Below, piece after piece: positions 1-64,000 of a stretch of 64,000 nucleotides of DNA; the first letter of the stretch is position 1, and each line of letters opens with the position of its first letter. Where the stretch lies: the NCBI RefSeq assembly GCF_024809975.1, contig NZ_JANUDY010000010.1:1-64000 (forward strand), given 5' to 3'. The notes beneath the pieces are model-generated. The model ran no database searches. It saw only the letters and a program-made list of their open reading frames with translations, and had not been told where the DNA came from. Source of the DNA: Comamonas sp. BIGb0152. GTDB lineage: Bacteria > Pseudomonadota > Gammaproteobacteria > Burkholderiales > Burkholderiaceae_C. The position numbers and the translations under genes are program-made.

Positions 1-17
1 AGCAAAGCTTCCTGCCA

Positions 18-94
18 GGAGTGGTAGTTCAGTTGGTTAGAATACCGGCCTGTCACGCCGGGGGTCGCGGGTTCGAGTCCCGTCCACTCCGCCA
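18..94 (+). tRNA. tRNA-Asp (GUC)
   Basis: A complete cloverleaf is readable. The 7-bp acceptor stem pairs GGAGTGG (18-24) with CCACTCC (84-90), followed by discriminator G and an encoded CCA (92-94). The anticodon stem CCGGC/GCCGG closes a loop with anticodon GTC at 52-54, and the T arm contains GGTTCGAGTCC. The G discriminator fits an aspartate tRNA. An intrinsic terminator follows directly. Confidence 0.97.
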
Positions 95-101
95 GATTCC
101 G

Positions 102-136
102 AAAGCCTTCTTGTCATGCGGCAAGAAGGCTTTTTT
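102..136 (+). terminator. Intrinsic terminator of tRNA-Asp
   Basis: An 11-12 bp perfect stem (AAGCCTTCTTG with CAAGAAGGCTT) around an 8-nt loop ends in a run of six T. It lies 8 nt after the CCA end of tRNA-Asp and would end its transcript. Confidence 0.9.
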
Positions 137-163
137 CATGGCTGCTGCATGTCTGCCGCACAG

Positions 164-203
164 AAAAAGCCGATCGCTGGGTTGCCCAGCAGATCGGCTT
201 TTT
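164..203 (-). terminator. Bidirectional terminator downstream of the SDR gene
   Basis: The arms AAAAAGCCGATC and GATCGGCTTTTT flank a second inner stem (GCTGGG/CCCAGC). It is placed just past the stop of the minus-strand dehydrogenase and carries U tracts in both directions, so it can end both that gene and plus-strand readthrough from the tRNA. Confidence 0.85.
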
Positions 204-229
204 GCCTGCAAGGCCCGCAGGCCCCGGGA

Positions 230-988
230 TTACTTGGGTGCCAGGCGAATGGCGCCATCGAGGCGAATCACCTCGCCGTTGAGCATGTCGTTCTCTACGA
301 TATGTTTGACCAGCTTGGCATAGTCCTCGGGGGTGCCCAGGCGGCTGGGGAAGGGCACGCCCGCTGCCAGTGCGTCCTGCACTTCCTGGGGCATGCCAAA
401 CAGCATGGGGGTGCCAAAAATGCCGGGGGCAATGGTCATGTTGCGGATGCCGCTGCGCGCCAGATCGCGGGCAATCGGCAAGGTCATGCCCACTACGCCA
501 CCCTTGGAGGCGGCGTAGGCGGCCTGGCCGATTTGGCCGTCATAGGCAGCCACGCTGGCCGTCGAGATCAGCACGCCGCGCTCGCCAGTGGCTTCGGGTT
601 CGTTGTGGCCCATGGCTTCGGCGCAGAGGCGGATCATGTTGAAGCTGCCGATCAGGTTGACCGTGATGGTCTTGCTGAACACCTCCAGCGAATGGGCGCC
701 CTTTTTGCCGACAGTCTTTTCTGCCGGTGCAATGCCTGCGCAGTTCACCAGGCCAAACAGCTTGCCCAGCGATACGGCCTTGCTCACCACAGCCTGGGCT
801 TGCTCGGCGTTCGACACGTCGCATTGCACAAACGCGCCACCCAGCGCTTGCGCCAGTGCCTGGCCTTTTTCGGCCTGCATGTCGGCGATGACGACGGTCG
901 CGCCTTCTCGCGCCAGCATGCGTGCCGTGCCTTCTCCCAGGCCCGATGCGCCGCCTGTGACGATAAATACCTTGTTGGCGATGTCCAT
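230..988 (-). CDS. SDR family oxidoreductase, 3-hydroxyacyl-CoA dehydrogenase-like
   Basis: A 252-residue classical short-chain dehydrogenase/reductase, normal length for the family. It has the NAD(P)-binding TGGASGLG motif at residues 11-18, an NCAG motif near 82, a catalytic Ser ([11 protein letters not shown]) and the YAASK active-site Tyr/Lys. Overall wording resembles the type-2 3-hydroxyacyl-CoA dehydrogenase group (HSD17B10-like), which oxidises L-3-hydroxyacyl-CoA or branched analogues in fatty acid and isoleucine breakdown. Start ATG at 988 is preceded on the minus strand by GGAGACACAG. It stands alone between the tRNA-Asp terminator and a terminator shared with the iron-binding protein gene. 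The family assignment is firm; the substrate is inferred. Confidence 0.9.
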
Positions 989-1051
989 CGCTGTGTCTCC
1001 TGCTTGTTGAATCAGGCCATCTTAGCTGAGCCAGCCCCTGCGAGCGGGCAC

Positions 1052-1076
1052 AAAAAAAGCCCGCGAACGGGCTTTT
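1052..1076 (-). terminator. Terminator of the Fe-binding protein gene
   Basis: Stem AGCCCG/CGGGCT with a short loop. Read on the minus strand it is followed by seven U, directly after the stop of the 1096-2145 gene and before the SDR gene, so the two minus-strand genes are probably separate transcripts. Confidence 0.8.
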
Positions 1077-1095
1077 AGTGACAGAGTAGGGGTGC

Positions 1096-2145
1096 TTATT
1101 GGAAGCCTGCGCGGTCCAGCATTTGCTGGACCTTGGCCATGTTGCTGCCCACGGCGCTGATGGGGATGGTTTCGCTCTTGAAGGGCTTGTCCTGGGTCAT
1201 GGCCTTGAGCGCAGGGTTGTCGGTCTGCACATTCTTGGCGGCGGGCCACTCGTTGTTGCCGTTGGCGAAATAGGTCTGGGCTTCCGGGCTGGCCAGGTAC
1301 TCCAGGAACTTGACGGCGTTGTCCTTGTTCTTGCTGTACTTGGCGACTGCGCCACCGGCGATGTTCAGGTGCGTACCCCAGCTGCTTTGGTTGGGAAACA
1401 CCACGCTGACCTTGTTGGCGACTGCGACATCGTCGGGGTTGCTGGAGCGCATCAGGCGCGCGAAGTAGTAGCTGTTGGTGACGGCGATATCGCATTCACC
1501 GGCAGCGACGGCCTTGATCTGGTCGGTGTCACCGCCCTTGGGTGGGCGTGCCAGGTTGTCCTTGACGCCTTGCAGCCACTGCTGGGCCTTGGCTTCGCCA
1601 ATGTGCTCGGTCACCGCGCCAAACAAGCTCAGGTTGTAGGGGTGCGAAGCCGAGCGGATGCAGATCTTGCCCTTGTTCTTGGGGTCGGCCAGCTTCTCAT
1701 AGCTGTCCACGTCTTCGGCGTTCACTTTGGCCTTGTTGTAGGCAATGACGCGGGCGCGGGTCGACAGGCCGAACCAGGTGATGCCACCATCGGCTTCCGG
1801 TTGGGCACGCAGGTTGGCAGGGATCACCTCTTCGAGCTTGGCCGAGCGGATCGGCAGGAAGAGCTTGTCTTTTTCGCCGCGATAAAGGCGTGCGGCATCG
1901 ACCATCAGCACCACGTCGGCGGGGGAGGCGGCGCCTTCAGCTTTCAGGCGGGCCACAATGCCTGCGTCGTCAGAGTCCACGCGGTTGATCTTGATGCCAG
2001 TCGCTTTTGTAAAGTTGTTATAGAGCGCTTCATCGGTCGCGTAGTGGCGGGCAGAGTACAGGTTGACCACTTCCTGGGCGTGTGCAGTTGCGGCAGTGGC
2101 TGCCGTGATGGCGCAAGCCAGTGCAAGGATTTTGAAAGAATGCAT
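1096..2145 (-). CDS. Fe(3+) ABC transporter substrate-binding protein
   Basis: A 349-residue periplasmic binding protein of the FbpA/FutA/AfuA type. Residues 1-23 are a Sec signal peptide with an AHA/QE cleavage site. Family wording includes VVNLYSARHYATDEALY near the N terminus, DVVLMVDAARLYRG, the NSYYFARL stretch with the adjacent tyrosines that ligate ferric ion, and an SSWGTHLNIAGGAVAKYSKN-like segment. Such proteins deliver ferric ion to an inner-membrane FbpBC permease. No permease or ATPase gene is adjacent, so partners must be encoded elsewhere or it is an orphan receptor. A perfect palindrome lies about 45 bp upstream and may be its operator. Confidence 0.9.
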   Translation of the reverse strand: MHSFKILALACAITAATAATAHAQEVVNLYSARHYATDEALYNNFTKATGIKINRVDSDDAGIVARLKAEGAASPADVVLMVDAARLYRGEKDKLFLPIRSAKLEEVIPANLRAQPEADGGITWFGLSTRARVIAYNKAKVNAEDVDSYEKLADPKNKGKICIRSASHPYNLSLFGAVTEHIGEAKAQQWLQGVKDNLARPPKGGDTDQIKAVAAGECDIAVTNSYYFARLMRSSNPDDVAVANKVSVVFPNQSSWGTHLNIAGGAVAKYSKNKDNAVKFLEYLASPEAQTYFANGNNEWPAAKNVQTDNPALKAMTQDKPFKSETIPISAVGSNMAKVQQMLDRAGFQ

Positions 2146-2187
2146 AGGGCAAGACGTCTCTGTAAAGTTGGATGTGCGATCTTAATT

Positions 2188-2204
2188 GAAACAAGAATTG
2201 TTTC
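2188..2204. promoter_or_regulatory. Candidate operator upstream of the Fe-binding protein gene
   Basis: GAAACAA-GAA-TTGTTTC is a perfect 7-bp inverted repeat with a 3-bp spacer inside an AT-rich block 43-59 bp upstream of the start. Position and AT content suit a Fur or Fur-like repressor site, but the match to the classical Fur box is only partial, so the regulator is not established. Confidence 0.4.
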
Positions 2205-2291
2205 TATTTAAACCATTGCAGCGCCTGTGCTTATTCAGAGGGTCTTAAGTGCCGGCCTGTTAAGAGCCACTTGCAGGTATCGGCGGTAGAC

Positions 2292-2319
2292 AAAAAAAAG
2301 CCCGGCAAGGCCGGGCTTT
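2292..2319 (-). terminator. Terminator of the phasin gene
   Basis: A perfect 10-bp stem (AAAGCCCGGC/GCCGGGCTTT, 3-nt loop). Read on the minus strand it is followed by a long U run. It lies about 180 bp past the phasin stop; the intervening 3' region holds no gene, only a weak GGCCCAA/TTGGGCC inverted repeat at 2435-2468. Confidence 0.85.
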
Positions 2320-2496
2320 AAAAGGATCCAAGAAACCAGGTTTCGAAAAGATCCAAGGAGACAACTGGGTGCACTGAATGCATCAATGCAATAGGTGTAT
2401 TCTAGGGTTTACCCTTGTCTTTGTCCAGAGGCTGGGCCCAAATTTGACCAAACTGTAGGTCTTGGGCCACACACCGCCTCCGTTCACAGGCCTGAA

Positions 2497-3054
2497 TTAA
2501 CGGCGTTTGGCGGTAGCAGCGCTGACGTTGCCTGCAGCCTTGACGGCGTTGTTGGTGATGGTGTTGAAGTTGGTTTCTGCCACTTCACCCGCTTGCTTGA
2601 CAGCCTTTTGCACGGAGTCATAAGCGTTGTTGGCGGCAGCCACAGCGGTCTTCATCACAGCGACGGCGCTTTCGGAGCCGGCAGGTGCATTCTTGGCCGC
2701 GGTGTCGACAAATTCGTTGAACTTGGATTGGGCTTCAACGGCCTTGTTCTCGAAAGCCTTGCTGAATTCCAGGCTGGTGGCAGCAGCGATTTCGTACAGG
2801 TGGCGGCTGTAAGCGGCGGTCTTTTCAGCCATGGGCTGCAGCAAGCCGCTTTGCACGCTCATCAGGTCTTGGGCGTTCTTGGCATCCAGCACGGCCGAGG
2901 TGTTGGCCGATACGTCGGACAGGGCAGCGCGCGTAGCGGCCACGTTCAGCTCCACCAGCTTTTCCACGCCTTCGAAGGCCTTGTTGGTCAGGCCCAGCAG
3001 GGTTTCCAGATTTGCCTTGTGTGCAGCCAGGATTTGGTCAGGGGTCAATGCCAT
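2497..3054 (-). CDS. Phasin family protein (PHA granule-associated)
   Basis: A 185-residue, alanine-rich, almost wholly helical protein of the phasin_2 family, which coats polyhydroxyalkanoate granules. It begins [20 protein letters not shown], and the family pattern of a GVEKLVELN segment and a long Ala/Lys C terminus is present. The frame stays open further upstream to 3243, but ATG 3054 is chosen because GGAG lies 7 nt before it; the ATG at 3060 would be too close to that site. The upstream region carries a pair of TGC-type boxes like those bound by the PHA repressor PhaR. A terminator follows. PHA synthase genes are not in the window. Confidence 0.92.
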
Positions 3055-3140
3055 GTTCATACTCCGTCTCGAAAGAAGTTGTGAAGGTACAAGTCCGGGC
3101 ACGGTACGTGTTCCGGATAGTTGTGCATTGCTCAGAAATT

Positions 3141-3213
3141 TGCTGCACTGCACAATGACTCTATTGTTGGGCATCTGCGCGTCTTTTGCAAGCCTTTTTT
3201 GTGCAGTGCAGCA
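3141..3213. promoter_or_regulatory. PhaR-like operator pair upstream of phasin
   Basis: TGCTGCACTGCACAA (3141-3155) and its exact reverse complement (3199-3213) face each other across 43 bp, about 90-160 bp upstream of the phasin start. Each contains a CTGC-N3-GCA core resembling the TGC-type sites reported for PhaR in PHA-producing proteobacteria. Repression of phasin in the absence of PHA granules is the expected role. Confidence 0.6.
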
Positions 3214-3223
3214 AAAAAGGCTT
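3190..3223. repeat. 34-bp inverted repeat around the distal TGC box
   Basis: AAGCCTTTTTT and AAAAAAGGCTT form a perfect 11-bp inverted repeat flanking the 12-bp core GTGCAGTGCAGC. The core is itself the distal PhaR-like box, so the structure could be an operator embedded in a bidirectional terminator-like stem between the divergent phasin and thioesterase genes. Confidence 0.6.
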
Positions 3224-3450
3224 TCTGGTTTGATTTCAATCACCTACCATTGTTTTGTTGGTTGATAACGCAACAAATCCAGGCACCATTCAGCCAGGCC
3301 GTCAACGAGTCATCTGCAGTTGTAGTGCAGCCATGTGACAGCGCGATGGCAGCCGATGCAGGGGCCTGTCCCCAACGATGCATGGCGGTGCTGGCGCTCG
3401 CCAGCCGCCCACCTAAAATGCCTCCCAACTCTGTGACCAGGATCGCCACG

Positions 3451-3906
3451 ATGTCTTCCCAGCAGCACTCCGAGCGGCCCCAGCCGCAGACCCGTTCTGC
3501 CTACGCGCAGTTTGTGCGTGTCACCACGCGCTGGTCGGACAACGATGCCTACGGGCATGTGAACAACGTCGTCTACTACAGCTGGTTCGATACCGCCGTC
3601 AACCGCCTGCTGATCGACAAGGGGGTGCTCGATATTGAAGCGAGCCCCTGTATTGGCCTGGTGGTGGAGACCCAGTGCCATTATTTTGCGCCGGTGTCCT
3701 ATCCGCAGGATGTGGATGTCGGTGTGCGTGTGGCGCACCTCGGTCAAAGCAGTGTGCGCTATGAACTGGCGATCTTTGTGGCAGGCGAATCGCAAAGCGC
3801 CGCCTGTGGCCATTTTGTGCATGTGTATGTGGACCGCAGCAGCCGCCGCCCCGTGGCGCTGCCCCCGGCCACACGTGAGGCGCTGCAGGCCTTGCAGGTG
3901 TCCTAA
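3451..3906 (+). CDS. Acyl-CoA thioesterase, 4HBT hotdog fold
   Basis: A 151-residue hotdog-fold thioesterase of the YbgC/FadM type. The catalytic signature RWSDNDAYGHVNNVVYYSWF occupies roughly residues 29-48, with the conserved Asp (second D of SDND) and the HVNN motif. Family members hydrolyse acyl-CoA thioesters in the cytosol. ATG 3451 is chosen because GGATCG precedes it and because the conserved domain begins soon after; an in-frame ATG 33 nt upstream is possible. It is divergent from phasin and followed by pncB after 165 bp. The substrate cannot be told from sequence. Confidence 0.85.
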   Translation: MSSQQHSERPQPQTRSAYAQFVRVTTRWSDNDAYGHVNNVVYYSWFDTAVNRLLIDKGVLDIEASPCIGLVVETQCHYFAPVSYPQDVDVGVRVAHLGQSSVRYELAIFVAGESQSAACGHFVHVYVDRSSRRPVALPPATREALQALQVS

Positions 3907-4071
3907 AGGCCCTTGCCCTGCCTTGCAACAGGGCAGCGGGCAATCGCCTACACTTGCCGCTGTTGCGACCTTATGAAAAAGGCGCGGGGTTGAAAAGATG
4001 AGACATGGCGTCTGCCTGTGGCGGCTGGTTGGCTGCTGCGGGTGCTGGCGCGCAACCCTGTGCTGCCAACC

Positions 4072-5325
4072 ATGATTATCCAAAGTCTGCTGGACACTGA
4101 CCTGTACAAGTTCACCATGATGCAGGTAGTGCTGCACCATTTTCCGGGGGCACAGGTGGAATACAAATTCCGCTGCCGCAACCCCGGTGTGCAACTGGCA
4201 CCTTATGTGCAAGAGATTCGCGCAGAAATCCAGCACCTGTGCAGCCTGCGCTTTGCCGATGACGAATTGGCCTACCTGCAGTCGCTGCGCTTTATCAAAA
4301 GTGATTTCATTGATTTTCTGCGGCTCTACCAGCTCAAGGAAAAATACATCACGGTCAGCCCCTTGCCTGGTGGCGAGATCGACATCACCATCACCGGCCC
4401 CTGGCTGCACACCGTGCTGTTCGAGATTCCGGTGTTGGCCATCGTCAACGAGGTCTACTTTCGCAACACCCAGCCCGAGCCCGACTGGGCCGAAGGGCGC
4501 CGGCGTTTGTCGGCCAAGATCACCGCCATGCGTGAGCCGGGGCTGGAGGCGCTGAAGATCGCGGACTACGGAACGCGCCGGCGCTTCAGCCATCGCTGGC
4601 AGCGCGAGGTGCTGGGCAGCCTGGTAGGCGGCTTGGGTGTGGCCACCCACCCGGCCTTGCCTGGTGAGCGGCGCGGCCAGTTGGCCGGTACCAGCAACAC
4701 CTTGTTTGCCCAACAGCTGGGCTTGACGCCCCTGGGCACCATGGCCCATGAATACCTGCAGGCCTGCCAAGCGCTGGGCCCGCGTCTGCGCGAGAGCCAG
4801 ATCTACGGCTTTGACATGTGGGCCAAGGAGTACCGGGGCGATCTGGGCATTGCGCTGTCCGATGTCTATGGCATGGATGCCTTCCTGCGCGACTTTGACC
4901 TGTACTTTTGCAAGCTCTTTGATGGCGCGCGGCATGACAGCGGCGACCCTTTTCTGTGGGGCGAGCGCCTGATTGCCCACTACAAGCTGCACAAGGTCGA
5001 TCCCCTGACCAAGATTTTGATCTTCAGCGATGCGCTGACGATACCGCGCACGATTGCGCTGTTTCAGCGCTTCCAAGGCCGCTGCCAACTGGCCTTTGGA
5101 GTGGGCACCAATCTGACCAATGACCTGGGCTACGAGCCGCTGCAGATCGTCATCAAGATGACCCGCTGCAACGGCCAGCCGGTGGCCAAGATCTCGGACA
5201 CGCCGGGCAAAAGCATGTGCGACGACGAGAAGTACCTGGCCTATCTGCGCCAGGTGTTCAATCTGTCGCCCAGCCAGCATGTGCCGCCCCAGGGCGTGGC
5301 CCCCGCGCCTGCACGTGCGGGTTAA
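4072..5325 (+). CDS. pncB: Nicotinate phosphoribosyltransferase
   Basis: A 417-residue enzyme that converts nicotinate, PRPP and ATP to nicotinate mononucleotide in the Preiss-Handler NAD salvage pathway. The N terminus [18 protein letters not shown] is the family hallmark. Other signals are YGTRRRFS near residue 165, GTSNTLFA, the GTMAHEYLQ histidine (the site autophosphorylated in the enterobacterial enzyme), the [20 protein letters not shown] stretch, and [10 protein letters not shown] for PRPP binding. A short Pro/Gly-rich insertion ([11 protein letters not shown]) precedes GTSN. ATG 4072 is chosen by homology; no strong ribosome site precedes it. It forms a loose plus-strand series with the genes on either side. 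Confidence 0.95.
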
Positions 5326-5453
5326 TCGGGATAGCGGCGGCTCTGCTGGAGAGGCCTTTCCCCTTGGCTGCTGACTAAAATCACCGGGCTGCGTGAGCCC
5401 CGGTGTGTGCCGGGCTGCCAAGCATGGAAAAGCACAAACACAAGGAGCAGGCG

Positions 5454-6896
5454 ATGGCGCAGTTAGGGCAGCGATGTGGGGGCTGGAATCGAGGCTGGGG
5501 CAGGGCAGTGCTTGCCGCTTTGCTGGCGGTGCCAGGATGGGCCAGCGCGGCCACGCTCAATGGTGCTGACCTGTCGCTGCTGTGGGGCGTGCCGTTTGCT
5601 GGCATCTTGCTGTCGATCGCGCTGATGCCCTTGTTTCTGCCCCGCTTTTGGCACCACCATTTTGGCAAGGTGGCTGCTTTTTGGGCGCTGGCATTTTTGC
5701 TGCCGTTTGCGGCGGTGTTCGGCCCCGGGCTGGCCGTCGGTAGCCTGGCCCATGCGCTGGTGGCCGAATACATTCCCTTTGTGATCTTGCTCACCGCCTT
5801 GTTCACCGTCTCGGGCGGTATCTACATTCGCGGCAATCTGCATGGCGCGCCCGGTTTGAACACGGCCATCTTGGCGATTGGCGCCGTGCTGGCCAGCTTC
5901 ATGGGCACCACCGGCGCCTCCATGCTGCTCATCCGCCCCCTGATCCGCGCCAATGATGCGCGCAGAAGTTGCGCGCATGTGGTGGTGTTCTTTATCTTCA
6001 TCGTCTCCAACGCCGGGGGCTCGCTCACGCCGCTGGGCGATCCGCCGCTGTTCCTGGGATTTTTGAAGGGCGTGGATTTCTTCTGGACCGTGCGCCATAT
6101 CTTTGCCGAAACCTTTTTCCTGGTGGCCTCGCTGCTGGTGATCTTCTATTTGCTGGACCGCTACATGCTGCGCTTTGATACGCCGATGCCGCACAGCGAC
6201 CCCACGCCCGACACCCATGGCCTGGGCTTTGAGGGCAAGATCAATTTTGTGCTGCTGGGCGCGGTGATTGCACTGGTGCTGATGAGCGGGTTTTGGAAGT
6301 CCGATATCCAATGGGAAGTGGCTGGTGTGGTGGTGGGCCTGCCATCCGTTTTGCGCGACCTGGGGCTGATCATGGTGGCCGTGCTGTCCTTCAAGCTCAC
6401 GCCGGCCTCTGCCCACGCGGCCAACCAGTTTGACTGGGGCCCGATGCAGGAAGTGGCCAAGCTGTTTGCCGGCATTTTCCTGACTATCATCCCCGTCATC
6501 GCGATGCTGCAGGCGGGCACCAACGGGCCTTTTGCTGCCGTGGTGCGCGCGGTGACCCGGCCCGATGGAACGCCCGACCCGGCGATGTACTTCTGGGCGA
6601 CAGGCCTGCTCAGCAGCTTTTTGGACAATGCGCCCACCTACCTGGTGTTCTTCAATACTGCCGGGGCTGATCCGCAGGTGTTGATGACCTCGATGGGCAG
6701 CACCTTGGCGGCTATTTCTGCGGGTGCGGTCTTCATGGGTGCCAATACCTATATCGGCAATGCCCCCAATATGATGGTCAAGGCCATTGCCGAAAGCCGT
6801 GGGGTGCGCATGCCCAGCTTCTTTGGCTACATGGCCTGGTCCTGCGCCATCCTGGTGCCGCTGTTTGTCGTGATGACTTTTATCTGGTTCCGCTGA
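5454..6896 (+). CDS. Sodium:proton antiporter / citrate transporter-like membrane protein
   Basis: A 480-residue polytopic inner-membrane protein of the ion transporter superfamily (NhaD/CitM/ArsB-like fold). A signal-like hydrophobic segment is followed by about 12 hydrophobic helices. The hairpin-type motifs FMGTTGASMLLIRPLIRAN and SNAGGSLTPLGDPPLFLGF, and FLDNAPTYLVFFNTAG in the second half, mark the two inverted repeats typical of the superfamily. Database members of this subgroup are usually named sodium:proton antiporter, but the substrate is unproven. ATG 5454 follows AAGGAG with 6-nt spacing. The downstream dehydrogenase gene starts 20 nt after the stop, suggesting co-transcription. 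Confidence 0.82.
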   Translation: MAQLGQRCGGWNRGWGRAVLAALLAVPGWASAATLNGADLSLLWGVPFAGILLSIALMPLFLPRFWHHHFGKVAAFWALAFLLPFAAVFGPGLAVGSLAHALVAEYIPFVILLTALFTVSGGIYIRGNLHGAPGLNTAILAIGAVLASFMGTTGASMLLIRPLIRANDARRSCAHVVVFFIFIVSNAGGSLTPLGDPPLFLGFLKGVDFFWTVRHIFAETFFLVASLLVIFYLLDRYMLRFDTPMPHSDPTPDTHGLGFEGKINFVLLGAVIALVLMSGFWKSDIQWEVAGVVVGLPSVLRDLGLIMVAVLSFKLTPASAHAANQFDWGPMQEVAKLFAGIFLTIIPVIAMLQAGTNGPFAAVVRAVTRPDGTPDPAMYFWATGLLSSFLDNAPTYLVFFNTAGADPQVLMTSMGSTLAAISAGAVFMGANTYIGNAPNMMVKAIAESRGVRMPSFFGYMAWSCAILVPLFVVMTFIWFR

Positions 6897-6915
6897 ACCC
6901 CCGAGGAAACTGCCG

Positions 6916-7911
6916 ATGTCCCGCCCGAAAATTCTGATTGCCCGCGCCATTTCTCCCGAAGTGGTCACTGTGCTGGAGCAGCACTTCGACGTCCGCGCCA
7001 ACCAAGACGATGTGGCCTGGTCGCCCAGCGAGCTGGCCGAGCGCCTGCAAGGTATGGATGGCGTGCTGACCACTGGCTCGCAACGCATTGATGCGGCCTT
7101 GCTGGCCGCCTGCCCGCAGCTGCAGATTTGCGCCAATATGGCCGTGGGCTACAACAACTTTGACGTGGCCGCGATGACGGCGGCCGGCGTGCAAGCCACC
7201 AATGCGCCCGATGTGCTGACCGAGACCACCGCCGATTTCGGCTTTGCGCTGCTGATGGCCACGGCCCGCCGCATCACCGAGAGCGAGCATTTTCTGCGCG
7301 CCGGCCAGTGGAAGGACTGGCGCTACGACCTGTTTGCCGGTGCCGAGGTGCATGGCAGCACCTTGGGCATTTTGGGCATGGGCCGCATTGGCCAGGCCAT
7401 TGCCCGGCGCGGCGCCCATGGCTTTGGCATGCAGGTGGTGTACCACAACCGCTCGCGGCTCAGCCCCGCGTTGGAGGCCGATTGCAAGGCCCGCTATGTG
7501 GGCAAGCAAGAGCTGCTGAGCACCGCCGACCACCTGGTGCTGGTTGTGCCCTACACCCCTGAAGCCCACCACACGATCGGCGCGGCCGAGATCGCCAGCA
7601 TGAAGCCGACTGCCACGCTGATCAATATCGCGCGCGGCGGTATCGTCGATGATGTGGCGCTGGCCAAGGCCTTGGCGAACCAAACCATCGCCGCTGCCGG
7701 CCTGGATGTGTTTGAGGGCGAGCCTGCGGTACACCCCGACCTGCTGGCACTGTCCAACGTGGTGCTGACGCCGCATATCGCCAGCTCCACCATGGGCACG
7801 CGCCGGGCCATGGCCCAGCTGGCGGCGGACAACCTGATCGCCTACCTGGGCGGCCAGGCGCCGGTCACGCCGGTCAATACCCTGGCGCAAAGCCGTCGCA
7901 GCCCCGATTGA
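6916..7911 (+). CDS. D-2-hydroxyacid dehydrogenase (glyoxylate/hydroxypyruvate reductase type)
   Basis: A 331-residue NAD(P)-dependent D-2-hydroxyacid dehydrogenase. The Rossmann motif LGMGRIGQAIARR lies near residues 153-165. Catalytic Arg is in NIARGGIVDD, Glu in LDVFEGEP and His in LTPHIASST. NMAVGYNNFD and NAPDVLTETTADF are typical of the glyoxylate/hydroxypyruvate reductase (GhrB/GRHPR-like) branch, which reduces glyoxylate or hydroxypyruvate in the cytosol. It starts 20 nt after the membrane protein gene with CGAGGAAACTGCCG before the ATG. A hairpin follows the stop. Confidence 0.9.
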   Translation: MSRPKILIARAISPEVVTVLEQHFDVRANQDDVAWSPSELAERLQGMDGVLTTGSQRIDAALLAACPQLQICANMAVGYNNFDVAAMTAAGVQATNAPDVLTETTADFGFALLMATARRITESEHFLRAGQWKDWRYDLFAGAEVHGSTLGILGMGRIGQAIARRGAHGFGMQVVYHNRSRLSPALEADCKARYVGKQELLSTADHLVLVVPYTPEAHHTIGAAEIASMKPTATLINIARGGIVDDVALAKALANQTIAAAGLDVFEGEPAVHPDLLALSNVVLTPHIASSTMGTRRAMAQLAADNLIAYLGGQAPVTPVNTLAQSRRSPD

Positions 7912-7931
7912 ACCAAAATATTTCAATAAAC

Positions 7932-7970
7932 ATAGCTGTTTGTGCCCAGCAGATGGGCGTAAGCAGCTAT
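7932..7970. repeat. REP-like intergenic hairpin, possible terminator
   Basis: ATAGCTG and CAGCTAT ends, with inner GCCCA/TGGGC pairing, form an imperfect 39-nt stem-loop followed by TATTTTTG. Its wording resembles the small ATAGCTG...CAGCTAT hairpins scattered through Comamonadaceae intergenic regions. Only one copy is visible here. It would also serve as terminator for the dehydrogenase gene. Confidence 0.55.
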
Positions 7971-8005
7971 TATTTTTGCAGTCTTCTCAACAACGGGGAA
8001 TGGTT

Positions 8006-9574
8006 GTGAATCTGGATCTGGATCGCTCGCTGCTCAGCCTGGTGCTGCTGGCTTTGCTGTTGCTGGCGGCCTTGGCCAACTTGCTGATCTTGTGGCTGCG
8101 CCGGCCCAAGCTAGACCTGGGCGATGCCTGGTTGCAGCAGCAGGAGCGCCAGGCCCGCGACCAGCAGCAGACGGTGCAGGCCCTGGCGCGCAGCGAAGGC
8201 GCGCTCAGCCACTTGTCGCAACACCTCAGCCTGCAACTGCGCGAGCTGAACCAGGGCAGCCAGGATGTGATGGGCGAGTTCCGCGAATCGCTGGAAGCGC
8301 GCATGGCGCAGAGCCTGGCCGAATCCCGCCTGGGGCGCCAGGAGCTGACGCAGGCGCTGGCCGGGTTCGAGACCCAGCTGGCCCAGCGCCTGGCCCACCT
8401 CGATGCCGCCATCAACCAGCGCCTGTCGGTGCTCGATACCTCGCTGACCCAGAGGGTCGATGCGCTCACCCGTGCCAACCACCACAGCCTGACCACGCTC
8501 AAGACCGATGTGCAGTCGCACCTGGCGGGCCTGCAGGACGGGGTAGGGCGCCAGCTCGCGCAGCTGCTGCAGTCAAACCAGCAGCAGGCCGAGCAGCTGC
8601 GCGGCACGCTCAATGAGCGCCTGGCCAGCATCCAGAGCGACAACGCCAGCAAGCTCGAAGAGATGCGCAAGACGGTGGATGAAAAACTGCATGCCACCTT
8701 GGAGCAGCGCCTGGGTGAATCCTTCAAGCTGGTCAGCGACCGCCTGGAGCAGGTGCACAAGGGCCTGGGCGAGATGCAGACCCTGGCCGGCAGCGTGGGC
8801 GACCTCAAGCGTGTGATGACCAATGTCAAATCACGCGGCACCTGGGGCGAGCTGCAGCTGGGCATGATCATCGACAACGTGCTGACCGCCCAGCAGTACG
8901 CGAAGAACGTCAAGACCGTGCCGGGCAGCGATGAGATGGTGGAGTTCGCCATTCGCCTGCCGGGCCACAGCGACGACAAGCCGGTGTGGTTGCCCATCGA
9001 TTCCAAGTACCCGGTGGAGCACTACCAGCGCCTGATGGATGCGCAAGAGAGCATGGACAAGGCGGCGATCCAGTCGGCCAGCCTCGGCTTCGAGAACTCG
9101 ATCCGCCTGGAAGCCAAAAAGATCTACAGCAAGTATGTGTCTCCCCCCAATACCACCGATTTTGCGGTGCTCTACCTGCCCACCGAAGGCCTGTTTGCCG
9201 AGGTGATGCGCCGGCCGGGTTTGGTGGAAGCCTTGCAAAACGACTGCCGGGTGATGGTCTCCGGGCCTGCCAATCTGGCGGCGATGCTCAGCAGCCTGCA
9301 GATGGGTTTCAAGACCCTGGCCATCGAAAAGCGCAGCTCCGAGGTGTGGGCGGTGCTGGGCCAGGTCAAGACGGAGTTCTACAAATTTGGCGAGGTGGTG
9401 GAGGCCACGCGCAAATCGCTGGACCAGGCGGCCAAGAAGTTCGAGCAGGTCGATGTGCGCACGCGGGCGATCAAAAAACGGCTCTCGCATGTGCATGAGA
9501 CGCCGAGCGCCGGCGAGAGGGCTCCATTGACCACGGATACGGACGAAGGCGACAGCGCAGCCGCCCTGCCTTAG
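8006..9574 (+). CDS. rmuC: DNA recombination protein RmuC
   Basis: A protein of about 522 residues. An N-terminal membrane helix (roughly residues 6-28) is followed by a long Gln/Ala/Glu/Leu-rich coiled coil (to about 270), then the conserved RmuC nuclease-like domain with VKSRGTWGELQLGMIIDNVL, PVWLPIDSKYPVEHYQRL and GPANLAAMLSSLQMGF. RmuC limits inversions at short inverted repeats in E. coli and is thought to act on DNA structures. GTG 8006 is chosen because GGGGA ends 6 nt before it; the in-frame ATG at 8000 directly abuts that site. The MFS gene follows after 53 bp. Confidence 0.9.
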   Translation: MNLDLDRSLLSLVLLALLLLAALANLLILWLRRPKLDLGDAWLQQQERQARDQQQTVQALARSEGALSHLSQHLSLQLRELNQGSQDVMGEFRESLEARMAQSLAESRLGRQELTQALAGFETQLAQRLAHLDAAINQRLSVLDTSLTQRVDALTRANHHSLTTLKTDVQSHLAGLQDGVGRQLAQLLQSNQQQAEQLRGTLNERLASIQSDNASKLEEMRKTVDEKLHATLEQRLGESFKLVSDRLEQVHKGLGEMQTLAGSVGDLKRVMTNVKSRGTWGELQLGMIIDNVLTAQQYAKNVKTVPGSDEMVEFAIRLPGHSDDKPVWLPIDSKYPVEHYQRLMDAQESMDKAAIQSASLGFENSIRLEAKKIYSKYVSPPNTTDFAVLYLPTEGLFAEVMRRPGLVEALQNDCRVMVSGPANLAAMLSSLQMGFKTLAIEKRSSEVWAVLGQVKTEFYKFGEVVEATRKSLDQAAKKFEQVDVRTRAIKKRLSHVHETPSAGERAPLTTDTDEGDSAAALP

Positions 9575-9627
9575 CAGACAATGCAGGCCAAGCAAGCGCC
9601 AAGTGCCCAAGGTGCTGAGAGGAACGC

Positions 9628-10887
9628 GTGAATCGCGAGTTGATACGGCTGATCATCGGCCAGTTTTTTGTCCATACCTGCATGACAGGCACGCGCTTGG
9701 CAGCCCCGCTGCTGGCTCTGCGCGATGGCTACACCCCCGGCGCGGTGGGGTTCTTGCTCAGTCTTTTTGCGCTGACCCAGGTGTTTCTGGCGCTGCCGGC
9801 GGGCCGCTACGCCGACCGCCATGGCTTTAAGAAACCCATGCTGGCGGCGATTGCGCTGGCCTTGGTGGGCACCGCCATCGGTGTGGCCTTTCCCCGCTTT
9901 GAGGTGCTGTGCGTATCGGCGCTGCTGACGGGTGCCGGCTGCGGCATCTCCATCATCGCGCTGCAGCGCCATGCTGGCCGCGTCGCCCATGAGGCCAGTG
10001 AGCTGCGCCAGATCTTCAGCTGGCTGTCGCTGGGCCCGGCGATTGCCAATTTTCTGGGGCCCATGGTGACCGGGCTGATCATCGACCACTCCACCGGACA
10101 GGCGGGCAACAACCTGTCTTACCGCATCGCTTTTGCGGTGCTGGCGTTGTTCTCGGTGGTGGCCTGGTGGTGTGTGCGCAGCGCCCAGGAGGTGGCGCCG
10201 GCGCCCCCCAAGAGCAATGGCCAGCCGCACCATGCCTGGGACCTGCTGCGCGAGCAGTCCTTCCGGCGCTTGCTGATCGTCAACTGGCTGGTCGCGTCTT
10301 GCTGGGATGTACACACCTTTGTCGTGCCCCTGCTGGGCCATGACCGGGGGCTGTCGGCTTCCGAGATCGGTGCCGTGCTCGGTGTGTTTGCGCTGGCCGC
10401 CTTTGTCATTCGGGTGCTGTTGCCCGTTATCTCGCGCCATCTGCGCGAGATGACCGTGGTGATGGCCGCCATGGTGCTGACGGCCGCCATCTTTGCCATT
10501 TACCCGCTGATGCCCAATGCCTGGGCCATGGCCTTTTGCTCCGCCCTGCTGGGTATCGGCCTGGGCAGTGTGCAGCCCATGGCCATGAGCATGCTCCACC
10601 AGATCACCCCGGAAGAGCGCCACGGCGAAGCCGTGGGCTTGCGCCTGATGCTGATCAATGGCTCCAGCGTGTGCATGCCGCTGATGTTTGGTGCCGCAGG
10701 GGCGGCCATCGGTGTTGGAGGGGTTTTCTGGGTGATGGGCGCGCTGGTCGGGGCGGGCTCGCGCATGGCCTGGGTGCTGGGCAAAACACCGCTGCCCACG
10801 TTCAGGACCTTGGACGGCGCAGCGGTGCGGCCGGTGGCGGGCCCGGAGCAGGCCGAAAAGCCGGCACAGCCGCCTCGCCATCCATGA
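9628..10887 (+). CDS. MFS transporter
   Basis: A 419-residue major facilitator superfamily permease with about 12 hydrophobic helices. The loop 2-3 signature AGRYADRHGFKKP (near residues 57-69) is the canonical G-x3-D-R-x-G/x-K pattern. A Pro/Gln-rich hydrophilic tail of about 35 residues closes the protein. The start is GTG at 9628, preceded by AGAGGA with 5-nt spacing; no in-frame ATG is nearby upstream. The substrate is not evident; members of this type are often drug or metabolite exporters. It follows rmuC but is not obviously related in function. Confidence 0.85.
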   Translation: MNRELIRLIIGQFFVHTCMTGTRLAAPLLALRDGYTPGAVGFLLSLFALTQVFLALPAGRYADRHGFKKPMLAAIALALVGTAIGVAFPRFEVLCVSALLTGAGCGISIIALQRHAGRVAHEASELRQIFSWLSLGPAIANFLGPMVTGLIIDHSTGQAGNNLSYRIAFAVLALFSVVAWWCVRSAQEVAPAPPKSNGQPHHAWDLLREQSFRRLLIVNWLVASCWDVHTFVVPLLGHDRGLSASEIGAVLGVFALAAFVIRVLLPVISRHLREMTVVMAAMVLTAAIFAIYPLMPNAWAMAFCSALLGIGLGSVQPMAMSMLHQITPEERHGEAVGLRLMLINGSSVCMPLMFGAAGAAIGVGGVFWVMGALVGAGSRMAWVLGKTPLPTFRTLDGAAVRPVAGPEQAEKPAQPPRHP

Positions 10888-10979
10888 TGTCTGCAGCGCT
10901 GGCGTTCTGTGCGTTGGCATCTGGGCCGGAGCGGCGGCACAAGCGGCTAAACTGCAGGGCTTGAATGGGGGATTGAAGC

Positions 10980-11333
10980 ATGATGGATGGATTGGTATCC
11001 GGGCGCGTACTGGGCCAGCCGGTGGAGCGCAGCAGTAAAACCGGCAAGCCCTATGCGCTGGCCAAGGTGCGTGCCAATGCCGGCGCGGGCGATGGCGAGA
11101 TGCTGATTGTCAACGTCATCGCTTTTGACGATGCGCCGGTCGCTGCGCTCCTGGGACTGGGCGATGGCGACAGTATCTGCCTGTCGGGCAGCCTGACGCC
11201 CAAGGTCTGGGTGGACCGCGATGGCGTGACCCGCCCCAGTGTCGACATGGTGGCCCACCAGGTCCTCACGGCCTATGCCGTGGCGCGCAAGCGCGGCCTG
11301 GCTGGCGATGCCGACTTTGACGCGGCACCCTGA
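10980..11333 (+). CDS. OB-fold single-stranded DNA-binding-like protein
   Basis: A 117-residue protein with the strand pattern of the SSB/OB fold: GLVSGRVLGQPVERSSKTGKP, then a hydrophobic INVIAFDD strand, GDSICLSGSLTPKVW and a closing VDMVAHQVL segment. It is shorter than SSB and lacks the acidic SSB tail. It resembles the small OB-fold proteins often labelled single-stranded DNA-binding in Comamonadaceae. Role in replication or repair is inferred from fold and from tmk and holB just downstream. Start ATG 10980; a second ATG follows immediately at 10983. Confidence 0.65.
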   Translation: MMDGLVSGRVLGQPVERSSKTGKPYALAKVRANAGAGDGEMLIVNVIAFDDAPVAALLGLGDGDSICLSGSLTPKVWVDRDGVTRPSVDMVAHQVLTAYAVARKRGLAGDADFDAAP

Positions 11334-11411
11334 GGCAGCGGTGGTGGTATCGGGTACATGCGTCGCTGCCGTCTGCGGCAGGGTTTGCGGACACGTACAA
11401 TCTGGCGCAGC

Positions 11412-12107
11412 ATGACTCCATCCTCTCCCGCATCTTCTCCAGCTGCATTGCGCGGCCTGTTCATCAGCTTCGAAGGCATCGACGGTGCCGGTAAATCCTC
11501 GCACATCCAAGGCCTGCACGATGCCTTTTTGGCCGCAGGCCGCCAGGTGGTGTGCACGCGCGAGCCCGGGGGCACACCGCTGGCTGAAAAGCTGCGCGCA
11601 CTGTTCTTGCAGGAACCCATGGATGCCTTGACCGAGGCCTTGTTGGTGTTTGCCGGCCGGCGCGACCACCTGCAGCAGGTGATCGAGCCGGCACTGGCGC
11701 GCGGTGATGTGGTGCTGTGTGACCGTTTCACCGATGCCACCTTTGCCTACCAGGGCGCCGGGCGCGGCTTTGACCGGCAGGTGCTGTCGGTGCTGGAGCA
11801 TATGGTGCAGGCCCGGCCCGAGCTGGGCGAAGGCGTGCTGCGCCAGCCGGACCTGACGATCTGGTTTGACCTGCCCACGGACGTAGCCGCCGAGCGCCTG
11901 GCCGGTGCCCGCGCGCCCGACCGGTTTGAAGCCGAACCCCAGCAATTTTTTGCCCGGGTGGCGGCCGGTTACGCCGAACGCGCCCAGGCGCAGCCCGAGA
12001 GATTCGCGCGCATCGATTCTCACCAGTCCAAGCCGGCGGTATGGCAGGCGGTGCGCCAGGCCGTTGAGGCCCATGGCTGGCTGGCGGCCGGCCAGGTGGG
12101 AGGCTGA
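11412..12107 (+). CDS. tmk: Thymidylate kinase
   Basis: A 231-residue dTMP kinase making dTDP for DNA synthesis. The P loop [11 protein letters not shown] is near residues 20-30, [15 protein letters not shown] follows the family TREPGGT motif, and [16 protein letters not shown] is the substrate-binding DR motif. [20 protein letters not shown] is the lid region. ATG 11412 is chosen since the conserved domain starts about 15 residues later and the frame upstream has no better start. holB starts 1 nt after the stop, so they are translationally coupled, the usual order in betaproteobacteria. Confidence 0.95.
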
Positions 12108-12108
12108 C

Positions 12109-13152
12109 ATGGCCACCGCCAAGAACACCGCTGCGGCCGAGGCCGCTACACTGGCGCCCGCGCCCACCGCCCCCTGGATTGCCCGGCAGCGCGAGCTGTT
12201 GCTGGCCCAGCGCGGCCATGCCTGGCTGCTGCAAGGCCCCTCGGGCCTGGGCCAGTTTTCGCTGGCTATGGGCCTGGTGCGTGCCTGGCTCTGCGATGCG
12301 CCGACGCCGCAAGGCGCCTGTGGCCAGTGCGCCAGCTGCCATGCGATCGATGTGCATGCCCATACGGACCTGTGTGTGCTGATGCCCGAGACCGAAATGC
12401 TGGCACTGGGCTGGCCGCTGCCGGAAAAAGCCCAGGCCGATATCGACGACAAGAAGCGCAAGCCGAGCCAGGAGATCCGGGTGGACGCGATGCGCGATGC
12501 GGTGGAGTTCACCCAGCGGACCTCGGGCCGGGGCAAGGGCAAGGCGGTGTTGGTGTTCCCGGCGGAAAAAATGAATGCCGTCACCGCCAATGCGCTGCTC
12601 AAAACCCTGGAGGAGCCACCGGGCGATGCCCGTTTTGTGCTGGCCACCGAGGCCGCGCACCAGCTGCTGCCCACCATCCGCAGCCGCTGCCTGGCCCACA
12701 CCATGCAATGGCCCGATGCACAGTCGGCGCGCGCCTGGCTGCTGGCGCAGTCGGTGCCGCAAGACCAGGTGGATGCGCTGCTGCAAGCCGCGGGTGGCCG
12801 CCCTGACGATGCGCTGGCGCAAATGCAGGCCGGCCGCTCGCCCCAGGTCTGGAAAAAACTGCCCAAGGATTTGGCCAATGGCCAGCCCGGTGCGCTGGCC
12901 AGCCTGTCCGCGCCCGAGGTGGTCGACGCCTTGCAAAAGCTTTGCCACGATTTGCTGATGCTGCGTGTGGGGGCGGCGCCACGATTTTTTGATGCCGCTG
13001 ATCTGCCGGCACCCCCTGCGCTGGCCGTGCTGGCGCGATGGAGCAAGGCCTTGATGCAGTCGATGCGCACGGCCACGCACCCTTTCAACCAGGGGCTGAT
13101 GCTCGAGGCCCTGGTCGCGCAGGCGGCCAGCGTGCTGCAGTCACGGCGCTGA
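12109..13152 (+). CDS. holB: DNA polymerase III subunit delta prime
   Basis: A 347-residue clamp-loader subunit. Visible features are a degenerate P loop (GPSGLGQFSLAMGL), the zinc-binding cysteine cluster in GACGQCASCHAIDVHAH, and the AAA+ sensor region NAVTANALLKTLEEPPGD followed by LATEAAHQLLPTIRSRC. The P-loop Lys/Thr are replaced by Gln/Phe, which fits the known inability of delta prime to hydrolyse ATP. It lies in a tmk-holB-pilZ-tatD arrangement and acts with DnaX and HolA to load the beta clamp. Confidence 0.94.
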   Translation: MATAKNTAAAEAATLAPAPTAPWIARQRELLLAQRGHAWLLQGPSGLGQFSLAMGLVRAWLCDAPTPQGACGQCASCHAIDVHAHTDLCVLMPETEMLALGWPLPEKAQADIDDKKRKPSQEIRVDAMRDAVEFTQRTSGRGKGKAVLVFPAEKMNAVTANALLKTLEEPPGDARFVLATEAAHQLLPTIRSRCLAHTMQWPDAQSARAWLLAQSVPQDQVDALLQAAGGRPDDALAQMQAGRSPQVWKKLPKDLANGQPGALASLSAPEVVDALQKLCHDLLMLRVGAAPRFFDAADLPAPPALAVLARWSKALMQSMRTATHPFNQGLMLEALVAQAASVLQSRR

Positions 13153-13249
13153 GCCGGCTCCATCGGCCGGTGTAACAGGGCCGCTAACTGGCCTTTGTTT
13201 GCGCTGGCATCTGCAAATTGACTGCAAAATTTGGTTATCCTTAGAATCT

Positions 13250-13624
13250 ATGAACAGTCCTACCCCCGCACCGGGCACGGCCAGTGCTCGCCCCAGCGTG
13301 TTGCAACTGGCCATCAAGGAAAAGGCCGCGCTGTATGCGGCCTACATCCCCTTGTTCAAGGAAGGTGGCATCTTTGTACCCACGCCCAAGGACTATGCGC
13401 TGGGCGATGATGTCTACCTGCTACTGACCCTGCCGCAGGATCCGCAGCGCTACCCCATCGCCGGCAAGGTCGGCTGGGTCACGCCGGCGGGTGCGGGCGG
13501 CAACCGCACCCAGGGGATTGGCGTGCGCTTTCCCAAAGACCCCAAAACCGATGAATTGCGTTACAAGATTGAACAGATCTTGGGCACAGCCTTGCAGGCT
13601 GACCGCGCAACCCAGACGATTTAG
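13250..13624 (+). CDS. PilZ domain protein
   Basis: A 124-residue single PilZ domain protein. LQLAIKEKAALYAAYIPLFK, GGIFVPTPKDYALGDDVYLLL and GKVGWVTPAG...GIGVRFP match the PilZ subtype that sits between holB and tatD and is needed for type IV pilus biogenesis in gamma- and betaproteobacteria. The classical c-di-GMP-binding RxxxR motif at the N terminus is absent, as in the Pseudomonas PilZ protein itself. ATG 13250 is chosen because the domain starts about 15 residues later. Confidence 0.88.
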   Translation: MNSPTPAPGTASARPSVLQLAIKEKAALYAAYIPLFKEGGIFVPTPKDYALGDDVYLLLTLPQDPQRYPIAGKVGWVTPAGAGGNRTQGIGVRFPKDPKTDELRYKIEQILGTALQADRATQTI

Positions 13625-13779
13625 GCCCCGGCTTGGTGCCTTGTCTTGCCCCGATGTCCGAGCCGGGCTGACAGGGTTTTACAGTGGTGGGCGGCGGCAG
13701 CGCAGCCAGAGCGCGGACAATGGCAGCAGTTTTTGTATTTGGACTGCGGCGCTTTGCCCGACTGCAGCGTTCACGACCG

Positions 13780-14586
13780 ATGTTCACCGACTCCCACTGC
13801 CACCTCAACTTTCCCGAGCTCGTTCAGGACTTGCCCGCCATCCGCGCCAAGATGGACGAGGCGCGGGTGACCCGCGCGCTGTGCATCAGCTGCACGATGG
13901 AGGAGTTCCCCGACGTGCATGCGCTGGCGATGCGCTATGACAACTTCTGGTGCAGCGTGGGCGTGCACCCGGATACCGAAGGGCTGACGGAGCCTTCCGT
14001 GCAGGACCTGGTGGAGCGCGCGGCGCTGCCCCGGGTGGTGGCCATTGGCGAGACTGGGCTGGACTACTACGGCATGGAAGACCGCAAGGGCGGGCGCACG
14101 ATTGCCGATCTGGAATGGCAGCGCGAGCGCTTTCGCACCCATATCCGTGCCGCCCAGCAGGTGCGTAAACCGTTGGTGATCCACACCCGCAGCGCATCTG
14201 ACGACACCTTGCGGCTGCTGCGCGAAGAGGGCGAGACCGGTGGCACGAATGCCGCAGGCGGTGTGTTCCACTGCTTTACCGAGAGCATGGAAGTTGCCCG
14301 CGCAGCGCTGGACCTGGGTTTTTACATCTCTTTTTCCGGCATCATCACCTTCAAGAAGGCCCAGGATCTGCGCGATGTGGCCGCCTTTGTGCCCGAAGAC
14401 CGTTTGCTCATCGAGACCGACAGCCCCTACCTGGCGCCGGTTCCCTTTCGGGGCAAGACCAATATCCCCGCCTATGTGCCGCATGTGGCCGCGCAGATTG
14501 CCCAGGTGCGCGGCACCAGCGTGGAAGCGGTGGCCGAAGCCACCAACCGCAATTTCGATCGACTCTTCAGCGGAGTGCTGTCATGA
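13780..14586 (+). CDS. TatD family metal-dependent hydrolase
   Basis: A 268-residue TIM-barrel DNase of the TatD/YcfH family. Metal-ligand motifs are in order: DSHCHLNF at the N terminus, a Glu in [11 protein letters not shown], a His in [15 protein letters not shown], and an Asp in [17 protein letters not shown]. Members are Mg-dependent 3'-5' exonucleases or related hydrolases. ATG 13780 begins the conserved MFTDSHCH; the frame extends upstream but without conservation. The next gene overlaps by 4 nt. Confidence 0.93.
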
Positions 14587-15395
14587 AGCTGCCTGCTAGC
14601 CCTGGTTCTTTGTCTGTGCTTCGCGCGGCCTGCGCGGCGGCCTTGTGGCTGGCCTGCGCGGCCGCCCAGGCGGGCTCTTATGACGATTTCTTCACCCGCA
14701 TCATCCGCGACGATGCCAAGGGCATCGAGGCGCTGGTGCAACGCGGCTTTGACCCCAATACCGTCAGCGAGAAGGGTGAGACGGGCCTGACCCAGGCCTT
14801 CAAGCTCGACTCCTACCGCGCTGCCAAGGGCATGATTGCGCTGCCTGCGACCCAGGTGAACCTGGCCAATGCCAAGGGCGAGACACCGCTGATGATGGCG
14901 GCCATCAAAGGCCAGGTCGATCTGGCCAAGGCCTTGATTGCCCGGGGCGCCGATGTGAACCGTGAGGGCTGGACGCCGCTGCACTACGCGGTATCAGCCC
15001 CCAGCGAAGACGGCTCGGATCTGCAGATGGTGGCGCTGCTGCTGGAGCAACATGCCTATATCGATGCCGCATCGCCCAATGGCACGACGCCGTTGATGAT
15101 GGCGGCGCAATACGGCACGCGCAGCGCCGTGCAGTTGCTGATCAAAGAGGGCGCCGACCCCAGGCTGAAAAACCAGCAAGGCCTGACGGCCAGTGATTTT
15201 GCCAGCCGCGCCGACCGCTCGGAAGTGGTGGCCTGGCTGAGCCAGGCCGGCGCCGCAGCGCCAGGGGCGGGTGCAAGCGCGGGGGCAGCAACTGCAAGCA
15301 GCACGGCCGTGCCCAAGCCGCAGCCCGGCACCTATGTGCCGCAGAAACCGGCGTTCCCCCAGGAAGGCCGGCGCAAGATCCAGAGCAATTGGTAA
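14583..15395 (+). CDS. Secreted ankyrin repeat protein
   Basis: A 270-residue exported protein. Residues 1-31 form a signal peptide ending AAAQA/GS. About four to five ankyrin repeats follow (roughly residues 35-215): [60 protein letters not shown] and [20 protein letters not shown]. An Ala/Gly/Pro-rich tail ends in basic residues. Ankyrin repeats bind other proteins; a periplasmic partner is not evident. Its start overlaps the tatD stop (ATGA), implying translational coupling. Confidence 0.85.
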
Positions 15396-15447
15396 TGCGG
15401 CCGATAGCGCTGCGGGTCGGGCGCTTTCAGCAGTGGGCTGCAGGGGC

Positions 15448-15478
15448 TTGACATTCACACCATGGCAATCTTTAGAGT
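15448..15478 (+). promoter_or_regulatory. MerR-family (CueR-like) promoter of copA
   Basis: TTGACA (15448-15453) and TAGAGT (15473-15478) are separated by 19 bp, the overlong spacing typical of promoters activated by MerR-family regulators. The spacer ends in CCATGGCAATCT, similar to CueR-type copper operators in front of P-type ATPases. No cueR gene is in the window. Transcription would begin near 15485. Confidence 0.65.
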
Positions 15479-15506
15479 GGCTGCCATGGATAGAAAGACC
15501 CCCGCC

Positions 15507-18002
15507 ATGCGCACCCAGACCTCCTCCTCTCCCCCACTTTTGCAACTGCCGATTGAGGGCATGACCTGCGCCTCCTGCGTCGGCCGTGTCGAGCGCGCAC
15601 TCCAGGCCGTGCCTGGGGTGCAAAGCGCCCATGTCAATCTGGCCACCGAGCAGGCCAGCCTGCAGTTGGGCGACCAGGCGCCAGCCGCGCAGGTGCTGGC
15701 CCAGGCCGTGGCCGCCGTCAACAAGGCTGGCTACAGCGTGCCTGCGCAGTCCTTGGTGTTGCAGATTGAGGGCATGACCTGCGCGTCTTGCGTCGGCCGG
15801 GTCGAGCGTGCGCTGCAGGCCGTGCCTGGTGTGCAGACGGCAGCGGTGAACCTGGCGACCGAGCGGGCCACACTGCAGCTGCAGGGCGGGGTGAGCGCCG
15901 AGCAACTGCTGGCCGCCGTGGCCAAGGCCGGCTATGCCGCCCGCCCGCTGCCCCAGGCGGCTGAGGCCGGCGCGGCTGCCGATGCCCATGACGCCCAGGC
16001 CCAGCGCCAGCAGCAGGCCCAGCAAAGCCTGCAGCGTGATTTGCTGCTGGCGGCCGTGCTGGCGGCCCCTGTGTTTGTGCTGGAGATGGGCGGCCATATG
16101 CTGCCGGGCTTTCACCACTGGGTGGCCCAGTGGCTGCCCCAGCAGAGCAATTGGCTGCTGCAGTGGCTGCTGACCAGCCTGGTGCTGGCGGGCCCTGGAC
16201 GCCGCTTTTTCCGCCTGGGGCTGCCGGCGCTGCTGCGGGCAGCGCCCGATATGAATTCGCTGGTGGCGGTGGGCACTTTGTCGGCCTATCTCTACTCGCT
16301 GGTGGCCACCTTCGCGCCCACGGCTTTGCCAGCCGGCACCGTGCATGTCTATTTCGAAGCGGCCGCGGTGATCGTGGTGCTGATCTTGCTGGGCCGCTGG
16401 ATGGAGGCGCGTGCCAAGGGCAATACCTCGGCAGCGATCAAGCGCCTGGTGCAGCTGCAGGCCAAGACGGCCTGGGTGATGCGCGATGGCGATTGGAAGT
16501 CGCTGGCCATTGCGCTGGTACAGCCGGGGGATGCCGTGCAGGTGCGCCCGGGCGAGCGCATTCCAGTCGATGGGCGGGTGACCGATGGCCAGAGTTATGT
16601 CGATGAATCAATGATCAGCGGCGAGCCCGTGCCAGTGCACAAAACCACGGGCGCACAGGTGGTCGGCGGCACCATCAACCAAAAGGGCGCCTTGACCTTG
16701 GAGGCCACCGAGGTGGGCGGCAACACGGTGCTGGCGCAGATCATTCGCATGGTCGAGCAAGCCCAGGGCGGCAAGCTGCCGATCCAGGCCGTAGTCGACA
16801 AGGTGACCATGTGGTTTGTGCCGGCGGTCATGGCCGCTGCGCTGCTGACCTTTGTGCTCTGGCTGCTGCTGGGCCCAACGCCAGCGCTGAGCCTGGCGCT
16901 GGTCAATGCGGTCGCTGTGCTGATCATTGCCTGCCCTTGTGCGATGGGCCTGGCCACGCCGACCTCGATCATGGTGGCCACCGGCCGTGCGGCCCAGCTG
17001 GGCGTACTGTTCCGCAAAGGTGAGGCCCTGCAGTTGCTCAAGGACGCCCAGGTCGTCGCCGTGGACAAGACCGGCACCTTGACCGAAGGCCGGCCCGCGC
17101 TGACCGACCTGGTGCTGGCACCGGGCTTTGAGCGCGCAGCCGTGCTGGCGGCGGTGGCTGCGGTCGAGAGCCAGTCCGAACACCCGATTGCGCAGGCCAT
17201 TGTGCAGGCCGCCCAGGCCGAAGGCCTGCAGATACCGCCGCTGGCCGGCTTTGAATCGCTCACCGGCTTTGGCGTGCGCGCCGATGTCGCGGGCGTGCGG
17301 GTAGACGTGGGCGCGGACCGCCTGATGGCGCAGCTGGGTGCCGATGTGGCGGTGTTCGGGGAGGACGCTGCCCGCCTGGGCGCCGAAGGCAAGACGCCGC
17401 TGTATGCCGCTCTCAACGGCCAGCTGGCTGCGATGATTGCCGTGGCCGACCCGATCAAGCCCACGACGCGGGCGGCCATTGATGGCCTGCATGCCATGGG
17501 GCTCAAGGTGGCGATGATCACGGGCGACAACCGCCGCACCGGCGAGGCGATTGCCCAACAACTGGGCATTGACGAGGTGGTGGCCGAGGTGCTGCCCGAT
17601 GGCAAGGTGGCCGCTGTCAAGCGGCTGCGGGCCACGCATGGCGCGCTGGCCTATGTGGGCGATGGCATCAACGATGCGCCTGCCTTGGCCGAGGCCGATG
17701 TGGGCATTGCCGTGGGCTCGGGCACCGATATCGCCATCGAGTCGGCCGATGTGGTGCTGATGGGCGGCGACCTGCGCGGTGTCGTCACCGCCATCGGCCT
17801 GTCGCGCGCTGCCATGCGCAATATCCACCAAAACCTGTTCTGGGCCTTTGCCTACAACGTGGCGCTGATACCGGTGGCGGCGGGCCTGCTGTACCCCGTC
17901 AACGGCACCTTGCTGTCGCCGGTGTTTGCGGCGGGGGCCATGGCGCTGTCGAGTGTGTTTGTGCTGGCCAATGCGCTGCGGCTCAAGCGTTTTAAAGTTT
18001 GA
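15507..18002 (+). CDS. copA: Copper-translocating P-type ATPase with two HMA domains
   Basis: An 831-residue P1B-ATPase that exports Cu(I) from the cytosol. Two N-terminal heavy-metal-binding domains each carry [20 protein letters not shown], followed by eight membrane helices. The ion-binding CPC is in [14 protein letters not shown], the phosphorylated Asp in [10 protein letters not shown], the SEHP nucleotide-binding motif in [11 protein letters not shown], and the hinge motif is [19 protein letters not shown] 15507 is chosen because the predicted promoter puts transcription start near 15485. ATG 15462 then lies inside the promoter, and ATG 15486 would be leaderless but remains possible. 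Confidence 0.95.
15551..15650 (+). repeat. HMA-domain coding repeat, copy 1
   Basis: This 100-bp segment of copA, starting GATTGAGGGCATGACCTGCG, recurs 213 bp (71 codons) downstream with about ten mismatches. It encodes the first metal-binding domain and reflects a tandem domain duplication. Confidence 0.8.
15764..15863 (+). repeat. HMA-domain coding repeat, copy 2
   Basis: Second copy of the copA metal-binding-domain repeat, offset 71 codons from the first. The CxxC motif and the following amphipathic helix are identical at protein level; the remaining differences are mainly after VPGVQ. Confidence 0.8.
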
Positions 18003-18050
18003 GGTGATGAAAGGAATGGCGCTTCCCTTTGTTCTGATGTAATACCAGAC

Positions 18051-19031
18051 ATGACTGACAACGTTCATCCTATTGCCATCTACTCTGGGCCGCAGGGCAT
18101 GGTGGATGTGCGGGTACAAGGCGATACCGTCTGGCTCAGCCAAGAGCAGATGACTCAGCTTTTTGGTCGAGAGCGCTCTGTGATCACGAAACACATCCGC
18201 AATGTGTTCAAGGAGGGGGAGTTGGCGGAGGAAAGCAATGTGCAAAATTTGCACATTGCTCATTCCGACAAGCCAGTGCGCTTTTACAACTTGGATGTCA
18301 TCATCTCTGTCGGGTACCGTGTCAAGTCGCAAGAAGGCGTGCATTTTCGCAGGTGGGCGACGGGCGTGCTTCATGAGCATCTCACGCGCGGCTATACCCT
18401 TCATCGCCACAGATTGGAAGCAAACGCCATAGAGCTGCACGCGGCACTAGAGCTGGTGCGCAAGGCAGCACAGATGCCTGAACTGACGGCTGAAACCGGC
18501 CGCGGCCTCTTAGATATCGTGACGCGCTACACCCATACCTTCTTATGGCTACAGCGCTACGATGAAGGATTGCTAGCCGAGCCGCTTGCTCAGCAGGGCG
18601 GTCGGCTGCCCACCGTTGATGAGGCTTGGGCGGCGCTTGGCAGCCTCAAAGCGAATTTAGTGCTACGAGGAGAGGCCACCGAGCTATTTGCGAAAGAGCG
18701 GGACGACGGATTAGCTGCTCTGTTGGGCAATCTGGACCAAAGCATCTTTGGCGAACCCGCCTATCCCAGTGTGGAAGCCAAAGCGGCACATTTGCTGTAT
18801 TTCGTGATCAAGAATCATCCATTTGCGGATGGAAACAAGCGAAGCGGTGCATTTTTATTTGTCGAATTTCTGCATCGCAACGGACGCTTGCTAGGCCCTG
18901 ATGGTCAGCCTGTGATCAATGATGTGGGTTTAGCAGCCCTGGCACTTTTGGTGGCTGAATCCGACCCTACGCAAAAGGACGTCCTGATTCGTCTGATCAT
19001 GCATATGTTGGCAAAAGGGAATGTCGCTTGA
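18051..19031 (+). CDS. RhuM-like N terminus fused to Fic/Doc domain
   Basis: A 326-residue two-domain protein. Residues 1-120 match the virulence protein RhuM family (VWLSQEQMTQLFGRERSVIT, then YNLDVIISVGYRVKSQEG), a KilA-N/Bro-like module of unknown function. Residues 200-325 form a Fic-fold domain with HPFADGNKR at 256-264. The Lys in place of the second Gly of HxFxxGNGR matches the Doc subgroup, whose founder phosphorylates EF-Tu; most Fic proteins AMPylate. No antitoxin-like gene is beside it. GC is visibly lower than in the neighbours, suggesting horizontal transfer. ATG 18051 has no clear ribosome site. Family assignment is firm; activity is inferred. Confidence 0.85.
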   Translation: MTDNVHPIAIYSGPQGMVDVRVQGDTVWLSQEQMTQLFGRERSVITKHIRNVFKEGELAEESNVQNLHIAHSDKPVRFYNLDVIISVGYRVKSQEGVHFRRWATGVLHEHLTRGYTLHRHRLEANAIELHAALELVRKAAQMPELTAETGRGLLDIVTRYTHTFLWLQRYDEGLLAEPLAQQGGRLPTVDEAWAALGSLKANLVLRGEATELFAKERDDGLAALLGNLDQSIFGEPAYPSVEAKAAHLLYFVIKNHPFADGNKRSGAFLFVEFLHRNGRLLGPDGQPVINDVGLAALALLVAESDPTQKDVLIRLIMHMLAKGNVA

Positions 19032-19069
19032 TGGATTGAGCATTGCGTCTCCGCTCAATGAACGGAAGC

Positions 19070-19105
19070 AAAAAGCCCCGCAGGCTCCAAGCCTGCAGGG
19101 CTTTT
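19070..19105 (-). terminator. Bidirectional terminator between the RhuM-Doc gene and fabI
   Basis: The arms AAAAGCCC...CAGGCT and AGCCTG...GGGCTTTT pair through about 14 bp with a short loop. T tracts on both strands fit the convergent genes that meet here. Confidence 0.85.
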
Positions 19106-19121
19106 GTTCAAGCGCAAAGGC

Positions 19122-19922
19122 TTAGACCTGGTCTGCCGACAAGCCAGCCGTCTGGCTGAAGCCACCGTCCACATAGGTGATCTCGGCAGTCACGCCCGAG
19201 GCCAGATCGCTCAGCAAGAAGGCGGCGACATTGCCCACGTCTTCGATGGTCACATTGCGGCGCAGGGGCGAGGCATCGGCCACACGGCCGAGCAGCTTGC
19301 CAAAGTCCTTGATGCCCGAGGCGGCCAGGGTCTTGATCGGGCCGGCGGAGATGCCGTTGGCGCGGATGGCGCGGCCGTCTTCGGTGCGGCCCACGGCTTC
19401 TGCCAGGTAGCGCACCGAGGCTTCGAGCGATGCCTTGGCCAGGCCCATGGTGTTGTAGTTGGGGATGGAGCGCAGGGCGCCCAGGTAAGACAGGGTCAGC
19501 AGGGACGACTTGTCATTGAGGTAAGGCATGGCGGCCTTGGCCAGCGCAGGGAAGCTGTAGGCGCTGATGTCATGCGCAATGCGGAAGCCTTCGCGCGACA
19601 GACCATCGAGGAAATTGCCGGCAATCGCCTCGCGCGGTGCAAAACCGATGGAATGCACAAAACCGTCGAACTTGCCCCAGGTGGCGGCCAGGTCGGCAAA
19701 CATTTTTTCAATCTGGGCGTCGTCGGCCACATCGCAGTCAAACACCAGCTTGGAGTCAAACTCGGCGGCGAACTCGCTGATACGGTCCTTGAAGCGTTCA
19801 CCCACGTAGCTGAAAGCCAGCTCGGCGCCTTGCTGGTGGCAGGCCTTGGCAATGCCATAAGCGATAGAGCGGTTGGACAGCACGCCCGTGATCAGCAGTT
19901 TCTTGCCGGTCAGAAATCCCAT
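19122..19922 (-). CDS. fabI: Enoyl-[acyl-carrier-protein] reductase (NADH)
   Basis: A 266-residue FabI, the last reductase of type II fatty acid elongation and the triclosan target class. It begins [20 protein letters not shown]. The active-site segment has [20 protein letters not shown], with the Tyr-x6-Lys pair spaced as in E. coli FabI (Y156/K163). [13 protein letters not shown] and [11 protein letters not shown] follow in family positions. ATG 19922 follows AGGAGA with 6-nt spacing; the longer open frame upstream lacks a ribosome site. It is divergent from the yejA-like gene. Confidence 0.96.
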
Positions 19923-20044
19923 TGTTGTTCTCCTGATGAGTTCCAGGCCATACAGAAATGGCCAAAAAAGAGGTGGGCACCGGCGCCAAGCGTTTCTCGG
20001 GGGTAAACGCTTGCACAGGTGGCCAGCTAGGGCAGAATTGTCGC

Positions 20045-21883
20045 ATGCGATTCTGCCTTCCGCTGATTTTGTGTGCTGCTGCGGCAGCACCTGCATGGGC
20101 CAGCCATGCCTACGCCCTGTGGGGCGAGCCGCGCTACGCGGCGGATTTCAAGCATTTTGCCTATGCCAATCCCGATGCGCCCAAGGGCGGCGAGCTGCGC
20201 CTGGTCAGTGCACTGCGCTACTCCACCTTTGACAAATACAACCCTTTCACGATCAAAGGCTCGCCCCCGGCCTATCTGACCGAGATGCTGTTTGACAGCC
20301 TGCTGGTGGCCAGCCTGGACGAGACGGCAACCGGTTATGGCCTGCTGGCGGAGGACATCGATGTGGCCGGCGATGGCATGTCGGTGACTTTCAAAATACG
20401 GCCAGCGGCGCGCTTTCACAACGGCAAGCCGGTGCAGGCCCAGGATGTGAAGCACAGCTATGAGGCGCTGATCAGCCAGAACGCCAACCCCGGCTACAAG
20501 ACTTTGCTCGCTGATGTCGATGGCTGCGATGTGATCGATGCGCGCACCGTGCGCTTTCGCTTCAAAAAGCCCAACCGCGATCTGCCGCTGACGGTGGGTG
20601 GCTTGCCGGTCTTCAGCCGCGACTGGGGCCTGGGGCCCGATGGCAAGCCCAAGCCTTTTGACCAGGTGGTGACCGATATGCCCATTGGCAGCGGCCCCTA
20701 CAAGATCGGCCCGGTCAACTTTGGCCGCGACATCACCTATGTGCGCGACCCCAGCTACTGGGGCAAGGACCTGCCGGTGCGGCTGGGCAGCGCCAATTTT
20801 GAGCGGATCACGATCAAGATCTACAAGGACAACACGGCCAAGCTGGAGGCGCTCAAGGCTGGCGAGTTTGATGTGATGCGGTTTTTTAGCGCTGGTGACT
20901 GGGCGCGGCGCCTGTATGGCAAGCGCTTTGACCGGGGTGAGCTGCGCAAGGGGGACTTTGCCAACAAGCTGCCGTCCGGCTTTCAGAGCTATTTTCTCAA
21001 CCTGCGCCGCCCGGTGCTGCAGGATGTGCGCGTGCGCGAGGCCCTGGGCCTGGCCTTTGACTACGAGTGGATGCAGCGCCAGCTTTTTTATGGCGCCTAT
21101 GAGCGGGTGCATGGCCTGTTTGGCAACACGGTCTGCGAAACGCATGGCAGCCCCAGCGATGCCGAGCTGGCCTTGCTCAAGCCCTTTGAGAAAGACCTGC
21201 CCGCCGGCACCCTGGGGCCCCTGCAAGACCCGCCCCGTACCGACCAGGGCAGCAGCCTGCGCGACAACCTGCGCAAGGCGCAGGCCCTGTTGGCGGATGC
21301 GGGCTGGAAGGTGGACACGAATGGCGTGCTGCGCAATGCCAAGGGGCAGGCGCTGGAGCTGGAGTTTCTTGACAGCAATGAAGGCGGCATACGTACCGTG
21401 TCGACCTGGATGCGCAATCTGGAAAAGCTGGGCATCAAGCTGCGGCTGCGGGTGGCCGATTACGCGCTCTACCAGCAGCGGGTCGACAAGTTCGACTTTG
21501 ACCTGATCTCGGTGAATGTGCCGGGCACCAATATCCCGGGCCAGGAATACGCCGAGCTGTTTGGCAGCGCTGCGGCCGACCAGGATAGCTCGGGCAATTT
21601 CATCGGCCTCAAGAGCCCGGCGGTCGACGCGATGATTGCCAAGATGGCCAGCGCCAAGAGCGAGCAGGAGCTGCTGCCCGCCTGCCATGCGCTGGAGCGC
21701 ATCATCGTCGCCGGCCACTACCTGATTCCGCAGTGGTATGCCGCCAGCCACCGGGTGGTGTATGACGCCTGGCGCCTGGTCGAGCCGCCGCAGGTGCCCG
21801 CCTATGTGCCAGGAGAGACCTGGCTGATGTACTACTGGTGGGCGCGCATGCCGCCGCTTACCGCCGCAACGGCCAAGCCTTGA
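20045..21883 (+). CDS. yejA: Extracellular solute-binding protein, YejA-like
   Basis: A 612-residue family 5 solute-binding protein. Residues 1-19 form a signal peptide ([17 protein letters not shown]). [18 protein letters not shown] and [20 protein letters not shown] are characteristic of YejA, the periplasmic receptor of the YejABEF importer, which takes up peptides and microcin C in E. coli. [16 protein letters not shown] near the C terminus is also typical. ATG 20045 is chosen from the signal peptide; no strong ribosome site is seen. The matching permease and ATPase genes follow, with a 134-bp gap before yejB. Confidence 0.9.
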
Positions 21884-22017
21884 ACCCGCCCGATGCCGTG
21901 CCTGGCCGTTATATGATCCTTCTCACCGCCCCAGCGCGCCTGCCGCGCTGCCCAGGCATTTTCTGCCACAGTGCCACGGCGCTTGCCCGCCCGTGCTGAC
22001 ATTGGAGCCCGCCCCGC

Positions 22018-23046
22018 ATGTTTGCCTACATCCTCAAACGTTTGCTGCTGATGATTCCCACCTTGTTTGGGGTCTTGCTGCTGACCTTTGTGGTGATCCA
22101 GTTTGTGCCCGGTGGCCCGGTTGAGCAGTATCTGGTTGAGGCCAAGGCCGGTGGCAACCGCGGCGCCGAAGGCGCTGGCATGGCCTACCGGGGCGCGCAA
22201 GGCATTGACCCCAAACGGCTTGAAGAGATCAAGGCCTTGTACGGCTTTGACAAGCCACCGGCCGAGCGCTTTGTGCAGATGCTGGGCCAGTTCGCCCGCT
22301 TCGATTTGGGGAACAGCTTTTTTCAGAACAAAAGCGTCTGGCAGCTGATCAAGGACAAGCTGCCCGTCTCCATCAGCCTGGGGCTGTGGACCTTTTTCAT
22401 CAGCTACCTGATTGCAGTGCCACTGGGCATTGCCAAGGCGGTGCGTGCGGGCAGCCGTTTTGACATGGTCACCACGGTGATCGTGCTGGTGGGTTATGCG
22501 ATACCGGGCTTTGTGCTGGGCGTCGCCCTCTTGGTGATCTTTGGCGGGCAGCTGCAGTGGTTCCCGCTGCGCGGGCTGACCTCGTCGGGCTGGGAAGAGA
22601 TGGGCTGGGCCGCCAAGCTGGTGGACTATCTCTGGCATATCACCTTGCCGGTGACGGCGATGGTGGCCGGCAGCTTTGCGGTGACTGCCATGCTCACCAA
22701 GAACGCTTTTCTGGAAGAGATCCGCAAGCAGTATGTGGTGACGGCCAAGGCCAAGGGCCTGAGCGAGCGCCAGGTGCTGTGGCGCCATGTGTTGCGCAAT
22801 GCCTTGCTGCCGATTGTCACGGGCTTTCCCGCCGCGTTCATTGGCGCCTTCTTCACGGGGGCCTTGCTGATCGAGACCCTGTTCTCACTCGATGGCCTGG
22901 GGCTGCTGGGCTATGAAAGCGTGATTCGGCGCGACTACCCCGTTGTGCTGGGTACTTTGTACCTGTTCACCCTCATTGGCTTGCTCACCAAGCTGGTCAG
23001 CGACCTGTGCTACGTGTGGGTGGACCCCCGCGTGAAGTTTGACTGA
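22018..23046 (+). CDS. yejB: ABC transporter permease, YejB-like
   Basis: A 342-residue inner-membrane permease with six helices. The N terminus MFAYILKRLLLMIPTLFGVL and the VVIQFVPGGPVEQY segment are typical of DppB/YejB proteins. The EAA loop that docks to the ATPase is in EIRKQYVVTAKAKGLSERQV followed by LRNALLP. The insertion VEAKAGGNRGAEGAGMAYRG after the first helix is found in YejB but not DppB. It ends 99 bp before yejE and forms the heterodimeric channel with it. Confidence 0.93.
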   Translation: MFAYILKRLLLMIPTLFGVLLLTFVVIQFVPGGPVEQYLVEAKAGGNRGAEGAGMAYRGAQGIDPKRLEEIKALYGFDKPPAERFVQMLGQFARFDLGNSFFQNKSVWQLIKDKLPVSISLGLWTFFISYLIAVPLGIAKAVRAGSRFDMVTTVIVLVGYAIPGFVLGVALLVIFGGQLQWFPLRGLTSSGWEEMGWAAKLVDYLWHITLPVTAMVAGSFAVTAMLTKNAFLEEIRKQYVVTAKAKGLSERQVLWRHVLRNALLPIVTGFPAAFIGAFFTGALLIETLFSLDGLGLLGYESVIRRDYPVVLGTLYLFTLIGLLTKLVSDLCYVWVDPRVKFD

Positions 23047-23145
23047 TGTGCACGCGCACGCAGCCTGTCCATCCGCTCTGCCTGGCCGATCCGGGCAGGG
23101 CCTTCCATCTTCCCGTTGCCCGGCGTTCGGGCCCAGGTTTTCACG

Positions 23146-24273
23146 ATGACTGAACCCCACCGTCCTGCAGCCATCGGCCGCTCCCCGGCCGCCCGGGCCT
23201 GGTCGCGCTTCAAGCGCAATCGTCTGGGGCTGTACAGCCTGGTTATTTTTTCTGCGTTGGTGGTGCTCAGTCTGTTTGCCGAGGTGCTCAGCAACGACAA
23301 GCCCTTGGTCGTGCGCTATGAGGGGCGCACCTATTGGCCGCTGCTCCAGGACTACCCTGAAACCCAGTTCGGCGGGGATTTCCATACGCCCACCGACTAT
23401 CTCGACCCCTTTATCCAGCAGCAATTGCGCAAAGAGGGCAACTGGCTGGTTTTTCCTCCCAACCATTACGGCCCCAACACCATCAACTACTTTGCCAAAT
23501 CACCCACGCCGTCGGCCCCATCGCCTGACAACTGGCTGGGGACCGATGACCGAGGGCGTGATCTGCTGGCCCAGCTGCTCTATGGCTTTCGGGTGAGTGT
23601 GCTGTTTGGCCTGGCGCTGACGGCGGTGGGCACGGTGATGGGCGTGTTGGCTGGTGCCATACAGGGCTTTTTTGGCGGCAAGGTGGATCTGGTGTTCCAG
23701 CGCTTCACGGAGATCTGGAGCGCCATGCCGACCTTGTACCTGCTGATCATCTTCAGCGCGGTGCTGGCACCCAGTGCCGCCCTGTTGCTGGTGCTGCTGA
23801 GTCTGTTTGGCTGGATGGCACTGGCCGACTATGTGCGGGTGGAGTTTTTGCGCAACCGCCAGATGGACTATGTCAAATCCGCGCGGGCGCTGGGCGTACC
23901 GAGCTGGAAAATCATGTGGCGCCACATCCTGCCCAACAGCATGACGCCGGTGGTCACCTTTTTGCCGTTTCAGATGAGTGCCGCGATCCTGACCCTGACG
24001 TCGCTGGATTTTCTGGGTCTGGGCGTGCCCCCTGGCACCCCCAGCCTCGGTGAGCTGCTGAGCCAGGGCAAGAACAGCATCGATGCCTGGTGGATATCGC
24101 TGTCGACCTTTGCGGTGTTGGTGATCACCTTGCTGCTGCTCACCTTCATGGGCGATGCGCTGCGCGATGCACTCGACCCCAGAAAGCAGCTGAACACCGC
24201 CGCTGGCGCAGCGCCAGTGCCAGCCGCAACCCCGCTGGCGGCTACCGATGCCAAGGAGCAACCGCATGCTTGA
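23146..24273 (+). CDS. yejE: ABC transporter permease, YejE-like
   Basis: A 375-residue second permease. A hydrophilic N terminus precedes the first helix (RLGLYSLVIFSALVVLSLFA), then a periplasmic region with TPSAPSPDNWLGTDDRGRDL, the DppC/YejE hallmark. Helices and an EAA loop (DYVKSARALGVPSWKIMWRH) follow, with ILPNSMTPVV. ATG 23146 is the first start with conservation. An Ala/Pro-rich tail ends in TDAKEQPHA, and the yejF start lies inside it, overlapping by 8 nt. Confidence 0.92.
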   Translation: MTEPHRPAAIGRSPAARAWSRFKRNRLGLYSLVIFSALVVLSLFAEVLSNDKPLVVRYEGRTYWPLLQDYPETQFGGDFHTPTDYLDPFIQQQLRKEGNWLVFPPNHYGPNTINYFAKSPTPSAPSPDNWLGTDDRGRDLLAQLLYGFRVSVLFGLALTAVGTVMGVLAGAIQGFFGGKVDLVFQRFTEIWSAMPTLYLLIIFSAVLAPSAALLLVLLSLFGWMALADYVRVEFLRNRQMDYVKSARALGVPSWKIMWRHILPNSMTPVVTFLPFQMSAAILTLTSLDFLGLGVPPGTPSLGELLSQGKNSIDAWWISLSTFAVLVITLLLLTFMGDALRDALDPRKQLNTAAGAAPVPAATPLAATDAKEQPHA

Positions 24274-25903
24274 GAGCCCGCAAATCCCTGCTGCTATGCC
24301 GGCGCCGCTGCTGCAGGTGCGCCACCTGCATGTGGGCTTTGGCGGCCAGGATGTCGTCAAGGACCTGAGTTTTTCCATCTCTGCGGGCGAGAAGCTGGCG
24401 CTGGTGGGGGAGTCCGGCTCGGGCAAGACGGTCACGGCGCTGTCGCTGCTGCGCCTGGTGGGCGATGCCCAGCTGCGTGGCGAGGCGCTGATGGGCGGGC
24501 GCAACCTGCTGCAGATCTCCGAGCGCGAGATGCGTGCGGTACGCGGCGATGAGATTGCCGTTATTTTTCAAGAGCCCATGACGGCGCTGAACCCGCTGAT
24601 GACCATGGGCGCGCAGATTGCCGAGGTCTTGCAGCTCAAGCAGGGCCTGGGCGACAAGGCGGCCTGGGAGCAGGCGGTGGCGCTGTTGGCGACGACTGGT
24701 ATCCCCGAGCCCGAGCGGCGTGCCGGCAGCTACCCGCACCAGCTCAGCGGTGGCCAGCGCCAGCGCGCCATGATTGCCATGGCGCTGGCCTGCCGGCCCA
24801 AGCTGCTGATAGCCGATGAACCCACGACGGCGCTGGATGTGAGCTTGCGTGGCCAGATACTGGAACTGCTCAGCGACCTGCAGCGCCAGACCGGCATGGC
24901 CGTGCTGATGATCACCCATGACTTGCCGCTGGTGCGCCATTTTGCGGACCGGGTGGCCGTGATGGAAAAAGGCCGCCTGGTGGAGCTGGGGCCGGTTGCC
25001 GAGGTGTTTGCCGACCCCCAGCATGCCTACACCCAAAAACTGCTGGCCAGCACGCCCCAGCGCCAGGTGGTGGCACGCCAGCCCGAGGCACCACCGGTGC
25101 TGCAAACGCGGGATTTGCGCGTGGCCTATGCCACGCCGCTGCCGGGGATTGCGGGCTGGTTTCGCAAAGGGCGGTTTGAGGCACTGCGTGGCGCCAGCAT
25201 GGTGCTGGGCCAGGGCCAAACTTTGGGCGTGATTGGTGAGTCGGGCTCGGGCAAGTCGACCTTGGCCCAGGCTATCTTGGGCCTGCTGCCCAGCCAGGGC
25301 GAGCTGCGCATAGGCCAGCAAAGCTGGCAGCTGCCGGCGCAGCGCAACAGCGCCGCCAACCAGCGGCTGCGCCGCAAGGTGCAGGTGGTTTTCCAGGATC
25401 CGTTTTCGTCGCTGTCGCCCCGCATGACGGTGCAAGAGATGGTGGGCGAAGGCCTGCAATTGGCCCAGCCCGGCCTGGCCGCCGCCGATCTGCAGCAGCA
25501 GGTGCTGGCCTTGCTGCAGGAAGTGGGCATGACCGAGGCGCAGTTCCCCGGCCTGCTGGAGCGCTATCCGCATGAATTTTCTGGCGGCCAGCGCCAGCGC
25601 CTGGCCATTGCCCGGGCACTGATCGTGGACCCCGAGATCCTCGTGCTGGACGAGCCCACCAGTGCGCTGGATGTCACCATCCAGCACCAGGTGCTGGCCT
25701 TGCTGCAGCGCCTGCAAAGGGAGCGCGGCCTGAGCTACTTGCTGATCACCCACGATGTGGCGGTGATCCGGGCCATGGCGCATGAAGTGTTGGTGATGAA
25801 GGACGGCGAGGTGGTGGAGAGCGGCGAAGTCATGCAGGTGCTTGACGCCCCGCGCCAGCCCTACACGCAGCGCCTGATGTCGGCCAGCCTGGAGCTGGGC
25901 TGA
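24266..25903 (+). CDS. yejF: ABC transporter ATP-binding protein, YejF-like (double ATPase)
   Basis: A 545-residue fusion of two ABC ATPase domains. Domain 1 has GESGSGKTVT, LSGGQRQRAMIAMAL and DEPTTALDVS; domain 2 has GESGSGKSTL, FSGGQRQRLAIARAL and LDEPTSALDV. Both Walker B motifs are followed by an H-loop (ITHDLPLVRH and ITHDVAVIRA), so both sites look competent. It powers the YejBE channel. ATG 24266 follows AAGGAG with 7-nt spacing and overlaps the yejE stop; the in-frame ATG 24248 lies upstream of that site. Confidence 0.93.
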   Translation: MLESPQIPAAMPAPLLQVRHLHVGFGGQDVVKDLSFSISAGEKLALVGESGSGKTVTALSLLRLVGDAQLRGEALMGGRNLLQISEREMRAVRGDEIAVIFQEPMTALNPLMTMGAQIAEVLQLKQGLGDKAAWEQAVALLATTGIPEPERRAGSYPHQLSGGQRQRAMIAMALACRPKLLIADEPTTALDVSLRGQILELLSDLQRQTGMAVLMITHDLPLVRHFADRVAVMEKGRLVELGPVAEVFADPQHAYTQKLLASTPQRQVVARQPEAPPVLQTRDLRVAYATPLPGIAGWFRKGRFEALRGASMVLGQGQTLGVIGESGSGKSTLAQAILGLLPSQGELRIGQQSWQLPAQRNSAANQRLRRKVQVVFQDPFSSLSPRMTVQEMVGEGLQLAQPGLAAADLQQQVLALLQEVGMTEAQFPGLLERYPHEFSGGQRQRLAIARALIVDPEILVLDEPTSALDVTIQHQVLALLQRLQRERGLSYLLITHDVAVIRAMAHEVLVMKDGEVVESGEVMQVLDAPRQPYTQRLMSASLELG

Positions 25904-25979
25904 TATTGCAGCCGGGGGCGCAGAGACTTTTTCTGCCGCAGGCGTGCAAGCGCTGCCTGCGGTATCAACCTGGAATTCC

Positions 25980-26753
25980 ATGACAGAACTGCTGACAGTG
26001 ACCGGTTTGGGCAAACGCTTTGGCGGTGTGCAGGCGGTGGACGATGTGGGCTTTGCGCTGCGCAAGGGCGAAGTGCTGGCCTTGATTGGCCCCAATGGTG
26101 CGGGCAAGACGACCACCTTCAACATGCTGGGCGGCCAGCTGGTGCCCGATGCCGGCAGCATGCTGCTGAACGGCACAGCCTTGGGCGGCAAGCTGCCCCG
26201 CGAGATCTGGCGGCTGGGGGTCGGGCGCACGTTTCAGATTGCCGAGACCTTCTCCTCGCTGACGGTGGCTGAGAACGTGCAGATGGCCTTGCTGTCGGCT
26301 GCGGGCCGTGTTTTTCGCCTGTGGCAAAAGGCGGCAGCTTTTGAGCGTGAGCAGGCCCTGGCCTTGTTGGCGCTGGTTGGCATGCAGGACCAGGCAGACC
26401 GCGCTTGCAGTGCGCTGGCCTATGGCGATGTCAAGCGGGTGGAGCTGGCCATCGCCATGGCGCACGAGCCGGTATTGCTGCTGATGGATGAGCCGACCGC
26501 CGGCATGGCCCAGGCCGAGCGCCTGCAGTTGATGGCTTTGACCCGGCGCCTGGCCAAGCAGCGCGACATGGCCGTGCTGTTTACCGAGCACAGCATGGAT
26601 GTGGTGTTTGCCTACGCCGACCGCATCATCGTGCTGGCTCGGGGGCGCTTGATTGCCGAAGGCTCGCCCGAAGAAGTACGGCGTAACCCGGAGGTGCAGG
26701 CGGTGTATTTGGGCAAGGGCACGACCTATGAGAGTTTGGAGCAGAGCCTATGA
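25980..26753 (+). CDS. ABC transporter ATP-binding protein, LivG-like
   Basis: A 257-residue ATPase of the branched-chain amino acid (HAAT) family. Walker A is GPNGAGKTTT, followed by a GVGRTFQIAETFSSLTVAEN segment close to LivG. The signature is ALAYGDVKRVELAIAMA rather than the usual LSYG(Q/E)QR form, and Walker B is LLLMDEPTAGM with a TEHSMDVVF H-loop. It overlaps the next gene by 4 nt. No LivH, LivM or binding-protein gene is adjacent; partners may lie elsewhere. It begins 76 bp after yejF and may share that transcript. Confidence 0.85.
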   Translation: MTELLTVTGLGKRFGGVQAVDDVGFALRKGEVLALIGPNGAGKTTTFNMLGGQLVPDAGSMLLNGTALGGKLPREIWRLGVGRTFQIAETFSSLTVAENVQMALLSAAGRVFRLWQKAAAFEREQALALLALVGMQDQADRACSALAYGDVKRVELAIAMAHEPVLLLMDEPTAGMAQAERLQLMALTRRLAKQRDMAVLFTEHSMDVVFAYADRIIVLARGRLIAEGSPEEVRRNPEVQAVYLGKGTTYESLEQSL

Positions 26754-27499
26754 CAGTACAGACGCGTGAATCCGCCGCTGAGCTGCTGCAGGTGCGCCAG
26801 TTGAATGCCTGGTATGGCGAGGCCCATATCCTGTTCGATGTGGCGCTGGAAGTGCGGCGCGGTGAGGTGGTGGCCTTGATGGGGCGCAATGGGGCGGGTA
26901 AATCGACCACGCTCAAGGCCATCATGGGCCTGGTGGAGCGGCGCCAGGGTGAGGTGTCGTTCATGGGCCAGGCCATTGCGCAGGCAGACCCTTGGCAAAT
27001 CGCCCGCATGGGCCTGGGCTATGTGCCTGAGGACCGGCGTATCTTCAGCGATCTGACGGTGTTGGAGAACCTGGAAGTAGGGCGCCAGCCCGCGCGCCGC
27101 TGGGCCGATGGCAGCGCCGCCAGCCACTGGACGGTGGAAGAGCTGCTGGCGTTCTTCCCCAATCTGGCGGCGATGCCGCAGCGCCCGGGCGGCCAGATGA
27201 GCGGGGGGGAGCAGCAGATGCTGACCGTTGCCCGCACCTTGATGGGCAACCCCTACCTGGTGCTGCTCGATGAACCTTCGGAAGGCGTGGCCCCGGTGAT
27301 CGTCGAGCAGATGGTGCAGATGATGCTGCAGCTCAAGCGCCGGGGGGTGAGCATTTTGCTGTGTGAGCAAAACCTGCATTTCGCCCGCCTGGTCAGCGAC
27401 CGCGCCTATGTGCTGGAAAAAGGCGCCATCCAGTTTGCCGGCAGCATGCAGGCCCTGGTCGAGCAGGAGCAGGCGGGAGCCAAGCTGATCGGCGTGTGA
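26750..27499 (+). CDS. ABC transporter ATP-binding protein, LivF-like
   Basis: A 249-residue LivF-type ATPase. LNAWYGEAHILFDVAL, Walker A GRNGAGKSTT, LGYVPEDRRIFSDLTVLENL, signature MSGGEQQMLTVARTLM and Walker B LLDEPSEGVAPVIVEQM all match LivF. The final residues are ordinary LivF. It pairs with the LivG-like ATPase through an ATGA overlap, forming a typical heterodimeric ATPase for amino-acid or urea-type uptake. Permease partners are not in the window. Confidence 0.88.
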   Translation: MTVQTRESAAELLQVRQLNAWYGEAHILFDVALEVRRGEVVALMGRNGAGKSTTLKAIMGLVERRQGEVSFMGQAIAQADPWQIARMGLGYVPEDRRIFSDLTVLENLEVGRQPARRWADGSAASHWTVEELLAFFPNLAAMPQRPGGQMSGGEQQMLTVARTLMGNPYLVLLDEPSEGVAPVIVEQMVQMMLQLKRRGVSILLCEQNLHFARLVSDRAYVLEKGAIQFAGSMQALVEQEQAGAKLIGV

Positions 27500-27528
27500 C
27501 CGCGCCTGACCGGCTTGGCCGGCGCGGC

Positions 27529-28134
27529 TTACCAGTGGCCGGTGGGGTTGATGCCGTCCTGCATGACCCAGTGGATACGCGCCGCCTCGACACCCATCAG
27601 TGCTGCCTGGTGCACCAGGCGGTCGGTGGTCTTGCCGTCGAGCACCGGCTGGCGCGAGAGCAGCTTGAAGGAATCGGTGGTGTCGCCCATGAGCATGGCC
27701 CAGCGGTAATCGGGGTCGATGGCCACCACATGGTAGCCCTCATGGAAGGGGCCTTTGAAGGAGGCCTTCATCGCGCCAAAGTGGGGCGCACCGACAAAGC
27801 GGGCAATGCCATGGCTCTCCACCCAGCGGTGGGTGCCGGCATGAAAGCCGCGGTTGATGATTCCCAGGCTGCCATCGCTCAGCAGTTCGTATTCGACGCG
27901 TGAGCGTGTCAGTGGCTTGCCAAGGCCCCGCTCTATCCGGGCAATCTCATACCAGTCGCCGGCAAAGCGCTCGGCGTCGAAATCGTCCACCGGTTCAATC
28001 AAGCCGACGGGAACTACCTTGTTTTTGGCCTGGCTGCTGGTCCACCAGTACACCGCCACCGCAGCGACACCTGCGGCAAGCGCTAGCCAACGCGTGTGCT
28101 GGGGTTGCCGTTGTTGGTGATCGAGCTTGTGCAT
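27529..28134 (-). CDS. Membrane-anchored lipocalin family protein
   Basis: A 201-residue bacterial lipocalin (Blc-like). A single N-terminal membrane helix (WLALAAGVAAVAVYWW, about residues 15-32) has no lipobox, so it is a membrane anchor or uncleaved signal rather than a lipoprotein signal. The lipocalin motif is FDAERFAGDWYEIARIERG, with LLSDGSLGIINRGFH and PDYRWAMLMGD further on. Blc binds lysophospholipids and fatty acids and is linked to envelope stress. ATG 28134 is chosen since an AAGGA site lies 10 nt upstream; the frame stays open to 28269. Confidence 0.87.
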   Translation of the reverse strand: MHKLDHQQRQPQHTRWLALAAGVAAVAVYWWTSSQAKNKVVPVGLIEPVDDFDAERFAGDWYEIARIERGLGKPLTRSRVEYELLSDGSLGIINRGFHAGTHRWVESHGIARFVGAPHFGAMKASFKGPFHEGYHVVAIDPDYRWAMLMGDTTDSFKLLSRQPVLDGKTTDRLVHQAALMGVEAARIHWVMQDGINPTGHW

Positions 28135-28358
28135 AAGAAATTCATCCTTGTTTTGTTCTCTGTGAATGCTAACGAGATAGGCGTAATTTACAAGCTTGTA
28201 GCCCGCATCAAATGTAAGCAAAGCGCCTGATTTTGGGGGGCGCCTTGCAGCGTGCATGCCTAATTTCACACGAATGCAGCGGATTTAGCTGGTATTTTTT
28301 ACCTGCTCCTTCGGCATCTGTGGCCTAATGTCGGTTTTGTTTATCGCGAGGTCCCAGG

Positions 28359-28529
28359 ATGGGCAACAAAATCGTTACGGAAGCTGACCGCAAGTTCACC
28401 CCTCAACCCACCTTGCCTAACGGCAAGAGCCTGCCTACGGCTGGCCGTGGTCAACAGGCTAGCCGTGCCCGTGGCACTGCTACCCGTTCGAAGAAGAACC
28501 CAGGCAAGCGCACGCACAAGGGCGGTTAA
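28359..28529 (+). CDS. Small basic hypothetical protein (56 aa)
   Basis: An ATG-TAA frame of 56 residues starting MGNKIVTEADRKFTPQPTLP. The C-terminal half is rich in Arg, Lys, Gly and Thr (RSKKNPGKRTHKGG end) and has no hydrophobic core, suggesting a disordered, nucleic-acid-associated peptide. GAGG lies 7 nt before the ATG. The codon usage is ordinary, and two stem-loops with T tracts follow, so the unit looks like a real monocistronic gene. Function unknown; similar short basic proteins seem common in Comamonadaceae annotations. Confidence 0.7.
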   Translation: MGNKIVTEADRKFTPQPTLPNGKSLPTAGRGQQASRARGTATRSKKNPGKRTHKGG

Positions 28530-28553
28530 TACCGCCTACCGGTTTTGCCCCGT

Positions 28554-28598
28554 CCGCATGCCGCGCTTGCCACGATCAGGCGCGGCATGCGGATGGAG
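28554..28598 (+). terminator. Stem-loop after the small basic protein gene
   Basis: CCGCATGCCGCGC (28554-28566) pairs perfectly with GCGCGGCATGCGG (28580-28592) over 13 bp, followed by ATGGAGCTTTTTC. This is a strong hairpin 25 nt past the stop; the T run is slightly displaced. Confidence 0.65.
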
Positions 28599-28614
28599 CT
28601 TTTTCGGTCAAGAC

Positions 28615-28637
28615 AAGCCCGCATCAGCGGGCTTTTT
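28615..28637 (+). terminator. Second terminator after the small basic protein gene
   Basis: AAGCCCGC-ATCA-GCGGGCTT followed by four more T. It is a canonical intrinsic terminator in tandem with the previous stem-loop. Confidence 0.85.
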
Positions 28638-28713
28638 TGCGTCTGCCTTTTGCTGCCTGTGGCTACCTGTTTGGGGGCCTGTTTTGGCCTCTGGCTTCAG
28701 GCGGGGTGAGGCA

Positions 28714-29043
28714 TCAGCGATGCTGCAGCCGGCGGCGCAGCTCCAGCACCTCTTCCATCAGGTCGACAGTCAGGGCCGCGAGTTGGGGGTCGGCCTCATA
28801 GGTGTGCTCAAGCTGGGCGACGCGGCGCGCACGCACAATACAGGTGGCTGCAAAGCGCCAGCTGTCTATGGCGCCGGCCCTGCGGGTGCCCGTGCTGGGG
28901 GTGAGCACGCCCTCCAGCACCCGCTCCTGCACCCAGGCCACATTGCGTTGGCAGGCCTGGGCAAGGGTGGCCGCGTCCAGGCTGTCGTCGTCCATGATCT
29001 CAAGCATGGTGGTATGAACCGTCGTGTAGTGGGGCATCTTCAC
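28714..29043 (-). CDS. cbpM: Chaperone modulator CbpM
   Basis: A 109-residue MerR-HTH-like protein. LDAATLAQACQRNVAWVQER and the C-terminal MEEVLELRRRL segment match CbpM, which binds the J domain of CbpA and inhibits its co-chaperone activity. It is encoded directly downstream of cbpA with a 4-nt overlap, as in E. coli. The start may be ATG 29043 or 29037. Confidence 0.88.
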   Translation of the reverse strand: MKMPHYTTVHTTMLEIMDDDSLDAATLAQACQRNVAWVQERVLEGVLTPSTGTRRAGAIDSWRFAATCIVRARRVAQLEHTYEADPQLAALTVDLMEEVLELRRRLQHR

Positions 29044-30005
29044 ACTCCTTGGCGGGGCTGAAACTGGGGGAAAGCCTTGGCAAAGGCTTGGTAAGCGGCG
29101 CGCTCCTGGTCGGTGGTGGCGGGCGGAATGTGCAGTTGCAGCTCCAGGTACAGGTCGCCTGGGGTGGCCGCAGGCAAGCCCTTGCCTTTGACGCGCAGCT
29201 TGCGCCCGGCCGACCAGCCTGCCGGAATGCTGACCTCCAAGGTGCCGGCGGGGGTGTGGATCTCGGCGCTGCCGCCCAGTGCCGCTTCCCAGGGTGTCAC
29301 CGCCATCGGCATGTAGACATCCTTGCCTTCGGCGCGCCAGCGCTTGTCGGGGCGGAAGTGGACCTCCAGCAGCAGATCGCCGGCAGCGCCGCCCTGGTAG
29401 CCGGGTCCGCCCTGGCCGGCCAGGCGGATCATCTGCCCTTCGCGCACCCCTGCGGGGATTTTGACCTGTAGCTGGCGCTCCTGCTGGCGAAGGCTGCCGT
29501 CATCGTTGAAAGACTGGCCGTGCAAGCTCAGCGTTTTTTCGGTGCCCTGGTAGCTGTCCATCAGGTCCAGCTCGATGCTGGCATGCTGGTCCTCGCCCCG
29601 GATGGGCGCCTGCGCACCTGCCGAACGTGATCCATGGCGCTGCGCGCGTGCCGCGTCGCCAAACATCTCGCGGAAGAAGTCGCTGTAATCGGCATCGCCC
29701 CCCATGCTCTGGCGGCGAAACTGGAAATCACGGCTGTCAAAGCCTTCGGCGTTGCGGAAAGGGTTGCCTGCACCTGCGGAAAAACCACGCGGTGCATTCA
29801 GCATGTCGTCGTATTCGGCGCGCTTTTCAGCGTCGGACAGCACGGCATTGGCTTCGTTGACCTCGGCCATGCGCTGCTGGGCGTCTTTCTCCTTGCTCAG
29901 GTCCGGGTGGTATTTGCGGGCGAGCTTGCGAAACGCTTTTTTGATGTCGTCTGCGCTGGCCTTTTTATCTACGCCCAGCACGTCGTAATAAGTCTTGGTA
30001 TCCAT
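29040..30005 (-). CDS. cbpA: DnaJ-like co-chaperone / curved DNA-binding protein CbpA
   Basis: A 321-residue type II J-domain protein. The J domain covers residues 1-70 (TYYDVLGVDKKASADDIKKA, then KYHPDLSKEKD with the HPD motif). A Gly/Phe/Arg-rich linker follows, then the two beta-barrel substrate-binding domains (LQVKIPAGVREGQMIRLAGQ; LEVSIPAGWSAGRKLRVKGK). The zinc-finger domain of DnaJ is absent. It works with DnaK and may bind DNA. ATG 30005 is chosen since GGGAG precedes it; the frame is open upstream to 30209 without conservation. Confidence 0.92.
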   Translation of the reverse strand: MDTKTYYDVLGVDKKASADDIKKAFRKLARKYHPDLSKEKDAQQRMAEVNEANAVLSDAEKRAEYDDMLNAPRGFSAGAGNPFRNAEGFDSRDFQFRRQSMGGDADYSDFFREMFGDAARAQRHGSRSAGAQAPIRGEDQHASIELDLMDSYQGTEKTLSLHGQSFNDDGSLRQQERQLQVKIPAGVREGQMIRLAGQGGPGYQGGAAGDLLLEVHFRPDKRWRAEGKDVYMPMAVTPWEAALGGSAEIHTPAGTLEVSIPAGWSAGRKLRVKGKGLPAATPGDLYLELQLHIPPATTDQERAAYQAFAKAFPQFQPRQGV

Positions 30006-30193
30006 GCCTGCTCCCAATGGTTTGGCAGCTTGCTGTTTTACAGGCAACTGCCCGATGGCTAATAACTCCTTGGAACTTAGTTGCTTTTGGCGCTGATTCA
30101 AGTCAGAGAAGCGCGTATTTGCAAATGCCCCGGGGCCTGCTGGGCCGGCCAAAGATGGTAAAAATACAGCTTTCTTCTTGGAATGGGCTCTGT

Positions 30194-30568
30194 ATGACCG
30201 AGGCTGCAACTGCGCCCTGGCTGGTGGTGTGTTTGTGCGCGCAGTGGTGTGGTACCTGTAACCAGTACCAGTCGATTTTTGACGCGCTGGCCAAAGCCTG
30301 GCCGGGCATGGCCTTTGTGTGGCTGGATGTGGAAGACGAGGAGGAGGCGCTGGGAGAGTTGGACATCACGACCTTCCCCACGGTATTGCTGGGCAAGGGA
30401 GACGAGGCCTTGTTTTTGGGCCCGGTGTTGCCCCAGCCCGGTGTGCTGCAGCGCATGCTGGAGCGGTTTTCGCAGGGGGATGCCCAGCCCTTGCCTGCGC
30501 AAGATGATGCCCATGCCTTGCTGCAACGGGCCACTTGCCTGTTGCGGGCCCGAGGCGCGCAGGCTTAG
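30194..30568 (+). CDS. Thioredoxin family protein
   Basis: A 124-residue thioredoxin-fold protein. The active site is CAQWCGTCNQYQ (CGTC rather than the CGPC of housekeeping thioredoxin), followed by FVWLDVEDEEEALGELDITT and the cis-proline segment FPTVLLG. No signal peptide is visible, so it is cytosolic. The CGTC site suggests a more oxidising potential than thioredoxin 1. ATG 30194 is chosen because the domain starts soon after; the frame is open to 30017, overlapping cbpA upstream DNA. Confidence 0.83.
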   Translation: MTEAATAPWLVVCLCAQWCGTCNQYQSIFDALAKAWPGMAFVWLDVEDEEEALGELDITTFPTVLLGKGDEALFLGPVLPQPGVLQRMLERFSQGDAQPLPAQDDAHALLQRATCLLRARGAQA

Positions 30569-30600
30569 TCGTAAACACGCCTAAAAGGCCTGGGACCTGA

Positions 30601-30629
30601 TTGCAGCGTTACTGGTTTGCCCCTATAAT
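30601..30629 (+). promoter_or_regulatory. Sigma-70 promoter upstream of rimP
   Basis: TTGCAG (30601-30606) and a perfect TATAAT (30624-30629) are separated by 17 bp. This is the best sigma-70 promoter visible in the window. Transcription would start near 30636, just before an intrinsic terminator. Confidence 0.75.
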
Positions 30630-30648
30630 AGATGTCTACACGACCAAC

Positions 30649-30676
30649 CGGGCGGTGCCAACCGCCCGTTTTTTTT
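30649..30676 (+). terminator. Terminator in the rimP leader
   Basis: CGGGCGGT-GCCA-ACCGCCCG followed by eight T is a canonical intrinsic terminator. It begins about 13 nt after the predicted start of transcription and 90 nt before rimP. It either ends the upstream thioredoxin transcript or attenuates the rimP operon promoter. Confidence 0.88.
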
Positions 30677-30704
30677 GGTCGCATGTTTTTCAGCTCGATG
30701 CTGT

Positions 30705-30721
30705 GGAATGTGTAACATTCC
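30705..30721. promoter_or_regulatory. Palindrome in the rimP leader
   Basis: GGAATGT-GTA-ACATTCC is a perfect 7-bp inverted repeat with a 3-nt spacer, 43 bp upstream of the rimP start and downstream of the leader terminator. It could be a protein-binding site or a leader RNA stem; nothing identifies the ligand. Confidence 0.35.
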
Positions 30722-30763
30722 GTGGTTCTCGGGTTTTTTGTATTTGCGGGATATATAGCACAC

Positions 30764-31363
30764 GTGAGCTTGCAAGAAACCACCCTACAAACGGTGAGCG
30801 GCCTGGGCTACGACTTGGTGGAGATCGAACGCTCTGCCAGTGGCCTTTTGCGCATCACCATCGACTTGCCCTGGAGCGCGGATGCTGTCCGCCCGGAAGG
30901 GGTGCCAGAGCAGTTTGTCACGGTGGAGGATTGCGAGAAGGTCACGCGCCAGCTGCAGTTTGCGTTGGAAGTCGATGGCGTGGAATACAAGCGCCTGGAA
31001 GTGTCCTCGCCCGGTATCGACCGTCCATTGCGCCATGAGCAGGATTTCATCCGTTTTGCGGGTGCGATGGTTGATCTGACCTTGAAGGAGCCCATTGGTG
31101 CTGCCGCTGAAGGCACGGCCATCAGTGCCAACCGAAAGAAATTCCGAGGCACGCTGGAGCGCACCGAAGCAGGGGGCTGGCAGATCGTCTGGAGCGATGC
31201 GCCCGCTGTCAAGCCTGGCGCTCGCGTGAGCAAGAAGCGTCCGCCCGCACCGCTGCAAAGCCTGGGTTTTACGCTCGATGAATTGCGTGAGGCGCGTTTG
31301 GCGCCGATCGTGAGCTTCAAGGGCAGGGCTGCAGCGGATAACGCTGGCGAGGCGCAAGCCTGA
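30764..31363 (+). CDS. rimP: Ribosome maturation factor RimP
   Basis: A 199-residue protein needed for 30S subunit maturation. LQETTLQTVSGLGYDLVEIE and LEVSSPGIDRPLRHEQDFIR are family hallmarks. Between the two domains is a longer linker (KKFRGTLERTEAGG to KKRPPAP), as in other betaproteobacteria. No ATG fits; GTG 30764 is chosen from the family N terminus, with only a weak GGGA upstream. It heads the rimP-nusA-infB-rbfA-truB-typA series. Confidence 0.92.
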   Translation: MSLQETTLQTVSGLGYDLVEIERSASGLLRITIDLPWSADAVRPEGVPEQFVTVEDCEKVTRQLQFALEVDGVEYKRLEVSSPGIDRPLRHEQDFIRFAGAMVDLTLKEPIGAAAEGTAISANRKKFRGTLERTEAGGWQIVWSDAPAVKPGARVSKKRPPAPLQSLGFTLDELREARLAPIVSFKGRAAADNAGEAQA

Positions 31364-31432
31364 TTTGCCCAGCGCATGGTGGCGCCGATGATGCCGCCTT
31401 CTGGTTAAAGATTGAAATAGGAGAGTCATCGC

Positions 31433-32917
31433 ATGAATCGCGAATTGTTGATGCTGGTGGATGCCATCGCGCGCGAAAAGAACGTAGAGCGCGATGTGGT
31501 GTTTGGCGCTGTGGAATCTGCCCTGGCCCAGGCTACGAAAAAGCTGTACCCCGGCGAAGTGGATGTGCGTGTGGCTATCGATCTCGATACCGGCGATTAC
31601 GACACTTTCCGTCGCTGGTTGGTGGTGCCCGATGATGCGGGTCTGCAAAATCCTGATGCCGAAGAGATGCTGATGGATGCCATCGACCGCAAGGAAGATG
31701 TGCAGGTTGGCGATTACATCGAAGAGCAGATCGAGTCTGTGCCGATTGGCCGTATTGGTGCCATGGCAGCCAAGCAGGTCATCTTGCAAAAGATCCGTGA
31801 TGCCGAGCGCGAGATGCTGCTCAATGACTTCATGGCACGCGGCGACAAGATCTTCAACGGCACCGTCAAGCGCATGGACAAGGGCGACATCATTGTCGAG
31901 TCCGGCCGCGTGGAAGGCCGACTCAAGCGCGGTGAAATGATTCCGAAGGAAAATCTGCGCAATGGTGATCGGGTTCGCGCCATGATCATGGATGTGGATC
32001 TGACTTTGCGCGGCGCTCCTATTTTGCTCTCGCGCTCTGCGCCCGAGTTCATGGTTGAGCTGTTCCGCAACGAAGTGCCTGAGATCGAGCAAGGCCTGTT
32101 GGAGATCAAGAGCTGCGCCCGTGATCCAGGCAGCCGCGCCAAGATTGCCGTGCTCAGCCACGACAAGCGCATTGACCCCATCGGCACCTGCGTTGGTGTG
32201 CGCGGCAGCCGCGTGAACGTGGTGACCAATGAGCTCGCTGGCGAGCGTGTGGACATCGTGCTGTGGTCGGAAGACCCGGCCCAGTTCGTGATTGGTGCGC
32301 TGGCCCCGGCCAATGTGTCCTCGATCGTGGTGGACGAAGAAAAGCATGCCATGGACGTGGTGGTGGACGAGGAAAACCTCGCTATCGCCATTGGCCGTGG
32401 TGGCCAGAACGTGCGTCTGGCCTCTGACCTGACCGGTTGGAAGATCAACATCATGGACGCCGCCGAATCGGCGCAAAAGCAGGAAGAGGAAACCACCACT
32501 TCCCGCAAGCTGTTCATGGAAAAGCTGGATGTCGACGAAGAAATCGCCGACATCTTGATTGAAGAAGGTTTCTCCAGCCTGGAAGAAGTGGCCTATGTGC
32601 CGCTGCAGGAAATGCTGGAAATCGAGAGCTTCGATGAAGAAACGGTCAATGAACTGCGTACGCGCGCTAAAGATGCGTTGCTGACGATGGAAATTGTCCA
32701 CGAAGAGAGTGTTGCCCGTGTTTCCCAAGAGTTGCGTGATCTTGAAGGGATGACGCCTGAGTTGGTAGCCCAGCTGGAAGCTGGTGGAATCCACACGCGT
32801 GACGACCTGGCCGATTTGGCCATTGATGAATTGACCGAGCTGACCGGACAGTCTGCCGATGACGCAAAAGCCTTGATCATGAAGGCCCGCGAACATTGGT
32901 TTGATGGACAGGAATAA
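31433..32917 (+). CDS. nusA: Transcription termination/antitermination factor NusA
   Basis: A 494-residue NusA. The N-terminal RNA polymerase-binding domain starts [20 protein letters not shown]. The S1 domain holds [20 protein letters not shown], followed by KH domains with [19 protein letters not shown] and [20 protein letters not shown]. Two acidic C-terminal repeats (each with EEG(F/I)-like helix-hairpin motifs, near residues 360-490) are present, as in E. coli. AGGAGAG precedes the ATG. It lies 69 bp after rimP. Confidence 0.96.
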
Positions 32918-32940
32918 GGTCAGGAGGCACGGAACAAGAT

Positions 32941-35802
32941 ATGTCGAGTAATACTGTCGCCGAGTTCGCTGTTGAACTCAAAAAATCACCGGATACATTG
33001 CTGGAGCAACTGCAAGCCGCAGGCGTGTCCAAGCACGATGCATCCGATGCACTGACCGAAACGGACAAACAAGCGCTGTTGTCCCATCTGCAAGCCGCTC
33101 ATGGCGCTGCCGACCGCAAGAAGATCACATTGACCAAGAAATCCACTAGCGAGATCAAACAAGCCGATGCCACGGGCAGGGCGCGCACTATCCAGGTGGA
33201 AGTGCGTAAAAAGCGCACTTTCGTCAAGCGCGACGATGTGGCTGAACCCGATTCCGACGAAGCCGTCAAGCACGCCGAGGCCAAGCAAAAGGAAGCCGAG
33301 CACAAGGCTGAGCTGGTCAAGCGCGAAGAAGAGGCCCGCAACGAAGCAGACCAGATCAGCAAGGAAGAAGCTGACCTGGTACAGCAGCGTGCTGACCGCA
33401 ATGAGCGCGAAGACCGCGAGCGCAAGGAGCGCGAAGCCGAAGAGCGTGCTGCCGCCTATGTAGTCAAGACGCAAGAGCGCAAGGCCCAGGAAGTGGCAGA
33501 GCAGGCAGAAGTCGCCCGCCGCCACGCCCAGGATCTGGCTGCCCGCAATGAAGCCCAGGCCGAGGCCAAGAAAAAGGCCGAGGACGAGTCCAAGGCCCGT
33601 GAGGCTGAAGAGACTGCGCGCGCCGTCGATCTGGTCGAGCGCCGCCGCAAGGCCTTGGCAGAAGCCGAAGCGATCCGCGCCATGATGAATGCACCCAAGA
33701 AGGTGCTGGTGGCCAAGAAGCCTTCGGAAGAGAAAAAAGAAGTCAAGCCAGCGGATGCCAAAAAAGGCACCTTGCACAAGCCCGCTACCACCGGTACAGG
33801 CACTGGCGCGGCCAAGCCTGCTGCTGGCGCGCCTGGCAACAAGGAAGTCAAGTCCGCCAAGCTGTCTTCGAGCTGGAGCAACCAGAACGACAGCAACGGT
33901 AAGAAAAAGGAACTCAAGACGCGTGGTGATTCCTCCGGTGGCGTGGCCAACCGGGGTAACAACTGGCGTTCCGGTCCCCGTGGCCGCCGTGGCAACGACC
34001 GCAATGATCACCGTGGCGCGCAGTCTGCCGCACCGGTGGAAGCGCGTATCCTCGATGTGTATGTGCCTGAAACCATCACCGTGTCCGAGCTGGCACACAA
34101 GATGGCGATCAAGGCATCCGAGGTCATCAAGGCGTTGATGAAGATGGGCCAGATGGTCACCATCAACCAGCCACTGGACCAGGACACCGCGATGATCGTC
34201 GTGGAAGAAATGGGCCACAAGGCACATGTCGCCGCGCTGGATGATCCAGAAGCCTTCACGCTGGAAGAAGAATCGCAGTCCGAATCCGAAGCGCTGTCAC
34301 GCGCTCCGGTGGTGACCGTGATGGGCCACGTTGACCACGGTAAGACCTCGCTGCTGGATTACATCCGCCGCAGCAAGGTGGCCGCTGGTGAAGCCGGTGG
34401 TATTACCCAGCACATCGGTGCTTACCACGTTGAGACGCCTCGCGGCATGATCACCTTCCTGGACACCCCCGGTCACGAGGCCTTCACGGCCATGCGTGCC
34501 CGTGGTGCACAGTCCACGGACATCGTGATTCTGGTGGCAGCGGCCGATGACGGCGTGATGCCCCAGACCAAGGAAGCGATCAAGCATGCCCGCGCTGCAG
34601 GTGTGCCTATCGTGGTGGCTATTACCAAGGCCGACAAGCCCGATGCCAATCCAGAGCGCGTCAAGCAAGAGCTGGTGGTCGAGCAGGTGGTGCCGGAAGA
34701 ATACGGTGGTGATTCGCCCTTCGTGGCCGTGTCCTCCAAGACCGGTCAAGGCATTGACGAGCTGCTCGAACAAGTGCTGCTGCAGGCCGAAGTGCTGGAA
34801 CTCAAGGCGCCGGTGGAAGCCAATGCCAAGGGTCTGGTGATCGAAGCCCAGCTGGACAAGGGCCGCGGCCCAGTGGCCACGGTGCTGGTGCAGTCCGGTA
34901 CCTTGAAGGTCGGCGATATCGTGCTGGCAGGTCAGACCTATGGCCGCGTACGTGCCATGGTCGACGAAGACGGCAAGGTCGCCAAGCAAGCTGGTCCTTC
35001 GCTGCCCGTCGAGATCCAAGGTCTGTCGGATGTGCCGCAAGCCGGTGATGATTTCATGGTGCTGCCCGATGAGCGCCGTGCCCGTGAAATCGCCACCTAC
35101 CGTGCTGGCAAGTTCCGCAACACCAAGCTGGCCCGCCAACAAGCAGCCAAGCTGGAAAACATGTTTGCCGAAATGGGTGCCGGAAGCGTTCAGTCGCTGC
35201 CGATCATCATCAAGGCCGATACCCAGGGTTCGCAAGAAGCACTGGCGACCTCGCTGCTCAAGCTCTCGACCGAAGAGGTCAAGGTGCAGATGGTCTACAC
35301 CGGTGTGGGTGGTATCAGCGAGTCCGACATCAATCTGGCCCTGGCTTCCAAGGCGATTGTGATTGGCTTCAACGTGCGTGCCGATGCGCAAGCGCGTAAG
35401 ACTGCCGAGAGCAATGATGTCGATATCCGCTACTACAACATCATCTACGACGCGGTCGATGAGCTGAAGGCAGCCATGTCCGGCATGCTGGCACCCGAGC
35501 AGCGCGAAGAGATCATCGGTATGGCCGAGATCCGCACCGTGTTCGTGGCCTCCAAGATCGGTACGGTTGCAGGTTCGTACATCACCCAGGGTCACGTCAC
35601 CCGCAACGCACACTTCCGTCTGCTGCGCGACAACGTGGTTATCTACACGGGTCAGATCGATTCGCTGCGCCGCTTGAAGGATGACGTCAAAGAAGTCAAG
35701 GAAGGCTTCGAGTGCGGTATCAAGCTCAAGAACTACAACGACATCAAAGAAGGTGATATGTTGGAAGTCTTTGAGATCAAGGAAATCGCTCGTACGCTGT
35801 AA
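32941..35802 (+). CDS. infB: Translation initiation factor IF-2
   Basis: A 953-residue IF-2. An IF2_N domain at residues 1-50 is followed by a long highly charged Lys/Glu/Ala coiled region (to about 330) and a basic Arg/Gly patch ([13 protein letters not shown]). The G domain has [10 protein letters not shown] (G1), DTPGHEAF (G3) and TKADKP (G4). Domains II to IV complete the protein. IF-2 brings fMet-tRNA to the 30S subunit. It starts 23 bp after nusA. Confidence 0.97.
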
Positions 35803-35808
35803 TTTCCG

Positions 35809-36186
35809 ATGGCAACTCGTAAGAAAACCGCTGCGCCAAACCGCAGCTTCAAAGTCTCCGACCAGATCCAGCGGGATCTGTCGGAGCTGATTGCCCGCGA
35901 ACTGAAGGACCCACGTGTGGGCATGGTGACCCTGCAAGCCGTTGAGGTGACGCCGGATTACGCCCATGCGAAGGTCTACTTCAGCTTGCTGATTGGCGAC
36001 CCCGACCAGACCCAGGAAGCCCTGAACCAGGCTGCTGGTTTCTTGCGCAATGGCCTGTTCAAGCGCCTGCATATCCACACCGTGCCGACCTTGCATTTCA
36101 TCTACGACCGCACCACCGAGCGTGCAGCCGATATGAATGCCTTGATCGCCAAGGCCGTGGCATCGCGCGGACCCGAGGAAGGCTGA
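35809..36186 (+). CDS. rbfA: 30S ribosome-binding factor RbfA
   Basis: A 125-residue KH-fold protein that binds 16S rRNA late in 30S maturation. [40 protein letters not shown] and [19 protein letters not shown] are family motifs. It starts 6 nt after infB and ends 4 nt before truB, so coupling is likely. Confidence 0.95.
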
Positions 36187-36190
36187 GCCC

Positions 36191-37183
36191 ATGAACGCCC
36201 CTCGCACACGGGTGCAGCGGCGCCCTGTGCACGGGGTGTTTCTGCTCGACAAACCCATTGGCCTGTCCAGTAACGACGCTTTGCAAAAAGTGAAGTGGCT
36301 GCTGCGCGCCGAAAAAGCCGGACACACCGGCACGCTCGATCCTTTGGCGACCGGCGTGTTGCCGCTGTGTTTTGGCGCTGCCACCAAGTTCAGCCAGCTG
36401 CAACTGGATGCTCCCAAGACCTACGAGGCCTTGGTGCATCTGGGCGCGACCACCACCACCGGCGATGCCGAGGGTGAGGTGCTGCAGACCTGGGATGTGG
36501 ACCATGCGCTGCTGACCCCCGAGAAGCTGGAGGCCGTGGCCGCACAGTTCAGGGGTGATATCAGCCAGGTGCCGCCCATGTACAGCGCGCTCAAACGCGA
36601 TGGCAAGGCCCTCTATGAATATGCCCGTGCCGGCATCACGCTTGAGCGTGAGCCGCGTGCCGTGACCATCTTGCACCTGTCCCTGTCATGGGTGCAGGAG
36701 GAGACCGCCTTCACCGCGCTCAAGATGACCGTGCGCTGCAGCAAGGGCACCTATGTGCGGACCTTGGCCGAAGACATCGGCCAGGCCCTGGGCTATGGCG
36801 CGCATTTGCGCAGCCTGCGCCGCATTGAGACGGGTGGTATTGGTCTGGACCGATGCATATCGCTGCAGGCCCTGGAAGCCACGCCCGATGACCAACGCCT
36901 GCACTATGTATTGCCGGTCGATACCTTGCTGGCCGCGCATACCCGTGTCACGCTCGATGGTGACAATGCGGGCAGATTTCTGTCCGGCTTGCGCCGACGG
37001 GGTGAATGGGCCGATGCCCATGCCGTGGCCGTTTATGGAGAGGAGCCTCCTGCGCTTTTGGGTGTTGCACACATCCGGGCGCGCGAGCTCATCCCCGACC
37101 GCCTCTTAAGCCCCATCGAGATTCAACAAATTTTGGAAGGAACGCCGCGCCCACAAGCCAGCGGCATTTTGGAAACATCATGA
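36191..37183 (+). CDS. truB: tRNA pseudouridine(55) synthase TruB
   Basis: A 330-residue enzyme making pseudouridine 55 in the T arm of tRNAs. [18 protein letters not shown] and the catalytic Asp in [19 protein letters not shown] are diagnostic; [17 protein letters not shown] and [19 protein letters not shown] follow in order. It overlaps typA by 4 nt (ATGA). Confidence 0.96.
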
Positions 37184-39009
37184 GCAAACAAATCCGCAAT
37201 ATTGCGATCATCGCCCACGTTGACCATGGCAAGACCACCATGGTGGACCAGCTGCTGCGCCAGTCTGGAACCTTCGCTGAACACGAAAAAGTCGTGGACA
37301 CCGTGATGGACAACAATGCCATCGAACGTGAGCGCGGCATCACGATTTTGGCCAAGAACTGCGCCGTGTCCTGGAACGGCACCCACATCAACATTCTTGA
37401 CACCCCCGGTCACGCGGACTTCGGCGGTGAAGTGGAGCGCGCGCTGTCCATGGTGGACGGTGTGGTGCTGCTGATCGATGCGCAAGAAGGCCCCATGCCC
37501 CAAACGCGTTTCGTGACCAAGAAGGCCCTGGCCCTGGGTCTCAAGCCCATCGTCGTGGTCAACAAGGTGGACAAGCCCGGTGCCAACCCCGACAAGGTCG
37601 TGAACGCTGCGTTCGACCTGTTCGACAAGCTGGGCGCTACCGATGAACAGCTGGACTTCCCCGTGGTGTATGCCTCGGGCATCAACGGCTGGTCTTCCAA
37701 GGTCGAAGGTGAGCCAGGCGCGCAATGGGGCCCCGACATGTCGGCCCTGTTCGAAACCGTGCTGGAACACGTGCCCGCCGTGCAAGGCGATGCCTCGGCA
37801 CCGCTGCAAATGCAAGTCTCGGCACTGGACTATTCCACCTTCGTGGGCCGTATCGGCGTGGGCCGTATCACCCAAGGCACGCTCAAGCCCGGTCAGCAAG
37901 TGGCTGTCATGGCTGGCCCGGACGGCAAGAGCTACAACGGCAAGATCAACCAGGTCCACACCTTCCAAGGTATTGACCGCGTGCAGGCCACCGAAGCCGG
38001 CCCGTCCGAGATCGTGCTGATCAGCGGTATCGAAAACATCGGTATCGGTGAGACCGTGACCGATCCGACCAATCCACAGCCTCTGCCGATGCTCAAGATT
38101 GACGAGCCTACGCTGACCATGAACTTCTGCGTGAACACCTCGCCGCTGGCAGGTCGTGAAGGCAAGTACGTGACCAGCCGCCAGATCTGGGACCGTCTGC
38201 AAAAGGAGCTGCGCTCCAACGTGGCCCTGCGCGTCAAGGAAACCGACGAAGACGGTATCTTTGAAGTGGCTGGCCGTGGTGAACTGCACCTGACCATTCT
38301 GCTGGAAGAAATGCGCCGCGAAGGTTACGAGCTGGCCGTGTCCAAGCCACGCGTTGTGATGCAAATGATCGACGGCGTGCGCAACGAGCCTATCGAGCTG
38401 GTGACGGCCGACATCGAAGAAGGCCACCAAGGCGGCGTGATGCAAGCCCTGGGCGAGCGCAAGGGCGAGCTGGTGAACATGGAACCCGATGGCCGCGGTC
38501 GCGTCCGTCTGGAATACCGTATTCCTGCCCGTGGTCTGATCGGTTTCACCAACGAGTTCCTGAACTTGACCCGTGGTTCCGGCCTGATCGCCAACATCTT
38601 CGACAGCTACGAGCCGCACAAGGGCGAAATCGGTGGCCGCAAGAACGGCGTGCTGATCTCCATGGACGACGGTGAAATCTTCACCTACGCCCTGGGCAAG
38701 CTGGACGACCGTGGCCGCATGTTTGTGAAGCCTAACGATCCTGTGTATGAAGGCATGATTGTTGGTATCCACAGCCGTGACAACGACCTGGTCGTGAACG
38801 CCACCCGTACCAAGCAGCTGACCAACTTCCGCGTGAGCGGCAAGGAAGACGCGATCAAGATCACGCCTCCTATCGAGCTGTCGCTGGAATACGGCGTTGA
38901 GTTCATCGAAGAAGACGAACTGCTGGAAATCACCCCCACCAGCCTGCGCGTGCGCAAGCGCCACCTGAAGGAACACGACCGCAAGCGCGCAACGCGCGAA
39001 AACGCATAA
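37180..39009 (+). CDS. typA: Translational GTPase TypA/BipA
   Basis: A 609-residue ribosome-associated GTPase involved in 50S assembly at low temperature and stress adaptation. G1 is [20 protein letters not shown], with RGITILAKN (G2), [18 protein letters not shown] (G3), NKVDKPGA (G4) and an EF-G-like C-terminal part ending in the basic [17 protein letters not shown] 37180 overlaps the truB stop. A terminator lies 30 bp past the stop. Confidence 0.96.
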
Positions 39010-39038
39010 TCTGCGCTGCGTCGTTTTCCAAAACCAGC

Positions 39039-39063
39039 AAAGGCCGCATCTGCGGCCTTTTTT
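39039..39063 (+). terminator. Terminator of the rimP-typA series
   Basis: AAAGGCCGCA-TC-TGCGGCCTTT with a T6 tail is a perfect 10-bp stem. It lies between convergent typA and the LysR gene. Confidence 0.9.
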
Positions 39064-39129
39064 GCGTCCCTGGCTAAGCGCAGGGACCACTGATGGCCGG
39101 CAGCAACCTGATGAGCGCCACCGCCAGAA

Positions 39130-40020
39130 TCAGGGTTTGAGTTGGAGCAGCAGCTCCTTTAAGCGCTGGGCCGTGGCTACGGGTTGGCGTTGGTTCAAGG
39201 CCAGCGCAATGCCGATCTGGGGCAGGTGCTGGGTGTCGGCCAACTCTCGGAACACGACCCCCGGCGTGGAAGCCTTGGCCACCACGGCGGGCACCAGGGC
39301 CACGCCCAGGCCAGCGCCTACCAGGCTGACCAGGGTCTGGGCCTGCACCGCATGCTGCTTGATTTGCGGCATAAAGCCGGCGTTTTGGCAGGCCAGTACC
39401 ACCAGCGCATGCAGGCCCGGCACCTCGCTGGGGCGGTAGTTCACAAAAGGCTGGTCGGCCAGGTCGATCAGCTGCAGCACCTCCTTGATCTGCAGCGGGT
39501 TGCCTGCGGGCAGGGCGGCAATCAGGCGATCGGGCTCGACGGGGGTGATGGACAGGTCGGTGGCTTGCGTGACCGGGTAGCGCAGCAGGCCGGCGTCAAA
39601 ATCACCGCTGGCCACCTGGGCACAAATCTCGCGCGTGGTGGACTCTGTCAGCACCAGGTCAATGGCGGGGTAGGCAGCCCGAAAGGTCTGCACCAGCTGC
39701 GGAATCAGCGAGAAGGTGGCCGAGCCGATAAAGCCGATGTGCAGGCGCCCCAGCTCTCCGCTGGCGGTGGCTTGCGACACGGCTTGCACCTGGCGCGCGT
39801 GGTAGAGCGCGAGTTTGGCGCTTTCCAAGGCGGCCCGGCCTGCCCCGGAGAGCACGGTGCCGCGCCGGTCCCGCTCAAACAGTTGCACACCCAGGTCTTC
39901 TTCCAGTTTGCGGATGGACTGCGACAGCGGCGGCTGCGACATATGCAGCTGCTCGGCCGCCTGGCGGTAGTTCAGGGTTTGCGCCAGGGTGACGAAGTGG
40001 CGCAGCTGGCGTAAGTCCAT
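39130..40020 (-). CDS. LysR family transcriptional regulator
   Basis: A 296-residue LTTR. The winged helix-turn-helix is at residues 1-60 (MDLRQLRHFVTLAQTLNYRQ, then MSQPPLSQSIRKLEEDLGVQ). The effector domain begins with LGRLHIGFIGSATFSLIPQL, the BenM/CatM-like form that binds aromatic or organic acids. ATG 40020 follows AGGAGA with 5-nt spacing. It is divergent from the CoA-transferase gene and is its probable regulator. Confidence 0.92.
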   Translation of the reverse strand: MDLRQLRHFVTLAQTLNYRQAAEQLHMSQPPLSQSIRKLEEDLGVQLFERDRRGTVLSGAGRAALESAKLALYHARQVQAVSQATASGELGRLHIGFIGSATFSLIPQLVQTFRAAYPAIDLVLTESTTREICAQVASGDFDAGLLRYPVTQATDLSITPVEPDRLIAALPAGNPLQIKEVLQLIDLADQPFVNYRPSEVPGLHALVVLACQNAGFMPQIKQHAVQAQTLVSLVGAGLGVALVPAVVAKASTPGVVFRELADTQHLPQIGIALALNQRQPVATAQRLKELLLQLKP

Positions 40021-40126
40021 TGATATCTCCTGTGTATCAGTACCTGTCAATTGCGACATAGACACAGTTGTGAAACATATCAAATAATGCCATTCATCGC
40101 TATCACCACAACGACGGAGACAAGCC

Positions 40127-41305
40127 TTGAGTGCATTGACAGGCCTGCGGGTGCTGGACTTATCCAGCGTAATTTTTGGGCCGCTGGCCAGCCAGGTGCT
40201 GGCCGATTACGGGGCCGAGGTGATCAAGATCGAGCCTCCGGCGGGGGATTCGACGCGCTATACCGGTCCGGCGGTGGAGGCCGGCATGTCGGCGCTGTTC
40301 ATGGGCTCCAACCGCAGCAAGAAAAGCGTGGTGCTGGACTTAAAAGCGCCCGAGGCCCAGGCGGCACTGCATGCGCTGTTGCAGACCACGGACGTGTTCA
40401 TGCACAGCATGCGCCCGCAAAAACTCGCCAAGCTGGGCCTGGATCCGGTGCGCCTGCGCGCCCTGTACCCACGCCTCATCTACGTGGGCCTGCATGGTTT
40501 TGGTGAGGACGGCCCCTATGCCGGCCTGCCCGCGTATGACGATGTGATCCAGGGCATGAGCGGCCTGGCCGACCTGATGGAGCGCCAGACCGGCGAAGCC
40601 CGCTACCTGCCCACGATTGCCGCCGACAAGACCTGTGGCTTGGTGGCAGCGCATGCGGTGATGGCAGCGCTGTTCCAGCGCGAGCGCACGGGGGAGGGCA
40701 GTTTTGTCGAGGTGCCGATGTACGAAACCATGGTCGGCTTCAACCTGGTCGAGCATTTCTACGGCATGCATTTTGAGCCCGCGCTCAGCGGTGCAGGCTA
40801 CCCGCGCGTGATGGCGCCCTGGCGCAAGCCCTACAAAACGCTGGACGGCCATGTCTGCATGATGCCCTACACCGATGGGCACTGGCGGCGCTTTTTTGCG
40901 GCGGTGGGCCAGCCGGAGCTGGCGCAGGACGAGCGCTTTGCCACCCAGGCCATGCGCACCCGCAACATTGCGTTGCTGCTAGAGACGATGAGCGGCCATG
41001 TCGCGCAAAAGGACACCGCCTACTGGCTGGCGACCTGCGCGCAGCTGGAGATTCCGGCCGCGCCGGTCGCCCGCATGGACGACCTGCCGCGCGACCCGCA
41101 CCTGCAGGCCACGGGCTTTTTTGTGGAGAAGCAAGACGCTGCCATGGGCACCGTGCGTTTTCCGCGCTCTTCGGTGCGCATTGATGGCGCGCAGGCCCCC
41201 ATTGGCATGCCGCCGCGTTTGGGCGAGCACACCCAGCAGCTGCTGCGCGAGGCCGGTTGGGACGATGCCCGCATTGCCGCCTTGCAGTCCTCCATCGCTG
41301 AATGA
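40127..41305 (+). CDS. CaiB/BaiF family CoA-transferase
   Basis: A 392-residue class III CoA-transferase. LTGLRVLDLSSVIFGPLASQ, ADYGAEVIKIEPPAGDSTR and NRSKKSVVLDLKAPEAQ are family motifs; the catalytic Asp is in LPTIAADKTCGL. These enzymes move CoA between acyl-CoA and a free carboxylic acid. The start is TTG 40127, with GGAGA 6 nt upstream and no nearby in-frame ATG. It heads a cluster of a MaoC-like hydratase, Bug receptor and acyl-CoA dehydrogenases. Confidence 0.92.
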   Translation: MSALTGLRVLDLSSVIFGPLASQVLADYGAEVIKIEPPAGDSTRYTGPAVEAGMSALFMGSNRSKKSVVLDLKAPEAQAALHALLQTTDVFMHSMRPQKLAKLGLDPVRLRALYPRLIYVGLHGFGEDGPYAGLPAYDDVIQGMSGLADLMERQTGEARYLPTIAADKTCGLVAAHAVMAALFQRERTGEGSFVEVPMYETMVGFNLVEHFYGMHFEPALSGAGYPRVMAPWRKPYKTLDGHVCMMPYTDGHWRRFFAAVGQPELAQDERFATQAMRTRNIALLLETMSGHVAQKDTAYWLATCAQLEIPAAPVARMDDLPRDPHLQATGFFVEKQDAAMGTVRFPRSSVRIDGAQAPIGMPPRLGEHTQQLLREAGWDDARIAALQSSIAE

Positions 41306-41324
41306 ACCGCTGAAAGTAAACACC

Positions 41325-41834
41325 ATGACCGCCAATAACTGGATTTCCTCCACCGACAACCGGGCCGCTGCGCTGGCAGGCACACCCCGCATGGGCCAGG
41401 GCTTTGTCTGGCAGGACCTGCAGGTCGGCCAGCAGCTGCGCACCTTTCGCCGCACGGTGACGGAGACCGACCTGGTCAACTTCATCAACACCACCGGCAT
41501 GCTTGAAGCCATCTTTATCGAAGACGGCTACGACGGCGGTGCCATCCGGGGCCGGCCGGTGCCCGGTGCACTCACCTATACCTTGATCGAAGGTTTCATC
41601 CTGCAAAGCATGATCCAGGGCACGGGCCTGGCGATGCTGGAGCTGCACCAGAAGATTTTGGCCCCGGTGGTAGTGGGCGACACGATTGAAGCCTTGGTGG
41701 AAGTGACCGATATCAAGCCGACCAGCAAGGGCGGGCGCGCGGTGGTCACCTCGCGCATCGAGGTCTACAACCAGCGCCAGGAACAGGTGATGGTTTACAC
41801 CGCAGTGCGCTTGCTGGCAGGGCGCGAAGCCTAG
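41325..41834 (+). CDS. MaoC family dehydratase
   Basis: A 169-residue hotdog-fold protein of the MaoC/acyl dehydratase group. GFVWQDLQVGQQLRTFRRTV, TETDLVNFINTTGM and PVVVGDTIEALVEVTDIKPT follow the family pattern. The conserved Asp of (R)-hydratases is kept in ETDLVNF; the usual His is replaced by Asn in DLVNFINTTG. It starts 19 bp after the CoA-transferase. It would hydrate an enoyl-CoA or act on a dicarboxylic CoA ester; which is not known. Confidence 0.85.
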   Translation: MTANNWISSTDNRAAALAGTPRMGQGFVWQDLQVGQQLRTFRRTVTETDLVNFINTTGMLEAIFIEDGYDGGAIRGRPVPGALTYTLIEGFILQSMIQGTGLAMLELHQKILAPVVVGDTIEALVEVTDIKPTSKGGRAVVTSRIEVYNQRQEQVMVYTAVRLLAGREA

Positions 41835-41904
41835 CCATTAAGCCGCTGCAAAGTGCCGCCCCCATGGGCTGCGCCGGATGAGAGAAAAAATACAGGAGAC
41901 AACG

Positions 41905-42882
41905 ATGACATATGTTTTTTTACGCCGTTCGGCGCTGCTGGCAGTAGCAGCGGCAGCTGTTTGTGGCATTGTGCAGGCGCAAGACGCCTGGCCCAGCAGG
42001 CCCATCACCTTGGTCGTGCCATTCCCGCCCGGCGGGCCGACGGACATGGTGGCGCGGGTGCTGGCCCAGCAGGTCGGCCAGCAGCTGGGGCAGACCATCA
42101 TTGTCGACAACCGGCCGGGTGCCAACGGCAATATCGGCAATGCGCTGGTGGCCAAGGCGGCGGCCGATGGCTATACGGTGCTCTACAACACCTCGTCGAT
42201 TGCGCTCAGCCCTTCGCTGTACAAAAAGCTCAGCTATGACGTGGCCAAGGACCTGCGCCCGGTAGCGCTGACCGCCGTGGTGCCGCTGGGCTTGGTGGTC
42301 AACCCCAAGGTGCCCGTCAACACCGTGCAAGAGTTTGTGCAATACGCGCAGGACCACAAAGGCAAGCTCTCCTACGGCTCGGCTGGCAATGGCAATGTGA
42401 CCCACCTGGCTGCTTTCCAAGTGGTGCAGCACTACCGCATCGACGCCGCCCATGTGCCCTACAAAGGCAGCGCCCCGGCCGATGTGGACCTGGTAGCGGG
42501 CCAGATCGAGTTCATGACCGACACCATCAACTCGGTGGCGCCCTTTATCAAAGACGGCAAGCTCAAGCTCCTGGCCGTCAGCACCGCCAAGCGCATCGAG
42601 AATTTTCCGAACGCGCCTACCTTGGCAGAAAGCGGCATGACCGGCTTTGAGGCCGGTGCCTGGCAGGGCGTGATGGTGCCCGCCAAAACGCCCGATGCGG
42701 TGGTGGCGCGCCTGAACGCCGAGATACTGAAGGCGCTCAAAGACCCGGGCGTGCTGGAAAAACTGCGTGTGCAGGGCACCGAGCCCTTGGGATCCACCCC
42801 GCAGGCCTATGGCGACTATATCCAGAGCGAAATCAAGCGCTGGGCCGGCGTGGTCAAGAGCACGGGCGTGTCCCTGGATTGA
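41905..42882 (+). CDS. Bug family solute-binding protein (tripartite tricarboxylate transporter receptor)
   Basis: A 325-residue periplasmic receptor. The signal peptide (to about residue 25, VQA/QDAWPSRP) is followed by ITLVVPFPPGGPTDMVARVL and the anionic-ligand loops SAGNGNVTHLA and PYKGSAPADVDLVAGQIEFM, all classical in Bug proteins. Bug receptors bind carboxylates and related anions. The small and large TctBA membrane subunits are not adjacent. ATG 41905 follows AGGAGA. Position within a CoA-transferase cluster suggests it imports the acid that is then activated. Confidence 0.92.
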   Translation: MTYVFLRRSALLAVAAAAVCGIVQAQDAWPSRPITLVVPFPPGGPTDMVARVLAQQVGQQLGQTIIVDNRPGANGNIGNALVAKAAADGYTVLYNTSSIALSPSLYKKLSYDVAKDLRPVALTAVVPLGLVVNPKVPVNTVQEFVQYAQDHKGKLSYGSAGNGNVTHLAAFQVVQHYRIDAAHVPYKGSAPADVDLVAGQIEFMTDTINSVAPFIKDGKLKLLAVSTAKRIENFPNAPTLAESGMTGFEAGAWQGVMVPAKTPDAVVARLNAEILKALKDPGVLEKLRVQGTEPLGSTPQAYGDYIQSEIKRWAGVVKSTGVSLD

Positions 42883-42897
42883 ACGAAAGCGAAGACC

Positions 42898-44067
42898 ATG
42901 ACGATTCTCAATGGACTGGCGCTGACGCGCATCCCGCCCGAAGGCGAGGCCTTGCGCGCCGAGGTGCGCGCCTTTTTGCAAGAGGCGGTCAAGGACATAC
43001 CCGCCCATATCCGCGCCAAATCCTGGAGTGGTTATGACCCCGCCTTCAGCCGCAAGCTGGGCGAGCGAGGCTGGCTGGGCATGACCTTCCCCAAGGCCTA
43101 CGGCGGCCATGAACAAGGCGCTTTTGCGCGCTATGTGGTGGTCGAGGAGCTGCTGAATTTTGGCGCCCCGGTCGGGTCGCACTGGATTGCCGAGCGCCAG
43201 AGCGCGCCCTTGATTTTGAAATACGGCACCGAGGCGCAAAAACAGCGCTATGTGCCGCCGGTGGCGCGGGGCGAGCGTTTTTTTTGCATCGGCATGAGCG
43301 AGCCCAATGCTGGCTCCGACCTGGCCAGCGTGCGCACCCGCGCCGTGCCCAACGATGCCGGCTGGCTGCTGAACGGCCAGAAGATCTGGACCACCAACGC
43401 CCAGCACTGCCAGTACATGATTGCGCTGGTGCGCACCTCGGGCGAGCCGGCGGATCGCCAGAAAGGGCTGTCGCAGCTGATTGTGGACCTGAGCCTGCCG
43501 GGCGTGACGGTGAGGCCTATCGAAGACATGTCGGGCGACCGCCATTTTTGCGAGGTGTTTTTTGACAATGTGCAGCTGGCCCCCGATGCGCTGGTGGGTG
43601 CCGAAGGCCAGGGCTGGGAGCAGGTGACGGCCGAGCTGGCCTATGAGCGCAGCGGGCCCGAGCGCCTGTTCTCGTCCGTGGTGCTGCTGGACCAGTGGCT
43701 GGCCTTTTTGCGCAGCGAAGCAGCGCCGCGCACGGAATCCATCAAGCTTGCCGGCCAGATCCTGACCCGCCTGGCGCCACTGCGGGCGCTGTCGGTGGCC
43801 GTGCAAGACAAGCTGGTGCAAGGCCAAAGCCCGATTGTGGAAGCCGCGCTGGTCAAGGACCAGGGGACGGTGCTGGAGCAGTTCATTCCCACCGCGATTG
43901 CCGATGACCTGATGGCGCGCGAAGGCGAGGGCGAGGGCGAGGCAGTGCCGCATGCGCTGCTGCTGACCCTGAACTACCTCACCCTGGTGTCGCCCTGCTA
44001 CACGCTGCGTGGCGGCACCCGCAGCATTCTGCGCGGCATGATTGCCCGTGGCCTGGGCCTGCGTTGA
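42898..44067 (+). CDS. Acyl-CoA dehydrogenase family protein (large subunit-like)
   Basis: A 389-residue acyl-CoA dehydrogenase. FAD-contacting motifs are GMSEPNAGSDLASVRTRA and WLLNGQKIWTTNAQHCQYMI; DNVQLAPDALVGAEGQGWEQ follows. Near the C terminus the family YEGTxxIxR segment is RGGTRSILRGMIARGLGLR, so the canonical catalytic Glu position is Gly, as in FadE types that work as heteromers. It lies 15 bp after the Bug gene and 16 bp before a second dehydrogenase. Confidence 0.92.
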   Translation: MTILNGLALTRIPPEGEALRAEVRAFLQEAVKDIPAHIRAKSWSGYDPAFSRKLGERGWLGMTFPKAYGGHEQGAFARYVVVEELLNFGAPVGSHWIAERQSAPLILKYGTEAQKQRYVPPVARGERFFCIGMSEPNAGSDLASVRTRAVPNDAGWLLNGQKIWTTNAQHCQYMIALVRTSGEPADRQKGLSQLIVDLSLPGVTVRPIEDMSGDRHFCEVFFDNVQLAPDALVGAEGQGWEQVTAELAYERSGPERLFSSVVLLDQWLAFLRSEAAPRTESIKLAGQILTRLAPLRALSVAVQDKLVQGQSPIVEAALVKDQGTVLEQFIPTAIADDLMAREGEGEGEAVPHALLLTLNYLTLVSPCYTLRGGTRSILRGMIARGLGLR

Positions 44068-44083
44068 GCGCTTGGAGAACTTG

Positions 44084-45115
44084 ATGGACCATTTGATTAC
44101 CGAAGCCCTGCACGATGTGCTGACCGGGCAATGCACGCCTGCCGTGGTGCGCGCGATTGAGCATGAAGCGGCAACCGGCCAGAGCCCGGCGCCTGCGGCC
44201 GCTGCGCTGTGGCAGCAGATTGAGGACACCGGCTTTGCCGACCTGCTGCTGAGCGAAGACGCAGGGGGCGCAGGCCTGGCGCTGCGCGATGCCTTTGCCG
44301 TCTGGGATTTGCTGGGCCAGCACGCGATGCCGCTGCCGCTGGCGGAAACCATGCTGGCGCGGGCGTGGTTGTCGGCCGCCGGCGTGGCGCTGCCGCCGGG
44401 TGCCATTGCGTTGGCGCCGCAGCTGGCGGCTGCAGAGGGGGGCGTGCGGGCCACGGGCGTGCGCGGTGCCCGTGTGGCGCAATGGGTGCTGGGCCAGCAG
44501 GGGGCGGATTGGCTGCTGTTGCCGGTGGCCGCTGCGCAGGCCAGTGCCAGTATTTTTGTGCTGGATGCAGATCTGCACTGGCCCGAAGCAGCGTTGGCAT
44601 CGGCCACGCGGGCGCCCGCAGCTGCCTCCTTGCTGGTGGCGCAGGCCGGGTTGGTGTCCGCCTTGCTTGCCGGCAGCCTGCTCACGGTGTTTGAGAGCAC
44701 CTTAAATTTTGCCAACGAACGCCAGCAGTTTGGCCGGCCGATTGGCAAGTTCCAGGCCATCCAGCATGAGCTGGCGGTGATGGCCGAGCATGTGAGTGCG
44801 GCGCGCATGGCAGCCCAGATTGCCTGCGAGGCCGATGGGGCGGCAGCGGATCCGCTCAAGGTGGCGGTGGGCAAGGCGCGCAGCAGCGAGGCGGCTGTGG
44901 AGGTGGCATCGCTGGCGCATTCCATCCACGGCGCGATTGGCTTTACCACCGAGTTTGATTTGCAGCTGCATACCCGCCGCCTGCACCTGTGGCGCCAGAC
45001 AGCGGGCAGCGAGAGCTATTGGCAGCTGCAGGCCGGCCAAGCGCTGCTGGCGGCCAATGGCATGGCCCTGGATGTCATCCGCCAGATAACGGACAGCAGC
45101 GCGGCCGTAGCCTGA
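44084..45115 (+). CDS. Acyl-CoA dehydrogenase family protein (small subunit-like)
   Basis: A 343-residue, divergent acyl-CoA dehydrogenase. The N-terminal half is Ala-rich with weak FAD motifs. The C-terminal helical domain is clear: LNFANERQQFGRPIGKFQAI and SIHGAIGFTTEFDLQLHTRR. Pairing with the adjacent complete-looking enzyme suggests an alpha/beta heteromer as in steroid or aromatic-acid side-chain degradation. ATG 44084 follows TTGGAGAA. Confidence 0.85.
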   Translation: MDHLITEALHDVLTGQCTPAVVRAIEHEAATGQSPAPAAAALWQQIEDTGFADLLLSEDAGGAGLALRDAFAVWDLLGQHAMPLPLAETMLARAWLSAAGVALPPGAIALAPQLAAAEGGVRATGVRGARVAQWVLGQQGADWLLLPVAAAQASASIFVLDADLHWPEAALASATRAPAAASLLVAQAGLVSALLAGSLLTVFESTLNFANERQQFGRPIGKFQAIQHELAVMAEHVSAARMAAQIACEADGAAADPLKVAVGKARSSEAAVEVASLAHSIHGAIGFTTEFDLQLHTRRLHLWRQTAGSESYWQLQAGQALLAANGMALDVIRQITDSSAAVA

Positions 45116-45197
45116 TTTGGCACCTGTTTGACCGCAGCCAGCGCCGTTTTTCGGCTATGGTGGCGGTTGTTTTTTAGAAGAACCAGGAGTCATTCTT

Positions 45198-46292
45198 ATG
45201 TCGGTCTACACCGAAGATGTGCAAAGCGAAGTGCGCGGCCAAGTGGGCTTTATCACGCTCAATCGGCCCAAGGCGCTCAATGCCTTGTCGCTGGCAATGG
45301 TGCGCGAGCTGCGCGATGTGCTGCTGCGCTGGCAAAAGGATGCGCAGGTGCTGGCCGTCGCCATCCGGGGCAGCAACAAAGAGGGTGTGTTTGGCGCCTT
45401 TTGCGCTGGCGGCGACATCCGCTTTTTGCATGCGGCTGGCATGGCTGGCAACCCCGAGCTGGAGGATTTCTTCACCGAGGAATACGCGCTCAACCACCTG
45501 ATCCACCATTTCGGCAAGCCCTATATCGCCTTCATGGACGGCATCGTGATGGGCGGCGGCATGGGCATTAGCCAGGGCGCAAGCCTGCGCATCGTCACCG
45601 AGCGCACCAAGATGGCCATGCCCGAGACCGCCATTGGCCTGTTCCCCGATGTGGGCGGCGGCTACTTTCTCTCGCGCTGCCCCGGCCATGTGGGGGAGTA
45701 CCTCGGCCTCACCGGCCAGATGATTGGCGCAGCCGATGCGCTGGCCTACCAGCTGGCCGATGGCTACTTGGAGAGCGCGCAGCAGCAGGCGCTGTGGGAG
45801 GGGCTGGCCGATGGCAGTTTTGCCAACGGCCAGGCCGTCGAAGCCTTTGTGCGGTCGGGTTTGGCCAGCGCACCAGAGCGCGCAGCCAACCCCGATGCGG
45901 AGATTGCCCAGTACTTTGGCCTGGCCGATGTGCCGGCCATCATCGCCGCGCTGGAGGGTGGCAGCAGCGACTTTGCCCGGGCCACGGCCGAGACCCTGCG
46001 CAAGCGCTCGCCGCTGATGCTGTTTGTCGTGCTAGAGCAAATCCGCCGTGCACGCGGCCAGGGCCTGGCCGACGACCTGCGCATGGAGCGCGACCTGGTA
46101 CGCCACTGCTTTTATCTGCGTCCCGATCGCAAGAGCGAAACGCTGGAAGGCATCCGCGCGCTGGCGGTGGACAAGGACCACCACCCGAAGTGGAGTCCCG
46201 CGCGCATCGAAGACGTGAACCTGCAGGAAGTGGCGCAGATGTTTGCCAGCCCCTGGCCGGTAGAGGCCCATCCGCTGCTGGCGTTGGACTGA
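45198..46292 (+). CDS. Enoyl-CoA hydratase/isomerase family (3-hydroxyisobutyryl-CoA hydrolase-like)
   Basis: A 364-residue crotonase-superfamily member. Its length and the FCAGGDIRFLHAAG, FMDGIVMGGGMGISQGASLR, MAMPETAIGLFPDVGGGYFL and GEYLGLTGQMIGAADALAYQ segments match the ECH_2 group that includes 3-hydroxyisobutyryl-CoA hydrolase of valine breakdown. The oxyanion-hole glycines are kept. AGGAG precedes ATG 45198. It follows the dehydrogenase pair by 82 bp and may belong to the same catabolic unit. Confidence 0.88.
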   Translation: MSVYTEDVQSEVRGQVGFITLNRPKALNALSLAMVRELRDVLLRWQKDAQVLAVAIRGSNKEGVFGAFCAGGDIRFLHAAGMAGNPELEDFFTEEYALNHLIHHFGKPYIAFMDGIVMGGGMGISQGASLRIVTERTKMAMPETAIGLFPDVGGGYFLSRCPGHVGEYLGLTGQMIGAADALAYQLADGYLESAQQQALWEGLADGSFANGQAVEAFVRSGLASAPERAANPDAEIAQYFGLADVPAIIAALEGGSSDFARATAETLRKRSPLMLFVVLEQIRRARGQGLADDLRMERDLVRHCFYLRPDRKSETLEGIRALAVDKDHHPKWSPARIEDVNLQEVAQMFASPWPVEAHPLLALD

Positions 46293-46304
46293 GCCTGCTG
46301 CCAA

Positions 46305-46338
46305 GGCAAGCCGCTACGTGAATGCGTAGGCGCTTGCC
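46305..46338 (+). terminator. Stem-loop after the hydratase-family gene
   Basis: GGCAAGC and GCTTGCC arms with an inner CTACG/CGTAG stem form an interrupted 12-bp hairpin 12 nt past the stop. There is no T tract, so it may be a Rho-assisted or processing stem rather than a clean terminator. Confidence 0.45.
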
Positions 46339-46401
46339 GCCCATCAATAAGGGGGGGGGAGTGGGTGTGCTATACCTGAACGTCTGATCGTCAAGGTATC
46401 C

Positions 46402-48381
46402 ATGAAAGGCAAGACCATGAAGCATGCAGACTCCCCGGCCTCCTCGGTTCGCGTTGAGGCGAATATCGGCGACGGCTTTTGGCGCAAGGGCCCCCAAGAC
46501 AGCCTGCCACCACCGGACATGATGGGCGCCTACATGCGCAACCGGCCGGTGCTGGGCGCGCCAGTGCAGGGGCGCAAGGCCTGGATCATCGGCAGCGGCA
46601 TTGCAGGGCTGGCAGCGGCTTTCTACATGATCCGCGATGGTGGTATGGCCGGCGAAGACATCACCATTTTGGACACCCTCGATGTGGCCGGCGGCTCGCT
46701 CGATGGCGCGGGCAATGCCGAGCAAGGCTATATCGTGCGCGGTGGCCGCGAGATGAACTGGAACTACGACAACTTCTGGGACCTGTTCCAGGATGTGCCA
46801 GCGCTGGAGCTGCCCGAGGGCTACAGCGTGCTCGATGAGTACCGCCACGTCAACGACAACGACCCCAACTGGTCCAAGGCCCGGCTGATGCACCAGCAGG
46901 GCAAGATTCGCGATTTCTCCACCTTGGGCTTAAGCAAGGCCCACCAGTGGGAGATCGTCAAGCTGCTGCTCAAGCGCAAGGAGGAGCTGGACGATGTGAC
47001 GATCGAGGCCTACTTCAGCGAGAGCTTTTTGCAGACCAATTTCTGGTTCCTCTGGCGCTCGATGTTCGCCTTCGAGAACTGGCAAAGCCTGCTGGAGATG
47101 AAGCTGTACATGCACCGCTTCCTCGATGCCATTGATGGCTTGACGGACATGTCGGCGCTGGTGTTCCCCAAGTACAACCAGTACGACAGCTTTGTGGTGC
47201 CCCTGACGCGCATGCTCAAGGACAAGGGCGTCAAGGTGCAGTTCAACACCCGCGCTTACGACCTGGACATGCGCGAAGAAGCGGGCAGCCGCACGGTGAC
47301 GGCCATCCGCTGCAAATCAGCAGGCCAGGATGTGCAGATTGCGCTGGGCCCGCATGATGTTGTGTTTGCGCTGACTGGCTCAATGACCGAGGGCACGGCC
47401 TATGGCGATCTGGACACGGCGCCGGTGCTGGCGCGTGGCAATGAGGAGCCGGGCGAGGACAGCGACTGGACCTTGTGGAAGCGCCTGGCGGCCAAGTCGC
47501 CAGTGTTTGGCAGGCCAGAGAAGTTCTATGGCGATGTGAAAGGCTCGATGTGGGAGTCGGCCACCTTGACCTGCAAAGCCTCGCCGCTGATCGACAAGCT
47601 CAAGGAGCTGTCTGTCAACGACCCGTACTCGGGCAAGACGGTGACGGGCGGCATCATCACCTTCACCGATTCGAACTGGGTGATGAGCTTTACCTGCAAC
47701 CGCCAGCCGCACTTTCCTGACCAGCCCGGCGATGTGCTGGTGCTGTGGGTATATGCGTTGCTGATGGACAAAAAGGGCAACCATGTGCCCAAGACCATGC
47801 CCGAATGCACCGGCCGTGAGATTTTGGCTGAGCTGTGCTACCACCTGGGCATTGCCGACCAGATCGATGCCGTAGCCGCCAACACCAAGGTGCGCCTAGC
47901 CTTGATGCCTTACATCACCGCCCAGTTCATGCCCCGCGCCGCCGGCGACCGGCCCCATGTGGTGCCCGAGGGTTGCACCAATCTGGCCTTGGTCGGCCAG
48001 TTTGTCGAGACCAGCAACGACATCATCTTCACGATGGAAAGCTCGGTCCGCACCGCGCGCATTGGCGTCTACACCTTGCTGGGCCTGCCCAAGCAGGTGC
48101 CCGACATCAGCCCCACGCAGTACGACATCCGCAACATCATCAAGGGCGCGCGGGCGCTGAACGGCAACCAGCCTTTTGTTGGCGAGCGTTTGCTGCACCG
48201 GGTGCTGGGCAAGACCTATTTCGCCCACATTCTGCCGCCCCTGCCCGAGACGGAAGACACCCTGCGCGAGCGTGCTGAATCGGAGTTGGCCCAGTTGCTG
48301 GGCAAGGGCGGCCAGGCCTTGGCCAAGGCGTCTGCTTGGTTGGAGCGCTACAGTAGCGGCCTGCGCGACAAATCCAAATAA
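46402..48381 (+). CDS. ohyA: Oleate hydratase
   Basis: A 659-residue member of the MCRA family, which adds water to the cis-9 double bond of oleic acid giving 10-hydroxystearate, with FAD as structural cofactor. The FAD motif [20 protein letters not shown] is at 62-81, the catalytic loop [17 protein letters not shown] begins near 113 (Glu in REM), and [14 protein letters not shown] and [18 protein letters not shown] follow in family positions. AAGG lies 5 nt before ATG 46402. It detoxifies unsaturated fatty acids. A G9 tract lies 43 bp upstream. Confidence 0.95.
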
Positions 48382-48411
48382 AAACAGCGCCTGGTGCGGC
48401 GCTGAAACGCA

Positions 48412-48437
48412 AAGAGGTGACCATTTGGCCACCTCTT
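48412..48437. terminator. Stem-loop between ohyA and the minus-strand lipoprotein gene
   Basis: AAGAGGTG (48412-48419) and CACCTCTT (48430-48437) with additional inner pairing form an 8-bp or longer hairpin between convergent genes. T tracts are short, so strength is uncertain. Confidence 0.5.
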
Positions 48438-48472
48438 GTTGTTGGAGGGAAAAGCTCGCTGGCCTTAGCCGA

Positions 48473-48874
48473 TCAAGGCTTTGCCAGCTTCCAGACACCG
48501 CCGCCCATGCCATCGCCGCGCTTGTCGCCGGCCTGGCTGTCCTTGGCAAAGTAGTACAGCGGCCAGCCTTTGTAGGCCCATTGCTGGGTGTTGTCCGTGC
48601 GCTGCACGATGCTGAAATCGCCAATCGGCTTGGCGCCGGAGGCCACGGGCAGCGGGGGCCAATTGGTGGCGCATTGCTGGTAGCAGGCCGAAGCGCCGCT
48701 GCCAGCAGTGTCCTTGGTGAAGGTGTAGAGCGTGCGGCCATCCGGGCCTACGAGCACGCCATCTGCGGATCGCACGGGTGTGCTAGGTGCCGCTTCCTTA
48801 TGGCTGGCGGTGCCACAGGCGGTCAAAAGAACCGCAGACAGCGGAATGGCCAGTACAGCAAGTTTGGAGAACAT
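48473..48874 (-). CDS. Lipoprotein with secreted repeats (COG4315-like)
   Basis: A 133-residue lipoprotein. The signal peptide ends in a lipobox LTAC (Cys about residue 20). The mature part has two short repeats, LVGPDGRTLYTFTKDTAG with CYQQCATNWPPL, and AYKGWPLYYFAKDSQAGD, of the family named secreted repeat of unknown function. It ends WKLAKP. ATG 48874 begins the signal peptide directly; a GTG nine nt upstream is less likely. Function unknown. Confidence 0.82.
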   Translation of the reverse strand: MFSKLAVLAIPLSAVLLTACGTASHKEAAPSTPVRSADGVLVGPDGRTLYTFTKDTAGSGASACYQQCATNWPPLPVASGAKPIGDFSIVQRTDNTQQWAYKGWPLYYFAKDSQAGDKRGDGMGGGVWKLAKP

Positions 48875-49001
48875 AGACGGCACCCAGGTTGGTTGGTAGT
48901 GCCATCAATATAGGTGTGGCGGCGGGGCTGGCATGTCGGACAGATGCCCATCCTGGGCGGCCTGGCCTGGCCAAGCCGCGGCCGACGGCCACCGCTGTGC
49001 T

Positions 49002-49613
49002 TCAGCGGCGCTGGTGGGGGCCCGGCTGCTTGGCGGCCAGCAGCAGCAGGCTGCCCACCAACACAAAGCCCAGTGCAATGGCTGCGGCATACAGCGCAAC
49101 GCCCGCCGGCCCACCCACGTTGGCCGGGTTCAAGAAGGGGTAGGGGAACCAGCCCGTTTGCTGGCCGCGCAGCAAGCTGTAGACCAGATACAGCGCTGGC
49201 ACCACCAATGCCTTGCTGAGGGCCTTGCGTGCCAGGGGCGAAGGCGGTGGGGCCAGCAGCCAATCAAGCACCACGGCTACAGGCATCAGGTAGTGCAGCA
49301 CCGTGTTGATCCAGGACTGCATCAGGCCGACATCCAGGTCGCGGAGCAGCAAGGCAAACACCAGGCCGACAATGGCCATCTGGACGGCCGATGCATAGCG
49401 CAGCAGGCTCAACCAGGGGCGTTCGCTGTGGGTGGGGACGCAGGCGCTGACCAGCAGCACCAGCGCTGCGAACAGATTGGACAGCACCGTGAAGTAGCTG
49501 AAGAAATTGGCGAGACTGAAGCCGTTGGCGGCATGCAGGGCCAGCTGTTGGCCAATGGCTGCCAGCACCAGGACGGCTAGGCAAAGGCGTGCGAGCCGCA
49601 GCAATGTGTGCAT
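49002..49613 (-). CDS. Pr6Pr family membrane protein
   Basis: A 203-residue integral membrane protein with six hydrophobic helices. FSLANFFSYFTVLSNLFAAL and the LHYLMPVAVVLDWLLAPP segment match the Pr6Pr (FAR-17a/AIG1-like) family of unknown function. GGAGA lies 7 nt upstream of the ATG. It lies in the same direction as the upstream lipoprotein gene but 127 bp apart, so an operon is doubtful. Confidence 0.78.
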   Translation of the reverse strand: MHTLLRLARLCLAVLVLAAIGQQLALHAANGFSLANFFSYFTVLSNLFAALVLLVSACVPTHSERPWLSLLRYASAVQMAIVGLVFALLLRDLDVGLMQSWINTVLHYLMPVAVVLDWLLAPPPSPLARKALSKALVVPALYLVYSLLRGQQTGWFPYPFLNPANVGGPAGVALYAAAIALGFVLVGSLLLLAAKQPGPHQRR

Positions 49614-49699
49614 GGCGGGGTCTCCAGTCAGGAATGAGCCGCCATCTTAGAGCCTGTGCATGCCTTTGCCCAGGCGCTGGCCCCAAGCTGCAACGGCCA

Positions 49700-50173
49700 T
49701 CAGCGGTTGTGCACCTTCATCGCGCGCTCCACTTCGCGCTTGCCTTCGCGGTCCTTGATCACGTCGCGCTTGTCATGCTCGGCCTTGCCCTTGGCCAGCG
49801 CAATATCGCATTTGGCCAAGCCATTTTTCCAGTGCAGGTTGATGGGAACCAGGGTGTAGCCCTTTTGCTCGACCTTGCCGATCAGGCGCTTGATCTCGTC
49901 CTTTTTCATCAAGAGCTTCTTGATGCGCGCAGCATCAGGGCTGACATGGGTGGAGGCGGTCTTGAGCGGGTTGATCTGGCAGCCCATCAAATAGAGCTCA
50001 CCGTTCTTGACCAGCACATAGCCATCGGTCAGCTGCACCTTGCCTTCGCGCAGCGCCTTCACCTCCCAGCCGTGCAGTACCATGCCGGCCTCAAAGCGTT
50101 CCTCAAAGAAATAGTTGAATGCAGCCTTCTTGTTATCGGCTATGCGGCTGTTGGTGTTGTTCGTCTTCGACAT
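49700..50173 (-). CDS. smpB: SsrA-binding protein SmpB
   Basis: A 157-residue partner of tmRNA in trans-translation. [39 protein letters not shown] and [20 protein letters not shown] are family motifs, ending in the basic C-terminal tail that enters the mRNA channel. It is divergent from ratA, the usual arrangement. No ssrA gene was found in the window. Confidence 0.96.
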
Positions 50174-50267
50174 AATTGCAATATTAGGGGCAAAACGGCT
50201 TTCCCAAGCCCTTAGGGCTGCTGGATGCAGCGCTTTTTGTTCTGGTCTATGATTTTATGAATGTTTC

Positions 50268-50305
50268 GGGCCGCCGCCTTCCTTTGCGTTCCTTGCGGCC
50301 CTTTT
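50268..50305 (+). promoter_or_regulatory. Hairpin in the ratA leader
   Basis: GGGCCGC (50268-50274) pairs with GCGGCCC (50295-50301), followed by TTTT, 11 nt before the ratA start. It could be a weak attenuator or simply leader structure; the T run is short. Confidence 0.3.
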
Positions 50306-50315
50306 CCCTGTCTGC

Positions 50316-50756
50316 ATGAAAACTGTCAACAAGTCCGTCCTGATCTGGTACAGCCCCCAGGAGATGTTCGATCTCGTGGCCGATGTGCCGCGCTACCCAG
50401 ATTTTCTGCCCTGGTGCGACCATGCGCGCGTGCTGGAGCCGCATGCCGATGGCGTGACCGCCGAGGTGGGTATTGCGTTGGCCGGCATCAAAAAGTCATT
50501 CGTCACCCGCAACACCTATGACCCGGGCAAGCGCCTGCAGATGGCCTTGGTCAAAGGGCCATTCTCGCAGTTGCAAGGGGATTGGCGCTTTGAGCCGGTG
50601 GGCGATGGCAGCCAGCGCGCCTGCAAGGTGTCGCTGAGCCTGAGCTATGGTTTTGACAGCATGGCGCTGGCCGCTGTGGTGGGCCCCATTTTTGACAAGA
50701 TCGCCGCCACGATGATGGATGCCTTTATCCAGCGGGCCGAGAAGATCTATGGCTGA
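50316..50756 (+). CDS. ratA: RatA family protein (START/COQ10-like)
   Basis: A 146-residue START/SRPBCC-fold protein. NKSVLIWYSPQEMFDLVADV, PRYPDFLPWCDHARVLE and SYGFDSMALAAVVGPIFDKI are the family signature. E. coli RatA was described as a toxin that blocks 70S formation, while the eukaryotic homologue COQ10 binds ubiquinone, so the cellular role is debated. The next gene overlaps by 8 nt, the common ratA-ratB pair. Confidence 0.9.
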   Translation: MKTVNKSVLIWYSPQEMFDLVADVPRYPDFLPWCDHARVLEPHADGVTAEVGIALAGIKKSFVTRNTYDPGKRLQMALVKGPFSQLQGDWRFEPVGDGSQRACKVSLSLSYGFDSMALAAVVGPIFDKIAATMMDAFIQRAEKIYG

Positions 50757-51117
50757 TGCAGCGCCTGCAGTCGAGCCTGCCGCCGAGCTGATACAGATCG
50801 AGGTGGTATGGGCCCAGAACGGCCAGCCCCAAACGCTGCAGCTGCAGCTGCCAGCCGGTGCGAGCCTGGCCCAGGCCCTGGCCGCTGCCAGCGCGCAAAC
50901 CGGCCAGGTGTTTGAGGGTGCGCAGGATGCGGGTGTCTGGGGGCGGATACGACCGCGCAGCCAGCTGCTTGCCGATGGCGACCGCGTGGAGCTGTACCAG
51001 CCGCTCAAGGTCGACCCGAAAAAAGCGCGGCGCGAACGCTTTGCCAAGCAGGGTGCCCGTGGCACCGGCCTGTTTGCCAGGCGCAGGCCGCAGTCCAAAG
51101 CCGGCTACGGCGCCTGA
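50749..51117 (+). CDS. rnfH: RnfH family protein (RatB)
   Basis: A 122-residue ubiquitin-like beta-grasp protein. IQIEVVWAQNGQPQTLQLQL and DGDRVELYQPLKVDPKKARR identify the RnfH/RatB family (UPF0125). Function is unknown; it is almost always paired with ratA. ATG 50749 lies inside the end of ratA. Confidence 0.9.
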   Translation: MADAAPAVEPAAELIQIEVVWAQNGQPQTLQLQLPAGASLAQALAAASAQTGQVFEGAQDAGVWGRIRPRSQLLADGDRVELYQPLKVDPKKARRERFAKQGARGTGLFARRRPQSKAGYGA

Positions 51118-51136
51118 TCGGCGGCATCGCAGCATG

Positions 51137-51165
51137 AAAAAAGCCAAGCAGATGCTTGGCTTTTT
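51137..51165. terminator. Bidirectional terminator
   Basis: AAAAAAGCCAAGC-AGAT-GCTTGGCTTTTT is a perfect hairpin with T tracts on both strands, between convergent rnfH and the DUF4124 gene. Confidence 0.9.
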
Positions 51166-51183
51166 GGCGTGTGGCACCTGCGA

Positions 51184-51762
51184 TCAGCAGTTGTTGAAGA
51201 TCACCTCATCGGTGCGCTTGATCTCGGCAGCGCGCTGCTCGGCATTCTGGAACACCATCTCACCCTTTTCATTCGGTGCGCGCACGGCCTTGCCGGTGTC
51301 GTACATCGATTTGGCTTGCTGCGCGCGTTTGCAGTTGTCGGCCTTGGCTGCTGCTTGTTTGGCTTTTTCAGCGGCTTCGGCATCGGCCTTGGTTTTGGCG
51401 TCTGCCGCCTTCTTGGCTTCCAGCTCTCTGTCTTTGCCGGTGGGGGCCTTGGCAGCGGGTGCGCCGCTAGCAGGGGCGGGTGCAGCAGCTTGGCCAGGGG
51501 TTGCTGCGCCATCGCCAGCATCGCCATCCTGCGGGGCAGGCGCTGCATCGCGCAGAGCGGGGCCGGTGCCCGAGGATTGCACGCCCTTGAGCGAGCCATA
51601 GCCCTTGGGGCGTTTGATGATATTTTTCTCCGGCACTTCCAATCCCGGCGGGCGGTCGCTGAAGACCTTGCGGCCATCTTTGTCGACCCACTGCCATTGG
51701 GCCAACGCCGGCGCGCCAATGCCCATGGCGACCGAGAGAAGGAGGAGCTTGATGAGTTTCAT
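51184..51762 (-). CDS. DUF4124 domain-containing exported protein
   Basis: A 192-residue exported protein. Signal peptide residues 1-22 end ALA/QWQW; DUF4124 follows (WQWVDKDGRKVFSDRPPG), then an Ala/Pro/Lys-rich helical linker of about 80 residues, and a C-terminal part with two cysteines ending VIFNNC. ATG 51762 is chosen from the signal peptide. The role is unknown; DUF4124 proteins are common in betaproteobacterial envelopes. Confidence 0.85.
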   Translation of the reverse strand: MKLIKLLLLSVAMGIGAPALAQWQWVDKDGRKVFSDRPPGLEVPEKNIIKRPKGYGSLKGVQSSGTGPALRDAAPAPQDGDAGDGAATPGQAAAPAPASGAPAAKAPTGKDRELEAKKAADAKTKADAEAAEKAKQAAAKADNCKRAQQAKSMYDTGKAVRAPNEKGEMVFQNAEQRAAEIKRTDEVIFNNC

Positions 51763-51905
51763 AGAAAGCGAGTGTAGCTTGCCGATAGCATCTGCAGACG
51801 AAGTTGTTGGTTGGCGATAACAGCCCAAGGCCCAAGGTCTGTAATACAGGTGCCCTGCAAGCTGTTTACAAAAGACGGTAGAATCTTTCTTTTGGAGCTT
51901 TCACA

Positions 51906-53381
51906 ATGCGCCTGATCGGAAAAGCGCTCACCTTCGACGATGTGTTGTTGGTACCCGCATACTCCCAAGTCCTGCCCAAGGACGTCTCTCTCGCCACCCA
52001 ATTCTCCCGCAATATCCGCCTGAACCTGCCCCTGGTGTCTGCCGCCATGGACACGGTAACTGAAGCCAGGCTGGCCATTGCTATTGCCCAAGAGGGCGGT
52101 ATTGGTGTGATCCACAAGAACATGACTGCCGAGCAGCAAGCTGCCGAGGTCTCCAAGGTCAAGCGCCATGAGTCGGGCGTTGTGCACGACCCGGTGGTGA
52201 TCACGCCGGATCACACGGTGCTGCAGATCATGCAGCTGTCCGAAGAGCGGGGCATCTCTGGCTTCCCGGTCTGCGACGGCGGCAAAGTGGTGGGCATTGT
52301 GACCAGCCGCGATCTGCGCTTCGAGACCCGCTACGACGTCAAGGCGCGCGACATCATGACGCCGCGCGACAAGCTGGTGACCGTCAATGAAAAAGACGAC
52401 ACCACGCCTGCCGCAGCCAAGGCTTTGCTCAACAAGCACAAGCTTGAACGCATTCTGGTGGTGAACGATGCCTTTGAACTCAAGGGTCTGATCACCGTCA
52501 AGGACATCACCAAGCAAACGACCTTCCCCAATGCTGCACGCGACCGCGCTGGCCGTCTGCGCGTGGCTGCGGCCGTGGGCGTGGGCGCTGGTACCGAAGA
52601 GCGTGTGGACCTGCTGGTCAAGGCCGGCGTGGACGCGCTGGTGGTGGACACCGCCCACGGCCACAGCCGTGGCGTGATCGAGCGCGTGCGCTGGGTCAAG
52701 CAAAACTACCCGCAAGTCGATGTGATCGGCGGCAATATCGCCACCGGTGCAGCCGCACTGGCGCTGGTTGAGGCGGGTGCGGATGCGGTCAAGGTCGGTA
52801 TCGGCCCGGGCTCCATCTGTACCACCCGTATCGTGGCCGGTGTGGGCGTGCCCCAGATCATGGCTGTGGACAGCGTGGCCCAGGCCCTGCAAGGCACGGG
52901 CGTGCCTTTGATTGCCGACGGCGGTATCCGCTTCTCGGGCGATATCTCCAAGGCCCTGGCCGCTGGCGCATCCACCATCATGATGGGCGGCATGTTTGCC
53001 GGTACCGAAGAAGCGCCTGGCGAAGTGATTCTGTACCAAGGCCGCTCCTACAAAAGCTACCGCGGCATGGGCTCGATCGGCGCGATGCAGCAAGGCTCGG
53101 CCGACCGCTACTTCCAGGAGTCGAGCACCGGCAATCCCAATGCGGACAAGCTGGTGCCCGAAGGCATTGAAGGCCGCGTGCCCTACAAGGGCTCGATGGT
53201 CGCCATCGTCTTCCAAATGGCAGGCGGCGTGCGTGCATCCATGGGCTACTGCGGTTGCGCATCGATTGCCGAGATGAACGAGAAGGCCGAGTTTGTGGAA
53301 ATTACCGCAGCCGGTATCCGTGAATCGCACGTGCATGATGTGCAGATCACCAAGGAAGCGCCGAACTACCGCGCTGACTGA
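51906..53381 (+). CDS. guaB: IMP dehydrogenase
   Basis: A 491-residue enzyme oxidising IMP to XMP, the committed step to guanine nucleotides. [20 protein letters not shown] begins the barrel, two CBS domains occupy about residues 95-205, and the catalytic Cys is in [18 protein letters not shown] (near 305). The mobile flap has [27 protein letters not shown] site precedes the ATG, and a TAGAAT -10-like box is at 51879-51884. A terminator follows, and guaA is 1.7 kb away. Confidence 0.97.
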
Positions 53382-53390
53382 TGGTCTTGA

Positions 53391-53418
53391 AAATGGCTGC
53401 CGCTGGCAGCCATTTTTT
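53391..53418 (+). terminator. Terminator of guaB
   Basis: AAATGGCTGCC-GCT-GGCAGCCATTTTTT begins 9 nt after the guaB stop, a strong intrinsic terminator that separates guaB from the downstream genes. Confidence 0.92.
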
Positions 53419-53456
53419 CGATATCCGTACCCCGCAGCCATAGCGAAGGAATGCCG

Positions 53457-53915
53457 ATGAAGCTTGCAGAAGCCCTGTTGCTCAGAGCCGACCACAAGAA
53501 AAAGCTGCTGTCCCTGCGTGAGCGCATTGCGCGCAATGCCATCGTGCAAGAGGGAGAAGAGCCCAAGGAGCGGGTTGAAGACCTGCTGGCCGAGGCCAAT
53601 GCCACCTTGCTCGCGCAGCAGCAGCTGGTGCGCAGCATCAACACCGCCAATGAAACGGCCCGGTTGGCCGATGGCCGCCTGTTAGCCGATATTTTGGCCG
53701 AACGCGATACCCTCGTCGCCCAGCATTCGCTGCTGGTCGCCACCATCGCGGCCACCCACAAGGATGTGGACCGCTACAGCCAACGCGAGATCAAATGGCT
53801 GCCGCAGATCAATGTGGCCAGCTTGCAAAAGCAGGCCGATGACCTCTCGCGCCGCATCCGCGAGACCAATGTGGTGCTGCAATCGGCCAATTGGCAGATC
53901 GATGTGGCGGCATAG
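53457..53915 (+). CDS. DIP1984 family protein
   Basis: A 152-residue helical protein beginning MKLAEALLLRADHKKKLLSL, with LLAEANATLLAQQQLVRSIN and KWLPQINVASLQKQADDLSR. These match the DIP1984 (septicolysin-like) family, small coiled-coil proteins of unknown function. ATG 53457 follows AAGGA with 6-nt spacing; the ATG at 53451 would be too close. It lies between guaB and the toxin-antitoxin locus. Confidence 0.82.
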   Translation: MKLAEALLLRADHKKKLLSLRERIARNAIVQEGEEPKERVEDLLAEANATLLAQQQLVRSINTANETARLADGRLLADILAERDTLVAQHSLLVATIAATHKDVDRYSQREIKWLPQINVASLQKQADDLSRRIRETNVVLQSANWQIDVAA

Positions 53916-54147
53916 CCGTTCACTGACCCAGCAAGGGATCGCTATCTAGTTTTTGGAGCGCCACGGGCGAGTGCAAAGACCCCGGCTGGGAGCCAGGGGG
54001 TTGAAAATATTCTGGGTCCCATCGTTGCGCAGAGGGCAGCGCAAAACGTGTTCACGCACGGCTTACCCATCAGCCCGGAACCACGCACCCTGCACCTTTG
54101 ACAGCGTATACCTCACTACCTTGCACTGACGCGGCGCTCCTCCTTTC
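53916..54147. other. Gene-free stretch before the inverted-repeat element
   Basis: No credible coding frame is seen. It contains two small stem-loops, CCCCGGCTGG/CCAGGGGG-like near 53981-54000 and TTGCGC/GCGCAA at 54025-54044, without T tracts. No known RNA gene could be recognised; 6S RNA and tmRNA hallmarks are absent. Confidence 0.5.
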
Positions 54148-54267
54148 GAGGCGAGAACACAACCCTTGATGCGTTGTTGCTTGCCTTGTCGTACTTCAGT
54201 ACTGCCTGCGGCTGTGCGCCTAGCCTCAACCGCAAACCTTTGGTTTGCTGGGCTGTGTTCTCACCTC
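54148..54267. mobile_element. 120-bp inverted-repeat element, MITE-like
   Basis: The ends GAGGCGAGAACACA (54148-54161) and TGTGTTCTCACCTC (54254-54267) are inverted repeats with 13 of 14 matches. The interior holds further small palindromes (GTACTTCAGTAC, CAAACCTTTGGTTTG) and no open frame of note. Size and ends suit a miniature inverted-repeat element, but no target duplication was identified and copy number cannot be judged here. Confidence 0.5.
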
Positions 54268-54280
54268 TTGTTCCCAGCTA

Positions 54281-54310
54281 TTGGCATAAAACTGGTCTGA
54301 ATGATAGAAT
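54281..54310 (+). promoter_or_regulatory. Promoter of the toxin-antitoxin pair
   Basis: TTGGCA (54281-54286) and TAGAAT (54305-54310) with 18-bp spacing form a good sigma-70 promoter upstream of the antitoxin gene. The -10 box touches the following palindrome, as expected for autoregulated toxin-antitoxin operons. Confidence 0.65.
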
Positions 54311-54344
54311 CTGGTCTGAATTGATGTTCAGGCCAGATTTTTTT
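54309..54344 (+). promoter_or_regulatory. Palindromic operator/attenuator of the toxin-antitoxin pair
   Basis: ATCTGGTCTGAA and TTCAGGCCAGAT (11 of 12 paired) flank TTGATG, followed by seven T. CTGGTCTGAA also occurs as a direct repeat at 54292-54301. The element overlaps the predicted transcription start, so it could bind the antitoxin complex; its T run also makes it look like an attenuator. Confidence 0.55.
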
Positions 54345-54357
54345 GTCACCCACTTCC

Positions 54358-54618
54358 ATGCACAGCGTCGGTATCTACGAAGCCAAAACCCGTTTTTCTG
54401 CCCTGGTCGAGCTGGTCGAGCAGGGCGAAGAAGTGCGCATCACGCGCCACGGCAAAGAGGTGGTGCGCATGCTGCCGATGCGGCGCAAGCCAGTGATCAC
54501 CGATGAGCAGATCGCCCGCGAGCTGGCGCAGATGGCGGCTTTGCAAGCCAGCATTGCGCCAGCGCCGCAAGCGGATTCGGTCGCAACACTGCGCCGCCGT
54601 GGCAGGAGCGCTGCATGA
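54358..54618 (+). CDS. Type II antitoxin, Phd/YefM family
   Basis: An 86-residue antitoxin. The N-terminal Phd/YefM fold is MHSVGIYEAKTRFSALVELV, then GEEVRITRHGKEVVRMLP; this half dimerises and binds DNA. The C-terminal tail, which would wrap the toxin, is Ala/Gln-rich and ends in [11 protein letters not shown] 54358 is chosen from the family start. It overlaps the toxin gene by 4 nt. Confidence 0.9.
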   Translation: MHSVGIYEAKTRFSALVELVEQGEEVRITRHGKEVVRMLPMRRKPVITDEQIARELAQMAALQASIAPAPQADSVATLRRRGRSAA

Positions 54619-55061
54619 GCGCCGCCTTTAGCGCCTTTGTGCTCGACGCCTCGGTCACCGCCGCCTGGCTGCTGCCCGAAGCGGCCAGCGCCCACACCCA
54701 GCGCCTCTACGCCCGCATTCGCCGCCATGAGGTCGACCCGCAAGCCCCCAACCTCTGGCTGTGGGAGTGCAGCAACCTGATTGCCACCGGTGCCAACAGC
54801 AGCCGCATCCCGCTGGGCAGTGTCGAAGGCCTATGGGGCGTGCTCGATGCGATACGCCACCGGGTAGAGCTGCATGAGCTGGCGCCCGCCCAGCACAAGG
54901 CCGTGCTGGATGTGGCGCTGACCACCGGCTTGCCTGTGTACGATGCCGCCTATCTGTGGCTGGCGCAGTCGCTGCGCTTGCCCCTGGCCAGTTTTGATGC
55001 CGCGCAAGTGGCAGCAGCCCGCCAATGCGGTATCCCCGTGCTGGCGGCCGAAGATTTTTGA
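54615..55061 (+). CDS. Type II toxin, PIN domain (VapC-like)
   Basis: A 148-residue PIN-domain ribonuclease. The four conserved acidic residues are recognisable: Asp in [13 protein letters not shown], Glu in [10 protein letters not shown], Asp in [14 protein letters not shown] and Asp in LASFDAAQ. VapC toxins cut initiator tRNA or rRNA stem-loops. It pairs with a Phd/YefM antitoxin rather than a VapB AbrB- or RHH-type one, a known mixed combination. guaA begins 47 bp later. Confidence 0.9.
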
Positions 55062-55108
55062 CCCCTTCACCCCCCGTTTTTCCTCCATCCAAACCCAACG
55101 ATCCTGCT

Positions 55109-56725
55109 ATGCAACACGACAAGATCCTCATCCTTGACTTCGGCTCCCAAGTCACCCAACTGATCGCCCGCCGCGTGCGCGAAGCCCATGTCTACTGCGA
55201 AGTGCATCCCTGCGATGTGAGCAGCGACTGGGTGCGCGAGTTTGCCGCTGACGGCAAGCTCAAGGGCGTGATCCTGTCTGGCAGCCATGCCAGCGTGTAC
55301 GAGGTGGATGACCGTGCCCCCGACGCCGTGTTTGAGCTGGGCATCCCCGTGCTGGGCATCTGCTACGGCATGCAGACCATGGCCACCCAGCTGGGCGGCA
55401 AGGTCGAAGGCTCCAACAGCCGTGAGTTTGGCTACGCCGAAGTGCGCGCCCATGGCCACACCGAACTGCTCAAGGGCATCGAAGACTTCGTCACCCCCGA
55501 AGGCCACGGCATGCTCAAGGTCTGGATGAGCCACGGCGACAAGGTCACCGCGCTGCCGCCAGGCTTCAAGGTCATGGCCTCGACGCCATCCTGCCCCATC
55601 GCCGGCATGGCTGATGAGGCACGCCGCTACTACGCCGTGCAGTTCCACCCCGAGGTGACGCACACGGTGCAAGGCCAGGCCTTGCTCAACCGCTTTGTGC
55701 TTGACATCTGCGGCACAAACGCTGATTGGATCATGGGCGACTACATCGAAGAAGCCGTTGCCAAGATCCGCGAGCAAGTCGGTGAAGAAGAGGTGATTCT
55801 GGGTCTGTCCGGCGGTGTGGATTCGTCTGTGGCTGCTGCGCTGATCCACCGCGCCATTGGCGACCAGCTGACCTGCGTGTTTGTGGACCACGGCCTGCTG
55901 CGCCTCAACGAAGGCGACATGGTCATGGAGATGTTCGAAGGCAAGCTGCACGCCAAGGTCATCCGCGTGGATGCCGCCGACCTGTTCCTCGGCAAACTCG
56001 CTGGCGTGAACGAGCCAGAAGCCAAGCGCAAGATCATCGGTGGCCTGTTTGTGGATGTGTTCAAGGCCGAGGCCTCCAAGCTCAAGGCTGCAAACGCCGG
56101 CTCCAAGGGAGCCACCTTCCTGGCCCAAGGCACGATTTACCCCGACGTGATCGAGTCCGGCGGTGCTAAGTCTAAGAAGGCCGTGGTCATCAAGAGCCAC
56201 CACAACGTGGGCGGTCTGCCAGAGCAACTGGGCTTGAAGCTGCTCGAACCCCTGCGCGACCTGTTCAAGGACGAAGTGCGCGAGCTGGGCGTGGCCCTGG
56301 GCCTGCCGCGTGGCATGGTCTACCGCCACCCCTTCCCCGGTCCAGGCCTGGGTGTGCGCATCCTGGGTGAAGTGAAAAAGGAATACGCCGACCTGCTGCG
56401 CCGCGCCGACGCCATCTTCATCGAAGAGCTGAACAACTGGGTGGACGACGCCACTGGTAAGAGCTGGTACGACCTGACCAGCCAGGCTTTCACCGTCTTC
56501 CTGCCCGTCAAGAGCGTGGGCGTCATGGGCGATGGCCGCACCTACGACTACGTCGTGGCGCTGCGCGCGGTGCAGACCAGCGACTTTATGACGGCCGACT
56601 GGGCTGAGCTGCCTTATGGTTTGCTCAAGCGGGTGTCGAACCGGATCATCAATGAAGTGCGCGGGATCAATCGCGTTACTTATGATGTGTCTAGCAAGCC
56701 GCCTGCGACGATTGAGTGGGAATGA
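55109..56725 (+). CDS. guaA: GMP synthase (glutamine-hydrolysing)
   Basis: A 538-residue enzyme converting XMP to GMP. The glutaminase domain carries [15 protein letters not shown] (catalytic Cys) and QFHPEVTHT (His/Glu); the synthetase domain has the PP-loop [15 protein letters not shown], and the dimerisation domain ends [19 protein letters not shown] 55109 begins [20 protein letters not shown]. It lies after the toxin gene, so readthrough from the toxin-antitoxin promoter could contribute to its expression. Confidence 0.97.
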
Positions 56726-56772
56726 GCTGGCTGTAGAAAATAGCCAGAACTAGCTGGAAGGCATTCCATTCT

Positions 56773-56799
56773 GAGCCCGCTGCAATAGCGGGCTTTTTT
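56773..56799 (+). terminator. Terminator of guaA
   Basis: GAGCCCGCT-GCAAT-AGCGGGCTTTTTT, 49 nt past the guaA stop, a typical intrinsic terminator. Confidence 0.9.
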
Positions 56800-56885
56800 G
56801 CGTCCGTCAGGCATATCCTTCCGCCGTCCAGCAACAGATCCAAGACAGGATTGGCGAGAACATCTGCTAGCCCATGGAGAGGCGA

Positions 56886-57887
56886 TCAACTTGGGCGCCG
56901 ACGCTTCCAGCCGAGGAGCGCAACCATAGCTGAAAGAACGAAGGTAGCCCAGGTTCCGAGTGATGGAACTGGCTTGGGTGCTGCCGGTGCCTGCGCGGCG
57001 GTGACTTCTATCGTGAATGACTTGGTATCGCTGAGCGCAGTGGGACTGCTGGAATCGCTGGCAGAGATCTCCACCGTGAAAGTGCCGCTCTCGGTGGGCT
57101 TGCCGGATATGACGCCTGTCACTGGGTCAAGAACCAGTCCAGCCGGAAGGTTGCTTGCGCTCCAAGTCAAAGGAGCGAGTCCACCAGTTGCCTCTACCGT
57201 AAATGGAGCATAGTCTTTGCCCTGCATTCCTGGTGGCAGACTTGCCGTAGCGATAGAAACCGGCGGAATTACCTGGGCTGCAGTGCCGGCAGTCAAATCA
57301 TCAAAGCCAAAGAAATCGTCTGCGTTACTATTGTTAAATACAACAGAGACAAATGGGTTTTCTGTATCTATGAGGCCATAATAAAATACTGAGCCATCTG
57401 CGGCAGGATTGCGGTGGGGGACGGAAACTGTGCTGGATGTGCCATCTGAATAGGTGATGCTCAATTGTCCACCGAAATCAGATATATCTGTCGCATAGAA
57501 TCCAAATGCCGTCTGCGGTAACGAGAAGCTGATAGTGAAGTTGGTATTGGTTTCTATGTAGTTCGAGCCAGACGTAGCAAATCTGCCCGCTCCTGAAGTG
57601 CTGTTGATCGATGCTGACCCAGAGAGGGTAGCGGTTCCGGATGCGCCCATGTTCACTGAAAACGGTGCAGTTGTACCTGTACCGATCGAGTCAAAATTCT
57701 CGGTATTTGCTCCATTCAGTCGTGCAACAAATGCATCACGTGCTGCATCGGACTGGGGGCGGGATGCGACGGAGGATCCATTAACAGCATCTTCTCCAAA
57801 AAATGTCTCTACTGCGGCATTGGTCAAACCTGATGAAATCAATCCAGCTGAGAGAATGCCGACCCTTAAAACATTAACAAAATGCAT
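56886..57887 (-). CDS. IPTL-CTERM sorting domain surface protein
   Basis: A 333-residue exported protein. Signal peptide residues 1-24 (ISSGLTNA/AVETFF) are followed by a beta-rich region that looks like a choice-of-anchor domain (SFSLPQTAFGFYATDISDFG, SVVFNNSNADDFFGFDDLTA). A putative Ig domain of the He_PIG type follows (SLPPGMQGKDYAPFTVEATG; GVISGKPTESGTFTVEISA). The C terminus has the sorting signal: VPSLGTW, a membrane helix and RRR. Such proteins are processed by an exosortase-like or archaeosortase-type system not present here. ATG 57887 follows AGAGGC. GC is lower than its neighbours. Confidence 0.88.
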   Translation of the reverse strand: MHFVNVLRVGILSAGLISSGLTNAAVETFFGEDAVNGSSVASRPQSDAARDAFVARLNGANTENFDSIGTGTTAPFSVNMGASGTATLSGSASINSTSGAGRFATSGSNYIETNTNFTISFSLPQTAFGFYATDISDFGGQLSITYSDGTSSTVSVPHRNPAADGSVFYYGLIDTENPFVSVVFNNSNADDFFGFDDLTAGTAAQVIPPVSIATASLPPGMQGKDYAPFTVEATGGLAPLTWSASNLPAGLVLDPVTGVISGKPTESGTFTVEISASDSSSPTALSDTKSFTIEVTAAQAPAAPKPVPSLGTWATFVLSAMVALLGWKRRRPS

Positions 57888-58074
57888 TGCATAGCCTCTT
57901 GTGCAAAAGCTGACATTTGATACAAGAGCCTTTTTGATCGCAATCCCCAAAACTAGTGATTTTATGGAGGGAGCTCGATGAGCAAAGCATTCAAGGGGAG
58001 ATGTCGAGACTTCGTAACGCCAATAAATTGCTGGGTTTTGTTTGGAATGGCAATGAGATCCGGCCGTGTGCGAG

Positions 58075-58953
58075 TTAGGAGGGGGCGTTGTCTTGCGCCA
58101 CCTTCGCCAACCACTCCCTCGGCGACACCCCCACCTTCCCCGTAAACGCCCGCGATAGCGCAGACGGATTCGCATACCCCAATTCCTCGGCCAGCACCTT
58201 GATCGAGCGCCTCTCGCGCAACCCGCTTTGCGCCAGTGCCACGCGCCAGCCCGTCAAATAGTCCGCCGGGGTTTGGCCCACCAGATCGCGGAAGGTGTTG
58301 GCGAAGGCTGTGCGGGACATGCCCGCCTGTTCGGCCATGCGCTCTAGGGTCCATGCGTCGCCCGGCGCATCGTGCATGGCCACCAGTGCGCGCGCCAAGC
58401 GCGCATCGGACATGCCATTGACGAGGCCCGGGTGTACACCTGCTTCATGGGGGTGATCCAGCAGCCAGCGCAGCAACTGGATCACCACCACCTCGAACAG
58501 CCTGTTGACCAGCAGCCGATGGCCACAGTGCAGGTGATCGGTTTCGGACAGCAGCAGCTGCAAGGCCATATCCATGCCCGGCACCTGCGCTAGCGGCAAG
58601 GCCACTAACGGCGGCAGTGAGCGGGCCAAGGGGTTGCTGGCACCCCCTTCGAAAACCAGGCGCGCGCAACTGAGGTCTGCCCCTTCAACGGGTGGGTTGT
58701 GGAAGCGGTGGGTGAACGGCGTAGGGTAGAGCAGCACGGTGGGCTGATCAAAGCGCAGCGTTTGCGGTACATCGCGGGCGCCCGGGTGGCTCACTTCCAG
58801 CGCACCACGGCGCAGCACATGCAGGTAGCCAAAGCCTTCGCCCGCATCAAAGTGGGTCAGGCCGCACAGGGCGCCGGAGTGGTGAAGTTGCGCCTTCACA
58901 CGAAAGCGCTCCAGGATGCCGGAGAGGCGGTCTAGGGGTGCAGGGGATTGCAT
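58075..58953 (-). CDS. AraC family transcriptional regulator
   Basis: A 292-residue regulator. The N-terminal AraC_binding_2-like cupin half (residues 1-180: LHHSGALCGLTHFDAGEGFG, GYLHVLRRGALEVSHPG) is followed by two helix-turn-helix motifs (TLERMAEQAGMSRTAFANTF; IKVLAEELGYANPSALSRAF) at the C terminus. It is divergent from the AhpD-like gene with a palindrome between them, so it likely controls that gene. Confidence 0.92.
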   Translation of the reverse strand: MQSPAPLDRLSGILERFRVKAQLHHSGALCGLTHFDAGEGFGYLHVLRRGALEVSHPGARDVPQTLRFDQPTVLLYPTPFTHRFHNPPVEGADLSCARLVFEGGASNPLARSLPPLVALPLAQVPGMDMALQLLLSETDHLHCGHRLLVNRLFEVVVIQLLRWLLDHPHEAGVHPGLVNGMSDARLARALVAMHDAPGDAWTLERMAEQAGMSRTAFANTFRDLVGQTPADYLTGWRVALAQSGLRERRSIKVLAEELGYANPSALSRAFTGKVGVSPREWLAKVAQDNAPS

Positions 58954-58988
58954 CTGTACGAATTGGTTGTATTTGTGAATTAATTAAT

Positions 58989-59006
58989 CCAAATTATACA
59001 ATTTGG
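58989..59006. promoter_or_regulatory. Palindrome between AraC regulator and AhpD-like gene
   Basis: CCAAATT-ATAC-AATTTGG is a perfect 7-bp inverted repeat with a 4-bp spacer in an AT-rich block 45 bp before the AhpD-like start. It is a plausible operator; the AraC regulator is the obvious candidate although AraC proteins more often bind direct repeats. Confidence 0.4.
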
Positions 59007-59050
59007 CCGCGCATACTGGCTCTGTGTTCCAACCCCTTCAGGAGTTCTTT

Positions 59051-59578
59051 ATGTCCCGCGTTTCTACCGACAACACCCCCGCTGCCAGCCAAGCCGTGCT
59101 GGCCCAGATCCAGAACGCCTTTGGCGCCACGCCGAATATGTTCAAGGTGGTGGCTAACTCTCCTGCCGCCTTGCAAAGCATGTGGGCCGCCTTTGGTGCC
59201 TTGGGCAAAGGCAGCCTGGGCACCAGGCTCGGCGAGCAGATCGCGGTGGCCATTGCCAACTACAACCGCTGTGAATACTGCTTGGCCGCGCACACGGTGC
59301 TGGGCCAAAAGGCGGGTGCCAGCTTGGCCGACATGTCTGCCGCCCAAATCGGCCAATCCGCTGATGCCAAAACTGCTGCCGCCTTGGCCTTTGCCTTGAA
59401 GGTTGTGGCGCAACGTGCACAGATCAGCGAGGCCGACGTTGCAGCCCTGCGCAACGCTGGTTTTGGTGACGAACAGGTTGTGGAAATCATTGCGCATGTG
59501 GCCTTGAACCTGTTTACCAACTACATCAATGTTGCCTTGGATGTGCCGGTGGACTTTCCGAAGGTTGCCCTGAAGTAA
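59051..59578 (+). CDS. Carboxymuconolactone decarboxylase (AhpD-like) family protein
   Basis: A 175-residue protein of the peroxidase-related CMD family. The redox motif CEYCLAAH (CxxC...H) near residues 74-81 matches AhpD-type disulfide-active members; CMD decarboxylases lack these cysteines, so a thiol-peroxidase-linked role is more likely. GGAG lies 6 nt upstream of ATG 59051. It is divergent from the AraC regulator. Confidence 0.88.
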   Translation: MSRVSTDNTPAASQAVLAQIQNAFGATPNMFKVVANSPAALQSMWAAFGALGKGSLGTRLGEQIAVAIANYNRCEYCLAAHTVLGQKAGASLADMSAAQIGQSADAKTAAALAFALKVVAQRAQISEADVAALRNAGFGDEQVVEIIAHVALNLFTNYINVALDVPVDFPKVALK

Positions 59579-59627
59579 CCCCGCATATGTGCTGGCCACG
59601 GGCACATGGCTGCCAAGGAACTGCTCA

Positions 59628-59897
59628 ATGAAAATCGCTGTTTTTGATACCTATGTGCTGCGGCCCGATGGTCGGCGGATGCATTTCGATATCCTTGTCC
59701 GGGACCAGAGCCCGGATAAGGATGTGGATGCCGTGCTTGCGCATGGCCGCCGCTATCTGGCGGCCAAACAGCTGCCGGCTGACTCCTTGACCGCGCAGGA
59801 ATGCCGCTTCTGCCATGTCGAATCGGCGTCGCCATCGGTGGAGGAGGAGATGGCGCGCACAGGCTTTGCCATTATCGAACTGCAGAACTGTGATTGA
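59628..59897 (+). CDS. DUF2024 family protein
   Basis: An 89-residue protein: MKIAVFDTYVLRPDGRRMHF, then HGRRYLAAKQLPADSLTAQE and CRFCHVESASPSVEEEM. This fits the DUF2024 family of unknown function. AAGGAA precedes ATG 59628 with 7-nt spacing. It lies 49 bp after the AhpD-like gene and may be co-transcribed. Confidence 0.82.
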   Translation: MKIAVFDTYVLRPDGRRMHFDILVRDQSPDKDVDAVLAHGRRYLAAKQLPADSLTAQECRFCHVESASPSVEEEMARTGFAIIELQNCD

Positions 59898-60232
59898 TCT
59901 GCTGGCAGGTTCCCAGGCACCAGACAAGGCATAGGCGCGCGCACTGGAACCCTGTCGAAAACGTCCACCCGGCATGGCCCACATGGCGCTGAAGACAGGC
60001 CGAATCCGCCGATGACTTTTGCGGCCATCTGTCTCGTCTGGTGCAAGCCGAGAGGACTTGTTGGTGGCGCTGTCTGACCACCACGACATGGCTCTTGCGG
60101 ATAGGGCTTCGGTCGTGCGGGTGGGCAGGAGATTTCTTGGACCCCGTGCAAGCTCGGACGGCTATGGCTGGCCCGCGATTGCCGCGGGGCGCAGCGCCAG
60201 AGTTAGGCGCATAACGCAAGCGCCTAAGTCCA

Positions 60233-60257
60233 TCCCGTCGGTGTGCGGGATTTTTTT
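60233..60257 (+). terminator. Candidate terminator
   Basis: ATCCCG-TCGGTGTG-CGGGAT followed by seven T. It could end transcripts reading through from the DUF2024 gene. Confidence 0.55.
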
Positions 60258-60474
60258 CGCCCGCTCAGATGGCATCGATGTGAAGCGGGGCGATACGACG
60301 CCATCGGAAAGGGGTGGGCTGTAGTGAGTGACATGGGCGCGGCCTAAGTCCAAGCATGGGGTAGCAGTGAATGAGTTATTAATTAAATCTTTATTCTTAT
60401 CAATAGCTTTTTTGCTTGGTCCCGGGTTTTGGACGCTGAATTTGGCATCTGAAATACATGCTTGTGGATCAGAA

Positions 60475-60509
60475 AATCACTATTTTTGGGGATGGCGTAA
60501 ATAGTGATT
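60475..60509. promoter_or_regulatory. Inverted repeat upstream of the large surface protein
   Basis: AATCACTATTT and AAATAGTGATT form a perfect 11-bp inverted repeat with a 13-nt loop, 37 bp before ATG 60546. It may be an operator or a leader RNA stem controlling the surface protein gene. Confidence 0.5.
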
Positions 60510-60545
60510 ACACACTAAAGTACGCGCACGTGTATTTGCAACAAA

Positions 60546-63500
60546 ATGATGCGGGCGCAACATTTTGCGATGCACTTTATCAACCGCAACCCCTCTATGC
60601 GCACACCCAGCCTCTTACGCTTCGCATCTGCAGCAAAACGCAGTGCCTCCCCTGCCTCTTCAGAAGGTCGGAAACGGCCTGGTCTGTGGCTGCTCGGCCT
60701 TGTAGCCATGATGGGTGCCAGTTCAGCCCAGGCGCAAAGCTGTGCCGTAGGCGAGACGCCTGCGGCCTTCGGATTCACGGGCGGGGAGCAGACCGTCACG
60801 GTGCCTGCCGGTGTTTTTAGCCTCACGGCCTACCTCAGCGGAGCGCAAGGCGGCCCAGGCCGCAGCGGAGCGGGCAGCATTGGAGGCAGCCCTAACTCGC
60901 CTGGCGGCAGTGGCGGACTTGGCGGACGTGTGCGAGGTACTCTTGCAGTTACTCCCGGTTCCACCTTGTCCGTCTGGGTGGGTGGGCAGGCGTCGCAGGC
61001 CGTCAACCCTGGCGGTGTGGGGCAAGGCGTCGACGGAATTGGCGGTGGAGCGACAGACCTTCGCGTTAGTGGCAATGCCATCGGAAACCGGGTTGCCATT
61101 GCTGGCGGCGGTGGTGGTGGTGGCAATGCGGGCTGGAGCACCGCCAATGTCATTGCCGGTGGCAGCGGCGGTGTGGGTGGAGGTGGAACAGGCGGCGCAG
61201 GTGCCACGGTACCTGGTGGCGCAGGCCCCTTTGGTGGCGGGGGCGGCGCGGTAGGTACCGGCGGTGCGGCTGGTGCCGGATGCGGATCATTCCCTGCGAC
61301 GCAAGGCAACGCCGCGAACGGCGATGGCGGCGACGCGTTCAACTTCTCTGGTTCTTTCGTCGGTTCCGGTTTTGGTGGCGGTGGTGGTGGCGGTGCCACT
61401 ATCGGCGCAGGCGGCGGTGGTGCTGGCGTAGGTACTACGAGTTGCCAGCAAAACTGGAATGGCGGCGGCGGGGGCGGGGCGGGTGGCTCCTCCGGGGCCA
61501 CGGGTTTGACGGCTGTCACCATCAACAATGGGGTTCAGGCCGGAAACGGGGCGGCGCTTCTTTGTTTTGCACCAAGTACATTCTCTGTAGGCGGCACAGC
61601 TACGGGGCAGACTGGCAATGTTTCATTGCAGCTCAATGCAAGCAACCCCGCCAGCACCCAGAGCTTCGTGGTGCCTCAAGCCGCTAGCAACTACAACTTT
61701 GGCACGCAATTGCCACAAGGTGCCAACTGGAGTATCAGCGTCTTAAGTGCGCCTGCAGGGCAACTGTGTAGCGTGGCCTCTGCATCCGGTACTGCCATTA
61801 ACAGCAATGTGGCCAATGCCAATCTGAGCTGTGTGACCGTAGCCGTCGGCGTCAATCCGGCAAGCTTGCCCAACGGCGCGTTGAATAGCCCATACTCGCA
61901 GACCTTGACGGCAACGAGCGCCAATGGTGGCACTGGCCCTTACAGCTTCTCGGTATCGGCAGGTGCAATGCCAGCTGGACTGACGCTTTCCTCTGCAGGC
62001 GCGCTGTCCGGTGCGCCAACGGCGGCAGGTTCGTTTAATTTCACTGCGCAAGCGACTTCCAACAATGGCTTTATTGGCGCGCGTTCTTATACGCTCACCA
62101 TCGCCCAAGGCAGTCAAGCTATCAGCGGCTTTGCTGCAACTCCCAGTAGCCCTGTCTATGCTCCAGGCGGCACGTTCACCGTCAGTGCGTCTGGCGGCGC
62201 TTCTGGTAACCCCGTGGTGTTCAGCTCGACTGCGCCCGGTGTTTGTACCGTCGCTGGCAGCACCGTGACTATGGCGGCCAGCGGCGTTTGCGCGCTGCAA
62301 GCCAACCAGGCGGGCAATGCCAACTACAGTGCAGCCAGTCAGGCCGCATTGAGCGTCACTATCGGCAAAGCCGCACAAACCATTACTGCCTTTTATGCGA
62401 CGCCTGCCAGCCCGGTGTATAGCACCGGTGGTTCGTTCTCGGTGGCGGCCAGTGGCGGCGCCTCCGGTCTGCCGGTGGTCTTCAGCGTGGCTGCATCCAG
62501 CAGTGCGGTGTGTTCCATCAGTGGCAATACCGTCTCCATCTTAGGCAGCGGCGTCTGTGCCCTGCTTGCAAACCAGGCTGGCAATGCCAACTACAACGCT
62601 GCCACTGAGGCGACTTTGAATGTCACCATCGCCAAGGCCGCACAAATGATTTCCGCGATAGATGTGACACCCGCCACCCCTGCCTACAGCGAGAACGGTA
62701 GCTTCACGGTGGCGGCTACCGGCGGTGCCTCGGGTCTGCCTGTGACCTTCAGCGTTGCACCGTCCAGTGCAGCGGTCTGCACTTCGGGCGGAGCCAATGG
62801 CTCGGTTATCACCATGGTGGCTGCGGGGGTCTGCACGGTTCAAGCCGGCCAAGCGGGCAATGACAACTACCAGGCAGCGCCACAGACGCAGCGGGATGTG
62901 ACTATCGGCAAAGGTACGCAGGTGATTAGCTTTACCTCCAGCATCCCTGCGACGCCCAAGGTCGGTGGTTCCTACACGGCGGCAGCCACTGGTGGTCAAT
63001 CCGGCAATGCGGTGACTTTCGCGGTCGATGCTGCAAGTGCTGCTGTCTGCAGCGCGACTGCGGGCGTGGTGGCGTTCAACGGCGTGGGCAGCTGTGTGAT
63101 CAATGCCAACCAGTTGGGCAATGCCAACTTTGATGCGGCTGAGCAGGTGCAGCAGACTATTGTGGTCGGCCAAGGAGGCTCGTCGATCACCATCTCGTCC
63201 AGCCTCAATCCTTCGCAGCCTGGTCAGAACGTGACCTTTGGCGTTGCGGTGGCTTTTGATGCGGCCAAGCGTGCTGCACTGCAGACCAAGGCGGCGCCTG
63301 TGCCAACGGGCAGCATGGAGGTGTTTGACGGCGCCACCTCGCTGGGGGTTGCCCCCTTGGTGGATGGCGCAGCCAGCCTGACCACGAACAAGCTGTATGC
63401 GTTGGGAGCGCACGAGATAGTGGTTCGCTACAGCGGCGATGCCAATTACCCTGCCGAAGACAGCCAGGTCTTTGTGCAGACGATCGTAGCGCCCACACCG

Positions 63501-63599
63501 GTGCCTACCTTTAGCGAATGGGGCATCCTGCTGGCCTCCGGCTTGCTGGCTGCGTTGGGCATGTTGGGTGTGGCACGCATGGGCCGCCGCCGGGTGTAA
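60546..63599 (+). CDS. Large IPTL-CTERM surface protein with glycine-rich and repeat domains
   Basis: A 1017-residue exported protein. Signal peptide ends near residue 64 (SSAQA/QSCAVG) after an unusually long n-region; start may instead be ATG 60570 or 60597, and none has a clear ribosome site. Residues 95-340 are glycine-rich with Gly7 runs. A He_PIG-like domain follows (about 440-520). Four tandem repeats of about 86-92 residues cover about 522-874, each with two cysteines and a (A/V)NQAGNANY-like motif. An Ig-like domain precedes the sorting signal VPTFSEW, helix and RRR. No catalytic domain is visible; adhesin or matrix role is inferred. Confidence 0.85.
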   Translation: MMRAQHFAMHFINRNPSMRTPSLLRFASAAKRSASPASSEGRKRPGLWLLGLVAMMGASSAQAQSCAVGETPAAFGFTGGEQTVTVPAGVFSLTAYLSGAQGGPGRSGAGSIGGSPNSPGGSGGLGGRVRGTLAVTPGSTLSVWVGGQASQAVNPGGVGQGVDGIGGGATDLRVSGNAIGNRVAIAGGGGGGGNAGWSTANVIAGGSGGVGGGGTGGAGATVPGGAGPFGGGGGAVGTGGAAGAGCGSFPATQGNAANGDGGDAFNFSGSFVGSGFGGGGGGGATIGAGGGGAGVGTTSCQQNWNGGGGGGAGGSSGATGLTAVTINNGVQAGNGAALLCFAPSTFSVGGTATGQTGNVSLQLNASNPASTQSFVVPQAASNYNFGTQLPQGANWSISVLSAPAGQLCSVASASGTAINSNVANANLSCVTVAVGVNPASLPNGALNSPYSQTLTATSANGGTGPYSFSVSAGAMPAGLTLSSAGALSGAPTAAGSFNFTAQATSNNGFIGARSYTLTIAQGSQAISGFAATPSSPVYAPGGTFTVSASGGASGNPVVFSSTAPGVCTVAGSTVTMAASGVCALQANQAGNANYSAASQAALSVTIGKAAQTITAFYATPASPVYSTGGSFSVAASGGASGLPVVFSVAASSSAVCSISGNTVSILGSGVCALLANQAGNANYNAATEATLNVTIAKAAQMISAIDVTPATPAYSENGSFTVAATGGASGLPVTFSVAPSSAAVCTSGGANGSVITMVAAGVCTVQAGQAGNDNYQAAPQTQRDVTIGKGTQVISFTSSIPATPKVGGSYTAAATGGQSGNAVTFAVDAASAAVCSATAGVVAFNGVGSCVINANQLGNANFDAAEQVQQTIVVGQGGSSITISSSLNPSQPGQNVTFGVAVAFDAAKRAALQTKAAPVPTGSMEVFDGATSLGVAPLVDGAASLTTNKLYALGAHEIVVRYSGDANYPAEDSQVFVQTIVAPTPVPTFSEWGILLASGLLAALGMLGVARMGRRRV
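62109..63165 (+). repeat. Four tandem coding repeats in the surface protein
   Basis: Units of about 260-280 bp begin near 62109, 62369, 62634 and 62912. Each encodes Gly-Ala-Ser-Gly, a Val-Cys, a Gly-Val-Cys or Gly-Ser-Cys, and Gln-x-Gly-Asn-x-Asn-(Tyr/Phe). Units 1-3 are closest; unit 4 is diverged. Confidence 0.8.
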
Positions 63600-63622
63600 G
63601 CGTTCGGGTTCACGCCATCCCT

Positions 63623-63644
63623 AGCCGCCTCCGGGCGGCTTTTT
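63623..63644 (+). terminator. Terminator of the large surface protein gene
   Basis: AGCCGCC-TCCG-GGCGGCT plus four more T, 24 nt after the stop codon. Confidence 0.85.
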
Positions 63645-63674
63645 ACTGCGTGGCTAGGGCTTGGCCTTACCACC

Positions 63675-64000
63675 TTGTCCCGGATTGCGGCGGCTTACCA
63701 GCGGGTGGGCCGCGATCCGGCCGCGCTGCGCCTGTTGCCCGTGAGCAAAACCAAGCCCGAGTCCAGCTTGCGCCTGGCCTATGCCGCTGGTTGCCGCATG
63801 CTGGGTGAGAACAAGCCGCAAGAGGCCTATGGCAAATGGGAGGCGATGCAGGATTTACCCGATCTGCAGTGATCGGTTATCGGTCACCTGCAAACCAACA
63901 AGGCCAAGCTGGTGGCGCATTTTGCAACCGAGTTCCAGGCGCTGGACAGCCTGCGTGTGGCCCTAGCGCTGGAGCAGCGCCTGCAGGCAGAAGAGCGCAG
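63675..64000 (+). pseudogene. yggS: YggS-type PLP homeostasis protein, disrupted and truncated by window end
   Basis: The translation from TTG 63675 gives SRIAAAYQRVGRDPAALRLL, PVSKTKPE (PLP Lys motif) and GENKPQEAYGKWEAMQDLPD, typical of the YggS/PROSC family that buffers pyridoxal phosphate. An in-frame TGA at 63870-63872 falls where the family has Trp before SVIGHLQTNKAKLVAHFATE, which continues in the same frame to the window end. The family N terminus M-T-T-L is CTT ACC ACC TTG here, so the ATG is also missing; only TTG 63675 could start translation. Two lesions suggest decay, unless either is a sequencing error. Confidence 0.75.

What the first reader, a model, noticed from the sequence alone, without database searches (positions are those of the whole stretch)
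18051..19031. RhuM-Doc fusion without an adjacent antitoxin, in lower-GC DNA
Seen: a RhuM-like N terminus and a C-terminal Fic-fold motif HPFADGNKR (residues 256-264) in one 326-residue protein, with GC below its neighbours and no small partner gene on either side. Known: Doc-type Fic proteins with Lys in place of the second Gly phosphorylate EF-Tu and are held by an antitoxin. Inference: this is a standalone, possibly self-regulated, effector of defence or growth arrest, with the RhuM module as sensor or DNA-binding part.
Basis: partly seen in the sequence, partly recalled or inferred. Interest (0 to 1): 0.6.

Follow-up and report, generated by a model that had tools for sequence, protein, structure and literature searches.

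The report
A gene carrying its own operator
This bacterial gene encodes a DNA-binding domain joined to a toxin-like enzyme, and inside the stretch that encodes the DNA-binding part it carries a palindrome that matches what that same protein is predicted to recognise, a pattern shared by nearly all the relatives examined, so that such a protein's DNA target might be read from its own gene.

Summary
In detail: ORF 18051-19031 is a RhuM-Fic(Doc-like) fusion, a one-gene insert between a copper-type ATPase gene and an enoyl-ACP reductase gene, without an antitoxin gene beside it. The fusion itself is known (PADLOC candidate PDC-S23; Anantharaman 2013; BifA).

What I did not find described is at the DNA level. 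At 18235-18259, in codons of the wing of RhuM's winged helix, lies a 25-bp palindrome. Of 257 non-identical RhuM domains examined, 253 have such an inverted repeat (at least 8 of 10 pairs, 5-bp AT-rich centre) in the same place. The arms differ greatly but stay self-complementary. Synonymous-codon nulls, shuffles and other gene windows do not reproduce this. Mismatch types favour duplex DNA over an RNA hairpin. The half-site tracks the protein's own recognition helix; in a second set it was predicted from the helix at 5.9 of 7 bases, against 3.6 from the nearest eligible relative. Located ORF6N and Bro-N genes, and four KilA-N genes, show similar palindromes.

Best explanation: RhuM-Fic binds an operator inside its own gene and so limits its own expression; Fic is the effector. 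Binding and repression are inferred, not measured.

The parts
18051..19031 (+). rhuM-fic gene, 326 aa
18141..18212 (+). helix-turn-helix (residues 31-38 and 42-54); recognition helix starts at R42 (18174)
   Evidence: AlphaFold2 models; code positions R42, S43, V44, K47 follow
18235..18259 (.). 25-bp palindrome GCAATGTGCAAA-A-TTTGCACATTGC, predicted operator of the protein's own helix-turn-helix; 12 of 12 arm pairs
   Evidence: only exact TGTGCAN5TGCACA in the own 5.0-Mb genome
18240..18290 (+). wing: strands 64-67 and 76-80; the palindrome supplies codons of the first strand (residues 62-70)
18552..18569 (+). QRYDEG (168-173); Q168, Y170, D171, E172 and G173 invariant in 71 homologues; possible but unproven internal regulator of the Fic part
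   Evidence: not a (S/T)xxxE(G/N) match
18600..19028 (+). Doc-like Fic domain (residues 184-326)
   Evidence: Doc chain 3dd7_C Z 10.7, rmsd 2.8, 119 aligned
18816..18842 (+). Fic motif HPFADGNKR, Doc-type K, no second Arg
18003..19068 (.). approximate extra DNA absent from the same junction of relatives (about 26 bp there in G021, G023 and G040): a one-gene insert

Best explanation
The gene encodes a Doc-like Fic enzyme fused to a RhuM winged-helix DNA-binding domain. The RhuM domain binds, as a dimer, a palindromic operator lying about 185-209 bp inside its own gene, in codons of its own wing. Bound protein most likely blocks transcription through the gene, and in R-M loci through genes after it. 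The Fic enzyme is thus kept at a low level without an antitoxin gene, and the operator travels with the gene wherever it inserts. When the block is lost, for instance after phage infection, the Fic part modifies a cellular target and stops growth. Shown by sequence statistics: the palindrome, its near-universal presence in the genes examined, its DNA rather than RNA character, and its co-variation with the recognition helix. Inferred: physical binding, repression, toxicity, target, trigger.
For: IR of at least 8/10 pairs in 253 of 257 non-identical RhuM domains, 10/10 in 178. Pairing 0.895-1.0 at distances 3-12 from the centre, 0.16 at 14 (191 genes). The count of structure pairs on 71 distinct sites: 96.1% paired against 54.6% in shuffles, covariation 1.069 against 0.260, 0 of 500 shuffles; slid controls 21.5-40.1%. 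Synonymous-codon null: 6.33 pairs expected, 9.51 observed, 69 of 74 non-redundant genes at p<0.05; own gene 10 against 5.05. Sliding 6-residue windows: partial r peaks at the recognition helix (0.58) and at the wing the site encodes (0.525), falls off beside these peaks, and lies between -0.16 and 0.15 elsewhere. Partial Mantel 0.605, maximum of 2000 permutations 0.098; between different wing classes, helices sharing 7-9 of 9 residues share 6.4 of 7 half-site bases (45 pairs), those sharing 0-2 share 1.92 (1217 pairs). Code: helix position 4 R to G 17/17, V to T 19/19, K to T 16/17; position 6 V to C 19/19, N to A 19/19; position 9 E to G 16/16. Second set: 5.91 of 7 bases predicted from the helix, 28 of 56 exact; nearest eligible relative 3.63, 6 exact; random 2.62. 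Mismatches G/T 16, A/C 16 in the first set; 28 and 19 over all, p 0.24. One exact 17-mer in the own genome. No second copy near: 3 weak places in 81 domains tested, the nearest 2.8 kb off.
Against: No binding, expression or toxicity measurement. No promoter-proximal copy and no promoter-like hit, so repression would have to be a road-block, and the promoter is unknown. Four of 257 domains fall short: L247 (Wolbachia phage WO, 6/10), L296 (7/10), and second copies in L074 and L002 (7/10 each), the last with stops. The code is not clean everywhere: at position 4 P goes to C 4 and G 5; at position 6 T goes to G 17 and C 8; at position 9 K goes to C 21 and A 3. In one search the pairs with similar helices are also somewhat more alike elsewhere (0.57 against 0.45). 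The second set is not fully independent: same bacterial class, and some helices equal training helices. The bare arm pattern TGTGCAN5TGCACA occurs 0-4 times per genome, in 45 of 53 genus genomes, mostly with GC-rich centres and mostly in genomes without the fusion; at up to 3 mismatches the own genome has 492 places against 31 for the reversed control, an excess I did not explain. In R-M loci hsdR is not always downstream (28 down, 9 up, 3 not seen). Whether the Fic part is active at all was not tested.
Confidence: 0.72

Rival explanations
1. The inverted repeat is an RNA hairpin in the mRNA (translational control, or an RNA antitoxin) rather than a DNA operator.
For: A 10-bp stem with a 5-nt A/U-rich centre would fold; covariation is also what an RNA stem shows. 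G/T mismatches slightly exceed A/C over all rows (28 to 19).
Against: That excess is not significant (p 0.24) and absent in the first set (16/16). The centre is 92% A/T. Arms follow helix residues classic for base contacts (Arg to G, Asn to A; contact types recalled).
Confidence: 0.07
2. The site is a loading, replication/partition-type or mobility site of mobile elements carrying RhuM-like genes, not an expression operator. Lambda O, whose origin lies within gene O, is the recalled precedent.
For: RhuM relatives occur in phage and satellite-phage records and Bro-N/KilA-N-like proteins are among the viral structural matches; partition-protein winged helices are among the PDB neighbours; relatives G015 and G019 without the gene keep a near copy of the site at the same junction.
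Against: Single palindrome, no second copy near; present in chromosomal loci of Psychrobacter and in R-M loci; the insert has one gene.
Confidence: 0.13
3. The palindrome is a by-product of protein constraint: the wing peptide happens to be encoded by a palindrome.
For: The wing peptide is conserved within subfamilies; the synonymous-codon null already gives 6.3 of 10 pairs.
Against: Same kind of palindrome in different frames and positions with different peptides; observed pairs far above the null; correlation with the separate recognition helix.
Confidence: 0.02
4. RhuM-Fic is a secreted or host-directed virulence factor, as proposed for BifA of Streptococcus zooepidemicus, and regulation is incidental.
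For: BifA, a RhuM-Fic protein, needs its Fic domain for effects on host cells (PMC6529018, passages read).
Against: Half of the 80 loci have type I R-M genes in the flank; carriers look largely environmental by my reading of the record titles; matches PDC-S23. Secretion was not tested here.
Confidence: 0.08

Closest known systems
PADLOC PDC-S23 (candidate anti-phage defence; expansion of the name recalled) and the annotation 'virulence protein RhuM/Fic/DOC family protein'
   Same: Whole-length family of the same fusion (E 6.2e-125; annotation names)
   Different: Names and models as shown by the tools carry no DNA site; no paper naming PDC-S23 was found
RhuM-DOC fusions of Anantharaman et al. 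2013 (PMC3710099)
   Same: Fusion and R-M/PrrC neighbourhoods, proposed multi-level defence (passages)
   Different: They propose RhuM as a toxin domain; here RhuM is the DNA-binding, self-targeting part
BifA (PMC6529018)
   Same: N-terminal RhuM, C-terminal Fic, catalytic His needed (passages)
   Different: Studied as a virulence factor; DNA binding not mentioned in the passages read
Phd-Doc toxin-antitoxin
   Same: Doc fold (Z 10.7), Doc-type motif; phd-doc regulates itself (PMC4257102, passages)
   Different: Operator in the promoter region and a separate antitoxin; here a site inside the gene and no antitoxin gene
Lambda O protein with its origin inside gene O (recalled, no call)
   Same: A DNA-binding protein whose sites lie in its own gene
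   Different: Iterons for replication in one phage group; here one palindrome in wing codons across some 250 genes with a residue-base code
KilA-N / Bro-N / ORF6N domains
   Same: Similar predicted fold and similar intragenic palindromes
   Different: Other Pfam families; small samples here, and the helix-to-site code was tested for RhuM only

Membership tests
Virulence_RhuM (PF13310) | Profile match over the gathering score | tested here: met
   67.9 bits, cut-off 33.7; only profile positions 16-72 of 252 are matched
Fic/DOC (PF02661) | Profile match and HxFx(D/E)(A/G)N(K/G)R motif | tested here: met
   43.8 bits, cut-off 24; HPFADGNKR
Fic/DOC (PF02661) | Doc fold of the catalytic part | tested here: met
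   3dd7_C Z 10.7, rmsd 2.8, 119 aligned; Foldseek E for Doc chains 0.047 or higher
NCBIfam DOC_P1 (TIGR01550) | Score over the curated cut-off | tested here: not met
   29.3 bits, cut-off 38.65
Phd-Doc type II toxin-antitoxin | Antitoxin gene beside the toxin gene | tested here: not met
   copA and fabI flank it; among the listed neighbour clusters of 3 or more loci, no small-protein cluster was next to the fusion in more than 2 of 72 loci (crude ORF caller, clusters listed down to number 42)
Class II Fic (intramolecular inhibition) | (S/T)xxxE(G/N) motif | tested here: not met
   no match of [ST]xxx[ED][GN] in the protein; QRYDEG at 168-173 is a near variant
Phd-Doc type II toxin-antitoxin | Phosphorylation of EF-Tu | not testable with these tools
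   -
PADLOC PDC-S23 | Full-length profile match | tested here: met
   residues 6-322, E 6.2e-125
PADLOC PDC-S23 | Protection against phage | not testable with these tools
   -
KilA-N/Bro-N-like winged helix | Fold of the N-terminal domain | tested here: inconclusive
   BFVD hits include many BRO/Bro-N/KilA-N/antirepressor proteins, best E 1.3e-5; PDB Z at most 7.2, middling
Proposed class: genes with a self-encoded operator | Covarying palindrome in the domain's own codons | tested here: met
Proposed class: genes with a self-encoded operator | Half-site predicted by the recognition helix | tested here: met
   (RhuM only)
Proposed class: genes with a self-encoded operator | Physical binding and effect on expression | not testable with these tools
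   -

The most novel reading that the evidence does not exclude
A whole superfamily (RhuM, ORF6N, Bro-N, KilA-N) consists of self-targeting genes: each writes the DNA target of its recognition helix into its own wing codons, under one readable residue-to-base code. In RhuM-Fic the gene copy itself serves as the antitoxin: protein bound to its own gene is inactive, and destruction or loss of that DNA, as by a phage, frees the Fic toxin.
Probability: 0.15. Interest if true: 0.97.

Novelty: categorically new. Interest (0 to 1): 0.87.

Why it matters
[quoted passage not shown] If RhuM genes carry their own operators, the DNA target of such regulators, many in defence loci and mobile elements, can be read from their genes, and some 250 natural helix-site pairs already give a DNA recognition code without a binding experiment. 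It also offers a way for a toxin-like enzyme to be controlled without an antitoxin gene and to move as a single gene. The claim is directly testable with short DNA probes, and E. coli K-12 dinD (Bro-N by Pfam) may be a test case in a laboratory strain.

Tried and rejected
RNA hairpin: tested by the G/T to A/C balance, not favoured. Host regulon: the exact 17-mer TGTGCAN5TGCACA occurs only in this gene in the own genome, although 45 of 53 genus genomes hold some copy, mostly with GC-rich centres. With ATGTGCAN5TGCACAT at up to 3 mismatches the own genome has 492 places against 31 for the reversed control; I did not explain this excess and did not look at those places. Promoter scan: none. Upstream operators in L024, L041, L056 and L068, first written in the notebook, were my misreading; they lie inside the genes in another frame (corrected). 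Relatives in viral contigs with P0001: none confirmed. Papers naming PDC-S23: 0.

Rows dropped or lost: 195 of 202 loci gave a domain (the 7 others are the loci L112-L117 and L120, fetched for the copA-fabI junction or copA), one domain was too short (L212) and identical rows were removed; 73 of 74 sites were aligned, the L002 second copy left out; 56 of 63 new domains were scored (the rest had no helix match, fewer than 8 pairs or no eligible relative); A1 has the window plus 70 of 80 loci (2 with broken frames and 8 redundant left out); four loci score low at the expected offset because the match start was cut, and show 10/10 at a shifted offset. In one search the site window was scored in 64 and the control window in 77 of the fusion genes, by different anchor motifs. 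ORF6N: 19 genes located by motif in 26 loci; Bro-N: 15 in 30 loci. KilA-N: convincing in 4 of 10 loci (L383, L384, L385, L388); L391 and L392 have 10/10 palindromes but I did not place them in a KilA-N reading; the other 4 were not located. E. coli dinD is weak: 9/10 pairs, reached by 9 of 1000 codon shuffles in the window. Of the 39 fusion loci without an Hsd hit, only 26 have 8 kb or more on both sides.

Structure: whether a helix covers the Fic active site was not examined (no coordinates at hand). Foldseek gave no PDB match with E of 0.001 or less for the whole model; PDB matches of the N domain are middling.

Literature: only open-access PMC text was searched. Fully listed or nearly so: RhuM with Fic (8 of 8), RhuM with helix-turn-helix (7 of 7), Bro-N with palindrom (8 of 9). 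None of the passages I read speaks of a self-encoded site, but I read passages of only some of these papers. Searches asked for any two terms and showed only the top few of 412 to 12,954 papers, none of the shown ones with RhuM or ORF6N; one search showed 40 of 1,368, mostly unrelated. So a report elsewhere is not excluded. A paper looked up by PubMed id for KilA-N/Bro-N domains (id recalled) was not held.

Full report
Observation. The ORF at 18051-19031 (+) is real and 326 aa long. Its N part matches RhuM and its C part Fic, both over the Pfam cut-offs. Nearly all of it matches PADLOC's candidate defence family PDC-S23 (residues 6-322, E 6.2e-125). NCBI's DOC_P1 model is missed (29.3 bits, cut-off 38.65). 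The gene's GC is 0.541, the window's 0.621. The own genome has one copy.

Locus. The upstream gene (heavy-metal E1-E2 ATPase, called copA here) ends at 18002; the enoyl-ACP reductase gene (called fabI here) lies convergent downstream, behind a terminator-like hairpin read by eye that the scanner did not list. I fetched six relatives lacking the gene at this junction: in G021, G023 and G040 copA and the terminator stretch are about 26 bp apart, in G015, G018 and G019 about 156-189 bp; G017 has the gene (88% identity) at the same place. So the gene is a roughly 1.07-kb, one-gene insert. Full-length fusions are in 4 of 53 genus genomes; matches over nearly the whole protein are in 44 of 369 class genomes by my count from the list, 4 of them with a stop codon in the only such match. 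G015 and G019, which lack the gene, keep at the same junction a 25-bp stretch with 3-4 mismatches to the palindrome described below, perhaps a relic.

Neighbourhood. A capped genome scan gave at least 559 relatives; the best 80 were fetched. By tblastn with Hsd representatives, of which one per family was confirmed by Pfam, 40 of 80 have HsdM or HsdR within the fetched flank of up to 10 kb (36 of them have an Hsd hit within 500 bp), 1 has HsdS only, 39 show none; of these 39 only 26 have 8 kb or more on both sides. In all 40 the nearest hit of each Hsd kind is on the strand of the fusion; hsdR is downstream in 28, upstream in 9, not seen in 3, and starts within 150 bp downstream in 19. In 14 of 80 loci an M90 peptidase gene (mtfA) lies within 300 bp, as in many Psychrobacter copies. 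Among listed neighbour clusters of three or more loci, no small-protein cluster was next to the fusion in more than 2 of the 72 loci clustered, so the lack of an antitoxin gene seems general, with the caveat of a crude ORF caller.

The palindrome. Comparing the empty sites drew attention to 18235-18259, a 25-bp palindrome with 12 of 12 pairs. Homologues with the same wing peptide, at 61-77% protein identity, have nearly frozen codons there; a second version, with GTG to ATG, carries the matching silent change CAC to CAT. A scan of the 80 fusion loci found an inverted repeat with 10-bp arms and a 5-bp spacer at the homologous place in all: 67 with 10/10 pairs, 7 with 9, 2 with 8, and four more with 10/10 at a shifted offset because the match start was cut. 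The arms differ (for example AATGTGCA, GTTGTTGCA, AACTGTTTCC, GTTGTCCGG) and lie in different frames. RhuM-only paralogues of about 37% identity in the genus have it too, as do 31 of 31 domains in the best 30 loci found with the Pfam profile instead of my protein.

Size of the pattern. Of 194 non-identical RhuM domains, including some from Bacteroidota, Bacillota, Actinomycetota and phage records, 191 have at least 8 of 10 pairs; of 63 further ones 62 do; together 253 of 257. The exceptions are a Wolbachia phage WO gene (L247), L296, and second copies in L074 and L002, the last with stops. Pairing is 0.895-1.0 at distances 3-12 from the centre, 0.53-0.60 at 1-2, 0.51 at 13 and 0.16 at 14.

Controls. 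On 71 distinct sites 96.1% of cells pair against 54.6% in shuffles; the covariation score is 1.069 against 0.260 (0 of 500); slides give 21.5-40.1%; all ten pairs show changes on both sides, though shuffles do nearly as well on that count (9.8). With synonymous codons drawn by the gene's own usage, 6.33 pairs are expected and 9.51 seen; 69 of 74 non-redundant genes have p<0.05, and the own gene has 10 against 5.05. The same scan before the Fic motif gives no 10/10 and three 9/10 in 77, against 58 and 6 of 64 in the site window.

DNA or RNA. Mismatches in the arms were 16 G/T and 16 A/C in the first set, 28 and 19 over all (p 0.24): no clear wobble preference. This favours a DNA duplex target.

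What reads it. AlphaFold2 (pLDDT 80.5, pTM 0.55 whole; 86.5 and 0.77 for the N-domain) gives a winged helix: helices 31-38 and 42-54, wing strands 64-67 and 76-80. The palindrome encodes residues 62-70, with the first wing strand. In sliding windows over 74 non-redundant domains, half-site similarity, with the rest of the domain held constant, peaks at the recognition helix (partial r 0.58) and at the wing it encodes (0.525, expected trivially), with shoulders beside both peaks and values from -0.16 to 0.15 elsewhere. The partial Mantel value is 0.605 against a maximum of 0.098 in 2000 permutations. Among pairs of different wing classes, shared half-site bases rise from 1.92 to 6.4 of 7 as helix identity rises from 0-2 to 7-9 of 9, while identity of the rest rises only from 0.45 to 0.57. 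Single residues map to bases, for example Arg at position 4 to G (17/17) and Asn at position 6 to A (19/19); others are mixed, such as Pro at position 4 or Thr at position 6. In the second set, a half-site taken from the training gene with the most similar helix, excluding relatives of 65% or more identity outside helix and wing, matched 5.91 of 7 bases (28 of 56 exact); the nearest eligible relative gave 3.63 (6 exact) and a random gene 2.62. The helix thus predicts the site better than kinship does.

One site. TGTGCAN5TGCACA occurs once in the own 5.0-Mb genome, in this gene. Against a simple reading, 45 of 53 genus genomes hold at least one copy of that arm pattern (at most 4), mostly with GC-rich centres and without the fusion, and a looser search of the own genome shows an unexplained excess over its control (492 to 31). 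In 81 fusion-locus domains only three weak second places were found, 2.8 kb or more from the gene's own site.

Wider family. The ORF6N genes I could locate (19, from 26 loci) all have at least 8 of 10 pairs, 18 with 9 or 10; the located Bro-N genes (15, from 30 loci) all have at least 8, twelve with 9 or 10, twelve at one fixed offset. Downstream control windows gave three 9/10 and no 10/10 in 37 (ORF6N) and none above 8 in 30 (Bro-N). KilA-N genes show it in four convincing loci of ten. E. coli K-12 dinD, a Bro-N gene by Pfam, shows a weaker one (9/10; 9 of 1000 codon shuffles reach it in the window). Viral structure matches of the N-domain include many BRO, Bro-N, KilA-N and antirepressor proteins; PDB matches are middling.

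Interpretation. The recognition helix of RhuM most likely binds the palindrome in its own gene. Contacts at distances 4-7 on both sides lie about one DNA turn apart, as for a dimer (inference). Autorepression by road-block is the simplest function; in loci with hsdR downstream it could also hold back restriction (inference). The Doc-like Fic part (Z 10.7 to Doc) with its conserved motif is the presumed effector; its target is unknown. Class II inhibition is not supported by motif.

Known and new. The fusion, its R-M setting and a defence role were proposed in 2013 (PMC3710099, passages). BifA is a studied member with a virulence role (PMC6529018, passages). A 2020 paper calls RhuM's molecular function unknown (PMC7449626, passage). 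I saw no report of a self-encoded site, but only open-access PMC text was searched and several searches showed only the top of long lists (details under Tried and rejected). I file the gene as a member of known families and rate the self-encoded, code-following operator as categorically new. A stricter reader could call it a new variant of intragenic autoregulation; lambda O is a recalled precedent for sites within the gene.

Noticed in passing
L112:4489-4513 and the matching stretch of L113 (G015 and G019, copA-fabI junction): Relatives without the gene keep a near copy (3-4 mismatches) of the palindrome in the intergenic stretch where the gene sits in G000 and G017.
   Followed up: partly
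L012 and L062: Two fusion genes have stop codons in the matched frame while their palindromes are intact.
   Followed up: no
L247 (Wolbachia phage WO) and L296: RhuM genes without a clear palindrome (6/10 and 7/10 pairs).
   Followed up: no
L251:1525-2325: Lachnospira eligens has RhuM and Fic as two neighbouring annotated genes instead of one fusion.
   Followed up: no
L393:4761-5585 (E. coli K-12 dinD): A Bro-N gene of a laboratory strain with a 9/10 palindrome at codon 64.
   Followed up: partly
Psychrobacter loci such as L035, L042 and L046: Fusion genes without Hsd genes in the flank but with an M90 peptidase gene within 300 bp, in many Psychrobacter genomes, suggesting long-term chromosomal keeping.
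   Followed up: partly
own genome G000, for example C2:359858-359876: Many 1-3 mismatch copies of the arm pattern (492 against 31 for the reversed control), not explained.
   Followed up: no
window 56501-58500: Second low-GC stretch (0.494 in 57001-58000), not examined.
   Followed up: no
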